The notes beneath the pieces are model-generated. The model was not told the DNA's origin. It made no database searches and saw only the letters and a list, made by a program, of their open reading frames with translations. DNA of 64,000 bases. It comes from Bolinopsis microptera. Taxonomy: Eukaryota > Ctenophora > Tentaculata > Lobata > Bolinopsidae. Below are positions 1-64,000 of the stretch, in pieces. The first letter of the stretch is position 1; each line of letters opens with the position of its first letter. Position numbers and translations under genes: made by a program. Where the stretch lies: contig NC_087081.1 in NCBI RefSeq assembly GCF_026151205.1, positions 17,964,859 to 18,028,858 of the forward strand, read 5' to 3'.

Positions 1-580
1 CGCTAGGTACATGAGATATGTTAGTTCCATCATTAATTTTCATGCATTTGTCTGACAGTTTTTTTTTTCAGACTGAAAAGTTAGAATACACTTGTCTGAT
101 TGTTGTGGCAATGTCCTCTCTACTCATTATGATTCAAAATGTATACTGTTTCAACCTGATCAGGAATCCTTTGTTTTGTGCGATTGATGCATCAAAATCA
201 ATAAAATGGGGATTCAAGTAAGTTTCAAGGAGAATATGTTTACGTACTCAAGTAAGCAAATAAATACTAACAAATAGCGGTCTCTGGAGGTGTGATTATC
301 AGAGCACCATTATCAGTATGATATATAATATATACGATGATATCGTGTAATGACATACTTAACAGTTAACGTATTTCAGGCTGTTGAATATGACAAAGTT
401 TTCAGTGTGCCCTGTTGTGTTATCCCTTTATTACAACCATTTATTTAAAAGCTATCATAGTTACACTTGGTTCCAAACCGTCCTTCTGGGCAGAGCATTC
501 AGGTAACTTTCTTTGTATATTAGATAATTCATCTTAAAAACTACATTCCCTGATAAGGCTCGAGATTATCACTGAGGCTC
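1..580. other. Non-coding flank, no gene recognised
   Basis: AT-rich sequence with only a short open frame near its start, which has no recognisable domain. I see no splice-supported exon or repeat here. Confidence 0.5.
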
Positions 581-582
581 GT

Positions 583-980
583 GCAGTGGCCGCCCTTAAT
601 AATACCACCCTTAATAAAAATTTATCTTCTCCTACATTTTTTTCAGCAATCACCCTCAAACTTTTAGGATATGTTCTAGGGATCATTTAGAAGATTTGAC
701 TCGAGCCGAAATTTTATTCGAATTGAAAATCTTGGACCTCAAAAAATCGTCAAAAAACGAGGTCCAAGATTTTCAAAATCGAACAAAAAGTTTTTAAAGG
801 CCTCTCAAATTGCCGCCCTTAATGCCACCCTTAATTCCACCCTTAATGCCGCCCTTAATGCCGCCCTTAATGCCGCCCTTAATTCCACCCTTAATTCCAC
901 CCTTAATGCCGCCCCTAATGGCGCCCCCTTAATACCACTCTTAATGCCGCCCTTAATTCCACCCTTAATGCCGCCCTTAA
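583..980. repeat. Partial fold-back element plus 12-bp TTAA array, copy 1
   Basis: Positions 611-806 are an internal piece of the TTAA fold-back family, with a hairpin at about 709-797 whose arms carry GGTCCAAGATTTTCAAAATC and its complement. Positions about 810-980 are an array of a 12-bp unit close to CCGCCCTTAATG with variants (TTCCAC, ATACCAC). The block recurs about 864 bp downstream, so the 0.58-2.3 kb region is a tandem duplication. Confidence 0.8.
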
Positions 981-1435
981 GGGGGCAGGGGGGGTCTTTA
1001 TGAAATACCTCTCGAAATTAATTTTATAGTTGTTTCTGATAGAGGGGAGTAATATCTACCAGATGCTTTTGGTCCCATGGACAAATTTTGTTCCTAGCCG
1101 AAATTATTGCCGATCAAAGGTCAGCGCTCATGTGTAATTGAATTGCGCGAGCGATTTTCAATCGCGCGCCCTGAAAATCGAGTCTAAAAATCTATCTTCT
1201 CCTACATTTTTTGAGCAATCACCTTGAAACTTTCAGGATATGTTTTAAGGACCATTTAAAAACTTCTGGTCTATCAGAATTTTAAAATAGGCCTTAGAAA
1301 AGTTTTTATTCGATTTTGAAAATCTTGGACCTCGTTTTTTGACGATTTTTTCAGGTCCAAGATTTTCAAAATCGAATAAAAACTTTTCTCAAAAGACCCC
1401 CCCCCCCCCCCCTAAAAAGACCCCCCCCTGCCCCC
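981..1435. mobile_element. TTAA-bounded fold-back element, short form, copy 1
   Basis: The 455-bp element lies between TTAA at 977-980 and TTAA at 1436-1439. It starts GGGGGCAGGGGGG and ends with the complement CCCCCCTGCCCCC. A long hairpin sits at 1297-1388. The first 310 bp match the left arm of the complete 725-bp copy at 57434-58158, but most of the right arm is missing. The TTAA flanks and G-rich termini suggest a non-autonomous element mobilised by a TTAA-specific (piggyBac-like) transposase. That assignment is inference, because no transposase of that type is in the window. Confidence 0.7.
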
Positions 1436-1439
1436 TTAA

Positions 1440-1840
1440 TGGCGCCCTTAATGCCGCCCTTAATAATACCACCCTTAATAAAAATTTATCTTCTCCTACA
1501 TTTTTTTCAGCAATCACCCTCAAACTTTTAGGATATGTTCTAGGGATCATTTAGAAGATTTGACTCGAGCCGAAATTTTATTCGAATTGAAAATCTTGGA
1601 CCTCAAAAAATCGTCAAAAAACGAGGTCCAAGATTTTCAAAATCGAACAAAAAGTTTTTAAAGGCCTCTCAAATTGCCGCCCTTAATGCCACCCTTAATT
1701 CCACCCTTAATGCCGCCCTTAATGCCGCCCTTAATGCCGCCCTTAATTCCACCCTTAATTCCACCCTTAATGCCGCCCCTAATGGCGCCCCCTTAATACC
1801 ACTCTTAATGCCGCCCTTAATTCCACCCTTAATGCCGCCC
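1440..1840. repeat. Duplicated fold-back piece plus 12-bp TTAA array, copy 2
   Basis: Near-identical to 583-976, shifted by about 864 bp: an internal hairpin piece at about 1475-1670 and then a 12-bp unit array at 1677-1840. Confidence 0.8.
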
Positions 1841-1844
1841 TTAA

Positions 1845-2296
1845 GGGGGCAGGGGGGGTCTTTATGAAATACCTCTCGAAATTAATTTTATAGTTGTTTC
1901 TGATAGAGGGGAGTAATATCTACCAGATGCTTTTGGTCCCATGGACAAATTTTGTTCCTAGCCGAAATTATTGCCGATCAAAGGTTAGCGCTCATGTGTA
2001 ATTGAATTGCGCGAGCGATTTTCAATCGCGCGCCCTGAAAATCGAGTCTAAAAATCTATCTTCTCCTACATTTTTTGAGCAATCACCTTGAAACTTTCAG
2101 GATATGTTTTAAGGACCATTTAAAAACTTCTGGTCTATCAGAATTTTAAAATAGGCCTTAGAAAAGTTTTTATTCGATTTTGAAAATCTTGGACCTCGTT
2201 TTTTGACGATTTTTTCAGGTCCAAGATTTTCAAAATCGAATAAAAACTTTTCTCAAAAGACCCCCCCCCCCCCCTAAAAAGACCCTCCCTGCCCCC
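1845..2296. mobile_element. TTAA-bounded fold-back element, short form, copy 2
   Basis: The 452-bp element lies between TTAA at 1841-1844 and TTAA at 2297-2300. It is nearly identical to the 981-1435 copy, including the hairpin (about 2162-2251) and the poly-C run near the right end. Confidence 0.7.
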
Positions 2297-2622
2297 TTAA
2301 TGGCGCCCTTAATGCCGCCCTTAATGGCGCCCTTAATGCCGCCCTTAATGCCGCCCTTAATACCACCCTTAATTCCACCCTTAATGCCGCCCTTGATGCC
2401 GCCCTTAATATCACCCTTAATATCACCCTTAATGTCGCCCTTAATGCCGCCCTTAATGCCGCCCTTAATGCCACCCTTAATACCGCCCTTAATACCGCCC
2501 TTAATGCCACCCTTAATGCCGCACTTAATTCCACCCTTAATGCCGCCCTTAATGCCGCCCTTAATATCACCCTTAATATCACCCTTAATGTCGCCCTTAA
2601 TGCCGCCCTTAATGCCGCCCTT
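2297..2622. repeat. 12-bp TTAA minisatellite array
   Basis: About 27 units of a 12-bp repeat, CCGCCCTTAATG and variants. Open frames on both strands (monotonous Met-Pro-Pro-Leu or Leu-Arg-Ala-Ala repeats) are by-products of the 12-bp period and are not taken as genes. Confidence 0.9.
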
Positions 2623-2639
2623 ACAAAACCGGAAAAAGT

Positions 2640-2836
2640 TCAGGAGTTAATTAATAAATAATGATTTGGTGTATTCGTGTGGTGTTATTGAGTCTCATTC
2701 GATAGTTCTTTGATTCAAATTTTTGATTGTTTCTGAATAGACTCCGTGAAGACAGATTCTAATGGAAATAAATATCTGAATAACGTAATCGAGGCAATTT
2801 GGTAGTCTAGCTCTAGCTAGGCACACTTGGGGCACA
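2640..2836. repeat. Left arm of large palindromic element, first copy
   Basis: Matches 5880-6066, the left arm of the palindrome at 5881-6376, so the fold-back/TTAA block and this arm were duplicated together. It ends at the CACTTGGGGCAC repeat, where fold-back sequence resumes. Confidence 0.75.
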
Positions 2837-2890
2837 AAAATCGTCAAAAAACGAGGTCCAATATTTTCAAAATCGAACAAAAAGTTTTCA
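2837..2890. mobile_element. Fold-back element, left part split by LINE insertion
   Basis: It carries the same GTCAAAAAACGAGGTCCA hairpin arm seen near 750. It breaks at about 2888 and the next fold-back bases resume at about 4829. The intervening 1.9 kb is LINE sequence inserted here. Confidence 0.7.
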
Positions 2891-2918
2891 ATTTACTTAC
2901 TTGAAAAGGTCTCCTCCT
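2891..2918 (-). mobile_element. 3' tail of RTE-like LINE fragment, detached
   Basis: The sequence ACTTACTTGAAAAGGTCTCC is the complement of the 3' tail of the RTE-like LINE at 33388-33420. It belongs to the - strand copy at 4128-4828 and was separated from it by the RNase H LINE. The bases at 2904-2918 are one copy of the 15-bp target duplication. Confidence 0.75.
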
Positions 2919-4081
2919 CACCGTCACCACTCCTGGAACTAACAACACTGAATACAGAACCGCACTCCAACACACCATCGACAACATTACCAGTGAAACG
3001 ATCACCTGCTACACAGACGGGTCTCTATCAGACTCCGGAAGTGGGGCTGGGTACATCATCACGACTGACAACAACAACACCACCCTGGAAGAGAGATCAT
3101 TCAAGCTCCCTGATTATTGTACTGTCTACCAGACAGAACTCACTGCAATCATTGAAGCCTGCAAGTATCTCTCATCCTACACCAATTCACACATCATTAT
3201 ATGGTCTGATAGTCTCTCCTCCATACAAGCTATTTCCTCGCTTTCAACGAGGAGCAGAACTACTAGAGACTGTTATGACACCCTTAACGCACTCGGATCG
3301 AACAACACTCTAGAGATCCGATGGATCGCAGCCCATATTGGGTTGTGGGGAAATGAAAAAGCGGATGAGCTGGCCAAGCTTGGCACGACCAGCGAACACG
3401 TTTTGAAATGCCCAATCCCTCAATCTTACATCAAACGACAAATCAACAACAAAGTCCACAGACTGAATCAGGATATCTGGTTAACGGATGGTCCTAGACA
3501 CACCAAACTAACACTTGGCCAAAAGCACACCAAAATAATCAATAATATAAACACGTCACTCATCAACAATAGACAAGACTATAGAACCGCAGTCCACCTA
3601 ATCACGGGCCACTGTGGCTTAAACAAACACCTCCACACCATCCGCAAATCAAGCACCAGTGCTTGTCCTATGTGCGGTGACGGAGAGGAAACTGTCTCAC
3701 ACTTTCTTGGACAGTGCCCAGCTATTGCCCAAATAAGAGGTCAATACTTTCGGGACTACTACCTCTCGGTCAACGACATATTCGACAACCACCACATTAC
3801 CACAATCGTCAACTTCACAAACCGCACCAAACGCTTAATAGTACCAGAAGAACTGGATCAGACTGGCGTAACTTAGCGCATTAACACATTACATATGCAG
3901 CCTTGCCTAACTGATTTATAAACTCATCTGGTACCAAAGCGCGGTATTCCCATTCAGATCATTACCACCACCGTCCTCCACAATTCACACTGTTGTCTCC
4001 GATAAACCCCCCCTCATCCCAGAGGTAGGCAAAGCATCTTAATGCTATCCTCTAGTGGGCTTTCTATGCCCAGCCTCTCTT

Positions 4082-4130
<49 letters not shown>
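2919..4130 (+). mobile_element. 5'-truncated LINE with RNase H domain and poly-A tail
   Basis: The element starts inside its ORF, carries the RNase H and C-terminal region, a short 3' UTR, and a poly-A run of about 45 bases at 4086-4130. It is flanked by AAAAGGTCTCCTCCT at 2904-2918 and again immediately after the poly-A, the expected target-site duplication of target-primed reverse transcription. The target is the 3' tail of a - strand RTE-like LINE fragment. Confidence 0.9.
2920..3876 (+). pseudogene. LINE ORF2 C-terminal part: RNase H and zinc-knuckle region
   Basis: This single open frame of about 318 codons has no native start because the element is 5'-truncated. RNase H motifs are visible in order: CYTDGS (first catalytic Asp) near codon 28, YQTELTAIIEA (catalytic Glu), WSDSLSSIQA (catalytic Asp), and AHIGLWGNEKADELAK near codon 140. 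A C-terminal Cys-rich segment, ACPMCGDGEETVSHFLGQC, follows. This layout fits the I/Jockey-type group of LINEs with RNase H, where the domain removes RNA from the cDNA hybrid. The reverse transcriptase and endonuclease are missing. A second, more decayed copy lies at 61264-62654 on the - strand, and its differences from this copy are easy to read. Confidence 0.85.
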
Positions 4131-4132
<2 letters not shown>

Positions 4133-4139
4133 TCTCCTC

Positions 4140-4828
4140 CTAGTCGTTGGAGTGGCCTGCACCACATAGTAACTCCTTTCTCCGGTGTATTAGACCTCTC
4201 CAGTGAACCCTGTCTATAGCTTGTTGTTCTGCATCTTCTATCGTGATGTTATCGACACCTGTGAAGATTGCTGCATCCTCCCGGACACATGACAACCAGT
4301 TTTTCCGAGGTCTACCTCTTGACCTTTTACCATGCTTTGGGATCCAGTGCAGAAGATAATTGGGTATTCTTTCTTCTGGCATCCTCACCACATGGCCAAA
4401 CCATCGGAGTCTAGCTGCTCGTACGAAAGTATCAACAGGGGCGATGTTAGCCCGCTTAAGTACATCAGCATTAGAGACATGATAAAACCATTTGATTTTC
4501 AGGATTCTCCTCAGACATCTATGATGGAACACCTCAAATCTTTTCATCTGCGTCTGTGTGGTATTCCATACCTCACTTCCATAAAGCAGTATAGTGAGCA
4601 CAGCCGCTTTGTAAATCCTGATTTTAGTTGGAGTCTTAATGCTGCGACTGTACCATATACTGCTAAGCTGATAGAATGCCCCAGAGGCCTTTTGAATTCG
4701 AGCTGATAGTTCTTTGTCAATTGTTCCATTCGCACTGATGATTGCACCCAAGTAAGTGAAATTGCTGACCTGCTGTATTGGGAGACCTTCCACATTGATG
4801 TCCATAGTGTCGTCTTTAGACTTTTTAA
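4140..4828 (-). pseudogene. RTE-like LINE, 3' end of ORF2 (truncated copy)
   Basis: The 221-residue frame at 4140-4805 (reading from the high coordinate down) is identical to the C-terminus of the LINE ORF ending at 33387, except for one residue (AIDRVHW here, ATDRVHW there). It covers the region after the reverse transcriptase core, with LLYGSEVW and RWFGHVVRMPEERIPNYLL. The copy is 5'-truncated at about 4828, where it joins fold-back sequence. The near identity implies recent activity. It has no independent function. Confidence 0.9.
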
Positions 4829-5078
4829 AGTTTTTAAAGGCCTCTCAAATTGCCGCCCTTAATGCCACCCTTAATTCCACCCTTAATGCCGCCCTTAATG
4901 CCGCCCTTAATGGCGCCCTTAATGCCGCCCTTAATACCACTCTTAATGCCGCCCTTAATTCCACCCTTAATTCCACCCTTAATGCCGCCCCTAATGGCGC
5001 CCTTAATGCCGCCCTTAATACCACTCTTAATGCCGCCCTTAATGCCGCCCTTAATTTCACCCTTAATGCCGCCCTTAA
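4829..5078. repeat. Fold-back right part and 12-bp TTAA array, copy 3
   Basis: The sequence resumes exactly where 2837-2890 stopped (TTTTTAAAGGCCTCTCAAAT) and continues into about 18 units of the 12-bp TTAA repeat. Confidence 0.8.
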
Positions 5079-5539
5079 GGGGGCAGGGGGGGGGTCTTTA
5101 TGAAATTCCTCTCGAAATTAATTTTATAGTTGTTTCTGATAGAGGGGAGTAATATCTACCAGATGCTTTTGGTCCCATGGACAAATTTTGTTCCTAGCCG
5201 AAATTATTGCCGATCAAAGGTCAGCGCTCATGTGTAATTGTATTGCGCGAGCGATTTTCAATCGCGCGCCCTGAAAATCGAGTCTAAAAATCTATCTTCT
5301 CCTACATTTTTTGAGCAATCACCTTGAAACTTTCAGGATATGTTTTAAGGAACATTTAAAAACTTCTGGTCTATCAGAATTTTAAAATAGGCCTTAGAAA
5401 AGTTTTTATTCGATTTTGAAAATCTTGGACCTCGTTTTTTGACGATTTTTTCAGGTCCAAGATTTTCAAAATCGAATAAAAACTTTTCTCAAAAGACCCC
5501 CCCCCCCCCCCCCCCCCTAAAAAGACCCTCCCTGCCCCC
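5079..5539. mobile_element. TTAA-bounded fold-back element, short form, copy 3
   Basis: The 461-bp element lies between TTAA at 5075-5078 and TTAA at 5540-5543. It has the same G-rich left end, hairpin at 5397-5490 and C-run near the right end (about 21 Cs) as copies 1 and 2. Confidence 0.7.
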
Positions 5540-5857
5540 TTAATGGCGCCCTTAATGCCGCCCTTAATGGAGCCCTTAATGCCGCCCTTAATACCGCCCT
5601 TAATTCCACCCTTAATGCCGCCCTTAATGCCGCCCTTAATACCGCCCTTAATACCGCCCTTAATGCCGCCCTTAATGCCGCCCTTAATTCCACCCTTAAT
5701 GCCGCCCTTAATATCACCCTTAATATCACCCTTAATGTCGCCCTTAATGCCGCCCTTAATTCCACCCTTAATGCCGCCCTTAATGCCGCCCTTAATATCA
5801 CCCTTAATATCACCCTTAATGTCGCCCTTAATGCCGCCCTTAATGCCGCCCTTACAA
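5540..5857. repeat. 12-bp TTAA minisatellite array
   Basis: About 26 units of CCGCCCTTAATG-type repeat, matching the order of variants in the 2297-2622 array. The two arrays are duplicates. Confidence 0.9.
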
Positions 5858-5880
5858 AACCGGAAAAAGTTCAGGAGTTA

Positions 5881-6376
5881 ATTAATAAATAATGATTTGG
5901 TGTATTCGTGTGGTGTTATTGAGTCTCATTCGATAGTTCTTTGATTCAAATTTTTGATTGTTTCTGAATAGACTCAGTGAAGACAGATTCTAATGGAAAT
6001 AAATATCTGAATAACGTAATCGAGGCAATTTGGTAGTCTAGCTCTAGCTATGCACACTTGGGGCACACTTGGGGCACAAAATTGTATTTCCTGGGGCACA
6101 GTTGGGGCATAAAGTGTGCCCCAGGGAAATACAATTTTGTGCCCCAAGTGTGCCCCAAGTGTGCCCCAAGTGTGCCTAGCTAGATTACCAAATTGCCCGT
6201 AATCGACATTTCTACGTCATACTCATAATTGTTATATGTTAACAAATAATTTGAGAAGATGAGTATGACGTAGAAATGTCCATACGTTATTCAGATATTT
6301 ATTTCCATTAGAATCTGTCTTCACTGAGTCTATTCAGAAACAATCATAAATTTGAATCAAAGAAATAATGATTTAT
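5881..6376. repeat. Large palindromic element with nested mini-element
   Basis: The left arm (5881-6090) and right arm (about 6110-6376) are inverted copies sharing AATCTGTCTTCACTGAGTCT and CAAATTGCC. Around the centre lie GTGCCCCAAGTGTGCCCC repeats. The right arm is longer because of a 76-bp insert at 6205-6280. Confidence 0.85.
6205..6280. mobile_element. 76-bp inverted-repeat mini-element
   Basis: Terminal inverted repeats of 22 bp begin GACATTTCTACGTCATACTC and close with the complement. The core is AT-rich. It interrupts the right arm of the surrounding palindrome at a point where the left arm is continuous, so it is a later insertion. Confidence 0.7.
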
Positions 6377-6674
6377 TACAATTGCAGGGAAATTTGGCAG
6401 AATAATCAGCACTGTCAGGCCGCTACGTCCTTATTTGTAATAATACGACTTTCCTCTGATTCTGTTCAGTTAACTAATACTGATCCTATCACTTCGCTGT
6501 GGCTGTGCAGTGTTTTCGTCTACTTCCTGAAGAAGGTCAGCAATAGCTGGACATTAATTGTTAATTAATATTAGCAAACTTATCGTCCATTGATATGAAT
6601 TTCTATTCATATTTGAATTGTGAGTACCATACCAGGACAAACTGTTACAATTAAGCATTTTTCTCGGTCGCCAA
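6377..6674. other. Non-coding spacer
   Basis: A 66-codon open frame is present but has no recognisable domain or splice support. I see nothing else. Confidence 0.4.
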
Positions 6675-6997
6675 TAGAGTTATCGCTAAAATAGAGTTAT
6701 CGCTAAAATAGAGTTATCGCTAAAATAGAGTTATCGCTAAAATAGAGTTATCGCTAAAATAGAGTTATCGCTAAAATAGAGTTATCGCTAAAATAGAGTT
6801 ATCGCTAAAATAGAGTTATCGCTAAAATAGAGTTATCGCTAAAATAGAGTTATCGCTAAAATAGAGTTATCGCTAAAATAGAGTTATCGCTAAAATAGAG
6901 TTATCGCTAAAATAGAGTTATCGCTAAAATAGAGTTATCGCTAAAATAGAGTTATCGCTAAAATAGAGTTATCGCTAAAATAGAGTTATCGCTAAAA
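6675..6997. repeat. 17-bp minisatellite, 19 copies
   Basis: The unit TAGAGTTATCGCTAAAA is repeated 19 times without change over exactly 323 bp, which indicates recent expansion. Confidence 0.97.
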
Positions 6998-7754
6998 TTT
7001 GCTACTTTAGAAATTAAGAAGACTTCTCTGTTAGAGAAAAAATTAGAAAAATTAGAAAAATTAGAAAAGTTAACTTATTTTTATTTAGGGTTAAGACAAC
7101 TTGATTTCTGTTTGTAACACTGTTTGACTGACTTTACCACTACCAGGGACTGAGAAGACTACACGTGTGTTTTAAACTGCAGTTCGATTTTGTTGCCCTA
7201 AAAAAACAGCGGCGGAAGGAAAGCCACCTCATAACAGCAGCGAATGTAATCTTCCTACCAGTTGTTATTTGCGTCGCCATGGTTACTGCTGGACTCAACA
7301 TACCCCTCCTACCTCTCTTTACGTATACAAAATTTGAATTATTTCCATCATATTGGTGCGCTGACCTTAAGCAATATAATATTTATAGTGTTTTGACCTT
7401 TATTTTTCAAAGCAATCTTAGTTTTAGAGGCATATTAATTTCCAAAAAGTATTAAATGGCTTTATCATTCTTGAATGTCGTATTTACACCTGCGTACCAC
7501 CATATTTCTACTCCTAATACCATTCTTTGAGTTTAAGCTTTCTTTTGCTTCGTCTTTGGCGATGAGGTCCTTATCAAATATGCTGCTACTCCACAGGCGA
7601 GAAAACTGCCTGTGGAGCATTTGAAATTATTTTGGAGTGGGGTGAAATATCGCGTTATGATATGATTCTTTATCTTGACTGTTAAGTTGCTATTGTAGCT
7701 TAAATTTAAAATTCGTATTCCTTGTATTTCTATACGAACCAATGATAAACTAAA
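6998..7754. other. Unassigned stretch with a weak exon-like frame
   Basis: An open frame at 7147-7455 follows a possible acceptor (ACTACCAG) and contains DFVALKKQRRKE followed by a hydrophobic segment. It lies upstream of gene 1 and could be an earlier exon, but no donor gives the phase needed by the next exon, so it is not called. A short hairpin (CTCCACAGGC and GCCTGTGGAG) is at 7568-7618. Confidence 0.25.
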
Positions 7755-8237
7755 CAATCACTCACCGACATGGGCCACAATGCAACAACAATCACTCATC
7801 GACATGGGCCACAATGCAACAACAATCACTCACCGACATGGGTCACAATGCAACAACAATCACTCACTGACATGGGCCACAAATACAATGCAACAACAAT
7901 CACTCATCGACATGGGCCACAATGCAACAACAATCACTCACCGACATGGGTCACAATGCAACAACAATCACTCACCGACATGTGTCACAATGCAACAACA
8001 ATCACTCACTGACATGGGCCACAAATACAATGCAACAACAATCACTCATCGACATGGGCCACAATGCAACAACAATCACTCACCGACATGTGTCACAATG
8101 CAACAACAATCACTCACCGACATGGGCTACAATGCAACAACAATCACTCACCGACATGTGTCACAATGCAACAACAATCACTCACCGACATGGGCCACAA
8201 TGCAACAACAAACACTCACCGACATGGGCCACAATGC
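7755..8237. repeat. 34-bp minisatellite with 39-bp variants
   Basis: The unit runs CAATCACTCACCGACATGGG followed by CCACAATGCAACAA, about 14 copies. Some copies gain ATACA after CACAA. Open frames on all three phases of the + strand are repeat artefacts. Confidence 0.95.
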
Positions 8238-8240
8238 TCA

Positions 8241-9190
8241 CCGTTTGATGCGACAAGGAAAAGCTCTTATCAAGAAAGGAATTACTCAACGTTTCAATGT
8301 GACAACTTAACATCGTATTCATGATCTAAAAATATTTCTATAAAAATTCAAAAACATATAAAACATAAATCTGAGGAAAAATTAGTGTATAATTATTTAC
8401 CTTTAATTTTAAAACGGAAAGCAACACAACTAGAAGAAAGATTGCAGGGCAACGATTATTTTGAAATTCAAACTAGCATTAACAAGAGAGATGAGTTTGA
8501 AACCATCAAAAGAGTTTTAGTTACAAGTACATAATAACAGAGTGTAATATAATTTATACTTTGCAGACAGGGGATCGTCTACACGTCATGTAGTGATATT
8601 CAGTGATATTTATAGGTTTTTTTTACTTTCTCAGTACAGGGACCACCTCTCACACACGCACACTTCCGCCTCGCATTTAACACACTAACCCTTAACCCCA
8701 ATCAAACCATATTTGGCTCCCACTTTTCGCACTTCTCAGTTCTCATTGGTCAATGCCATTCCCTCCATTTTGCTCCACACTAGATACATACCTACACACT
8801 TCACATCATTCACCTGTTCACCGTTGTAGCATTCCACACTTATGTAATCATGTGTAGTATATTTAGTCGTTTAGTAGTTTTAGGATTGTACGCCATTTGC
8901 TTTAAAAGTTTTTTGTCGTATGAACTAATTTTTGTTATGAATTTTTATTATGACTTTTTGTATCGTATTTTTGGATAAAGCTGATTAAATTCAAAGTAAA
9001 TGATTATTGTATACAGTGCTATATTGTATACTATTACTGTACAGTAATTTTGCCTCAGATTTATGTTTTAAATACGTTTTCGAATTTTTGATAGAAATAT
9101 TTTTACACTACTATATAACAAACATTTTTAGATCATGAATACGATGTAGTCACATTAAAACGTTGAGTAATTCCTTGTCGCATCAAACGG
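8241..9190. mobile_element. 950-bp element with ~135-bp terminal inverted repeats
   Basis: The left arm 8241-8376 and right arm 9053-9190 are inverted copies beginning CCGTTTGATGCGACAAGG. The left arm has a 19-bp insertion and the right arm a 23-bp insertion. The interior has no coding frame. It is likely a non-autonomous DNA element of unknown superfamily. Confidence 0.75.
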
Positions 9191-10059
9191 AATCAATAGA
9201 AATTTACCCAAGAATGCATTGCAAGTTGCAACCATGCGACTCATAAATAATATTCTAATCCGAATTTTACATTACTTACTTGTCTTAATAAGGTAGATCC
9301 CTAAATTGGAGAAAGTTTTATATCGTTTTTTTTGCAAATTCAGCAAGCATTTAAATTAAAAGAATTTTCGTAATTCAAGTTTTCAATTTTAATTTTTTTA
9401 ATTCAATTAATTCAAGTTTTATAAGTGTACTAGAAAGCCCGTGGTCACAGGGAGGACGCTAATAGTATTCTTTGGTAGTCAGTTTTCATAGCATCAACAA
9501 ATATCCGTCACAACCGAAGATACAGCCAATTAAAATGTAGCTCGTACTAAACACAGCGTGATATCAAAAAAACCGATCAAAATGACGTTAAAACAATCAT
9601 TGCACGTGCACGTAAAAACCCTCGTTACCATGGTTACTTTGCAACTTCATATTTCTCATCTATTTGCACGTGGGCGGTCGTACAGACATACAAAAATAAT
9701 TCTTTGAATTATAGTAGAGATACCTTTTAAATTTGGATTCTGGTAGGAAGATGAGGTATATTTTTGAGGCATATTTGTGTGGCAGTGTTTGTGTGGTATG
9801 ATAATATGTTCATTATATGCAAGCCTCTTGATTTATGATTGGTTAATTACTGTCACGTGTCTACAAAATATGTCTCACCTCTATATTCTTCTGAGGATTA
9901 GGTCACTTTGTAGTGTAACTATGGTAACTAGTAGCGTTACTATGGTCACTTTGCACATAAAATAGAACATAGACAGGAAAGAGTTGTTACATTGCATTTT
10001 TTATAATTGTAATTTAGAAAATTCCCTCATATTTGATGATTAAAATTAAACTTTCACAG
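9191..10059. other. Non-coding, upstream of first supported exon of gene 1
   Basis: AT-rich. Positions 9430-9720 (from TAGAAAGCCCGTGGTCACAG to GAATTATAGTAGAGAT) look like a dispersed repeat, with GCACGTGCACGT motifs inside, but no second copy is in the window. No gene is recognised. Upstream exons of gene 1 may be hidden here. Confidence 0.35.
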
Positions 10060-10307
10060 GTTACCAGTTTTCTGTATTTCATTTCCCCGTCCCACAAAAT
10101 TCTGGCCTGACGCCTCAACATCACACAGTTGTTCCAGAGATTCTGCTTTCTATAAACAAGTTACCCCTCACTATTTGTCGGCACTGGCTAGTGATGTGAA
10201 GCATAACCTCGCCTGCGGCTCTTTCTTCGTCTCCAGAGTAGAAAATCTGCTCATCTTTTCTCACGTTTTAGAGTCCGGATTTGGGTACGCTTCTCTGCTA
10301 ATGAAAG
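10060..10307 (+). CDS. Gene 1 exon (first one supported)
   Basis: Open frame including VTPHYLSALASDVKHNLACG and FVSRVENLLIFSHVLESGFG. The acceptor is either CTTTCACAG (exon from 10060) or TTACCAG (from 10068). The second would give phase 1 like the following introns. The donor is AAAG|GTGAAG. No in-frame initiator is apparent, so it is an internal exon. Confidence 0.65.
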
Positions 10308-13300
10308 GTGAAGATTTTTAAAAGTTTTATCGGGTCGATTTTTCTATTCATTCGGATAGACGTAAAAATATTGACAATTATTAAACACTTTCATAATATA
10401 CGTATGCCTTTCATTTATGCGATTCTTCATAGATATATACAGTTTATACTTTTCACCTGAACAAATTTTCAGAACCAGTCTGTTAACATATTGAGACTAG
10501 AAACCAGTCTGTTAACATATTGAGACTAGAAACCAGACTGTTAACATATTGAGACTAGAAACCAGTCTGTTAACATATTGAGACTAGAAACCAGTCTGTT
10601 AACATATTGAGACTAGAAACCAGTCTGTTAACATATTGAGACTAGAAACCAGTCTGTTAACATATTGAGACTAGAAACCAGTCTGTTAACATATTGAGAC
10701 TAGAAACCAGTCTGTTAACATATTGAGACTAGAAACCAGACTGTTAACATATTGAGACTAGAAACCAGTCTGTTAACATATTGAGACTAGAAACTAGACT
10801 GTTAACATATTGAGACTAGAAACCTTACATTTTGAAGGTCTGGAGCTACAGGAAACAAGTTGTCACACAGAAGAGGTAAATGTTGTGAAAGACATTTTTG
10901 ACAGAACGTTTGAAGGTACAAAATGTAAGTACATAATTAAGCTGTAACAGCTTCATTGGTATATTGTATTGTAATAATGCTATCAAGTAATAATAATAAG
11001 TATCAAGTCAGATTAATCTTTGTGTATAATTTCATCTAATACTGACCTCACAGGTTATAATGACTTCTTTATGCACATGCTCCAACCATTGTCTAAAACA
11101 AACGTACTGACTTACTCTGATGCCAAGAATGTGTTAACTGGAGTTCTAGGTAATTAATTAATTAGGAGTTCTAGGTAATTAATAGCGACACCTCATTAAC
11201 TGGAGTTCTAGGTAATTAATTAATTAGGAGTTCTAAGTAATTAATAGCGACACCTCATTAACTGGAGTTCTAGGTAATTAATAGCGACACCTCATTTGTT
11301 TATTTCAAATAGTGACCAAGCGTGCTTAATCACTCTACACTCGAACTTCAAGACTTTTCTAAAAGGGTCTCCGACAGTTGAAACTAACTTAAATACATAC
11401 ATTTTTTGAACGCTGATTCCCTAGGGGTCGTTCACATATTATTACGTAATCACTAATCAGTCAAGGGGGGAGGTGGGTTTATACAATAGCTATGTGCATA
11501 GTACCTACCCTAGTAATTATATTGTTTCACGAGTGAAGTTTTACGTACATTTTTAGCTTTGTAATTTTAATTTTAGTTCCTACCTCAGTTGTCACTGATG
11601 ATATCATGGTTTTGTATCATGATCGAAACATTTGTCTGACTCAACCGGTCGTTTCAATTTGTATCTAGCTCTCGGCTTGTCGATTGAGCACTGTCAGCAG
11701 ACGACGCCACCCACAATTATATATTATATATATATCATAGTTTAAGCTGTAGCTTGATAACATTTTTTCAGATTCGCCAACTTGTCTAGAACGACTAGCA
11801 GGAAACTTTAGAAAATGCTTGACATATTTTCTGTGTACGCAATACCCGAAATGTGGAGAAAGTATACAGTACGAGGGAACAGTTTTAGTGAGCAATCAGG
11901 CGACAACAACTTCAACCAGTACTGCTAAAGGAGCTGCACCCAGCACTTCAAGAGGGGGCGGCTTTGATTTCTCTGGGTTACATAATAAAGCTGCAACTGG
12001 TAAAAACATATGCAAACATATTTAAACATTATTGTGGCTATCCGTGTAACTAAAAACGAACCAATTAACTGCAACACAGCTCACTACCTACCTCCAAAAA
12101 TAATTTAATATTTTAAATTGAAAATGTTGTCCAGTTTTATGACCTTGAGAATTGCGAGTAGAGCACTAGAGGGCCTAATTCAATGTGAAGATCTGTGTGA
12201 AGTTCCCATACTTCTGGTATAAACGGATATGGAACTAGAGGGCCTAATTCAATGTGAAGATCTGTGTGAAGTTCCCATACTTCTGGTATAAACGGATATG
12301 GAACTAGAGGGCCTAATTCAATGTGAAGATCTGTGTGAAGTTCCCATACTTCTGGTATAAACGGATATGGAACTAGAGGGCCTAATTCAATGTGAAGATC
12401 TGTGTGAAGTTCCCATACTTCTGGTATAAACGGATATGGAACTAGAGGGCCTAATTCAATGTGAAGATCTGTGTGAAGTTCCCATACTTCTGGTATAAAC
12501 GGATATGGAACATGGTATTTAAACCAGATGACTTCATGTAACTCTCAATTACGTATACTTTATACTTACTTAATTATTTAGATACACATATTATATAAAA
12601 TAATAATTAGTTGTTGCTTGGTTTCCCAAAAAGAGTACTTAACAGCAAACAATCAGGAGCATTATATTTCGAACAATTGATACGATCAAGTTGGCGGGCA
12701 AACGAACCGTTTCATGGTATAGTAATAGAAAAAAAAATACCAGTCCTCAGTGTTTTTTTCAATAACATGAAATGAATCGTATGCCAACCAATTAACAGGG
12801 CACGGATCGAGCGGTTATAAGGCAATATTTCGTCAACTTTGTCACACTTTATCACAACTTGAGGTACTGATGATTATATATATATTATATCTAAATTATT
12901 AATGTGCTGAAACGATAGTTTAATACATTTTAATTATTTCAGGAGTTGGTGATGTGCTAGAGGATGCGACCAGTACAGCCACTCTTGTCTCCAACAATCG
13001 ATCAGAAGATTTTTTGGATAATTTATCTTTTAATTGTTCAGAAGGTTTGTTCTCAGTGGCTAGCTAACAGCAAAATTCTTTAGCAATTAATCAACAAAAC
13101 ACTTAGTTAGAGTTGATTGCTAGTTTGTGAGCTGTGCCTGCAAGTGTCAGAGTTGATTGCTAGTTTGTTGTGTGAGCTGTGCCTGTAAGTGTCAGAGTTG
13201 ATTGCTAGTTTGTTGTGTGAGCTGTGCCTGTAAGTGTCAGAGTTGATTGCTAGTTAGTTGTGTGAGCTGTGCCTGTAAGTGTCAGAGTTGATTGCTAGTT

Positions 13301-16300
13301 AGTTGTGTGAGCTGTGCCTGTAAGTGTCAGAGTTGATTGCTAGTTTGTTGTGTGAGCTGTGCCTGTAAGTGTCAGAGTTGATTGCCAGTTTGTTGTGTGA
13401 GCTGTGCCTGTAAGTGTCAGAGTTGATTGCTAGTTTGTTGTGTGAGCTGTGCCTGTAAGTGTCAGAGTTGATTGCTAGTTTGTTGTGTGAGCTGTGCCTG
13501 TAAGTGTCAGAGTTGATTGCTAGTTTGTTGTGTGAGCTGTGCCTGTAAGTGTCAGAGTTGATTGCTAGTTTGTTGTGTAAGCTGTGCTTGTAATCAGTAG
13601 CGGATACCAAGGTTGTAGTGTCAGAGTAAGTAAATTAACGCATCCTATCCTACGCAATGTCCTCATCATCTGATTCGTCAGTAAATCTAACTGCCTCTTC
13701 ATTAGAATCCGTAGCCATACTCTCGTCGTCCGAGTCGTTCTAATTCTAATTCTAATTCCTCGTTAAGATTGATAACCAATAACCATCAGGTGGGAACTTG
13801 AGCTGATATATTTCGTAGTTTATGGCTCTTCAGTTGTATTTGATAATTAAGTTGATTTCTAAGTATTCCGGAATCCGGCCGGAGGCTCATATCAGTCTGT
13901 TATCCCCTAAAATGTTTTTCGCCAACTTGAAAGACCTTTCACGTGCGACTGAGAAAGGAGGTGGACACATATTGCTATATTGATCCAGACAAGCTGGTTC
14001 AGATGGGATGGTTCAACTATAACACTCTACAGAATGTGATTTTTCCGCCAGAACTCCAGGTGATTACGTCTCTGGGGCTCCAGTTTGACCTTCAAGTATC
14101 TGGTAACCTTGTTTCATACCAAGTTGTTCGGAGATCTGGGCCCGTCTGAAGTACTGCGTAGGAGTTGGTCAGTTGGTTCCAAGTCGCTGCATCATCGTCA
14201 ATCTCTCTGACTGAGTTGTCAGTATCACTGTTTCTTCCCTTCTCAATATCACTGTCCGCACTGATTCTTGTACTCTTTCTTTGTCGGAAGCCCACCTCTC
14301 TCTTAGACTTTAAGGTCAGGAACTCTTTGGCGGATTGAGATTGCCTTGTATTGTATGTATAAATACCAGTAGTATGTTTAACGCTAAAATCAAATGTAGA
14401 ATATTTTAGGAATCCAATACACTGATCAACCAACTTGCTGACATAACATATCGTTTTTTCTTAGCTATGATCCCGGTCCCAATCCCGGCTTAATCTCGGT
14501 CCCGGTCGTATTCCCGATATTATTCCTGAACCCGGCCTTTTCCCGGTCACGGCATTTTTTTCCAGTCCTGGGACCGGCCAAAAAAGCGGTCCCGGTCGAT
14601 CCTTGGCCACAACCAAGAGATGAAACTTGACACAGTTATTTTTTGGGATGTCACGCAAAAACGTAATGTTTTAGAATTTAACGTGAGGTTGACGTGATCT
14701 TTGGAGTTAGTGTGCATGAACTCCATGCAACCAAAGAATCTTCCATTGATGCCTAGCTTCCAGAGTTTATAGAAGAGTGCCTCCCGGCAAACTGTATGAC
14801 TGTATCGAATGCCTTGGCATAGTCTACAAAACAGTAAGGCGCACTGCATTTTCTTTCCAGAGAGTTTAAAGAAATTTGTTCGGGATTAGGTCTTATGACA
14901 CTGCCTCCCCTTTCTTGAGCGATCGAGTGCAATCTAGCAGTTCTTCCAAGCTGATGTCTTGGTCCAGGATTTCTGTGAGTGTTTGCAATTAAATTGCTGG
15001 GTGGCCTAAAAAGCCTTATTAAAAGTGTAAAAAAGTGACATTTTTTTCTCACCTAAGGTATGTTTTACCTTTGGAAATGTACTATGTGAAGACTGAAGAC
15101 TGATCGGAAAATAATAGGAAAGAAGAAGATTTTTAGAAGATAATTTTGTTAAGTGTTATTAAAAGTGTAAACTAGTGTAAAATAGTGTAAAATAGTGTAA
15201 AATAGTGTAAAATAGTGTAAAATAGTGTAAAATAGTGTAAAAAATGGTACCTTATTTATTACACTTTTTACTACACCATACACAAAAAAAGGCAAAAGTG
15301 TAGTGTAAAATAGTGTAAAAAAGTGTAGTGTACTAATAAGATAAACCGTGCATCACGTGAGTTTCCCGGTCAGGTGCACCTATATGTGCCTCTGTTCATT
15401 CAAATATAAATAACGAAAATCTCGTGGGACTCCATATCTAAGTGGCTTTGTTTCTAAGTCAGTTCTATCTACTGTTACGAGTTCGGTAACATGATGCTGT
15501 GATCCACCATATCGGAAAATTTACTAAAATCTATAAGCAACAAGATATTTGTCTATTGTTCAGCGAGTCTAGTAAATGAGTGGTGAAGAAAGTCGGTGGC
15601 CAAGCTCTAAACCATGGGAAACTGATCGTTTTTAAAGTTTAGAAGCAATGTTAACACTTAAAAAGTTATTAATGGTTATTAATATACCTTCGATAATCCG
15701 TTGAGAAATTGGTGGGCACTCAATGTTTTGAATTTTACATGGGCCCTTAAATGATATGGTTGACAAGCAATGTATATAGATACAAATTCGGGGGTGAAAA
15801 GGAACTGGTATCAATCAAGGTTTTACTGTACTTCCCTCATAAGATAGATGCACGTTTGTTTTAAAATCAATGATATTTTGTACTATCAAGCACCTAAAAA
15901 TGTAATGTTGCACTCCTAGTTGCATTTCTAACTCTATACCAGATAACCCTTCAGAGAGTTGGTTCGAGCAGGTGTTGGTCAATAAAACCACACACTCCCC
16001 GGTAAAATCAGAAGATAACGAAATCAAACCTAAGTCTATTCGTGGCGATGAAACCACACACTCCTCGGTAAAATCAGAAGATAACGAAATCAAACCTAAG
16101 TCTATTCGTGCAGAGAACTGTAATGAGCTAGACAGTGACTCGAATAACTTTATTGACGAAGAAGAGAGAATAGTTTTAGAGGTGAAGAATGGGGGAGGAG
16201 AGGGAGGAGAAGAGTGTGGTGTTCCTGGAAATTGGTTAAAAGTACCCTTCTGTAGAGAGGAGGTAGAGAAGGAGTGTGAAAATTTCCCCCTCGATCTCTT

Positions 16301-19300
16301 CCGCAGCAAGTCTTCTGTTCATGGTAAGGGCACAAAAGAAATATTATTATTTATCAATCTTCGTTAAAAAATACGATCATAACTATATCAATCCAAGCAC
16401 TAACATGCTTGTCAATGGCCCACAGGTTGATGATCCGGAATTATATCATTAACTTAGGAACTATCATCAAATTGGAACGACAGTTTTCAAATCGTGGAAA
16501 TGTTTCGCATTACATCGTGAAACCTGTGTCGAGTCAATGTGAGAGACTCAGGCCAGCGATTTGAGCCAATATTATACATTTATCACATTCCTTCTCATGC
16601 GATATCAAAACTTTCGCCCACTAGGCTTGCCGAGTTATAGCGAAAGTTTATATCAAAATTTTCAAACCCGAGTTTTGAAAATGTTGATATTGCATGAGAT
16701 TTGAGAATGCATGTGAATAATCATTAATATTTTATCACACGTTCTTTGGAGCCAAATCTGGCCCGAAAAGCAGAATTTGATCAGACGATGGAGTAAACTA
16801 TACGTGTCACAGTTAATTTTGTAGAGTATTTAATTTCTATAGTTTCATCAGTACAGCATGAATAATTAAAACGAGTTAAAACGTGTTAACTTAGGTTTTC
16901 CCGTGCTCAATATTCTGTCGTAGTGAATGCTGGCGTAGTGTGATATATTGTCATGTATTACTCCGTGTTACTTAATTAAAAAGTAAACTTTATTTCTAAT
17001 ATCTCGGTCTGTTTCAGCCGGTCTGGAGACAGTATCCGGACTTGTGAGCAGTGCTTATCTTGCTTTACAGAACAGTAGCTCAGGTATGTGCCGGTATTTT
17101 GTTAGTATACATTTTTCGGAAATGGTGTTTTGATTGTGATTTTTCTGACGTTTTTTCGCCAAGTTTTTTATTGTTACATATTAATGCTTTTCATACAAAG
17201 TTGCAACAAATTCTTCATGTTATACATCCTGGGTATGACCCGTTTAATTTTTATTTTCCATCACGTTTCATAATTCTCAATAAATGTATCTATACATATT
17301 TTATAGATGTATAGATACATATAGATCTATAGATGTAATAGATTTGTAGTGTCAGGCACGTAGCCAGGGGGGCTGCAGCCCCCTAGTCCCCTGGTCGCCT
17401 GGTAACTGGGCTGTGTTTATGTCTGCAGTCTGTACTGTTTAAACGGCAGGCAATTGACGCGAGTACTTGATTTTTTTCAGTCCCAGTTTATTGCTATCCA
17501 ACAAATTTCTTTAATGCCAAATATCGTCTAAAACACCCTATTTCTCAAAATTTTCCATCTCGTTGAGCTTCAACCAATTGTGAAATTTGAAGAAAATCTG
17601 CGCTATTTACAGTAAATTGAGCATGGTTTTCTGGCGAATCTTGTTATGTGGTAAAATATTAAAAAGGCTAACAAGAGCGCGAACGACAAAACATTTAAAA
17701 AAGTAAAAACTAAATTAGCTAGCACTGAGTGTAACGCGCGCGGTCTTCGCGCCGTGCGGCAAGTTGTTATGATATTTGTAGCTCTGGAAACAAACATTGA
17801 ACAATTATCGGGAAAAAATGTCTACTATACAATTGCCGACAGCAAAAAATATCATATAATAGGGAATAAATGATCAGGTTTAGATACATGAAGTGGCCCG
17901 ACGGCGCTATATTGATGACAAAAGTCTGCTCGTTATTATTATTAAATCATTCTATCAAACAAGGCCAGGGATAGTTAAAAACAACGCCCAAGTCTAATCT
18001 TTGGCGTCTAAACTACGGAGATAATACAGATCAATACATCAAGAAATATAAAGATTTCTTTTACATAAATCATGCACAATCAGCGAGAATAGATTGATTT
18101 GGGGTCTTCCTCTTCTCACTGGTAAGTTCAGTGTATTGATGGCAAAAATGAGGGAAGAAAACACTGGTCCGTCAATAGGACCCCGCAAAACATGTTTTAA
18201 CATTCTCTGCACCGACTACGGGCCATTTTTTCTGACAATGGTTCATCATTGCAGCGTTTATTCAAGTTTTTGTTGGATATGACTCCTGGGTACTTTATAT
18301 TATAATCAAAATAGTGCGAAGTCTGCGGTGAACTGCATCATGCATGGATGATGATTAATCACTCTACACTCGACTGTCACGTGACTTTTTCAACTCGTTC
18401 TCTAGCTGGCCCTGAACGACTATTCGAAACTCTAACCCTCTAATCTGATCCCAACCCTAACCCTAACCCTATCCTTAACAAAAGCATATGCTGAAACCCT
18501 AACCCTGACGAGAAATTGGACTAACTTCCTTATACGGTCATGTCACGTGATCGAGACAGTTTTCGCCAATATCCCGTCAATACATACTCTTTTCATTTAT
18601 CCTCGGTCAAATCAGCCGAATGATTAGGAAACCGTGATTGAGTGTTGAATGAGTGTCATCAGATCAGGCCCTAGTTTCCACCTTTTTAAGAAACTACCGC
18701 CTTGTGTCCTATTCCCATGGAATGCACTTCCTTGACCATCGCTGGCCAAATTCATGATTGAACTTTTGGCTACTACTGGTTTATAGATTAAAACGTATCT
18801 TAATTAAAATGTTTTGCAAATCAAAATCAATCTGACCGTGTATAATGAAAACGTTTAGAAATGAATTTGAGACTCAGTTTTCAAATAAAACAATTATTGC
18901 GTAGATTACTGGTGACGCCTAAACGCCACTGAATTATTATATTTATGGTTAACCATTCTAAACTGCGGGACCAACTTTTAGCCAACATTAGTCAATGTTG
19001 GCGACAGTTATGTTAAGGCCGCTTCAAAATTGCAATTCTGATTTTGTTTGTGTAATTTGGAAATACGGTTAAATTTTAATATTATTACTCCAGGTGTGAA
19101 CAAATCTGCCAATCAAGTAGTAAAAACCTACAGTGGCAACGTTTACTTCGGCAAATGTAAACAGTGGATCGAAGAGAACAGCGAACTTAAAAGACTACTT
19201 ATAACTTCATACAGGTTGTTAATCTTTTTGTCACCCCTCTCCTTATCCTCCCCCACCTCTTTTATTCTTCCTCCTCCCTACTCTCTTCCTTATCCTCCCC

Positions 19301-22300
19301 CACCTCTTTTATTCTTCCTCCTCCCTACTCTCTTCCTTATCCTCCCCCACCTCTTTTATTCTTCCTCCTCCCTACTCTCTTCCTTATCCTCCCCCACCTT
19401 TTTTATTCTTCCTCCTCCCTACTCTCTTCCTTATCCTCCCCCACCTCTTTTATTCTTCCTCCTCCCTACTCTCTTCCTTATCCTCCCCCACCTTTTTTAT
19501 TCTTCCTCTTACCTACTCTCTTCATTATCCTCCCCCACCTCTTTTATTCTTCCTCCTCCCTACTCTCTTCCTTATCCTCCCCCACCTCTTCTTTTCTTCC
19601 TCCTCCCTACTCTCTTCCTTGTCCTCCACCACCTCTTTTATTCTTCCTCCTCCCTACCCTCTTCCTTATCCTCCCCCACCTCTTTTATTCTTCCTCCTCC
19701 CTACTCTCTTCCTTATCCTCCCCCACCTGTTTTATTCTACCTCCTCCCTACTCTCTTCCTTATCCTCCTTCACCTCTTTTATTCTTCCTCCTCCCTACTC
19801 TCTTCCTTATCCTCCCAAACCTCGTTTATTCTTCCTCCTCCCTACTCTCTTCCTTATCCTCCCCCACCTTTTTTATTCTTCCTCTTACCTACTCTCTTCC
19901 TTATCCTCCCCCACCTCTTTTATTCTTCCTCCTCCCTACTCTCTTCCTTATCCTCCCCCACCTCTTTTATTCTTCCTCCTCCCTACTCTCTTCCTTGTCT
20001 TCCACCACCTCTTTTATTCTTTGTCCTCCCTACTCTCTTCCTTATCCTCCCCCACCTCTTTTATTCTTCCTCCTCCCTACTCTCTTCCTTATCCTCCCCC
20101 ATCTCTTTTATTCTTCCTCCTCCCTACTCTCTTCCTTGTCCTCCACCACCTCTTTTATTCTTCCTCCTCCCTACTCTCTTCCTTATCCTCCCCCACCTCT
20201 TTTATTCTTCCTCCTCCCTACTCTCTTCCTTATCCTCCCCCACCTCTTTTATTCTTCCTCCTCCCTACTCTCTTCCTTGTCCTCCACCACCTCTTTTATT
20301 CTTCCTCCTCCCTACTCTCTTCCTTATCCTCCCCCACCTCTTTTATTCTTCCTCCTCCCTACTCTCTTCCTTATCCTCCCCCACCTCTTTTATTCTTCCT
20401 CCTCCCAACTCTCTTCCTTGTCCTCCACCACCTCTTTTATTCGTCCTCCTCCCTACTCTCTTCCTTATCCTCCCCCACCTTTTTTATTCTTCCTCCTCCC
20501 TACTCTCTTCCTTATCCTCTCCCACCTCTTTTATTCTTCCTCCTCCCTACTCTCTTATTTATCCTCCCTCACCTCTTTTATTCTTTCTCCTCCCTACACT
20601 CTTCCTTGTCCTCCACCACCTCTTTTATTCTTCCTCCTCCCTACTCTCTTCCTTATCCTCCCCCACCTCTTTTATTCTTCCTCCTCCCTACTCTCTTCCT
20701 TGTCCTCCACCACCTCTTTTATTCTTCCTCCTCCCTACTCTCTTCCTTATCCTCCCCCACCTCTTTTATTCTTCCTCCTCCCTACTCTCTTCCTTATCCT
20801 CCCCCACCTCTTTTATTCTTCCTCCTCCCTACTCTCTTCCTTGTCCTTTATTATTATTATTATCTAACTTTTAAAACAATCTCGAAATAGTAAAGAAACA
20901 TCTTAAGAGACTGATAAGTGCCCAAAAAAACATAACAGTTCTCTGAAAAAGAAAGGTTAATTATGAGGTAAATAATTTTCTCCACAAAACTCTGTTAGAG
21001 GCAGTAGCCCTAAGATCATAAAGATCATTAATATCACGTAATGGTAGGTTTCTTTTATTCAAATCATGTATAATAAACTTTAAAAGATTACTTTGGTGTC
21101 GACCAACACGTCCTTTCATGGTAAATAACGCATTAACAGCAAATTGAAGAGCTCTCTGAGCTGGTGATGAGCAGTCACTGCGAAGGACATGTCCAAGCAT
21201 TTTCCAGCGAGCATATGTCACTCGCTCTGACAACGGTGTTACACCACAGCGTTCATAGAGTGCTTTATTACTGATAATAATGGGATAAGTCATCTTCAAT
21301 ATTTGACGCAGGTGTCTTCTATGACATGCATCAAGTTTGTCAAATAGGTTCTGAGGGGTAGCCCAGCTATTGCAGTTATAGAGCATAACAGATGTAACGT
21401 ATGCTTCGTATATCTTAATCTTGGTCTTCAGATTAATCTTAGATCCTTGCATCCAAACTTTCTTGTATTTTTCGAATGCAACATTTCCAAGGATTATACG
21501 ATGCTGTATGTCTTCTTTACTACATAGCTTAGAGCCTAGGGACACACACTTCCTCCAAGGTTCTCTATTTCTTAGAGGTTCTCCTTTACCACCTCTTTTA
21601 TTCTTCCTCCTCACTACTCTCTTCCTTGTCCTCCCCCACCTCTTTTATTCTTCCTCCTCCCTAATCGCTTCCTTATCCTCCCCCACCTCTTTTATTCTTC
21701 CTACTCTCTTCCTTATCCTCCCCCACCTCTTTTATTCTTCCTCCTCCCTACTCTCTTACTTATCATCCCCCACCTCTTTTATTCTTCCTCCTCCCTACTC
21801 TCTTCCTTATCCTCCCCCACCTCTTTTATTCTTCCTCCTCCCTACTCGCTTCCTTATCCTCCCCCACCTCTTTTATTCTTCATCCTCCCTACTCTCTTCC
21901 TTATCCTCCCCCAGCTCTTTTATTCTTCCTCCTCCCTACTCTCTTCCTTGTCCTCCACCACCTCTTTTATTCTTTCTCCTCCCTACTCTATTCCTTATCC
22001 TCCCCCACCTCTTTTATTCTTCCTCCTCCCTACTCTCTTCCTTATCCTCCCCCACCTCTTTTATTCTTCCTCTTACCTACTCTCTTCCTTATCCTCCCCC
22101 ACTTCTTTTATTCTTCCTCCTCCCTACTCTCTTCCTTATCCTCCCCCACCTCTTTTATTCTTCCTCCTTCCTACTCTCTTCCTTGTCCTCCCCCACCTCT
22201 TTTATTCTTCCTCCTCCCTACTCTCTTCCTTGTCCTCCACCACCTCTTTTATTCTTCCTCCTCCCTACTCTCTTCCCTATCCTCCCCCACCTCTTTTATT

Positions 22301-25300
22301 CTTCCTCCTCCCTACTCTCTTCCTTATCCTCCCCCACCTCTTTTATTCTTCCTCCTCCCTACTCTCTTCCTTGTCCTCCACCACCTCTTTTATTCTTCCT
22401 CCTCCCTACTCTCTTCCTTGTCCTCCACCACCTCTTTTATTCTTCCTCCTCCCTACTCTCTTCCTTATCCTCCCCCACCTCTTTTATTCTTCTTCCTCCC
22501 TACTCTCTTCCTTATCGTCCCCCACCTCTTTTATTCTTCCTCCTCCCTACTCTCTTCCTTATCCTCCCCCACCTCTTTTATTCTTCCTCCTCCCTACTCT
22601 CTTCCTTATTCTCCCCCACCTCTTTTATTCTTCCTCCTCCCTACTCTCTTCCTTATCCTCCCCCACTTCTTTTATTCTTCCTCCTCCCTACTCTCTTCCT
22701 TGTCCTCCACCACCTCTTTTATTCTTCCTCCTCCCTACTCTCTTCCTTGTCCTCCACCACCTCTTTTATTCTTCCTCCTCCCTACTCTCTTCCTTATCCT
22801 CCCCCACCTCTTTTATTCTTCTTCCTCCCTACTCTCTTCCTTATCGTCCCCCACCTCTTTTATTCTTCCTCCTCCCTACTCTCTTCCTTATCCTCCCCCA
22901 CCTCTTTTATTCTTCCTCCTCCCTACTCTCTTCCTTATTCTCCCCCACCTCTTTTATTCTTCCTCCTCCCTACTCTCTTCCTTATCCTCCCCCACTTCTT
23001 TTATTCTTCCTCCTCCCTACTCTTTTCCTTATCCTCCCCCACGTCTTTTATTCTTCCTCCTCCCTACTCTCTTCCTTATCCTCCTTCACCTCTTTTATTC
23101 TTCCTCCTCCCTACTCTCTTCCTTATCCTCCCCCACCTGTTTTATTCTTCCTCCTCCCTACTCTCTTCCTTATCCTCCCCCACCTTTTTTATTCTTCCTC
23201 CTCCCTACTCTCTTCCTTGTCCTTTACCACCTCTTTTATTCTTCCTCCTCCCTACTCTCTACCTTGTCCTCCCCCACCTCTTTTATTCTTCCTCCTCCCT
23301 AATCGCTTCCTTATCCTCCCCCACCTCTTTTATTCTTCCTCCTCCCTACTCTCTTCCTTATCCTCCCCCACCTCTTTTATTCTTCCTCCTCCCTACTCTC
23401 TTACTTATCCTCCCCCACCTCTTTTATTCTTCCTCCTCCCTACTTTCTTCCTTATCCTCCCCCACCTCTTTTATTCTTCCTCCTCCCTACTCTCTTCCTT
23501 ATCCTCCCCCACCTCTTTTATTATTCCTCCTCCCTACTCTCTTCCTTATCCTCCCCCACCTCTTTTATTCTTCCTCCTCCCTACTCTCTTCCTTGTCCTC
23601 CCCCACCTCTTTTATTCTTCCTCCTCCCTACTCTCTTCATTATCCTCCCCCACCTCTTTTATTCTTCCTCCTCCCTACTCTCTTCCTTATCCTCCCCCAC
23701 CTCTTTTATTCTTCCTCCTCCCTACTCTCTTCCTTATCCTCCCCCACCTCTTTTATTCTTCCTCCTCCGTACTCTCTTCCTTATTCTCCCCCACCTCTTT
23801 TATTCTTCCTCCTCCCTACTCTCTTCCTTATCCTCCCCCACCTCTTTTATTCTTCCTCCTCCCTACTCTCTTCCTTATCCTCCCCCACCTCTTTTATTCT
23901 TCCTCCTCCCTACTCTCTTCCTTGTCCTCCCCCACCTCTTTTATTCTTCCTCCTCCCTACTCTCTTCCTTATCCTCCCCCACCTTTTTTATTTTTCCTCC
24001 TCCCTACTCTCTTCCTTGTCCTTTACCACCTCTTTTATTCTTCCTCCTCACTACTCTCTTCCTTGTCCTCCCCCACCTCTTTTATTCTTCCTCCTCCCTA
24101 ATCGCTTCCTTATCCTCTCCCACCTCTTTTATTCTTCCTACTCTCTTCCTTATCCTCCCCCACGTCTTTTATTCTTCCTCCTCCCTACTCTCTTACTTAT
24201 CCTCCCCCACCTCTTTTATTCTTCCTCCTCCCTACTCTCTTCCTTATCCTCCCCTACCTCTTTTATTCTTCATCCTCCCTACTCTCTTCCTTATCCTCCC
24301 CCACCTCTTTTATTCTTCATCCTCCCTACTCTCTTCCTTATCCTCCCCCACCTCTTTTATTCTTCCTCCTCCCTACTCTCTTCCTTATCCTCCCCCGCCT
24401 TTTTTATTCTTCCTCCTCCCTACTCTCTTCCTTATCCTCCCCCACCTCTTTTATTCTTCATCCTCACTACTCTCTTCCTTGTCCTCCCCCACCTCTTTTA
24501 TTCTTCCTCCTCCCTAATCGCTTCCTTATCCTCCCCCACCTCTTTTATTCTTCCTACTCTCTTCCTTATCCTCCCCCACCTCTTTTATTCTTCCTCCTCC
24601 CTACTCTCTTACTTATCATCCCCCACCTCTTTTATTCTTCCTCCTCCCTACTCTCTTCCTTATCCTCCCCCACCTCTTTTATTCTTCCTCCTCCCTACTC
24701 GCTTCCTTATCCTCCCCCAGCTCTTTTATTCTTCATCCTCCCTACTCTCTTCCTTATCCTCCCCCAGCTCTTTTATTCTTCCTCCTCCCTACTCTCTTCC
24801 TTGTCCTCCACCACCTCTTTTATTCTTTCTCCTCCCTACTCTATTCCTTATCCTCCCCCACCTCTTTTATTCTTCCTCCTCCCTACTCTCTTCCTTATCC
24901 TCCCCCACCTCTTTTATTCTTCCTCTTACCTACTCTCTTCCTTATCCTCCCCCACCTCTTTTATTCTTCCTCCTCCCTACTCTCTTCCTTATCCTCCCCC
25001 ACCTCTTTTATTCTTCCTCCTCCCTACTCTCTTCCTTGTCCTCCCCCACCTCTTTTATTCTTCCTCCTCCCTACTCTCTTCCTTGTCCTCCACCACCTCT
25101 TTTATTCTTCCTCCTCCCTACTCTCTTCCCTATCCTCCCCCACCTCTTTTATTCTTCCTCCTCCCTACTCTCTTCCTTATCCTCCCCCACCTCTTTTATT
25201 CTTCCTCCTCCCTACTCTCTTCCTTGTCCTCCACCACCTCTTTTATTCTTCCTCCTCACAACCCTCTTCCTTATCCTCCTTCACCTCTTTTATTCTTTGT

Positions 25301-25654
25301 CCTCCCTAACTAAGGCCTAAGTCTCTTAGTCTTAGGCCTTAAGTATTTTCATAGCACTAATATAAAAATTCATTTTGGTTCATGGCTTGAGGTCTTTGTT
25401 CATGGCTGAATCCGAAATAATTTACACTGGGGGTCGCGATATGGGTGTGGTCAAAAAGGGCGTGATTCCGAGAAATTGTGTTACTTAGGACCATATAAGT
25501 CGGATTACATTGAGAAACTTAGCAGACGTCCCAAATCCCAATGTGAGCGGGACTTTTGCCAGGTTCAGGATTACAGCGGTCGCTTAACCCTTATAATTTT
25601 ATTGACGAGGCATCCGCTGAAATTTCCAAAACCGTCCTGACCCCACCTCCCCCC

Positions 25655-25688
<34 letters not shown>

Positions 25689-26148
25689 GTTTGATTTCGT
25701 TTATCTTTTCAGATTCGCTGTGAAACTCTCTATTGATGAAACCGTATTTGGCGATAACGAGACTTTAGAGGAATATTTTGACAGTATGTTGGCACTGGAG
25801 AGAGACTGGTATATCGGGCTGGAAACTGATCCAGCATGGCAGAAAAGTTTAGAAGAAAGCAAACAATTTGTCTTTACCTTGGGGTTCAACAAGGAAGGGG
25901 TATATGCCAGTCGGACTCTCAGTCTTACTAAACTGCCAATGTTGACGGGGCAGCTGAATTCGGAAAATGTAAGATCTATCTGGAGTGCTCTCTCGTTAGA
26001 ACTGCTGTACTTGACCAATGATGACGAGGAAAGGTACAGTATTCAGGCCCACCCCAATATCCTAAGAAACATTGTCACTCAATCTGCTGACCTACCACTC
26101 GGATACCCTGTTTACTCTTCCGGACTGCAGCACGTATCAACTCTGTAA
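10060..26148 (+). CDS. Gene 1: multi-exon protein of unknown family (partial 5')
   Basis: Nine exons are supported by GT-AG borders and by continuous reading frame across every junction: 10060-10307, 10838-10924, 11054-11149, 11772-11999, 12943-13044, 15943-16323, 17018-17083, 19094-19214, 25713-26148. Seven of the eight introns are phase 1 and the last is phase 2. The assembled part is about 480 residues and ends at a TAA at 26146. No signal peptide or membrane segment is seen. A Ser/Thr/Gly-rich linker (exon 4) and an acidic low-complexity stretch (exon 6) separate two more ordered, helix-rich regions, at the N-terminal side and in the last two exons. The start is not found. I do not recognise the family and give no function. 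The introns are filled with minisatellites. Confidence 0.75.
10472..10823. repeat. 29-bp minisatellite, about 12 copies, in intron
   Basis: The unit has AACCAGTCTGTTAACATATT followed by GAGACTAG. Only a T/A or C/T change separates copies. The copies are directly adjacent with no spacers, so this is not a CRISPR array. The array ends 14 bp before the next exon. Confidence 0.97.
10838..10924 (+). CDS. Gene 1 exon
   Basis: Encodes GLELQETSCHTEEVNVVKDI and continues to FEGTK. The acceptor is TTTTGAAG and the donor AAAT|GTAAGT. Both borders are phase 1. The weak acceptor lies right after the 29-bp array, which takes up the space where a pyrimidine tract would be. Confidence 0.75.
11054..11149 (+). 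CDS. Gene 1 exon
   Basis: Encodes YNDFFMHMLQPLSKTNVLTY and continues to VLTGVL. The acceptor is ACCTCACAG and the donor TCTAG|GTAATT. Both borders are phase 1. The 3' end of the exon and its donor are copied into the adjacent 62-bp tandem repeat. Confidence 0.8.
11138..11296. repeat. 62-bp repeat that duplicates an exon end and its splice donor
   Basis: The unit begins ACTGGAGTTCTAGGTAATTA, the last 12 bases of the exon plus the donor. Two full copies and a partial one are present. Each full copy contains a second internal GGAGTTCTAGGTAATT, in one case mutated to CTAAGTAA. Confidence 0.85.
11297..11771. other. Intron of gene 1
   Basis: AT-rich and mostly unremarkable. It ends in a good acceptor (ATTTTTTCAG). 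Confidence 0.6.
11772..11999 (+). CDS. Gene 1 exon with Ser/Thr-rich linker
   Basis: Encodes SPTCLERLAGNFRKCLTYFL, then CTQYPKCGESIQYEG, and then a low-complexity stretch (ATTTSTSTAKGAAPSTSRGG). The acceptor is TTTTTTCAG and the donor ACTG|GTAAAA. Both borders are phase 1. The composition change suggests the end of a folded N-terminal region. Confidence 0.8.
12166..12510. repeat. 69-bp minisatellite, 5 copies, in intron
   Basis: Exactly five 69-bp units starting CTAGAGGGCCTAATTCAATG, virtually identical. Confidence 0.97.
12511..12942. other. Intron of gene 1
   Basis: No repeat or gene is recognised. The pyrimidine-poor 3' end is TAATTATTTCAG. Confidence 0.6.
12943..13044 (+). CDS. Gene 1 exon
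   Basis: Encodes VGDVLEDATSTATLVSNNRS and EDFLDNLSFNCSE. The acceptor is ATTATTTCAG and the donor GAAG|GTTTGT. Both borders are phase 1. Probably a linker, rich in Ser, Asn and acidic residues. Confidence 0.75.
13109..13592. repeat. 45-bp minisatellite, about 11 copies, in intron
   Basis: The unit contains AGAGTTGATTGCTAGTTTGT and GTGAGCTGTGCCTGTAAGTG. The first copy is shorter. A minus-strand open frame here is an artefact of the 45-bp (15-codon) period. Confidence 0.95.
13593..14640. other. Intron stretch, no gene assigned
   Basis: Short open frames on both strands (e.g. 13943-14149 + and 14092-14433 -) lack recognisable domains. Positions 14461-14600 are unusually rich in CCCGGTC and its complement, a degenerate GC-rich repeat. 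Confidence 0.4.
14640..14890 (-). pseudogene. Decayed LINE reverse-transcriptase fragment
   Basis: Reading on the - strand, FVDYAKAFDTV is the conserved reverse-transcriptase motif with its first catalytic Asp. After a frame change it continues REALFYKLWKLGINGRFFGC. The sequence ends after about 85 residues. Too little is left to name a clade. Confidence 0.7.
14891..15942. other. Intron of gene 1
   Basis: Contains a short array of a 10-bp unit (GTGTAAAATA) at about 15157-15242 and related GTGTA-rich sequence to 15330. Otherwise unremarkable. Confidence 0.5.
15943..16323 (+). CDS. Gene 1 exon with duplicated 22-residue segment
   Basis: Begins NPSESWFEQVLVNK after the acceptor CTATACCAG. Then come two tandem copies of a 66-bp unit encoding TTHSPVKSEDNEIKPKSIRG and a near copy. 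An acidic and Gly-rich stretch follows (IDEEERIVLEVK, GGGEGGEE), then NWLKVPFCREEVEKECENFP. The donor is CATG|GTAAGG. Both borders are phase 1. The duplication keeps frame, so this disordered region tolerates length change. Confidence 0.8.
16324..17017. other. Intron with imperfect palindrome
   Basis: Positions 16585-16720 form an imperfect inverted repeat (TCTCATGCGATATC against GATATTGCATGAGA, and ACTTTCGC against GCGAAAGT), a likely small fold-back remnant. The intron ends CTGTTTCAG. Confidence 0.4.
17018..17083 (+). CDS. Gene 1 exon (66 bp)
   Basis: Encodes GLETVSGLVSSAYLALQNSS. The acceptor is GTCTGTTTCAG and the donor CTCAG|GTATGT. Both borders are phase 1. This short exon is supported by perfect phase agreement on both sides. 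Confidence 0.75.
17084..19093. other. 2-kb intron of gene 1
   Basis: No gene is recognised. It holds AACCCTAACCCTAACCCTAT at about 18458-18477 and a second short run at 18498, short degenerate interstitial telomere-like repeats. At 17357-17405 a piece (CACGTAGCCAGGGGGGCTGC) resembles sequence inside the element at 34395-38109. Confidence 0.5.
19094..19214 (+). CDS. Gene 1 exon
   Basis: Encodes VNKSANQVVKTYSGNVYFGK and CKQWIEENSELKRLLITSY. The acceptor is ATTACTCCAG (phase 1) and the donor TACAG|GTTGTT (phase 2). The next exon begins with one base that completes the Arg codon, giving RFAVKL. The 6.5-kb intron that follows is almost wholly polypyrimidine satellite. Confidence 0.8.
19231..20843. 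repeat. 47-bp polypyrimidine satellite, first block
   Basis: About 34 units of a 47-bp C/T-rich repeat (CTTCCTTATCCTCCCCCACC, then TCTTTTATTCTTCCTCCTCC, CTACTCT). Common variants are TTGTCCTCCACC and TCTTACCTACT. The unit has no stop in any + frame, and 47 is not a multiple of 3, so long open frames arise in all + frames. They are not genes. Confidence 0.97.
20851..21581 (-). pseudogene. LINE 3' fragment inserted in the satellite
   Basis: On the - strand the frame encodes a LINE C-terminal region: KIYEAYVTSVMLYNCNSWAT, then HRRHLRQILKMTYP and RWKMLGHVLRS. This is the segment after the reverse transcriptase that RTE-like elements carry, but divergent from the copy at 30473-33387. The 3' end (low coordinate) has a (TAA)n tail. 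TCCTTTA at 20844-20850 and 21582-21588 is a 7-bp target duplication within the satellite unit. It is 5'-truncated and inactive. Confidence 0.85.
21582..25309. repeat. 47-bp polypyrimidine satellite, second block
   Basis: About 79 units. Variant units recur in blocks: a shortened unit (TTCCTACTCTCTTCC without CTCC) with a neighbouring AATCGCTTCC variant occurs near 21660, 24110 and 24510, and 21600-22400 closely matches 24460-25260. The array therefore grew by kilobase-scale duplication. The frames that run for up to 1299 codons are artefacts. Confidence 0.97.
25310..25712. other. Intron end with 31-bp poly-C tract
   Basis: An uninterrupted C run at about 25656-25686 lies 26 bp upstream of the acceptor TTTATCTTTTCAG used by the last exon. 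A unique AT-rich stretch separates it from the satellite. Confidence 0.8.
25713..26148 (+). CDS. Gene 1 terminal exon
   Basis: About 145 residues, including LSIDETVFGDNETLEEYFDS, LERDWYIGLETDPAWQKSLE, FVFTLGFNKEGVYASRTLSL, and ILRNIVTQSADLPLGYPVYS close to the end, followed by a TAA at 26146. It reads as a mixed helical soluble domain. Codon use and the absence of repeats differ sharply from the surroundings, so this is clearly protein-coding. The last ~55 bp (from CACTCGGATACCCTGT) are copied three times within the downstream array. A CAG|GTAACC donor-like site lies just after the stop. Confidence 0.85.
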
Positions 26149-26850
26149 ATACCAGGTAACCTGGTTACCTGGTTACCTGGTTACCTGGTTACCTGGTTAC
26201 CTGGTTACCTGGTTACCTGGTTACCTGGTTACCTGGTTACCTGGTTACCTGGTTACCTGGTTACCTGGTTACCTGGTTTCCTGGTTACCTGGTTACCTGG
26301 TTACCTGGTTACCTGGTTACCTGGTTACCTGGTTACCTGGTTACCTGGTTACCTGGTTTCCTGGTTACCTGGTTACCTGGTTACCTGGTTACCTGGTTAC
26401 CTGGTTTCCTGGTTACCTGGTTACCTGGTTTCCTGGTTACCTGGTTACCTGGTTACCACTCGGATACCCTGTTTACTCTTCCGGACTGCAGCACGTATCA
26501 ACTCTGTAAATACCAGGTAACCTGGTTACCTGGTTACCTGGTTACCTGGTTACCTGGTTACCAGGTTACCTGGTTACCTGGTTACCTGGTTACCTGGTTA
26601 CCTGGTTACCTGGTTACCTGGTTACCTGGTTACCTGGTTACCTGGTTACCACTCGGATACCCTGTCTACTCCTCCGGACTGCAGCACGTATCAACTCTGT
26701 AAATACCTGGTTACCTGGTTACCTGGTTACCTGGTTACATGGTTACCTGGTTACCTGGTTACCTGGTTACCTGGTTACCTGGTTACCTGGTTACCTGGTT
26801 TCCTGGTTACCTGGTTACCTGGTTACCTGGTTACCACTCGGATACCCTGT
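26149..26850. repeat. 8-bp CTGGTTAC array with embedded exon-end copies
   Basis: Runs of CTGGTTAC with occasional CTGGTTTC are broken by three copies of the terminal-exon end, at about 26456-26515, 26648-26705 and 26834-26875 (the last shortened). The higher-order unit is exon end plus an 8-mer run. Confidence 0.95.
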
Positions 26851-26875
26851 CTACGCAGCACGTATCAACTCTCTA

Positions 26876-27934
26876 AATATTGCACAACTGCGGAAGGACA
26901 CAACAACACAAATGTTTTACTTTTAGACTAAAAGTATGTACTGGGGTCTGGGGTGAGGGGTACTGTAGGCTGTAGGCTGACTCAAACCCCACGAAATGTT
27001 TTGTAAGATACACATTTGAAAACGTTGAAATGAACCAATTCTTAATTGAAGTTTTTCATTTTAACAATTTTATCTAGTAATGGACCCAACGTTGTACAAG
27101 GTAAATATAATACCTCAGGATAACACGCCTTATAGCTGTAACGTGGATTTTTGGGCAACTTGTTTCCTCCCTCATTTACCGTATCTGCAAAATAAAAATA
27201 AAATGTTTAAACCTTAAAATTGTTCTGTGTCTGATTAATCGTGAATTTCTTCATGGTAAATCTTTCAGGTCGGCAGGTTATATTCATTATTTATAAACTT
27301 ACGATATTTTACTTAATAATAAATACATGACAATATATTTATTCAGTATTTGTATATAATATTGTATTTAATAATATGTACCAATAGTTTTTCAGATTAA
27401 TTTTATTTGGTTATCACAACTTATTTACTTATTGGTCACTGCACTGGCTAACTATTCCATCAATTTCTGTTCAGCAAATTGAAATATCATCTTCGAAAAT
27501 GGGACAGTAGTTAAAAAATATGAAATTTAAAAAAATTTCTCTTTCATCCTTCCTCTGACTAGAATCAAACTTCCAGCACCTCAATTGTTTCATATGTCAT
27601 CTATAGGCATAGCTCACGGACTAATTGGTTGCTGGAAACAAATTCAGTCGAAACAGTGAAATTTCGGTCCGATAAATTTCATCTTCAAAAACTGAAAATG
27701 GGACCGAGAAATGAACAACATTTTTTATTTATATGTAAATTTAAAAAATGTATTGATACATTTGACCAAAGAGATGTTGGCAAGAGATTATTATTAATCT
27801 CAGGGAATAGTGATCGTGTAACCATGATAACCTCTCCTATTTCAATGACCATAGTGCGTGATGAAGAATCACATCCTTTTCGAGGTGCTACTATTAAGCA
27901 TTGTAATCTGTCCTGGGTGACTCCAGTTTAAACA
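26876..27934. other. 3' flank of gene 1 and spacer
   Basis: AT-rich. An AATAAA at 27191-27196, within AAAATAAAAATAAAATG, could be the gene 1 polyadenylation signal. A 100-codon open frame at 27629-27931 has no recognisable domain. Confidence 0.35.
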
Positions 27935-28022
27935 GATGACGTGCAACAAAACACTATGGATCTAGACAGGCAAAGGTCGATAAAAAACCGGGTGCGAGAT
28001 GCTGGCAACTTCTCCTCTCTAA

Positions 28023-28335
28023 ACATTTGCTGCAGAAATATCACAAAGTAACAACAAGAAACGGTGTGTGGCTCCCTCTGCAAGGACGGATGATACCAGT
28101 ATGAAGGTGGCGGGGCAAAGCCTAAGGGACCCCCGTGGCCAGATGAGTGTTGGGAGAACACGTCATTGTAGCAGATTTATTTCTCCACAGATCACCCATG
28201 TGGACTCTGACTCTAATAAGAAACAGCCAGCGAATTATTCTAAAACAGGTCTTACATTTGGGACATGGAATGTATTATCTCTGACAAGTAGTTCAAGTCA
28301 GTTGTTCCAGCTATCAGAGAATATCTCTGAGTATA
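28023..28335 (+). pseudogene. RTE-like LINE ORF, N-terminal part
   Basis: Open frame of 104 codons with LTFGTWNVLSL, the conserved start of the AP-endonuclease domain (the Asn of GTWN is a metal-binding position). The frame reaches ENISEY at 28334, where the DNA transposon begins. One base (28335) plus 30473-30474 completes AAG (Lys), and the ORF continues LDLLGITETH from 30475. Start codon not determined. Confidence 0.8.
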
Positions 28336-28917
28336 CCTTAGTTCCCAAAAATTTGTGTGCCATTATATTGAGCACAATTTATTTGAGCCCGAAAAATTTG
28401 GGCAGAAAATTTGAACTCATTTGGGCGACCGAAAATTTGGGCACAAATTCTTCGAAAAATGAACGATTTTCCACTAAAATTTCAGTTAGATATTTGCCTT
28501 AGTTCATTATTATTCCTTATTATTCCAGTCATTTTGCTTTCAATTTTAAGCATGTAGGTGGTAGTCTGAGTTGTTTCACATTATGAAATTTACGATCTGC
28601 CCAGTGCCCAGTAACTACTAAAAAATACAGTGATGATGGCACAGTACAAAATGATAGATATACAATAGTGATATTTAGTCTCTCAATCAGATAGTTTAGT
28701 CTACTTACACTCAGCATATCTTATCATACCCCTTTCACATACAATTATTATTATGACGCCTCACCAAATGGTCGAAAGGTTTGGAAGAAAATTAGAAGGT
28801 TTACATCATGATCTATCAAACTAAGCGGCACATACGCTTAGCTTTGGGGGAAACAAAGGTGTACATAATTGTGTGTAGCGAACTACTGTAAACCCGGACC
28901 AAAGGTCTTGAAGTCTA

Positions 28918-29476
28918 ATTCCAGTTATTTCTATTCATTTAAAATATAAGCCTTTTTACTTGGTCAAGCCATGAATGACAGATTAGAAAACTAAAATTTC
29001 AAATATTATTTCACTTGGATTATATGAAGAAAAAGCCATCTTTCTATAGATTTCAGGGCCACAGGCCAAATGCCAAAAGTTTGGTTAGCAAAAAATTTAG
29101 CAGACGGAAAAGATTTATGCAATTAATTTGGTCTGCAAAAAATTTGGGCGAGAGGCCCGCTCAAATTTTTTGTCGCCCAAATTTTTGGGAATTAAGGTAC
29201 CTTAATTCCCAAAAATTTGGGCGACAAAAAATTTGAGCGGGCCTCTCGCCCAAATTTTTTGCAGACCAAATTAATTGCATAAATCTTTTCCGTCTGCTAA
29301 ATTTTTTGCTAACCAAACTTTTGGCATTTGGCCTGTGGCCCTGAAATCTATAGAAAGATGGCTTTTTCTTCATATCCAAGTGAAATAATATTTTAAATTT
29401 TAGTTTTCTAATCTGTCATTCATGGCTTGACCAAGTAAAAAGGCTTACATTTTAAATGAATAGAAATAACTGGAAT
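28918..29476. repeat. ~560-bp near-perfect palindrome
   Basis: The centre is GGTACC at 29196-29201. The arms match almost base for base, including GGTCAAGCCATGAATGACAG and its complement. The outer arms end at ATTCCAGTTATTT. It lies inside the pogo-like element and may be a separate nested fold-back element. Confidence 0.9.
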
Positions 29477-29528
29477 AGCTAACAGCTACTAATAAAACAA
29501 ATGGCTAGAGGTACGGATAGCTAGAGAT

Positions 29529-30032
29529 TTAAACAAGATCTGCAAATAGATTATCATCCACCGTAAAGTCTGATCTGCAAGCATCAGTTATACCCGAATT
29601 CTCAAAGCCTTTCCTTATGTCATCTGGCCTCCCTTTTAAATATACAAAAAGTTCGTTGATCCAACGAGCGTGTACTTCACGGATCACTGTCAAGCGGGTA
29701 TCGATTTTCACATTGTCTGATGAAACTCCTCCATTGAGCTGACACACTATGTTTTTCGCGTACCAATCTTCGTACTTATTGCGCATGAATTTCTTAGCTA
29801 GTCCATTGATAGATATGTCCAGGGGCTGTAGTCGTAGATGATGGGTCATATTAGCTGGAACTTTCTGTAGGATGCAGTTGTTGGCTGTCATCAGATCTTT
29901 TAGTGTCTGTGTGTGTTGGGCCCGAAACACATCTGATATCATTAGTGCTTTCTGCTCAGGGTTGTTGATGGAGGCTCGAACTGATTCTATGTGGGGAAGA
30001 AGGATTTTCTCAAAGAACTGGACACTGGTCAA
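29529..30032 (-). pseudogene. pogo/Tigger-like transposase fragment (DDE domain)
   Basis: The 167-residue frame holds LMISDVFRAQHTQTL (second catalytic Asp region) and LRLQPLDISINGLAKKFMRN followed by KYEDWY, the QPLD(I/V)S motif typical of DDE transposases of the pogo/Tigger/jerky group in the Tc1/mariner superfamily. The N-terminal DNA-binding region and first Asp are absent, and the inverted arm begins at about its N-terminus. The enzyme is not intact. Confidence 0.8.
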
Positions 30033-30472
30033 ACCTTTCGACCATCTGGTGAGGCGTCATAATGATAATTGTATGTGAAAGGGGTATGATAAGATATGCT
30101 GAGTGTAAGTAGACTAAACTATCTGATTGAGAGACTAAATATCACTATTGTATATCTATCATTTTTCACTGTGCCATCATCACTGTATTTTTTAGTAGTT
30201 ACTGGGCAGATCGTAAATTTCATAATGTGAAACAACTCAGACTACCACCTACATGCTTAAAATTGAAAGCAAAATGACTGGAATAATAAGGAATAATAAC
30301 GAACTAAGGCAAATATCTAACTGAAATTTTAGTGGAAAATCATTCATTTTTCGAAGAATTTGTGCCCAAATTTTCGGTCGCCCAAATGAGTTCAAATTTT
30401 CTGCCCAAATTTTTCGGGCTCAAATAAATTGTGCTCAATATAATGGCACACAAATTTTTGGGAACTAAGGTA

Positions 30473-33387
30473 AGTTGGACTTGCTGGGTATAACTGAGAC
30501 CCATATGCCTGGTACAGGATCAGAGCTACTGGATAATGGCTCCTTACTTATTTATTCAGGGAGGACGGACGGTATAAGAAGGCGAGGTGTCGGTCTTACC
30601 CTTTCAAAGAGGACTAAAAATTCATTAATTTCCTATCTACCAATATCTGACCGTTTGTTGAGTGCAAGGCTGCATAGTCAACACCTGAACATCTCTGTTG
30701 TTGTGGCATATGCGCCAACTGAGGGGGCTTCAGATAATGATAAGGATGAATTCTACCAGCAGTTGTCAAGTGCATTCGATGAGCTACCCCGACATGATTT
30801 AAAATTACTGCTCGGTGATCTTAATGCTAAGGTCACATCGGACTGCAGTTCTATGTCAGGTGTCATTGGTGGACACTCGCTTCACAGCTCATCAAATGAC
30901 AATGGTACCCGATTGTTGGACTTTTGCATTGCCCACCAACTTACCATCGGTGGCACTATGTTTCAGCAAAAGGATATACATAAAGGTACGTGGAGATCGT
31001 CTAATGGTCGTACTGTAAACCAAATAGACCACATCTGTATCAGTAAGAAGTTTGGAGGCTCTTTGCTAAATGTAAAAGTTTGTAGGGGGGCTGACATTGG
31101 GTCTGATCACTATTTGGTAAGAGCACGACTGAGAATGAAGCTTATGTCAGTGAAAAAGAAGCAGGAACGTAAGCTTGAGATTCCTGCTATTGAGCATCTG
31201 CGTGATCATTCACTTGTTTCCGAATACAATATTGTTCTGAGAAACAAATTTGACTGTTTGGAACCTGAGGTTGACCTGGAATCAATGTGGGACAACTTCA
31301 AGACAACTGTCCAACAAGTTTCCATGGAAATCCTTGGGCAAAGACCTCGAAAAAAGAAGGACAGGCACCAATCTCAGAAGACAAAAGAATTATTGAAGAA
31401 CCGTAAGGAATTTAAGCGTAAAGACCCTAATTCGAACGCTAACAGGTCAGAGTATTCTAGATTGAATAAGCTCTTTTAAAAAAGTAGCAAGGTGGACGAT
31501 AACAACTGGGCACGTAGAATGGCCAATGACTTGGAAGAAGCTGCGAGAAAAGGTCAGCAACGTGAGGTATGGCAGAAGATCAATGTCATATCTGGAAAGA
31601 AGAAGAAGCAGTCAACTGCAGTTAGAGACGTATCTGGCCAGTTGATTGCCGACCCACATGCCCAGAAAGAAAGGTGGAAAGAGCATTTCTCTAGGCTATT
31701 GAACCCTCCCCCGCAAGAGGCCAATATTTCTGACCTAGACAACATCCCTCCGCAACCCAGTTTTGACGACCTTTCCGATTCGGATGAAGCTCCTACAAGA
31801 AACGAGATTGTTGATGCCCTAAAAAAACTCAAGAATCACAAAAGTCCAGGAGTGGATGGTATCACCAACGAGCAACTTAAGTATGGACAGGATGGGTTGG
31901 TCGATCAACTAGTTGTGTTGTTCAAGAAAGTGTGGGAAGATGAGAAGATTCCTGAGGATTGGTCCAAAGGTGTTATCATCATCGTTGGAAAGAAAGGTGA
32001 CACCTCTCATTGCGCTAACAACAGAGGCATTACATTAAGATCCACAGCCTCGAAGCTCCTGCAAATGATACTCCTGCGGAGACTTAGCAATGGCATGGAA
32101 AAATTCCTCCGGGAGAATCAAAGTGGTTTTAGACAGAATCGCTCATGTATTGACCAGGATTATTCACTCTGCTGTATTATACACCAATGCATTGAGTATA
32201 ATATCCCTCTGTATATTAATTTTGTTGATTTCAAAGCAGCTTTTGATTCGATTGACAGGCAGTTCATTTGGAGAAGTATGCAGCACTACGGCTTACCTGA
32301 CAAGTACATTAGAATTATGAAGGCGTTCTTCACTCACACAGTTAGTGCTGTTAGGGTCAATGGAGAGGTTACAGGTTGGTTTGATGTCAACTCGGGTACT
32401 GGGCAAGGTGATATACAGGGACCACCAGTATTCAACTTTTGTTTGAATTTTTCGGCATACCTTATGGAACTAAACAAGGTCATTAGCAAGGGGGCTTTAT
32501 TACAGCTGCCAGCCCCCGGGGTAGAAGAGAAACATCTCTTGGACACTGATTACGCTGATGACATGGCCATGTTAGATAACTCAAAAGAGGGGCTGCAGGA
32601 AACCACTGACCTTCTCTGCAAATACAGTGCCTATGCGGGTCTGAAGATTAATGCTGGAAAAACACAGAGCATGGTTGTCAGCAAAAGTGCATCGCAGAGG
32701 CCGTATTCTAAAGACGACACTATGGACATCAATGTGGAAGGTCTCCCAATACAGCAGGTCAGCAATTTCACTTACTTGGGTGCAATCATCAGTGCAAATG
32801 GAACAATTGACAAAGAACTATCAGCTCGAATTCAAAAGGCCTCTGGGGCATTCTATCAGCTTAGCAGTATATGGTACAGTCGCAGCATCAAGACTCCAAC
32901 AAAAATCAGGATTTACAAAGCAGCTGTTCTCACTATACTGCTCTATGGAAGTGAGGTATGGAATACCACACAGACACAGATGAAAAGATTTGAGGTGTTC
33001 CATCATAGATGTCTGAGGAGAATCCTGAAAATCAAATGGTTTTATCATGTATCTAATGCTGATGTACTTAAGCGGGCTAACATCGCCCCTGTTGATACTT
33101 TCGTACGAGCAGCTAGACTCCGATGGTTTGGCCATGTGGTGAGGATGCCAGAAGAAAGAATACCAAACTATCTTCTGCACTGGATCCCAAAGCATGGTAA
33201 AAGGTCAAGAGGTAGACCTAGGAAAAACTGGTTGTCATGTGTCCGGGAGGATGCAGCAATCTTCACAGGTGTCGATAACATCACGATAGAAGATGCAGAA
33301 CAACAAGCTACAGACAGGGTTCACTGGAGAGGTCTAATACACCGGAGAAAGGAGTTACTATGTGGTGCAGGCCACTCCAACGACTAG
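30473..33387 (+). pseudogene. RTE-like LINE ORF, endonuclease and reverse transcriptase
   Basis: A continuous frame of about 970 codons, broken only by a TAA at 31477-31479. Endonuclease motifs: LLGITETH, LLLGDLNAKV (catalytic GDLN), and near codon 220 GSDHYLV (catalytic SDH). Reverse transcriptase motifs: HKSPGVDGITNEQLK, FVDFKAAFDSIDR (first Asp), GTGQGDIQGPPVFNF, and TDYADDMAML (catalytic YADD). The C-terminal part has NFTYLGAIISANG, LLYGSEVW and RWFGHVVRMPEERIPN, and it ends HSND. This layout fits RTE-like elements widespread in invertebrates. Only one nonsense codon is seen in the coding part, so decay is slight. Confidence 0.9.
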
Positions 33388-33422
33388 GAGGAGACCTTTT
33401 CAAGTACAAGTAAGTAAGTACA

Positions 33423-33600
33423 TTTGACCAAAACCAATAATCATGGGTAGAGTGGACCGCTACCAGTGTTTCTCTTTCCCAAACAAATTCAAAAGTAAAT
33501 GATATTAATTTAAATGACCGTCTGCATCGCTTACTTTTCCCATTCATTCACGGCTTACGAATTGTAATAAGTTTCGAATAATTGCATCAATCACATGCTG
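33423..33600. mobile_element. Fold-back element FB-1, left arm
   Basis: Matches the left arms at 47705 and 49053 (ACCAAAACC, ATCATGGGTAGAGTG, CCAGTGT and TCTCTTT, TACGAATTGTAATAAGTTTC). The other arm is about 8.8 kb away at 42380-42544. The CR1-like LINE lies between them. Confidence 0.8.
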
Positions 33601-33746
33601 TAAAATTATCTTTGGGTTGCTTTTGGTCGATATCTAGTATTTCGGGATAAGGGCGATATAGTGTCCAATTAGACACTTTTGTTTTGTTGGGTTTAGCGCA
33701 CTGCAACAGGGTCATCAACTATCTTGACCGCTCCATAGCTCCGATG

Positions 33747-34394
33747 TTACAGGATCTTTTCGCCATTCCAGGATGGAGTTGGTATTAGGGGATGTGTATC
33801 GCTTGACCGGAGGCTGGATGTGCCGGAGCAAGGATGTGAGTTGTATTTTGAAGGATTCAAATTCTTCCATCCTGTTGATGTAACCAGGAAGACAATTTCA
33901 GAGACGTGGGCCAATAACAGCGAATGAATCGTCATAGAGACTCTGGTGGTAAGCAGCAACACCCTTTGTAGGGAGGGTACAACTGCTTTAATGCCAGTTC
34001 GAGGTCTTGAAGTGAAGTTAATCTTCAGATCGTTGCTGATGGACCCATGGAGGATCTTCCACATGTGTAGCAGGATATAGCGTTCCCTTCGACGTTGTAG
34101 AGACATGAGTGAGAGTTGTTTAATCTCCCCCAGTAATCGAGGTGTTTGGTTCCTGGTATTCGAGATGTGAATGTCCGTTGAACTTCTTCCAGTTCTTGAC
34201 TCTTGTATATCTGACACTTTAGGTGGATTCCATAATGGGCAGCAGTATTCGAGTAAACTGCGTACCATGGACTTGTATAGTGTCAGCATGATAGTGGAGC
34301 TTCTGGTGTGGAAGACACTCAATACCCATGCGGCCTTTTGACGTGCCTTGTTTGCCATAACTTTGATTTGTAAAGCCCAGCTCAAGTCAGAACT
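33747..34394 (-). pseudogene. CR1/Rex-like LINE ORF2, C-terminal part
   Basis: Begins SWALQIKVMANKARQKAAWV and continues with MLTLYKSMVRSLLEYCCPLW, the conserved region after the reverse transcriptase. It then passes LQRRRERYILLHMWKILHG. With 38110-38130 it rebuilds LGVTVSSDLSWALQI, the normal motif here, proving that 34395-38109 is an insertion. The frame ends at 33747. Confidence 0.85.
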
Positions 34395-34599
34395 AAGGTT
34401 TTTTTTTTACAAATGTCTCAGACCCATAGCTAGATCTGTGAATTTTAGGCAGACCCACTCGACAGCGGCCAAATTTTGCGCATTATGAGCCCCAAGCCCG
34501 ATACCCACTTTGCCTCCCAATTATACTATCATCTCGTAACTTCATAATGAAGGTTCCGTTATTCATTTAAAGATTAAGTTTTTTTGATTCTCGGCACGC

Positions 34600-35540
34600 A
34601 GCCCGACACGACACGTAGCCGGGGCGAAGCTCCTTTGGTTGGCTAGGGAGGGGGGAAGGCGCAGCCCCCCAGAAAATTTTTGAGAAATTATGTGTTTTAG
34701 ACGACATTTGGCATTAAAGAAATTTTTAGGACAGTAATAATCAGACATCACAATAATACAAAGTTGGGGGGCTAGGCTAGGGGGGCGCAGCCCTGGCCTT
34801 CGGAAAATTTTTGAGAAATAGGGTGTTCCAGACGACATTTGTAGGACAGCAATAATCAGACATTACAATAATACAAGGTTGGTGGGCTGGGGGGGGGGCG
34901 CAACCCCCGGAAAATTTTTGAGAAATAGGGTGATTCAGACGACATTAGGCATTAAAGAAATTAGTAGGGCAGTAATAATCCTGACACATCACAATAATAT
35001 AAAGTTGGTTGGCTAGGGAGGGGGGGGCGCAGCCAATCAGAAAATTTTTGAGAAATTATGTGTTTTAGACGACATTTGACATTAAAGAAATTTGTAGGAC
35101 AGTAATTATAATCAGACATCACAATAATACAAAGTTGGAGGGCTAGGCAGGCGCAGCCCTGGCCTTCGGAAACTTTTTGAGAAATAGGGTGTTCCAGACG
35201 ACATTTGTGAGACAGCAATAATCAGACATTACAATAATACAAGATTGGTGGGCTGGGGGGGGGGCGCAGTAATAATCAGACATCACAATAATATAAAGTT
35301 GGGGGACTGGGGGGGGGCGCAGCCCCCAAGAAAATTTTTAGAAATTATTTGTTTTAGACGACATTAGGCATTAAAGAAATTTGTAGGACGGCGATAATAC
35401 AAAGTTGGGGGTGCAGCCCCCGGAAAATTTTTGAGAAATAGGGTGTTTCACTGTTTCAGACGACATTTGGCATTAGAAATTTGTAATTTCAGACATCACA
35501 ATAATACAAAGTTGGGGACTAGGGGGGAACTCAGTACTTG
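34600..35540. repeat. ~120-bp irregular tandem repeat inside the 3.7-kb element
   Basis: Repeated motifs are AGACATCACAATAATACAAAG, a G-rich run before GCGCAGCCC, AAAATTTTTGAGAAAT, CAGACGACATT, and GGCATTAAAGAAATT. About eight copies of variable length. Confidence 0.85.
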
Positions 35541-35744
35541 TCACATTGAATGGAATAAGTACATATTGTATAGTGGGATTTGGGAATAATTTACGAAATG
35601 CTAAAGTCGATTGCCTGTCGTGTCGTTTAATCAAACAGTCATAAACACAGCCCACTTACCAGGCGACCATGGGGACTAGGGGGCTTATTTTTTTTGGGGT
35701 TCAATTTTTTTCCGGGGGTCTTCCCCTTGGCTACGTGTCTGCAT

Positions 35745-37905
35745 TCTAGTTGCCAGACCCACTCTATTAGAGTGCAGACTCAACATTTTGGTTGCCAGAC
35801 CCACTATTCTAGAGTCCAGACCCACAATTCTGGTTGTCATATCTCCTATATTCTAGTTCATAGACCCCCAATTCTGGTTGACAGAGTGAAGAATTACCAT
35901 TCTGGTTGCCAGATTCACTCTTCTAGAGAGGAGACCCACTCTTCTAGTAGGTACAGAGTCAAGACCCACTATTCTAAAATGCAGACCCACCATTCTGGTT
36001 GCCAGACCCACTCTTCTAAGGCGAAGACCTACCATTCTGGTTGCCAGCCCCACTCTTCTAGAGTGTAGACGCACCATTCCGACTGCCAGACCCACTATTC
36101 TTGAGTGAACACCCACCTTTCGGGTTGCCGGACCCACTATTCTAGACTCTAGACTCCAGACGCACAATTCTGGTTGCCATATATCCTATATTCTAGTTTA
36201 GACCCCCAATTCTGGTTGACACTTGACAGAGTGTAGACTTACCATTCTGGTTGCCAGACCCACTCTTCTAGAGTGAAGACCCACTATTCTAGAATTCTTA
36301 CCCACCATTCTTGTTGCCAGATCCACTCTTAGCTAGAGTGAAGACCCACTATTCAAGAATTCTGACCCACCATTCTTGTTTCCAGACCCACTACCCTAAG
36401 GTGCAGACCCACCATTCTGATTGCCAGACTCACTCATCTTGATTCCCTTGATTGCAGACCCACTATTCTGGTTGCCAGACCCACTCTTATAGATTGCAGA
36501 CACACCAATCTAGTTGCCGGACCCACTCTTCTAAAGTGTAGACCCACCAGACCTATTATTCTAGAGTGAAGACCCACTACTCTGGTTGTCAGACCCATTC
36601 TTCAAGGGTGTACGTACACCCACCATTCTGGTTGCCAGACCAACTTCTAGATTGCAGACCCAACATTCTAGCTGCCAGACCCACTCTTCTCAAGTGCAGA
36701 CCCACCACTCTGGTTGTCAGACCCACTCTTGATCTTGAAGCCTGAAGGGTGCAGACCCACCATTTTGGTTGCCAGACCAACTTCTAGATTGCAGACCCAC
36801 CATTCCAGCTGCCAGACCCACACTTCTCAAGTGCAGATCTACCACTCTGGTTGTCAGACCCACTCTTTAAGCCTGAAGGGTGCAGACCCACCATTCATGT
36901 TGCCAGACCCACATCTAGATTGCAGACCCACCATTCTAACTGCCAGACCCACTTCTAGATTGCAGACCCAACATTCTAGCTGCCAGACCCACTCTTCTCA
37001 AGTGCAGACCCACCACACTGGTTGTCAGACCCACTCTTCAAGGGTGTACGTACACCCACCATTCTGGTTGCCGGACCCACTTCTAGATTGCAGACCCACC
37101 ATTCCAGCTGCCAGACCCACTCTTCTCAAGTTCAGACCCACCACTCGGGTTGTCAGACCCACTCTTCAAGGGTGTACGTACACCCACCATTCTGGTTGCC
37201 AGACCAACTTATAGATTGCAGACCCACCATTCCAGCTGCCAGACCCACTCTTCTCAAGTCCAGACCCACCATTCTGGTTGTCAGACCCACTCTTAAAGGG
37301 TGCAGACTCACCATTTAGCGGCCAGACCCACGCGTCTCAAGTGCAGACCCACCACTCTGGTTGCCGGACCCACTCTTCTAGAGTGAAGACTCATTATTCT
37401 CGAATGCAGATCCACAATTCTGTTGCTAGACCAACTTCTAGATTGCAGACCCACCATTCCAGCCGCCAGACCCACTCTTCTCAAGTGCAGACCCACCATT
37501 CTGGTTGTCAGACCCACTCTTCTAGAGTGAAGACTCATTATTCTCGAATGCAGATCCACAATTCTGGTTGCTAGACCAACTTCTAGATTGCAGACCCACC
37601 ATTCCAGCCGCAAGAACCACTCTTCTCAAGTGCAGACCCACCATTCTGGTTGTCAGACCCACTCTTCAAGGGTGTAGACCCACAATTCTGGTTAACAGAC
37701 CCACTTCTAGATTGCATACCCACCATTCTAGCTGCCAGACCCACTATTCTCAAGTGCACACCCACCACTCTGGTTGTCAGACCACTCTTTAAGGGTACAG
37801 ACCCATCATTCTGGTTGCCAGACCCACTTCTAGATTGCAGACTCACCATTCTAGCGGCCAGACCCACTCTTCTCAAGTGCAGACCCACCACTCTAGGCAA
37901 CAGGG
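35745..37905. repeat. ~42-bp tandem repeat, about 50 copies
   Basis: The unit is built of CAGACCCACCATTCTGGTTG, CCAGACCCACTCTTCTAGAG and variants (CTCAAGTGCAGACC; GGGTGTACGTACACCCACC). Higher-order blocks of about 185 bp repeat near 36600-37300. Open frames on both strands are artefacts. Confidence 0.9.
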
Positions 37906-38109
37906 GTGAATAATATCAACAAATAAATATTGTTTAATTTTTGCAAAAAATTTCTCGTCATGTGACAACCCTTCCCAACCCCCCTCAACCCCCTACCCCT
38001 CCCCCCTAAAAAACTCATCGGATTTTTGCTTCCCGCGAACATGATTTTCTCTGAAAATTTTTGTCAAGCCAGATCTGTAAATCTATCAAATATGTAAAAA
38101 AAAAACCTT

Positions 38110-39179
38110 AGTCAGAACTGACAGTAACTCCAAGGTCCCGAAGTTGTTGGACAGGGCACAGGCGTAAGATTGCCTTTGGAGGTTGAATACTGGTTAACGG
38201 GTGATACTCGTAAAATATCTGTTCCAACTCGGCGCGCGTCCTGGTAGGTTGTAAACCTACAAGAATACTGGTATAAGACTTCACATGTAAATGGCAAGTG
38301 GTTCAATGAGTTAGACCGATTGACAGCATGGCTTAGAAACTCAAATTTGTCTTCATGAAGTGACATATTGTTTCTAATGGACCACTGAGTGATTCTGTCA
38401 AGGTCTTGCTGCAGCAGTGGCATATCCTGAGTCTTGGATATGGCTTTCATAATCCTTGTGTCATCTGCAAAGCAACGAATGACACTGTAATTAACGCAGA
38501 AGGTGATGTCGTTGATGAAGATAAGAAACAGGATAGGACCAAGAACTGTTCCTTGTGGGACACCACTAACGATTAAGGCTGTTACACTCAGCTGTCCCTC
38601 TACCACTACTTGTTGAGTACGGTCGTTCAGTAATGACTCTATCCACTTTATGATATTTGGGTGGATACCATACTTAGACAACTTCCTGATGAGTAGGGCA
38701 TGATCAACCTTGTCAAATGCTTTGGCATAATCCAAGTATATGCAGTCGGTGTCATTTCCACCAAGGAAGTTTTCTAGGATGTCGTCAAAGTGGTGGAGGA
38801 GCTGTGTTAGACAACTGTGACCTGACCTAAATCCGTGCTGCTGGCTACACAGTAGGTTGTTAGACTCAAGATGATGGACGAGTCGTTTCCTAATGAAACG
38901 CTCAAATATCTTAATGATATGGGAGGTCAAGGACACAGGGCGATAGTTTGACGCAGTTGCATGGCTCCCTTTCTTGTACAATGGGCAGATAAGAGATTTT
39001 TTGTAGAATGCCGGGACAGCACCTGAGTCAAACGACTTGGACCAGAGGATGTGTATTGGTCGTGCCAATGCATACTTGCAAGATTTGAGAAGTGTTGTAG
39101 GGATACCGTCAGGGCCAGGTGCAGCATCTGCTTTTATGTCATCAATGGCGGACACCACATCTCCCTCTGAGAATGACAA
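38110..39179 (-). pseudogene. CR1/Rex-like LINE reverse transcriptase
   Basis: Motifs in order on the - strand: AAPGPDGIPTTLLKSC, NYRPVSLTSHIIKIFE, QQHGFRSGHSCLTQLL, IYLDYAKAFDKVDHALL (first catalytic Asp), VSGVPQGTVLGPILFLIFIN, and CFADDTRIMKAI (catalytic FADD box). These are typical of the CR1/Rex/L2 group. A frameshift near 38280 moves the continuation to another frame, and the C-terminal part lies beyond the 3.7-kb insertion at 33747-34394. Confidence 0.9.
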
Positions 39180-40479
39180 TATGACAAGTCGGCATCTTAA
39201 AATATGCTTGCAATGGTTGGGGATGCAAAATCATCAGCAGTCATGTCAACAGCATCTGGGTTACTGAAGACAGATTTAAACTGGTTTTTCAGGATGTTTG
39301 CAATCTGCTGAGGATCAGTACATATTGTTCCTTTCATCGAAGAGCATGTTGATTGACTGTTTCTGCTTAAAAAATATCTTGGCGTAGCTATAGAAATACT
39401 TTGGGTTGGACTTAACTTTCCCTACAGCACGCTCTTCTCTGAAGTGTCTCTCACTGACAATGGTATCTCTAATGTCATAGTGAATTAAAGCAACACGGTT
39501 CTCGAGGACTGCAATGGATTCCTTGGAAGACGTGGGGTCAGCATTAGCTCTATCCTGATGTTTTTTGCAATCTCCGTTTCTTTCGTGAGAGAATGCGCAT
39601 CTTGCATGACATTTGTCCTTTTGGCGGTAGTTTTTGCAGACAATGGTCTTGGCAGATGCTTAGTAGGGTACTCTTAAAGAGCTCAGGAAATCTCTCTACC
39701 CCATTGGTGTCCAGAATATTGTCCCAGTCGAAGGACTCGATTCTGTCGCTGACACTAATGAAATCAGCTTGGTTGAAGTCCAGCCCCCGAAAGGATGCAG
39801 CTTCAAACAGAGGAGGGAGGTTGATGTTTGGCTGACAAAAATATCTCCACCAGATCAGACATCCTTGTGGGTTTGACGTTCACGTGGGTAACAATGGAGG
39901 CTGAATTTGTCATGAATATTTTTCCAGAATATTCATGACAAATTCAGAATATTTTTCTGCCTTGTTGGTTGAAGGATGTACTGACTATACAGGTGGTTAT
40001 TCATGAAATTCTCCATGAGTTCTGTAGATGGGCCGGGAGTGCCCACCGTTGGAGGATCCCATGAAATGCTAGGGAAATTGAAAGCATGTGTCGAAATCCT
40101 CTTTGCCGTTAGTGTACTCGTGTACAGCATCGGGGCAAGCTTTGAAATCAGTAAGTGGTGCTGAAGGTGGTCTGTAAAGCACACAGATAATTATCTTAGT
40201 AGTTAGTTGGTTCCGAAGTGCACATGAGAAGCTGACAGGAGTCTTTGTAAAGCGACTCAGTGTTTGTGATGTGCAGGTCACGGTGGGTGTAAAGGCGTAC
40301 CCCACCCCAACCCTGGTACTACGGTCACAACTGCAGGCACTCCTAGCACTAGGGTTGACTGACTGTACATTTAACAGCAGGCAGGATGAATAGGAGTCAC
40401 ATTCGGCGGGTAGAACATCTGTTGACTCTGAACTGGATCCGAATATTTCTCCATCCTCTGTTGGTACAGTTGATGACAC
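39180..40479 (-). pseudogene. CR1/Rex-like LINE endonuclease and linker, broken
   Basis: The frame 40069-40479 includes LLLNVQSVNPSAR, the start of the endonuclease, and IIICVLYRPPSAP (conserved YRPP). Frame 39933-40184 continues with FNFPSISWDPPTVG (normally GDFNFP.I.W). Downstream, PKYFYSYAKIFFKQKQ is the usual linker to the reverse transcriptase. Several frame changes and stops are present. A 17-bp inverted repeat at about 39908-39948 disrupts the frame. Confidence 0.75.
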
Positions 40480-41018
40480 TGTTAGGTCCGTACGGCGTTG
40501 GATTGCAGGGACTGTACTGTGTTGCTGGCTGTTCCCGAGCTGAGTGGATTTTGTCGTTCATCAGTATATAACTAACTGATGCTTGCAAATACTCATATCT
40601 GTCCTCAGAGATTTGATCTCTCCTAGGACGGTTGTCATCGTTTCGTCCAGGAGAGATTTCATCTCTAAAAAAGAAGCTTCTTTTTTTGGACCACTCTGTC
40701 CACCTTTTTTCTGTTTCTGGACTGAGCTTGCTCCATTCTTTACAGGCTTTGGCTTGGCAGGGTTTTTTGCGGAGCCTGATCAGACGGAGTTTTTACTGTC
40801 TCTCCTGGCAGATTAACAGTCTTCTTCAGCATAGACTTAGGGCGCTTAGTGCCAGCTAGATGCATTAGTTAGCAGTTGACGTCCTTACATTTCTTTGTCT
40901 CTACTGAAGACATGCAAAGATTGACGTGCAAGTATGCACAGTTGTCTCCTTCTTTGCATCCTCTGGTATCATGAGTAAAGTGCCTCATGTACCGTATGCA
41001 TCGTTTGGGGTGGAATAG

Positions 41019-41803
41019 TTACTTGTCCTTTCCATCTGCTGCCTTCTTACCAGAAATGCCGTGAGGACATGTACCCTCACAAAATCTGGGGCAAACGTGA
41101 TTGCAAGTGTTTGGTTTTGACTCTGATTTTTCCTGTTCTTTCTTGGTTTTCTCTAACTCTTCAGCCAGTTTCACTACTTCAAGACTTGAAGCACTGTTGT
41201 TCTGATTAGTGCTGTTTTCTAGCGAAGTGTTGGTATCTGGTCGAGCCTGGTTGCTTTCCTTAGTGTGACCTGGCGTTCCCATTCCAGACGGTGGTTCATC
41301 ACACTCCCCAATGTTGTTGTTTTTGTTGACTGCTATGCAGTCTGAGCATAACCATACCAAACCACTGAGTTGGGCTGGGAGACTTTCGTAAAGCTTTATT
41401 CTGGCTGTGAAGTTTTAACAGTCGTGAGCTCCATCAAGACAACTCCAACATCTATTTTTGGGCTGGAAACCCAGCATCACTGTGTACTCTTCTGAACACT
41501 CGGAACAAACAGCAGGGTACAGAGAAATGATCTCTCAATCTCTGACACAATCCGTTTAGCTAGTTTCTCTCGTGAGCTGAAAAGTTTTTTCTTTAATCCT
41601 TTGGTAACTAGAGGCACCTTAAGGTAATTTCCAAGAGCGTCTAGATCGCTTCTCTCGACTTTGGCCAGTTTAGAGATGTTGACAGAAGAATCCAGGGAAG
41701 GATCAAATACAGTGAGTACTCGTTTCGAAATAGGGTCGGCATCCTTCAGCAGTTTCCCGATGACACTCTTTATCTTGTCACTCAGATTCTCGATGGCTGA
41801 CAT
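41019..41803 (-). pseudogene. CR1/Rex-like LINE ORF1 pieces
   Basis: Two frames follow one another on the - strand. 41477-41803 begins MSAIENLSDKIKSVIGKLLK. 41019-41360 begins VWLCSDCIAVNKNNN, resembling the end of a PHD-type zinc finger seen in ORF1 of some CR1 elements, and then has a charged helical stretch (LEVVKLAEELEKTKKEQEKS) and a Cys/His cluster (CNHVCPRFCEGTCPHG). The frames differ, so a frameshift or small deletion separates them. The assignment rests on position and zinc-cluster pattern. Confidence 0.6.
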
Positions 41804-41861
41804 GGTGATGTGAGGTTGTAGTGTAGAAAGAGGTATCCGAAGTTATCAGAATTCAGAAGCA

Positions 41862-41995
41862 ATAGTAGTAGTAGCAGCGCCACACAACACAATAGTTACA
41901 GCACGGGTTACCTGGAATTGGAAGAAGCAATTATAGTAGTAGCAGCGCCACACAACACAATAGTTACAGCACGGGTTACCTGGACTTGGAAGAAG
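41862..41995. repeat. 68-bp tandem duplication in the LINE 5' region
   Basis: AGCAGCGCCACACAACACAA with AGTTACAGCACGGGTTACCT occurs twice, 68 bp apart, just upstream of ORF1 of the CR1-like LINE. Tandem 5' UTR units carry promoter activity in some LINEs. Whether they do here is unknown. Confidence 0.8.
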
Positions 41996-42379
41996 ATTTC
42001 ACCCGGATAACCCGGCTGCTGAAAGTTTTTCTTCAAGTGTTCCGCTGTTACCACTGTTACCACTAGTCTGAAATGAGGAGTACAGCAGTAAATAGTTCAA
42101 CTTATGACGTTGAACTATAATTATAAAATGGAGAGCTGTATTGCCGTATTAGGCACTTGGATGGATCAAGCACAAAGGGAGCTTCTCAACGGGGAATTAA
42201 CTTGATCCTAAAGCTTGTGTTCAGCAGAGCACACGTATGGTGGTTCACCGATAGCCTAATGTACGTCTATCGGACTACCATCGTACACCTCGAATTATTT
42301 GTTATAATTAGCTGATGCTTATTTATTATTAAATCTTTATTGCCTTGTACAGCTGCCTTCGGGTAGTTCTTCTTAATCT

Positions 42380-42544
42380 GTTACAATTGTAATTGTAAAT
42401 GAATGGGAAAAGCGATCTACCAATTTCATTCTCAGTATCATTTTGGCTTTGCAGACAGTTGTTCAAATTAATGTCATATCCTTTTGTTTGGGAAAGAGAG
42501 ACACTGGCAGCGGTCCACTCTACCCATGGTTATGGGTTTTGGTC
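42380..42544. mobile_element. Fold-back element FB-1, right arm
   Basis: The inverted counterpart of 33423-33600 (AATGAATGGGAAAAGCGA, AAAGAGAGACACTGGCAGCG, CATGGTTATGGGTTTTGGTC). Confidence 0.8.
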
Positions 42545-42629
42545 TTTTTTTTATGTCAAGGTACGGAGGGTCAGCAACTCTCTCACCGTTCGGTATCTAC
42601 CGCTAAAGAAACAACACACATCAAATGGA

Positions 42630-44290
42630 CGGTTTTTTGATAGACCCTGAAATGACTCGTCCAGATCCAGTCATATCCTTAAATTTGAAATAACTCAATA
42701 GCTGAAATTTACTGATGACACTTTGTATAGTCTCCTCATTTCAGACTAGTGGTTAAAATGACTCGTCCAGATCCAGTTAAATCCTTAAATTTGAAATAAC
42801 TCAATAGCTGAAATTTATGATGATACTTTGTATGCTTGACCTCCAGTCCGCCAATTTTGAGATTCATAAAAATCGATTATGTTCAAAAGGTGTAGAATTA
42901 GATGGCGGTCAACATGGTGGTAACGATTTTTTGATAGACCTTAAAATGACTCGTCCAGATCCAGTCATATCCTTAAATTTGAAATAACTCAATAGCTGAA
43001 ATTTACTGATGACACTTTGTATGCTTGACCCCTAGTTCGGTATTTTTGAGACTCATAAAAATCGAGCATGTTTAAAAGGTGCAGAATTAAATGGCGGTCC
43101 AAACGGTCGTAACGATTTTTTGATAGACCCTAAAATGATTCGTCCAGATCCAGTCATATCCTTAAATTTGAAATAACTCAATAGCTGAAATTTACTGATG
43201 ACACTTTGTATGCTTGACCTCCAGAGTCCAGTCCGCCAATTTTGAGATTCATAAAAATCGATTATGTTCAAAAGGTGTAGAATTAAATGGCGGTCAACAT
43301 GGTGGTAACGATTTTTTGATAGACCTTAAAATGACTCGTCCAGATCCAGTTAAATCCTTAAATTTGAAATAACTCAATAGCTGAAATTTATGATGATACT
43401 TTGTATGCTTGACCTCCAGTCCGCCAATTTTGAGATTCATAAAAATCGATTATTTTCAAAAGGTGTAGAATTAGATGGCGGTCAACATGGTGGTAACGAT
43501 TTTTTGATAGACCTTAAAATGACTCGTCCAGATCCAGTCATATCCTTAAATTTGAAATAACTCAATAGCTGAAATTTACTGATGACACTTTGTATGCTTG
43601 ACCCACAGTCCGCCAATTTTGAGATTCATAAAAATCGATTATGTTCAAAAGGTGTAAAATTAAATGGCGGTCAACATGGTGGTATCGATTTTTTGATAGA
43701 TCTTAAAATGACTCGTCCAGATCCAGTTAAATCCTTAAATTTGAAATAACTCAATAGCTGAAATTTATGATGATACTTTGTATGCTTGACCTCCAGTCCG
43801 CCAATTTTGAGATTCATAAAAATCGATTATTTTCAAAAGGTGTAGAATTAGATGGCGGTCAACATGGTGGTAACGATTTTTTGATAGACCTTAAAATGAC
43901 TCGTCCAGATCCAGTCATATCCTTAAATTTGAAATAACTCAATAGCTGAAATTTACTGATGACACTTTGTATGCTTGACCCACAGTCCGCCAATTTTGAG
44001 ATTCATAAAAATCGATTATGTTCAAAAGGTGTAAAATTAAATGGCGGTCAACATGGTGGTATCGATTTTTTGATAGATCTTAAAATGACTCGTCCAGATC
44101 CAGTTAAATCCTTAAATTTCAAATAACTCAATAGCTGAAATTTATGATGACACTTTGTATGCTTGCCCTCCAGTCCGCCAATTTTGAGATTCATAAAAAT
44201 CGATTATGTTCAAAAGGTGTAGAATTAAATGGCGGTCAACATGGTGGTAACGATTTTTTGATAGACCTTAAAATGACTCGTCCAGATCCT
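42630..44290. repeat. 189-bp satellite, about 9 copies
   Basis: Repeating marks are ACTCGTCCAGATCCAGT, TTGAAATAACTCAATAGCTG, CGCCAATTTTGAGATTCATA and AATGGCGGTCAACATGGTGG, at spacings of 186-195 bp. The first spacing is only about 107 bp, because that copy is shortened. Alternate copies share variants (GTTAAATCC or GTCATATCC), giving a ~380-bp dimeric period. Confidence 0.93.
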
Positions 44291-46648
44291 GCTGAATAGA
44301 GGCGCCACTTAAAACGTAAACAAATGTGTTTCACCTCTTTAACCTGCTGAATAGAGGCGCCACTTAAAACGTAAACAAATGTGTTTCACCTCTTTAACCT
44401 GCTGAATAGAGGCGCCACTTAAAACGTAAACAAATGTGTTTCACCTCTTTAACCTGCTGAATAGAGGTGCCACTTAAAACGTAAACAAATGTGTTTCACC
44501 ACTTTAACCTGCTGAATAGAGGCGCCACTTAAAACGTAAACAAATGTGTATCACCTCTTTAACCTGCTGAATAGAGGCGCCACTTAAAACGTAAACAAAT
44601 GTGTATCACCTCTTTAACCTGCTGAATAGAGGCGCCACTTAAAACGTAAACAAATGTGTTTCACCTCTTTAACCTGCTGAATAGAGGCGCCACTTAAAAC
44701 GTAAACAAATGTGTTTCACCTCTTTAACCTGCTGAATAGAGGTGCCACTTAAAACGTAAACAAATGTGTTTCACCACTTTAACCTGCTGAATAGAGGCGC
44801 CACTTAAAACGTAAACAAATGTGTTTCACCACTTTAACCTGCTGAATAGAGGCGCCACTTTAAACGTAAACAAATGTGTATCACCTCTTTAACCTGCTGA
44901 AAAGAGGCGCCACTTAAAACGTAAACAAATGTGTATCACCTCTTTAACCTGCTGAATAGAGGCGCCACTTAAAACGTAAACAAATGTGTATCACCTCTTT
45001 AACCTGCCGAATAGAGGCGCCACTTAAAACGTAAACAAATGTGCTTCACCTCTTTAACCTGCTGAATAGAGGCGCCACTTAAAACGTAAACAAATGTGTA
45101 TCACCTCTTTAACCTGCTGAATAGAGGCGCCACTTAAAACGTAAACAAATGTGTTTCACCTCTTTAACATGCTGAATAGAGGCGCCACTTAAAACGTAAA
45201 CAAATGTGTTTCACCTCTTTAACCTGCTGAATAGAGGTGCCACTTAAAACGTAAACAAATGTGTTTCACCACTTTAACCTGCTGAATAGAGGCGCCACTT
45301 AAAACGTAAACAAATGTGTATCACCTCTTTAACCTGCTGAATAGAGGCGCCACTTAAAACGTAAACAAATGTGTATCACCTCTTTAACCTGCTGAATAGA
45401 GGCGCCACTTAAAACGTAAACAAATGTGTATCACCTCTTTAACCTGCCGAATAGAGGCGCCACTTAAAACGTAAACAAATGTGTTTCACCTCTTTAACCT
45501 GCTGAATAGAGGCGCCACTTAAAACGTAAACAAATGTGTTTCACCTCTTTAACCTGCTGAATAGAGGTGCCACTTAAAACGTAAACAAATGTGTTTCACC
45601 ACTTTAACCTGCTGAATAGAGGCGCCACTTAAAACGTAAACAAATGTGTTTCACCACTTTAACCTGCTGAATAGAGGCGCCACTTTAAACGTAAACAAAT
45701 GTGTATCACCTCTTTAACCTGCTGAAAAGAGGCGCCACTTAAAACGTAAACAAATGTGTATCACCTCTTTAACCTGCTGAATAGAGGCGCCACTTAAAAC
45801 GTAAACAAATGTGTATCACCTCTTTAACCTGCCGAATAGAGGCGCCACTTAAAACGTAAACAAATGTGCTTCACCTCTTTAACCTGCTGAATAGAGGCGC
45901 CACTTAAAACGTAAACAAATGTGTATCACCTCTTTAACCTGCTGAATAGAGGCGCCACTTAAAACGTAAACAAATGTGTTTCACCTCTTTAACATGCTGA
46001 ATAGAGGCGCCACTTAAAACGTAAACAAATGTGTTTCACCTCTTTAACCTGCTGAATAGAGGTGCCACTTAAAACGTAAACAAATGTGTTTCACCACTTT
46101 AACCTGCTGAATAGAGGCGCCACTTAAAACGTAAACAAATGTGTATCACCTCTTTAACCTGCTGAATAGAGGCGCCACTTAAAACGTAAACAAATGTGTA
46201 TCACCTCTTTAACCTGCTGAATAGAGGCGCCACTTAAAACGTAAACAAATGTGTATCACCTCTTTAACCTGCCGAATAGAGGCGCCACTTAAAACGTAAA
46301 CAAATGTGCTTCACCTCTTTAACCTGCTGAATAGAGGCGCCACTTAAAACGTAAACAAATGTGTATCACCTCTTTAACCTGCTGAATAGAGGCGCCACTT
46401 AAAACGTAAACAAATGTGTTTCACCTCTTTAACCTGCCGAATAGAGGCGCCACTTAAAACGTAAACAAATGTGTATCACCTCTTTAACCTGCCGAATAGA
46501 GGCGCCACTTAAAACGTAAACAAATGTGCTTCACCTCTTTAACCTGCTGAATAGAGGCGCCACTTAAAACGTAAACAAATGTGTATCACCTCTTTAACCT
46601 GCTGAATAGAGGCGCCACTTAAAACGTAAACAAATGTGTTTCACCTCC
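44288..46648. repeat. 55-bp satellite, 43 copies, 825-bp higher-order period
   Basis: The unit is CCTGCTGAATAGAGGCGCCA, CTTAAAACGTAAACAAATGT, GTTTCACCTCTTTAA. Point variants (GGTGCC, TCACCAC, GTGTATC, GTGCTTC, CTGCCG, CTTTAAACG, GAAAAGAGG) recur with a period of 825 bp (15 units): GGTGCC at 44741 and 45566, and also at 45236 and 46061. Confidence 0.96.
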
Positions 46649-46672
46649 CCGCCAGTATCCACATCTATACAA
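46642..46672. mobile_element. Terminal fragment of the 62.8-kb inverted-repeat family
   Basis: TCACCTCCCCGCCAGTATCC followed by ACATCTATA is the right terminus of the element at 62761-63658. It abuts the 55-bp array. Confidence 0.75.
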
Positions 46673-47704
46673 TACGTCAAAAAATCATATCAAAGAAACG
46701 TATCAAAGGGATCAAAGTCCATCATCAGTTAGTAACAGAGTAGAGATCAGAGCAGAACGAAGGAACATAATTGCTTGCGGGAATCTTTTTAGCGTGACCA
46801 TGTCAGTCGCCCAACTCACGTCTCACTTTGAACATTGGTAATTCTCATGGTGCTGTGCCTTGAATATATTCCTGTCCCGATTTTCTCGTGTTATATTAGT
46901 TAACATTTTCAATTCCCGAATTTTCCATCAACAGGGGTCGAACATAAACCATTGATTTAAAGCAACCGTCGCTCCTGTCTCTTGACATTGCTGATGATGA
47001 TCAGGAACACATGACGTATCATCACAACGATTATTGGTTAATGGTTATTCGAAATCGACCCGTTAAGAATACAATGTAGATGTGATGGTTGTTTCTGCGT
47101 ATTTGTTACTTGTTACTAATTAATTAATATGATCGAGATTTTGATTGGTAAAACATGGATTTTAAGGCATACGGAAGCATTGTTCAGTTCCGAAATCAAG
47201 TTTAATCGATTTCTCGTGCAATTTTAGGTGAGGAATGGTCATCAAAATAAGTTTATAACAAGGTCAATATTTTGGTACCTAAATTTCTAGCGTTTCTATA
47301 GAGGGTTATTGAATATAAACTACAGTACAGCTGTACACTTACATTCACAAGCATGCAAGCTCACCTGATCCAATGAGTGGGATCGGAAACGGAGAACAAG
47401 GGATCTGGTGAAGTGGTCTGCTTCTGAGGATATGAAGGATATGAAGAGCCGAAAACCAAGTCTACAGCAGGAGTTGGGGACGTAGGGACGCGTTGCGAAA
47501 GCCACCGTTTAGGCAGGCTTACAGTCGACGCCAACCAATAAGAAGAAGAACTCTGGATGTAGTGTAGGGTATAATTTAATGTTAACTCTAGATGTAAGGT
47601 ATATTGTATTCATGTTAAGTCTACTTCGAGATGTAAGAAACAAGCTAATGTTAACTCTAGATGTAAGACACTAGCTAATGTTAACTCTTATTGTTATTAG
47701 CTTA
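46673..47704. other. Unassigned stretch
   Basis: AT-rich. Positions 47330-47560 are less AT-rich and have LINE-UTR-like character (ACCAATAAGAAGAAGAACTC) but no motif that proves it. A ~36-bp unit (GTTAACTCTAGATGTAAG) is repeated loosely at 47580-47690. Confidence 0.35.
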
Positions 47705-48038
47705 TTTGACCAAAACCCATAATCATGGGTAGAGTGTACCGCTGCCAGTGTCTCTCTTTTCCAAACAAAAGGAAATGATATTAATTTGAATAACCGTCCG
47801 CAAATGCAAATTGATACCGAGAATGAAATCGGTCGCTCGCTTTTTCTAATCAATAAGCTTTATTACCAATTACAATTCGTAAGCCGTGATCGAATGGAAA
47901 AAGCGAGCGACCGATTTCATTCTCGGTATCAATTTGCATTTGCGGACGGTTATTCAAATTAATATCATTTCCTTTTGTTTGGAAAAGAGAGACACTGGCA
48001 GCGGTACACTCTACCCATGATTATGGGTTTTGGTCAAA
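47705..48038. mobile_element. Fold-back element FB-2
   Basis: A 334-bp near-palindrome with arms of about 150 bp and a short AT-rich loop near 47860. The ends are TTGACCAAAACCCATAATCA and its complement, inside which lie CTGCCAGTGTCTCTC and AAGCGAGCGACCGATTTCAT. Confidence 0.9.
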
Positions 48039-49052
48039 TATCATCTCTTTTTGATTATAATGTCAGGATAATTTACAAAGCCGAAATGTAAACTCATAAC
48101 TTCATTAATATTTATATCAATAATTAGGAGGTAATTTCATCGATTTCGAAATTTTACCTGACTGAATATGGCACTTTTTACTCATTCAAGTTGGCATTAA
48201 ATTCATATATAATTCCATTTAAATATCGCGGGAAAGCAGAATTTATTCGAAATCACGAATGAGCAAAATTCTCACCTTTCGCACGTGCAAACTTTGAGCG
48301 GACGTTGCGTGCGCATACAATATTGAATCACCGTAAATCTTTGCATAGCAGTATTTTATATATAATTTAATAAGCATGCAAAGTTTCAGAAGATTTCATA
48401 TAGAACTTGGATCACAACGGGACTCCAAAGTTGATAAAAATGGTAAAAACAGCAATTTTCAGTAATTTTAGCAATTTTCTATCAATTTGGGCGTGTCCCC
48501 ACGTGTGCAACTTTTCGATTTTCAACTTTAAAACTAGCCTATAACACAATTTAGACCTTTAGGAAGCACAATCGAGCTCCACAACCCAAGGGATGGCCCA
48601 ACACCAGAGAATACTAATTCACAACTTTTGTATTTTTATAAAATTATTCTTCAAAAAAGCACTAACTTCAATAGCGAATATCTTTATGAAGGAGCAAGGT
48701 AGGAAAATTTTCCGGTAGATTTTCAGAATGCTTGAACAATTATCTAAGGTGAAAATATCCTCAGATTTTGAATAAAATTACTCCTTGATGGTTTAAAATC
48801 GATTTGAAAAGTTGTTATTTTGTTAAAAACCAAGTTTTAAAAACACTTAACTTGATGACGTCATCAAGTGATGATGATGACGTTAAATTACTTTTTAATA
48901 TAATGTAAACTGGAGTGTAAACGATTATCTTCAAGACCTGTGGTTCGAAATGGTTGTATCTTTTATACTTTTGAATCTACGGACACTTAAATGTAGGCTA
49001 TAATTGACTGCAAAAGCGTCTATATATATATATATATATAGTATATATATAT

Positions 49053-49410
49053 TTTACCAAAACCCATAATCATGGGTAGAGTGGAGCGCTGCCAGTGTCT
49101 CTCTTTCCCAAACAAAAGGCAATGATATCAATTTGAATGACCGTTATCAAATGCAAAATGATACCGAGAATGAAATCGGTCGCTCGCTTTTCCCACTCAT
49201 TCATGGCTTACGAATTGTAATAAGTTTCGATTTATAACATGTAATCTATTTCAATTGTAAATGAATGGGAAAAGCGAGCGACCGATTTCATTCTCGGTAT
49301 CATTTTGCATTTGATAACGGTCATTCAAATTGATATCATTGCCTTTTGTTTGGGAAAGAGAGACACTGGCAGCGCTCCACTCTACCCATGATTATGGGTT
49401 TTGGTAAAAT
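49053..49410. mobile_element. Fold-back element FB-3
   Basis: A 358-bp near-palindrome of the FB family (outer ends TTTACCAAAACCCATAATCA and complement), with the loop near 49235. Arm identity is very high. Confidence 0.9.
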
Positions 49411-50440
49411 ATCATCTCTTTTTTATTATAATGTCAGGGTACTTTACAAAGCCGAAATGTAAACTCATAACTTCATTAATATTAATAAGGAGGTTATTTC
49501 AACGATTTCGAAATTTTTCCTTTGAAAACATTTTCTTGTGTTTAGATAAGCATATCGGTCGATCACTGACTGAATATGCCACTTTATACTCATTGAAGTT
49601 GGCATTAAATTCATATATAATGACATTGAACTGTCGTGGCAAAGCAGAATTTGTTCAAAATCACGAATGAGCAAAATTTTAACCTTTCGCACGTGCAAAC
49701 CTTGAGCGGACGTTGCGTGCGCATCCAATATTGAATCACCGTAAATTTTTGCATGATGGTGTTTTATATATAGTTTGATAAGCATGCAAAGTTTCAAAGT
49801 ATTTTAAGAAGAACTGTAATCACAACGGCACTCCAAAGTTGACGGAAATTGGTGAAAACAGCAATTTTCAGTGATTTTAGCAATTTTCTATCAATTTGGG
49901 CGTGTCCCCACGTGTGCAACTTTTCGATTTTCAACTTTAAAACTAGCCTATGACACAATTTAGAGCTTTAGGAAGCAAAATTGAGCTCCACAACCCAAGG
50001 GATGGTGCAACACCAGAGAATACTAGAACGTAAAATTAGCGTTTTTATAAAATTATTCTTTAAAAAAGCACTAACTTCAATAGCGAATATCTTTATAAAG
50101 GAGCAAGCTAGAAAAACTTTCCGGTAGATTTTCAGAATGCTTAAACAATTATCTAACTTCAATACCCCCTCAAATTTTGAATAAAATTACTCCTTAATGG
50201 CGTAAAATCGATTTGAAAAATGATTACTTTGTGAAAAATCAAGTTTTAAAAATGGTTAACTTGATGACGTCATCAAGTGGTGATGATGACGTTGAATTAC
50301 TTTTTAACATAATGTAAACTAAAGTCTAAACAATTATCTTCAAGACCTGTGGTCCGAAATGGCTGTATCTTTTATACTTTAGAATCTACGGACACTTAAA
50401 TACAGGCTATAATTCACTGGCAAAGCGTCTATCCCTGAAT

Positions 50441-50659
50441 ATAAACGGATTTTAAACGGATTAAACATGAAATTACCAGAGAGAACACTAACGGACTCGT
50501 CTTGGCTATACAAGAATGAATAAATGAAAAAATGAATAAATAAAATTATCAAAACTGAATCATTTAAAAATAGTAAAATTTAACCGTTTACAATTTCACG
50601 AAAATAAAAGAAGATCGTCTATAATAATTTAAGGTAATCCAGTAAATAAAGTTCGAGTA
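50441..50659. other. Spacer before LINE 3' end
   Basis: AT-rich, no gene. It may include the 3' UTR of the following - strand LINE. Confidence 0.4.
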
Positions 50660-51655
50660 CTACATCTGTTTGCGAGGGTTAAGGGACGTTTTAGGAGGAT
50701 TACGTAGATTTGAGGAGTCTGTAAGGTACTTCCCGAACTCTTTTATATGGAGTGAGTTCATTATTGCTCCATATTCTTTTAGCATCAACAGGCTTTTGAG
50801 GTTGTCAGAGAGGTTGGACCTGAGTTGATGGTAGTAGGGGCACTCAGTTAGGACGTGGTCTTCGGTTTCTAGAATAGGAGTTTCAAAGAAGGGGAGCTCC
50901 TCTAAAAAACGTATGACATCCGTTTCTGAGGAGCAGCAGAAGCGACACGTTTTAAGAGCTGTGTTGAGTTGATCTTTGGTGTAGCGACCTTTTTCTATCC
51001 TAAGATCGTGACTGCTAGATCGGAGTTTAGCAATATTGACCCTTTTAAGCCGGCAGGGGAGCTTTAAATAGGGTTCTTCGCCAAACTCGAATTTAACCGC
51101 TGCGTAGAAAGACATTTTGGGCTGGTTGAGGAGATCTCTCTTCCAATGGTCAACAAATGTCTCATGTATGTACTCACAAGCGTCTAGGGTGGGTGATAAC
51201 TGCGGCTTGGAGACTGTACTCATCTTGGCAATAGTTGACCACGCATCATACCAGGTTAGATTCAGTAGCTTTTGCTCTTGAAAGGTGTGGTGCAAAAGAG
51301 TGTTCACGTTACCTTCTACCGCCAGGGATGCCCGATGGAAGTAAGCTAAACATTGGGGAATGACGGTAACTGTCCAGGGGGTTCTACCAGTGTCACCATA
51401 GCAGAAGTTGTTATTAGCTTTCTTGTGAACGCCTAGTATCCATTTGAGAATCTTCAGATGAGTTGTTTCGAGCGGATCTTTAGCTGCAGATTTAGGCAGG
51501 CTCACTTCTTCTTTTTTCGACAGGATAGCCTTTACGATGTTTGTTGATGAGAGCCAGACGGGACATGCATAGGTCGCTACAGGCTTTACTAGACTATCGA
51601 TGAGTTTAAGCATCGTGCTGGTAGTGAGCGCTTTCGTGTTGATAATTCGCCTCAT
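50660..51655 (-). pseudogene. LINE ORF2 C-terminal region with zinc-knuckle motif
   Basis: The 331-residue open frame on the - strand begins within the region after the reverse transcriptase: LKLIDSLVKPVATYACPVWL, then HLKILKWILGVHKKANNNFC and YGDTGRTP, a pattern common to many animal LINEs. Near its end CRFCCSSETD and EDHVLTECPYYHQLRSNL form a Cys-His cluster. The frame is intact, but the element is 5'-truncated near 51.7 kb at a (TATA)n run. It is a different family from the other LINEs here. Confidence 0.85.
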
Positions 51656-51728
51656 TGAGAAGAATGAGCGTAGAGCTTTCTTCCTAAGTTCCTGAATATA
51701 TATATGTATATATATATGTATGTATATA

Positions 51729-52700
51729 TCACGACAATCTGTCGTAAAACAGGGGTTCTAGAAAACCAATTTCCCGATGCTCCTGAAACTTGAAACTTTT
51801 TTTACAGTCGATTAGGTCAACGTCTAGACGCCCTGCAAAGTTTCAGATCTCTAACTCAATTTTAACATGGTTTTTAAGGCACCTGAATATGGCGATTTCG
51901 GGTTTTTTACCGAATTTCGTATAACAGTGCTGGCGAGTATTTTATGCAAATTTTTTAAAAATCTCAACATAACTATTTCTTATTTCTGACATCTTTGACA
52001 TCAAATTAGAATATTTTGAACTAAAAATAAATCTGCTGAACGACTTCCGATGAGTCTTAATGCCTGAAAAACTCCTGCCGGAGGCGTCGGCCTTCGGCCG
52101 CCGCCTCCGGCCGGAGTGCACGCTTCGCGTGCACGAAAGAGGCTTCCGACGTGTACCAAAGGGGGTGTAAAGGGGGTATAATAGTAAAGGGGATAGAATA
52201 GTAAAGGGGGTACATAGTATACCCCCAATAAAGACACCGCTCGTGCTTGCCAGCACTGTGATACTTCACGACAATCTGTTGTAAAACAGGGGTTCCAGAA
52301 AACCCACTTCCCGATACTCCTGAAACATGAAATTTTTTTTACAGTCGATTTGGACAAGGTCTAGACGCCCTGCAAAGTTTCATATCTCTAACTCAATTTT
52401 AACATGGTTTTTAAGGCACCTGAATATGGCGATTTTGGGTTTTTTACCTAATTTCGTATAACATGCTGGCGCGTATTTTGCGCAAATTTCTTAAAAACCT
52501 CCACATAACTATTTCTTATTCCTGTCATCTTTAACATTGAATTAGAATGTTTTGAACTTAAAAATGCCTGCTGAACTACTTTCGATGAGTCTTAATGCCT
52601 GGAAAACAATTTAGGGGATATACTAGTATAGGGGGTAAATAGTATTGTGAATATAAGGGCGACGGTAATGCTTGCCAGCATTGTGATAATAACACATATG
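51729..52700. repeat. ~535-bp tandem duplication
   Basis: CACGACAATCTGTCGTAAAA starts copy 1 at 51729 and copy 2 at 52267 (one base changed). Both run through CTAACTCAATTTTAACATGG and GGCACCTGAATATGGCGAT, and both end near GCTTGCCAGCA. Copy 1 contains a GC-rich insert that copy 2 lacks. Confidence 0.85.
52072..52150. repeat. GC-rich double hairpin insert
   Basis: GCCGGAGGCG pairs with CGCCTCCGGC around GGCCTTCGGCC, followed by GTGCACGCTTCGCGTGCAC. The composition (about 70% GC) contrasts with the AT-rich surroundings and the insert is absent from the duplicate. Confidence 0.8.
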
Positions 52701-53275
52701 ACATTCAAGTGCATTTTTAAGCAATTTGCCCTGAAGTATGATAATTATAACCAGTTTTATCGTGTTCGCCGTCCTCGAAAACATAGGGTTACATGATTTT
52801 CACTTCGATTTTCATCAACAAATTATAATCCTTATATTTTCAAATCTCTGCTCTGGCCCAGCTCCATGCTGGGTTTCAGAAGGTGATATCATGCTGCGAT
52901 AATTGCGCAGCCCCTCTAATTGGATCCAATTACACTCAATACACTATATTATTCCATATAAGGCCTGATCAAGTAGCTTGAGCTCGGAGAACAAGCTCTG
53001 GTGACTTCATAGTCACGTGACCTCAGGCTCATAATCGGGTAAACCTCAGACCTAATCAATTGGGTTCTGGCCTGGTCAGCCCCGTGTCACCCGATCTTGA
53101 GGTGACGAACGACACCTCGTTGACCCAATCAATGTCTGGAAGGCTGCAAATTTTCACATGCCAAATCCCTAAGATTCATAAAGGGTTGTACGAGATGACG
53201 ATCCATAGAGGCCGCAGAATTATGAGGACTTCCAGATCCTGGTGGAACCTAAGCGATCCATGATATCACGACAGG
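52701..53275. other. Unassigned stretch
   Basis: A 67-codon frame at 53060-53263 on a less AT-rich background may be a fragment of a mobile-element gene, but it has no recognisable motif. Confidence 0.3.
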
Positions 53276-53645
53276 CCCTACCAAATCCAGTTAAATCCTT
53301 AAATTTGAAATAACTCAATAGCTGAAATTTATGATGACACTTTTTATGCTTGACCCCCAGACCGCCATTTTTGAGATTCATAAAAATCAATTGTTTCCAA
53401 AAGGTGTAGAATTAAATGGCGGTCAACATGGTGGTAACGATTTTTTAATAGACCTTAAAATGACTCGTCCAGATCCAGTTAAATCCTTAAATTTGAAATA
53501 ACTCAATAGCTGAAATTTATGATGACACTTTGTATGCTTGACCCCCAGACCGCCAATTTTGAGATTCATAAAAATCAATTGTTTCCAAAAGGTGTAGAAT
53601 TAAATGGCGGTCAACATGGTGGTAACGATTTTTTGATAGTAAAAC
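53276..53645. repeat. 189-bp satellite, two more copies
   Basis: Same unit as 42630-44290 (TTGAAATAACTCAATAGCTG, AATGGCGGTCAACATGGTGG), 9 kb away. It carries its own variants (AAAATCAATTGTTTCC) in both copies. Confidence 0.9.
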
Positions 53646-55894
53646 AAAGTATTTTTTTAGTTGATTGATTGATTGAGGAGCACTACCCGAAGGCATTACT
53701 CGGCACTAACGCCTTAAAATCTTTAATTACAATCAAATATAAATATATGCACACAATGTATAAAATATTAATAATGTATAAAATATGATTATGCTATTAG
53801 CAAATTTAAATAGTACTATTAAGAATTTTAAATAACTCTCTTGACATAAATTTAGAACAGCGACACAGGGTCTGAAGAATGCGCGGTGATATTTTTGTCT
53901 TTTAAAAGTTGTAAATGACAGTGAAATTGCGCGGTATCGATAGCATTGTAAAAAATGCTCGAAGATAGTCATATTTCGTTATGAGGTTAAAGTTTTGTTG
54001 CTCGTTATTATGATCAACGTATGTTGTACCAAATTATTTATCCTGCTTCATGTTGCTATTTTAATATATCCACATTCAATGTGGTTTTTCGGATATCTAC
54101 TTTCTTTGTGTCAGGAGAAAATGAGCAGGAGTTAGAGAACCATGTGTATTCACCTAGTTTTTTATATTCTTAAAGGGTTTGTTTTATATTAGGAGCTCAT
54201 TGCTATATTATGTGTTTATTTTTTCGAAATAATTTTATATTCTAGCTATTCTCCTAGTTTTCATAGCTTTTGAAAGAAGCTCGATTAACAAATTCTTATT
54301 TTCCCCAATGTTGTTAATAATAACAAATATAATTTCATACAGTTACATAATTGAAAACATTTATGCACCTTTTTGTGTTGGGAAGGATTTGGTCTTTGTT
54401 GAAGTGTTCATGGTATTTATAAATTATCTGAGTGACTACATCAATAATTATTTAATGAGAGTTTCTTAAAAATTTAAGAACTTAGGGATAATACTAGGAA
54501 CCTAATAAAAATCAAAACAACATGCAGGGCAATCCGATGTTGATTACATTTGATATGTTTACAGGCTAATTGTCTTATTTTAGTAAACTTATTTATGGGG
54601 AAGAACTAAACGGATTGTTAGACGTGAAATACCCACATCCAGGAAAGTTACATTATATTTCCTCGCAGATACAATTTTCTGTTTCTGTGGTTCGCTCGCG
54701 GAAATTTTCCAACTTGCGCAAATGTCAGGGCGAGTAGTGAAGCAGGACAGTTCTCTAAGCTATTTGGGAGCTATGGCCCATCAGAAAATTTTTTTGTTTT
54801 TTGCTCGGCCACATTAAAATCTACATTAACATATATCTGAAGCACTTAAAAAAAGTGGTGTTACAAAATGGCTTTCTCTACAACCAACAGTAAGGACATG
54901 GCTCCAGCTTGCCACCGTCTGTAGTAGTTCTCACAATTTATTATTTGTGCCTTGAAGAGTAGAGGCAACCTATCCTGAAAAATGTAGAGTGCATACAAAA
55001 TAAATTACACACTAGACAGGTATTGAATGATATGGTTTGCCGGCAGGCAAATAATTCCTAAACGGAAGGGCCTAGAAGCAATTCGGCAATTTAGTGATAT
55101 TTACAAACACAGAACTTCAAATATGATCCAAAAGAACTGTTAGTTTTTTCCTCCTTTCATTGTCAACAATTTTAAATTATTTATAGAAAAATTTCCTCTT
55201 CAACGAAAAAAAAACTTCGTATAAAAATTTTTCAAATTGAGATCGTTTAAACTTTTAAAATTTCCTTTGGGCAAGACCAATAAATTCCCTCCGAAATCGA
55301 AAATTTCCTTGCAGATTATCTGCCTATCTGCCAATGGTTTCTGGGAATATGGCGGTGCAGAGTAAGTGACCCATAAGCAGAATAACATAGGCTTTCCTAA
55401 CTTTCATTTTACGAGTGTAAAGTGTATGCACAGGCTTAAGTCTTAGTTAATTCTGAGTAAGCTACTTTTTTGTAAGACTCATTAAGGACAATTTACCTTT
55501 GACAGTGTCACCTTAGAATATAGATATTTTACGACTACAAAACTAACGGTTGTTGTACAATTTAAAATTCACGAGGCGTAAATCACAATTATAAAGTCAG
55601 CTGCCAGATGGTCAGATCATTAGTGAATTTTTGTCAATATTTTGCTACATTTTTCAATAAAATTTGTTCATTCTAACTCCATGTTTATCAGATGAAGCCT
55701 CCAGATTGCCATCAATGGGATGGGGTGAATGAGGACAGTCTATATTTCTTTATAAAATGATGGTTGTTGCTGTGTGGCAGACTTGATAACCATTCCCCCC
55801 TGAATTTTGACTCAGCAGATTCAGCATCTAACATAACTTGGGATGTTGAGACATCGATTGAGCTGTCTTCCATCATCTTGACATAAGCAAATAG
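53646..55894. other. AT-rich spacer upstream of TTC29
   Basis: No gene is recognised. Positions 55680-55890 hold a - strand open stretch (MMEDSSIDVSTSQVMLDAES) of unknown nature. No splice-supported TTC29 5' exon was found here. Confidence 0.4.
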
Positions 55895-56221
55895 AAAAAA
55901 TGTTATTGCTTTAAATCGACTTCATATAAAGATTTCAAAGACTTACAGACTCTGTGCGCTTTAAAGGATTTTTGGGAATATTTAAAATCCGAGCAAGAAA
56001 AGAAATGGAACAACTGTTTTTCTTACTTCAATAGCACTGAAAGGATCAAAAATACTTCTCCCCTACCTGTTTTACAATCAAGAGTGTCATTACTTTGGAT
56101 TTTCCATTACTTGAGGTTCAGAGTGAAACCAATCATTGAGTTATGTAATCAACATCCAAACTTATTGATTGATTGTCTGAAAGATGGTAAGCCACTCTCA
56201 TTGGCTAATGAACCACAATGA
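55895..56221 (+). other. 109-codon open frame, possible exon of unknown gene
   Basis: An uninterrupted frame without an initiator reads as ordinary protein: FKDLQTLCALKDFWEYLKSE, VLQSRVSLLWIFHYLRFRVK, PIIELCNQHPNLLIDCLKDG. The last string is followed by a GATG|GTAAGC donor-like site. The next open frame (56450-56749) does not join in phase. It could be a host exon or a transposon gene piece. I do not recognise it. Confidence 0.3.
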
Positions 56222-57128
56222 TTCGCCTTGATGGCTTAGAAAAATTTGCTCTGCAAAGGCATTAATGACAGGAAAATTGTTTGTAAGAGAAGACCGAGGA
56301 GAAGGCCTGCTTAGCATCAACATTAGTCTGTTTTATAGCATGTGCAAGGTAATTATGTGTTTAAACTTGAAATTATAATTATATACAAATGTGAAAATTA
56401 TTTTACTTTCTTATTGAACTAATATTTTATATTAAATCCTTATATCATCATGGATTCTCATTTCAACACTTTTTTTCAGGGGTTCGATAAGGAATGTTGC
56501 TATATACACTTGCATAATAGTCAGAAATTAAACTGTCCAGATCTTGTTGTTTCAGCAGAATGTTTCTTTAAGAGAGCTTTTAGAGACGTGTGGTGGGCCG
56601 GGGGGTCCCAAACCTCGCTTTATGGGAGACATACATCTACCGTTGCGGGGTCTATAGTGATGTCATATCAAGTGCCGGATGATATCAAACCTCTGCTAAG
56701 AAAAATAGAACAAAATAGTTTGTTTCTTATTTTAATTAGTATTGTTTAATTAGTGGTAAAACATTTTCATATAGAGCCAAATAAAATTATTTTTTTGGAC
56801 TTAGGAAAGTTTCTATTGGAGTAAAAATCCCTCATATAAGAAAATTTTAATTAATTCGTGAAGATAAAGAATGTACCATAGAAATCTTGGGGACATGTTG
56901 GAATGTATCTCTAGGAAACTATTAGAACCAATCGCTGGCCCCCAGGAGTCCCCTTTTGGAACCGCCTTAAATATCAAAATTTGTCAAAAATGTGTCAAAA
57001 ATGCTTAAAAACCTCGGATTTTTTTAGTGGCACTTTTGTCAAAAAACGGCAGATATATAAGTTTATCATAACTGATTAATGGTGCAACTTAATTGATCGA
57101 TTTAACAAGAATTAATCATTATCCGCAG
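56222..57128. other. Spacer or intron before the first TTC29 exon found
   Basis: AT-rich. A 99-codon frame at 56450-56749 has no recognisable domain. The TTC29 N-terminal exon(s) should lie upstream of 57129 but cannot be identified. Confidence 0.4.
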
Positions 57129-57289
57129 CATAGGTAAGCTAGCAGGTATCGATCGAGCCGATGTGGGAGCGTACAGAAACACGTACAAACACAACCTCTC
57201 ACTAGAGATACTGCAAGAGGGATATGTATCCAGTTTTATTGAGCTGTTCGAACTATTCGACCAACAAGCTCAACTGAGAGAAAATGCTG
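57129..57289 (+). CDS. TTC29: TTC29 exon
   Basis: Encodes IGKLAGIDRADVGAYRNTYK through LFELFDQQAQLRENA. The acceptor is TTATCCGCAG and the donor GCTG|GTCAGT (phase 1). An alternative acceptor at CTAGCAG (exon from 57145) is possible. The N-terminal limit is therefore less sure than the rest. Confidence 0.85.
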
Positions 57290-60200
57290 GTCAGTTTCTG
57301 ACGTCAATGTGTCATCATAATACGTGATTGTTGCTAATTGCTATGTTATGTCGTCTTTTTTCCGAGCATTTTTCATCATTTTTAATCATGAGATTACTTT
57401 CCGCCAACGAAATAGTTATTACGTTCAATTTAAGGGGGCAGGGGGGGGGGGGGGGTCTTCATGGAAATTTTCTCAAAATCGACTTTTTAGTTGTTTCCGA
57501 TAGATGGGAGTGATATCTATCAGATGCTTTTAATCCGATAGAAAAATATTGCTCCTAGCAGAAATTATCGCCGGTAGAAGGTCAGCGCTTGTGTGTAATT
57601 GTATTGCGCAAGCGATTTTTGATCGCGTGCCCTGAAAATCGAGTCTAAAAATCTACCTCCTCCTACAGTTTTTGAGCAATCTCCCTCAAACTTTCAGGAT
57701 ATGTTCTAGAGATCATTTAAAAGAGATTTTTCAGGCAAAATTTTGAGATAGGCCTTTAAACATTTTTTATTCGATTTTGAAAATCTTGGACCTGATTTTT
57801 TGACGATTTTTCGAGGTCCAAGATTTTAAAAATCGAATAAAAAATGTTTAAAGGCCTATCTCAAAATTTTGCCTGGACAATCCCTTCTAAATGATCCTTA
57901 GAACATATCCTGAAAGTTTGAGGGTGATTGCTCGAAAAATGTAGGAGAAGATAGATTTTTAGACTCGATTTTCAGGGCACGCGATCAAAAATTGCTCGCG
58001 CAATACAATTAAGCAATTACACACAAGCGCTGACCTTTTACCGGCGATAATTTCGGCTAGGAACAACATTTTTCTATCGGATTAAAAGCATCCCCTCTAT
58101 CAGAAACAACTAAAAAGTCGATTTTGAGAAAATTTCCATGAAGACCCCCCCGGCCCCGTTAACCGATCTTTCCGTCCACTTCCTTCAGTGTGAATTTATA
58201 TTGATACCTTTTGTAATTAGTAAGTTGATAAATCAATTAATAAATTGATAAGGTAGTGACTCTGGAGTACATGAAGTGCCACTATTAATTGACCAGCATG
58301 ACAAGTTAGATGTCCTTAAAAGTAAACTAATTGAAGCGGAGGAAGCTCGTCGTTCAGGTACGTCATTGAAACTAGTTTTATCCTAAAATCGATATGTTTT
58401 AAATTATTGCATATATAATAATGAAATATTCAATATCGATCTAAAATCTAAATATACAGTGAATAAATGGCGCGATCTAATAATTAGATTTCAGTCAATG
58501 GTTTCAGATTACATAAATAAAGATGGACGATAATATCGTTAATGTGAATTAGGGCGTATAGTATATACTATATAAACAGTAATTGATAAGTTGGATTGAT
58601 AAATAGGAACTCAAGTTACCACTGCTCCATCCAAATATAGAACCAGGAAATTCCTATACACCTTATCGCATAATATACTAATAATTAAACGATTTTAATT
58701 AAATAGACCTCATTACCCAGGGGCACCAGATAACTCCTACCAATCGTACTTGGAACTAGCGCAGTACTTTGAAAAGTTCCCATCAGACCAGTGGCTCATT
58801 GATCATTTCCACGAGAAATGCATGTCGGAGAGTAGCAAGGTAATATACTTGGTCTAATAACTCTACTTTTGCACTATTTGACGGCCACTTATTTTTTTCA
58901 TAATCACCCGCTGATATAGCCCGCATGAAATTTGACCAGTAGCGATATAGCCTGGAGACCAAATAACAGTTTCACTTTATTTTGTGTCCGGTAAGGCTGC
59001 CGGCTGATGATACAGCTCTAAAACTTTAACTATTGCAATGCACGTGCACCATATTTACGATGATCGATACACATTACCCAATTCACATCAGCACTATCCC
59101 CTACTATTTATCGTCACTGACATTCATTTTAATATTTCCCACGTAACGGCCCAGGAATGCAGTGCCAGTATAGATCACTTATCCCCAGCCCCTACATACG
59201 ACGCAGCCCAATATGATTGGCCCACATTGAACAAGTGACGTGTTATCATGGTTGCAACAATTAGTGGCGACTTTGTCTAGAGTTGATGTTTATACACGCT
59301 CCATGCATTGTTTATTTCAACTGATTCCCAATTCTATAATTGCTTAAGCTATTTCGAGTAATAAATCTTGAAATTTTAGACCGGAATTTTACGTGTAATT
59401 CTATTGTGTTCCCGAAAGAAATTGTGCCCTGTTTTTTTACCGTCTACCACTAAAATTGATGTTATGAATTTGTATTTGTATTGATCTTTTACTCAACGTA
59501 AAAGAATATATTCAATGTCCCTTCGTGATCTCGAGCTTTCTTGGTAACTGATGGCATTCATACAGTTGTTAAAGTCATGGCGAGCACTCTTTTTGATAGT
59601 TTAAGCTGAATTGATTGTTTGATCGGCCCTACACACTGTGCACTGATTAACTCCTTAACTCTCATTGTACATCTGACGTGTTGTCATGGTAACAGGAATT
59701 CTTTGTTACTCGTTGTATGGATTGACGGAGATACACAGTTTTTAATCTATGTTAATGATTAAGTGATAAAGGGGGCCGGGGGGTCTTCATCAAAATTATC
59801 TCAAAATTGACTTTTAAAACATATTGTTATTTAAGGTTGAAGAAGATGGAGGAAGAAAGCTGGCAGAAGCTAACTACAATATTGGTATCGCCCTGGAAAA
59901 GCGAGGTAAGTTTAAATAAACTAATCTAAATCAAAATAAAACTCCTTGGCATCGCGTGAAATAATAGTTTCGGAAGTTTTGTATCCATGTAAATGGCGAT
60001 CTTAAGCCTAGTGCCCAAATTTTAATTAATCATGACAGTGCAAAAAAATGTACACTGCTTATAACATTCAGAAAGATAAGGATACACTTCATAATCAAAT
60101 GTCAGAATAGAAATATGAAAGGCGATGCATTAAATATGCCAATTAAATGTGCCATCGATTTCACATCGATATCACATCAATTTGGTTTATTAATCAAGTA

Positions 60201-60616
60201 ATTAACACTTCATCATTCAGGTGATTTATCGTCAGCAGTTGATTATCTTGAGAAGTTTTACAATCTTACTACTGAACAAGAATGGCAGGATAAGATTGGA
60301 GACAACCTCCACGATATTGCCTCCCTTCAGGTTTAGTTACTTACACACCTTTAAATTAAGTAACAGTTATAATTGAATCCATATTAATTCTGACCTCAGT
60401 TTAGATTTAGGGTTGATTGGAATTATATGATATATATTATATAATATATAATATTATTGTTTAGTTAGTTGTCTCACCTCAGAATGTGCTTTATTTTAAT
60501 TTTGATGACTTTGCAGTTGTATCGGACGTATACTTGTTTGGCTGAAGAATTATACGAAGAAGCTCCGTCAGTTTCAATAGATTATCTCAAGAAAGCGTTT
60601 CATATGGCTAACGAAG
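57129..60616 (+). CDS. TTC29: TTC29, tetratricopeptide repeat protein 29 (N-terminal half, partial)
   Basis: Six exons join in frame: 57129-57289, 58253-58357, 58721-58839, 59836-59905, 60221-60330, 60517-60616 (about 222 residues). The product matches the vertebrate TTC29 pattern throughout: VGAYRNTYKHNLSLEILQEG, QHDKLDVLKSKLIEAEEA, QYFEKFPSDQWLIDHFHEKC, GRKLAEANYNIGIALEKRG, AVDYLEKFYNLTTEQEWQDK, and LYRTYTCLAEELYEEAP leading to ANEG. The later exons form TPR helix pairs. In animals TTC29 is an axonemal protein of motile cilia and sperm flagella, and its loss in humans causes flagellar defects and infertility. The first exon and the C-terminal half are outside what can be seen. No exon is detected in the last 3.3 kb, so the next intron is long and contains mobile elements. 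Confidence 0.9.
57434..58158. mobile_element. TTAA-bounded fold-back element, complete 725-bp copy, in TTC29 intron
   Basis: TTAA flanks both ends (57430-57433 and 58159-58162). The arms are inverted copies over about 340 bp each (GTCAGCGCTTGTGTGTAATTG against CAATTACACACAAGCGCTGA; AGGCAAAATTTTGAGATAGG against its complement), meeting in a hairpin around 57810. This is the parental form of the shortened copies at 0.98-5.5 kb. Confidence 0.85.
58253..58357 (+). CDS. TTC29: TTC29 exon
   Basis: Encodes SDSGVHEVPLLIDQHDKLDV and LKSKLIEAEEARRS. The acceptor is ATTGATAAG (weak, purine-rich) and the donor TCAG|GTACGT. Phase 1 on both sides. Corresponds to the linker before the first TPR. Confidence 0.85.
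58358..58720. other. TTC29 intron
   Basis: AT-rich, no element is recognised. Ends in CATTACCCAG. Confidence 0.7.
58721..58839 (+). CDS. TTC29: TTC29 exon
   Basis: Encodes APDNSYQSYLELAQYFEKFP and SDQWLIDHFHEKCMSESSK. The acceptor is CATTACCCAG and the donor CAAG|GTAATA. Phase 1 in, phase 0 out. Corresponds to the first helical repeat region of the family. Confidence 0.9.
58840..59835. other. TTC29 intron with an element remnant
   Basis: Mostly unremarkable. At 59770-59820 GGGGGCCGGGGGGTCTTCAT and what follows match the left end of the TTAA fold-back family, a truncated remnant without a right end. Confidence 0.6.
59836..59905 (+). CDS. TTC29: TTC29 exon (70 bp)
   Basis: Encodes VEEDGGRKLAEANYNIGIAL and EKR, the first helix of a TPR. 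The acceptor is TTATTTAAG and the donor CGAG|GTAAGT. Phase 0 in, phase 1 out. Confidence 0.9.
59906..60220. other. TTC29 intron
   Basis: AT-rich, no element is recognised. Ends in TCATCATTCAG. Confidence 0.7.
60221..60330 (+). CDS. TTC29: TTC29 exon
   Basis: Encodes DLSSAVDYLEKFYNLTTEQE and WQDKIGDNLHDIASLQ, the TPR that follows IALEKRG. The acceptor is CATCATTCAG and the donor TTCAG|GTTTAG. Phase 1 in, phase 0 out. Confidence 0.9.
60517..60616 (+). CDS. TTC29: TTC29 exon (last one in the window)
   Basis: Encodes LYRTYTCLAEELYEEAPSVS and IDYLKKAFHMANE. The acceptor is GACTTTGCAG and the donor GAAG|GTTCGT (phase 1). The family continues with further TPRs, none of which is found before the window ends. 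Confidence 0.9.
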
Positions 60617-61263
60617 GTTCGTTAATCATTAACCTGTTAAGATTGGCCGCTGTTTTATTGTTTTACTCTAAAAACTTTTTAAACAGCAATAAAATTAACG
60701 GACATTGTCCGGACAATTTATACGTGACCGGTCGTATTGCTGTATATTGTATAGTAAAAATGATAACACAGTTTGTTTTGCTGCGACCAATTTTGCAGCA
60801 ATTTTAGCCCAGAAGTGCTTTGCATTCCCTGTTCCCGTATTTTTGCTCTATTTGTTGACGAATTTAACTGCCCTAAAAATTATTGAACAATTTGTTGTCG
60901 TTTAGCCATTTTTGATTAATAAATTTTATGAGACAGTTTTCTCACATATTTACCAATTTTGTCAGCATGAATAAGAAGTTGTTACTTTGAAACGTCGTTT
61001 ATCCTAACAGTGCAATATCATTTGTCGCAAATCAGAATAATCAGAAACTATTTGGAAAAACCCAAAAACTGTCTAAAAATTAAGGTTGGAAATTTGGGTC
61101 TTTGATCGTGCACGTGATTCCCTGTTCCCGTATTTTTTGAAAAATTCCCCACTTTCTGGAGACAAATTCGTATGCGAACTTAATTGGAATAATACGCTAG
61201 TGCGAATTTAAGAGCAATGTTTTGTACAATTTACTTTAAAAACAAAACGCAAAATTTTAAAGA
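60617..61263. other. TTC29 intron, unique part
   Basis: AT-rich, no gene is recognised. CCCTGTTCCCGTATTTTT occurs at both 60827 and 61121, suggesting a diverged local duplication. Confidence 0.4.
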
Positions 61264-62654
61264 GAGGCTGGGCCAAGATAGCTCACGAGAGGATAGCATG
61301 TGGATGCTTTGCCTACCTCTGGGGTATGGCAGTCCTATGGGAGGATGCCGGGGGAATCAGAATGTGTAATGTAGGATGATGGTAAGTTTTGTAAGATGTG
61401 TCATAAATGAACGGTGAAGTGGTAGCTGGGCGTGGAAGAGAAAGGTGAACTAAGACGATGTGTAAGTACTCGCTATGTCACACCAGTCTGGTCCAGCTCC
61501 TCTGGCACCACTAAGCGTTTAGTGTGGTTTGTAAAGTTGACAATAGTGGAGATGTGTTGGTTGTCGAATATGTCATTGACAGAGAGGTAATAGTCCTGGA
61601 AATATTGACCTCTTATTTGGGCAATAGCCGGACACTGTCCTAGAAAGTGTGAGACAGTTTCCTCTCCGTCGCCGCACATAATACAAGCACTGGTGCTTTG
61701 CGAATGGTGTGAAGGTGTTTGTTGAGGCCACAATGTCCCGTGATGAGGTGCACTGCAGTTCTGTAATTTTGTCTGTTGTTGCTGAGTGTAGAGTTAAGAT
61801 TCTTGACGATGTTGATGTGTTTGTGACCGAGTGTCAGTTTGGTGTGTCTGGGTCCATCAGTTAACCAGGTTTCCTGATTTAGTCTGGTGACTTTGTCGTC
61901 GATCAGGCGTTTGATGTAAGATTGTGGAATTGGGCACTTCAAAGTGGATTCACTGGTTGTGCCAATCTTGGCCAGCTCATCTGCTTTTTCGTTCCCCCCA
62001 CAATCCGATCTGTGCAGCGGATCTCTAGAGTGTTGGTGGATCCGAGTGCATTGAGGGTGTCTTAACAGTCTCTAGTAGTTATACTCTTCGTTGAGAGCGA
62101 GGATATAGCTTGTATAGAGGAGAGACTGTCAGACCATATGATGATGTGTGTGTGTGTGTTGGTATAAGTTGAGAGATATTTGAAAGCTTCGATGAGGGTT
62201 AGGGTTAGGGTTAGGGTTAGGGTTAGGGTTAGGGTTAGGGTTTGATAAACAGTGCAATAATCAGGAAGCTTGTATGATCTTTCCTCTAGGGTAGTGTTGT
62301 TATTGTAAGTGGTGATGATATAGCCAGCCCCGTTACCTGAGTCTGTGCGTGACCCGTCTGTGTAGCAGGTGATGGTTTCACTGGAGATGTTGTCGATGGT
62401 GTTTTGAAGTGAATCTCTATATTCAATGTTGTCAGCTCCAGGAGTGGTGACTGTGAATTGTGAAATGCTGTCCAAGCATCATGGTTGGTATTGAATTTAC
62501 TTACAAACGAAGGAATTTGGTTTGTCCAGTAAACTGAATACTTCCAGGCGGCAATAGAACAGAAGCAGGTCTCGCCAGTCACAGATTGGGAAACATATAC
62601 GAGGCTGTTGGCGACCCTGAGGTTGCTACCATGTATCACAAAGGTATTCGTCAT
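61264..62654 (-). pseudogene. RNase H-bearing LINE fragment, decayed, with telomere-repeat insert
   Basis: Same family as 2919-4130. On the - strand it reads WTNQIPSFVSKFNTNHDAWT, then (other frame) TTPGADNIEYRDSLQNTIDN and ETITCYTDGSRTDSGNGAGY, then VYQ followed by a (TL)n stretch, IIIWSDSLSSIQAISSLSTK, CPIPQSYIKRLIDDKVTRLN, HLITGHCGLNKHLHTIRK, CGDGEETVSHFLGQC, and ends DQTGVT. At least three frame changes are present (near 62465, 62065 and 61690). RNase H catalytic Glu is lost within the telomere-repeat tract. It lies in the TTC29 intron, antisense to the gene. Confidence 0.85.
62195..62243. repeat. Interstitial telomere repeat (TTAGGG)8
   Basis: An uninterrupted run of AGGGTT for about 49 bases. 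On the LINE coding strand it reads CCCTAA and replaces the segment that encodes ELTAI in the other copy, keeping frame as a Thr-Leu repeat. Confidence 0.93.
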
Positions 62655-62760
62655 TAATTATTATTTTTAATTAAAACGTCTTTGATATAACTAGTATAGC
62701 TGATTAATAAATCTTTATAGCATCTAATATTTTCTTGTGCTGAACTTTCGCGTCAGATCA

Positions 62761-63658
62761 ATAGATGTGGATACTGGCGGGGAGGTGATAATTGTTTGTT
62801 TACATTTTAGGGCGAGTACATGTTCAGGAGGCTGAGGAGGTGATAATTGCTTGGTTACATTTAAGGGCGAGCACATGTTCAGGAGGCCGAAGAGACGCAT
62901 GTAACGCCTTCTTGTTAGCCCCCTTTGAGGGCCCCGAATTATTTTCTGAACGAAAGCTCAAAAATAACCGAGAAATCGACCTTCTTATTACCTTAGGGCC
63001 AATAAATTTGGTTCACAATAAATTTGAGAACTTTTCGAGACCATTTTCCATTCCATACGACGTAGTTTATGTCGATATGATCCTTCAGCCGTTTCAACAG
63101 ACCATGCATAATGGGCCGATGGATCGATTAAAAATGTAATGTCCAAGAGGAGCTCTATCACTTTAAGTGCAATAGGACTTTGGTACGGTTTTGTGCAGTA
63201 GGAACGGTGATGTCATTATATTAATTATAAAGCCCTATAAACAATGTAAGCTTAATAATATTTAATATTCATGTCATATAAATGCTCTACTGAAATTTTG
63301 GTATCCTTTAAAATTAGTCGCCGAAAAATTTAGTCTCACTAAATTTGGTTTACAACAATTTTAGTCAAAAGTTTGACTAAATTTATGGTTGACTAAAGTT
63401 GTCGTTCTTAAGGTAACTCATTTTGATGACCGTTTCTAACCAAAAATGGCACGAAAAATCGATTTAGCTACGTTTCAGAACCTATAAACACTTCAAAGGG
63501 GGTAACAAGAAGGCGTTACAAGCATCTCTTCAGCCTCCTGAACATGTACTCGCCCTAAAATGTAAACAAACAATTATCACCTCCTCAGCCTCCTGAACAT
63601 GTACTCGATATTAATGTAAACAAACAATTATCACCTCCCCGCCAGTATCCACATCTAT
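62761..63658. mobile_element. ~900-bp element with ~160-bp inverted termini
   Basis: The left end is ATAGATGTGGATACTGGCGG and the right end is its complement. Each arm contains a repeated subterminal motif (GTAAACAAACAATTATCACC and AGGAGGCTGAGGAGGTGATA). The middle is AT-rich and non-coding. It sits in the TTC29 intron. The same terminus appears alone at 46642-46672. Confidence 0.85.
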
Positions 63659-64000
63659 TATTTACTAAAATGTCTGGGGGGTCACGATTTGGAAACTCGA
63701 TTGGAAACAATTTGGAAACATTCATAATTTTTCACAATTTTTCACCATTTCAATTTTTAATTTCTAAATACCAAATTGAAATATTAAATGTGTATTCTGG
63801 TGCTATACGACAATACCAAGAGCTCTAAGAGGTTTAATTTTCTTACGAAAGTTCAGTTGCCTGTACGAGGTCTATACTACCTAGCTATGATCTTGAAGTA
63901 TTTCACTGTTGTAAAATTTAAATGCATGAATAATTGTATGTACATATGTACGATTATATTGTGCACAATTTATTTCGAAACTTAATGGTTTATTATTGCA
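63659..64000. other. Window end, probably TTC29 intron
   Basis: AT-rich. A 65-codon frame at 63788-63985 has no TTC29 similarity or splice support. Confidence 0.4.

Follow-up and report, generated by a model that had tools for sequence, protein, structure and literature searches.

Minisatellites built from the tips of a TTAA-inserting fold-back transposon family were found at three loci of the Bolinopsis microptera genome, and in the window (the whole 64,000-nucleotide stretch analysed) an element of this family lies in register within an array that already carried TTAA. The explanation that we favour, and consider probable, is that junctions between target and element tip became arrays, that the window array took one insertion of a Kolobok-type fold-back element, and that the resulting block was then duplicated.

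Results

Fold-Back Elements and 12-mer Arrays in the Window

Three short and one complete TTAA-bounded element with inverted ends had been described in the first-pass annotation, and their coordinates were exact to the base (Table 1). In all three short elements TTAA abuts both ends directly on the outside, and one internal deletion, judged by eye, is common to them. The arms of the complete copy are 93.5% identical, a single base differs beside TTAA at its right tip, and an adjoining tandem array was absent according to TRF. The complete copy (725 nt) is predicted to fold into one long hairpin of −342.9 kcal/mol (mean of 20 shuffles −76.5, sd 4.7) and the short copy into a smaller hairpin (z −11). 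Scanning the window for Rfam families and tRNAs gave no match at the respective thresholds.

Table 1. Features of the fold-back cluster and of the complete element, in window coordinates.
Feature	Position	Strand	Description
Composite unit, first copy	589-1464	.	Relic (615-809), 12-mer array, short element and array remnant
Internal fold-back piece without either outer arm	612-811	+	Array on both sides
12-mer array TGCCGCCCTTAA, left of short element 1	811-980	+	14.0 copies (TRF)
Short fold-back element 1	981-1435	.	455 bp; TTAA 977-980 and 1436-1439
12-mer array remnant, right of short element 1	1429-1464	+	TRF; range overlaps element tip
12-mer array, duplicate of 811-980	1675-1844	+	TRF; duplication by alignment
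Short fold-back element 2	1845-2296	.	452 bp; duplicate of element 1
12-mer array, right of element 2	2290-2623	+	27.9 copies (TRF); range overlaps element tip
Stretch with two ORFs that resemble retrotransposon fragments (by eye)	2837-4826	.	Interrupts another copy of the relic
12-mer array, left of element 3	4851-5078	+	19.0 copies (TRF)
Short fold-back element 3	5079-5539	.	461 bp; TTAA 5075-5078 and 5540-5543; diverged duplicate of elements 1 and 2
12-mer array, right of element 3	5533-5854	+	26.9 copies (TRF); range overlaps element tip
Full-length fold-back element	57434-58158	.	725 bp; TTAA 57430-57433 and 58159-58162

The 12-mer arrays reported beside the elements of the left cluster were confirmed by TRF, which calls TGCCGCCCTTAA (reverse complement TTAAGGGCGGCA) at six ranges. 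A query with positions 612-826 returned 81 scored matches, nearly all of them inside 615-809 when the cluster's own copies are set aside. The ORFs within or near the stretch at 2837-4826 lie at 2905-3876 (+) and 4140-4844 (−); the arrangement of the stretch and the likeness of the two ORFs to retrotransposon fragments were judged by eye alone.

Alignment of the cluster with itself revealed that 589-1464 and 1453-2325 are 99.4% identical, which is an 864-bp tandem duplication, and that 1651-2836 and 4827-6067 are 91.5% identical. These matches mean that the short elements, rather than being three separate events, go back to one insertion that was later duplicated. The short elements thus lend no support to the earlier idea of a repeatedly hit target.

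Genome-wide, a three-unit 12-mer pattern with at most 3 mismatches gave 100 matches compared with 3 for the control. On C10 lie 99 of them, in this cluster or in its copy at 18.159 Mb, and the remaining match, with 3 mismatches, is on C9. The array was found only in the cluster and in this copy of it, 194 kb apart, and the search met none of the arrays without an element end that would have spoken against the first-pass annotation. The copy at 18.159 Mb aligns at 98.2% with the sequence to the left of the cluster and on into it, and then falls to ~75%, the 5319 columns containing 538 deletion events. It was rejected as independent evidence, being a copy of the cluster that resembles poor assembly.

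Insertion into Existing Arrays

When the window element and one TTAA were removed and the flanks joined, the 12-bp register was restored; the array units run in one direction on either side of the near-palindromic element. The restored register indicates that the array already existed when the element entered, which supports insertion into a pre-existing TTAA-bearing array and, for the window elements, the suggested route of a TTAA-rich array as target. Growth of the array from the very elements now in the window is very improbable. On the right, TGCCGCCCTTAA does follow on from TGCCCCCTTAA, the element end, without a change of orientation, but the left array runs opposite to growth from the left end, and such growth does not agree with the restored register.

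A single array called by TRF also spans the joined site at L048 (39-mer), L062 (10-mer) and L071 (21-mer), where the array units are unlike the element terminus. In the joined flanks the register was visible by eye at the window elements, L048, L062 and L099. Elements lay in TTAA arrays in 3 of the 30 other paired copies, compared with 95 of 400 TTAA sites in the window and with 11 of 141 control TTAA sites at the same loci, 7 of the 11 falling in the three array-borne loci. As this is not clearly more than the control, a preference of the family for arrays was dropped.

Classical FB foldback elements contain tandem repeats within their long inverted ends. The arrays might likewise be the element's own terminal repeats, moving with it, and the relevant passages on the Tetris element do place tandem repeats inside its TIRs (PMC4079207). 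We regard this as the least probable reading. In the window and at L099 the two flanking arrays point the same way, whereas repeats belonging to an FB-type element would be inverted relative to each other; 27 of the 30 paired copies are spanned by no array; the full window copy has none; and the 12-mer array was found only at the window cluster and its copy. The loci read included no recognisable dispersed copy bearing inverted arrays within widely separated TTAA duplications.

A TTAA-Specific Family and Its Probable Transposase

The genome search for the terminus that had been proposed recovered a large family. The 16-mer of TTAA and terminus, TTAAGGGGGCAGGGGG, has 427 exact occurrences (212 + 215) in 264.65 Mb, a few of them in arrays, and the reversed pattern has 3 (2 + 1). 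The 26 full-length copies measure 692-745 bp and their arms are 89.5-99.4% identical. In loci picked by internal similarity, with TTAA not used in the choice, TTAA was present at 31 of 36 recognised ends and on both sides of 12 of 13 paired elements. Copies lacking TTAA, named beforehand as contrary evidence, therefore exist as a minority. On C1 and C2, 16 of the 18 ends retrieved with a TTAA-free terminus pattern recur, by eye, in the TTAA list. The family is TTAA-specific, non-autonomous, fold-back and MITE-like, about 0.7 kb long, with many dispersed copies: TTAA is duplicated at both ends, and the dispersed copies have a common length and inverted arms.

Elements of the piggyBac superfamily duplicate a TTAA target, as this family does, and a piggyBac-like transposase with matching ends had been anticipated. 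The family end TTAA-GGGGGCAGG was found at none of the 26 PF13843 matches, some of which are pieces of one gene, within ~1.5 kb, a range that farther ends would escape; piggyBac was rejected as the partner on this result. A single GGGGGCGGG at L005 lies away from TTAA. Unlike the family, four piggyBac copies (L018, L019, L021 and L023) have the perfect ends CCCTTATCATACTGGG. The piggyBac match L022 has other inverted pairs, and the remaining 21 matches showed no end pair within the fetched 1.5-kb flanks. Neither a transposase with the family's ends nor, outside the interiors of candidate long end pairs, an autonomous copy was found.

The family terminus is GGGGGC. It starts with GG and thus fits the TTAA target duplication and RR terminus that characterise Kolobok and its MITEs in the pertinent part of PMC6004289. 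The TTAA target and the GG terminus make a Kolobok-type transposase the most likely agent of the family's movement and a better fit than piggyBac. Unlike in T2-MITE, the AGGRR motif is absent here and no transposase is linked to the family.

Arrays Derived from the Element Terminus

Units that begin with TTAA followed by element-tip bases were found at C6:11102537 (22), C11:7921630 (15) and C12:8837462 (13); TTAA included, 17-26 bases match the terminus. The units of terminus-derived arrays are about 29-31 bp long. The pattern TTAAGGGGGCA-N{0,30}-TTAAGGGGGCA occurred at 29 places, spread over 5 loci, against none for the control, and longer units (gap 31-60) at 23 places confined to the C6, C9, C11 and C12 loci. 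Arrays of the CC-type terminus gave 2 places versus 1 in the control and were set aside as evidence.

At L097 there are 9 units of about 31 bp and no element, and the first 26 bases of the commonest unit recur without a mismatch at the ends of L067 and L086. L098 comprises 32.1 copies (TRF), in many of which GTGGGG replaces GGGGG. At L099 a full CC-type element stands between CA-type units, 4 on one side and 3 on the other. The left flank there differs from the tail of the unit, and plain duplication of the junction therefore does not account for this unit. The terminus-derived array at C12 encloses a full element that belongs to another subtype. These data support the C6, C11 and C12 arrays as minisatellites derived from the element terminus. 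The suggestion that an array grew out of the element end thus holds at these three loci and is only probable for the window 12-mer.

Arrays of TTAA plus G5 occurred at 318 places in transposon-end orientation (reversed control 19) and at 117 mirrored (control 35). When loci were grouped by eye among the matches listed, up to C9:596222, TTAAGGGGG tandems made up 20 loci and mirrored GGGGGTTAA tandems 24, and an excess in transposon-end orientation was rejected. At L100 and L101, 11-13 bases match the terminus, a likeness that may be due to chance since TTAA-plus-G5 arrays are common anyway.

Origin of the Window 12-mer

Compared with the terminus, the window 12-mer scored 0.75, and the best of 56 unrelated TTAA arrays, which are not all independent (L071 is present five times and L072 twice), scored 0.29. 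Judged from this similarity, the 12-mer probably shares the terminus origin, as a worn descendant. Coincidence is a possible, less probable account, in which an ordinary TTAA-containing minisatellite received a chance insertion at TTAA, the block was duplicated, and the likeness of unit and terminus reflects composition. It is favoured by the abundance of arrays (tandem arrays hold 95 of the 400 TTAA sites sampled in the window, and TRF gives 66 rows in 64 kb), by 12 of 168 permutations of the 12-mer's own 8 bases matching the terminus equally well, and by the elements at L062, L048 and L071, whose arrays are built of other units. Against it, none of the 56 arrays reaches the 12-mer in similarity to the terminus, and terminus-derived arrays occur elsewhere in the genome.

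Discussion

According to the explanation that we prefer, in which tip junctions became arrays, a fold-back family of about 0.7 kb inserts at TTAA, most likely by means of a Kolobok-type transposase. The junction of TTAA and terminus has been tandemly duplicated into a minisatellite at least three times, probably through replication slippage at the G-runs of the terminus. Since every resulting unit holds TTAA, the family could insert into any of them. The window's 12-bp TTAA array, probably a worn descendant of such a terminus, received one fold-back insertion. Most of one arm was presumably already missing from the inserted copy when the block of array, element and array was duplicated to give three copies. 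More tentatively, and rather unlikely in our estimate, these steps could form a self-feeding loop in which tips with their TTAA are repeatedly copied into arrays, the arrays present dense, terminus-like TTAA targets, the same family re-enters them (C12 and the window), and precise excision can leave an orphan array of nothing but transposon tips (C6). If this is true, the transposon supplies the sites at which it lands, and satellites are its residue.

The birth of satellites from transposons is already known from Xmix/Xstir and Tetris, as far as the relevant parts of the sources describe them. In Xenopus, part of the T2-MITE, a TTAA-targeting MITE of the Kolobok superfamily with a purine-rich terminus like that of the present family, gave rise to an extensive family of tandem repeats (PMC6004289), and a TIR is given as the source of the Xenopus tandem family in Table 1 of PMC9659126. 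The amplified Xenopus segment is described as internal to the MITE, whereas the units in Bolinopsis microptera begin at the junction with TTAA, carry the extreme tip and form short separate arrays. In Drosophila virilis, Tetris is likewise a non-autonomous foldback element that served as a source of tandem units, its TIR having supplied satellite units (PMC4079207). In that account the units are about 220 bp and lie inside the TIR; here their length is about 29-31 bp or, in the window, 12 bp, and they hold the target site.

The seeding of satellites by transposons is accepted, but its initial step is seldom observed. Here, one family in one genome presents separate array births at different sites, with short units that keep the tip and the target site, and in one case the same family was re-inserted into a terminus-derived array. 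The first duplication step, and the attraction of their own transposon by terminus arrays, thereby become directly testable.

Structure and Duplication of the Window Elements

The genome searched comprised 232 contigs (264.65 Mb); the window occupies C10:17964859–18028858. The element coordinates in the first-pass annotation were exact on re-reading of the sequence. Folding showed that the full copy is a near-perfect hairpin with arms 93.5% identical, and the arms of 25 other full-length copies are 89.5–99.4% identical. The pairwise identity of the 26 full-length copies was 0.854–0.988 (median 0.898). In the short copies, about 365 bp remain to the left of the hairpin centre and only about 90 bp to the right (by eye). 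Because of the block identities of 99.4% and 91.5% (see table) and an internal deletion common to all three (by eye), the short elements are one insertion that was duplicated, not three insertions, and give no support to the array as a repeated target. Two ORFs between the second and third short copy resemble parts of a retrotransposon (by eye), and the stretch holding them interrupts a further copy of the internal relic. The relic without outer arms, within the 12-mer array, may be an older insertion. The cluster copy 194 kb away begins with 3 kb at 98.2% identity; in the 5319 columns of the stretch that follows, there are 538 deletion events, 98 insertion events, and 320 mismatches. It is probably an unpolished or falsely duplicated part of the assembly. 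At the end of contig C10, the terminal 2 kb contains no TTAGGG and one CCCTAA.

Features of the window and of other genome loci
Feature	Location	Strand	Remarks
Short elements	window 981–1435, 1845–2296, 5079–5539
Full copy	window 57434–58158
Relic	window 615–809		without outer arms
Fold-back arm	window 59771–59815		CC type; short remnant without TTAA; GATAAAGGGGGCCGGGGGGTC
Block pair	window 589–1464, 1453–2325		99.4% identical
Block pair	window 1651–2836, 4827–6067		91.5% identical
ORF	window 2905–3876
ORF	window 4140–4844	−	C-terminal protein nearly identical to ORF 31480–33387 (by eye)
ORF	window 31480–33387	+	longer than ORF 4140–4844; reverse-transcriptase-like (by eye)
Minisatellite	window 19240–25308		C/T-rich, 47 bp, ~129 copies
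ORF within minisatellite	window 20961–21644	−	part of LINE reverse transcriptase by look (by eye)
Tandem repeat, 188/189 bp	window 42753–44289, 53281–53639		seemingly the same repeat, ~9 kb apart
Interstitial telomere-like repeat	window 62195–62242		eight AGGGTT units
Cluster copy	L058 4667–10000 (C10:18159666–18164999)		hundreds of one- to three-base deletions after clean 3 kb
C6 array	L097		nine units of ~31 bp; commonest form TTAAGGGGGCAGGGGGGTCTTTATGAGGAGA
C11 array	L098		32.1 copies by TRF; extends to edge of piece read
C12 array	L099		4 + 3 units on two sides of full element
11-mer array, GGCACGGTTAA	L072 334–497, 1488–1640		stops a few bases short of element end
13-mer arrays, CTTCCCACCTAAA	L053 1145–1373, 1809–1892		adjoin truncated fold-back pieces
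Fold-back end with common flank, CCGACTTGACTGTATTA	L035–L038 (about 962–1947), L073, L084		~230 bp flank; recurs as one unit

Family Size and TTAA Target

The exact 16-mer TTAAGGGGGCAGGGGG had 427 matches in the genome versus 3 for the reversed pattern. A TTAA-independent set of loci was chosen by match to the inner part of the element (967 candidates, of which 40 were scored and gave 81 matches). Thirty loci were returned; L027–L029 are the window cluster or its copy, and L030–L056 lie elsewhere. In the latter, with L054 omitted as a repeat of L050, TTAA stood outside 31 of the 36 recognised ends, TTAT outside three (L036–L038, with a flank common to all), and CTAA and TCAA outside one each; at six further ends the terminus was unrecognisable by the script. 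TTAA was present at both sides in 12 of 13 paired elements of L030–L056 (L044 and L054 omitted as repeats). For all pairs, the count was 30/32, but the other 19 were pre-selected by TTAA at one or both ends. A terminus pattern that did not include TTAA gave 18 ends on C1 and C2, 16 of which were also in the TTAA-terminus list (compared by eye). Part of the element spread within a larger repeat, whose units in L035–L038 are 97.7–98.2% alike and match L073 and L084 at ~86–94% in pieces. Copies of piggyBac (L018, L019, L021, L023) are ~2.3 kb long with perfect ends, TTAA-CCCTTATCATACTGGG.

Arrays Built from the Element Terminus, and the Probable Case of the Window 12-mer

Two TTAAGGGGGCA sequences separated by 0–30 bases were found at 29 places in five loci, and at none with the reversed control; a rerun in the other orientation repeated this result. 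Units starting with TTAA and the tip at C6, C11, and C12 support, for these loci, one of two routes in the first-pass annotation, an array grown from the element end. The commonest unit of the C6 array opens with 26 bases that exactly match TTAA and the adjoining tip of L067 and L086; the tip of the window short copies has one to three Gs more. When the element from L062 and the two copies from the window were used as BLAST queries, only terminal pieces matched in the 1.1 kb read of this locus, and no element was recognised there. The array ends with a unit tail, TTAT, and new flank, which would fit the precise departure of a parent element. The 29-bp form of the C11 array has TTAA and 15 bases in common with the tip, and other units have GTGGGG. 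As the C12 units are of the CA subtype and the full element between them is of the CC subtype, another copy was probably the source of this array, which the element would have entered later. At C9 (L100) and C13 (L101), only 11–13 bases match the tip; the resemblance may be due to chance, since TTAA-G5 arrays are common both ways (20 vs 24 loci, up to C9:596222).

The reverse complement of the window 12-mer, TTAAGGGCGGCA, and TTAAGGGGGCA differ by a single inserted base. Its score against the terminus (0.75) was the highest against 56 unrelated TTAA arrays of the window and loci, which are partly non-independent (L071 five times, L072 twice) and omit L027–L029, L044, L054, L058, and L097–L101. 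The next score (0.29) belongs to L072, whose array adjoins an element end. Twelve of 168 permutations of the 12-mer's own bases score as well. The 12-mer array was found at no genome locus besides the cluster and its copy. By this sequence likeness, a terminus origin of the 12-mer is probable. In L072, inverted copies of the 11-mer unit lie ~1 kb further on, ending TTAAGGGGGCATACACC. One array junction in L053, CCCACTTAAGGTGGGTCGG, may be an element end from a different TTAA family, which would then have a terminus-like array of its own.

Order of Events

In the window, the arrays on both sides of the element are oriented alike. When the element and one TTAA were removed, the joined flanks gave an unbroken 12-bp register, and the unit register was likewise restored in L062 (10-mer TTAATTGACA), L048 (39-mer), and L099 (29-mer), all by eye. 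One TRF array spans the joined site in L048, L062, and L071 (21-mer). The element thus entered pre-existing arrays at these loci, and the joined sites act as natural empty sites. For the window elements, the restored register favours the other route in the first-pass annotation, a TTAA-rich array as target. Array insertion was seen for 3/30 elements versus 11/141 control TTAA sites (7 of the 11 in the same three loci), and 95/400 sampled window TTAA sites lay in arrays. Entry of the element into arrays occurs at about the background rate.

Proposed Mechanism and Known Systems

The best supported scheme combines TTAA-specific insertion, junction duplication, growth by unequal exchange, and re-entry. 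The element would insert at TTAA, and the junction would occasionally be duplicated in tandem; its G-runs may favour this step by making replication stall or slip. G-rich minisatellites can be unstable. The array would then grow by unequal exchange, as suggested by the 864-bp duplication, whose breakpoints lie in array sequence, and the family would re-enter the newly formed array.

PMC6004289 describes Kolobok with a TTAA target and an RR terminus, and the Xenopus Kolobok-type MITE Xmix as the source of Xstir repeats (also Table 1 of PMC9659126). The foldback element Tetris gave satellite units from its TIRs, according to PMC4079207. The present elements resemble Xmix as a TTAA-targeting MITE with a purine-rich terminus and a part turned into a tandem repeat, and Tetris in element ends as the source of units. 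A full-text search of open-licence papers for foldback TTAA elements together with minisatellites found none. The link from transposon to array is already known in kind; the variant here is array units, present at several loci, that extend across the TTAA junction, together with re-entry of the family into such an array.
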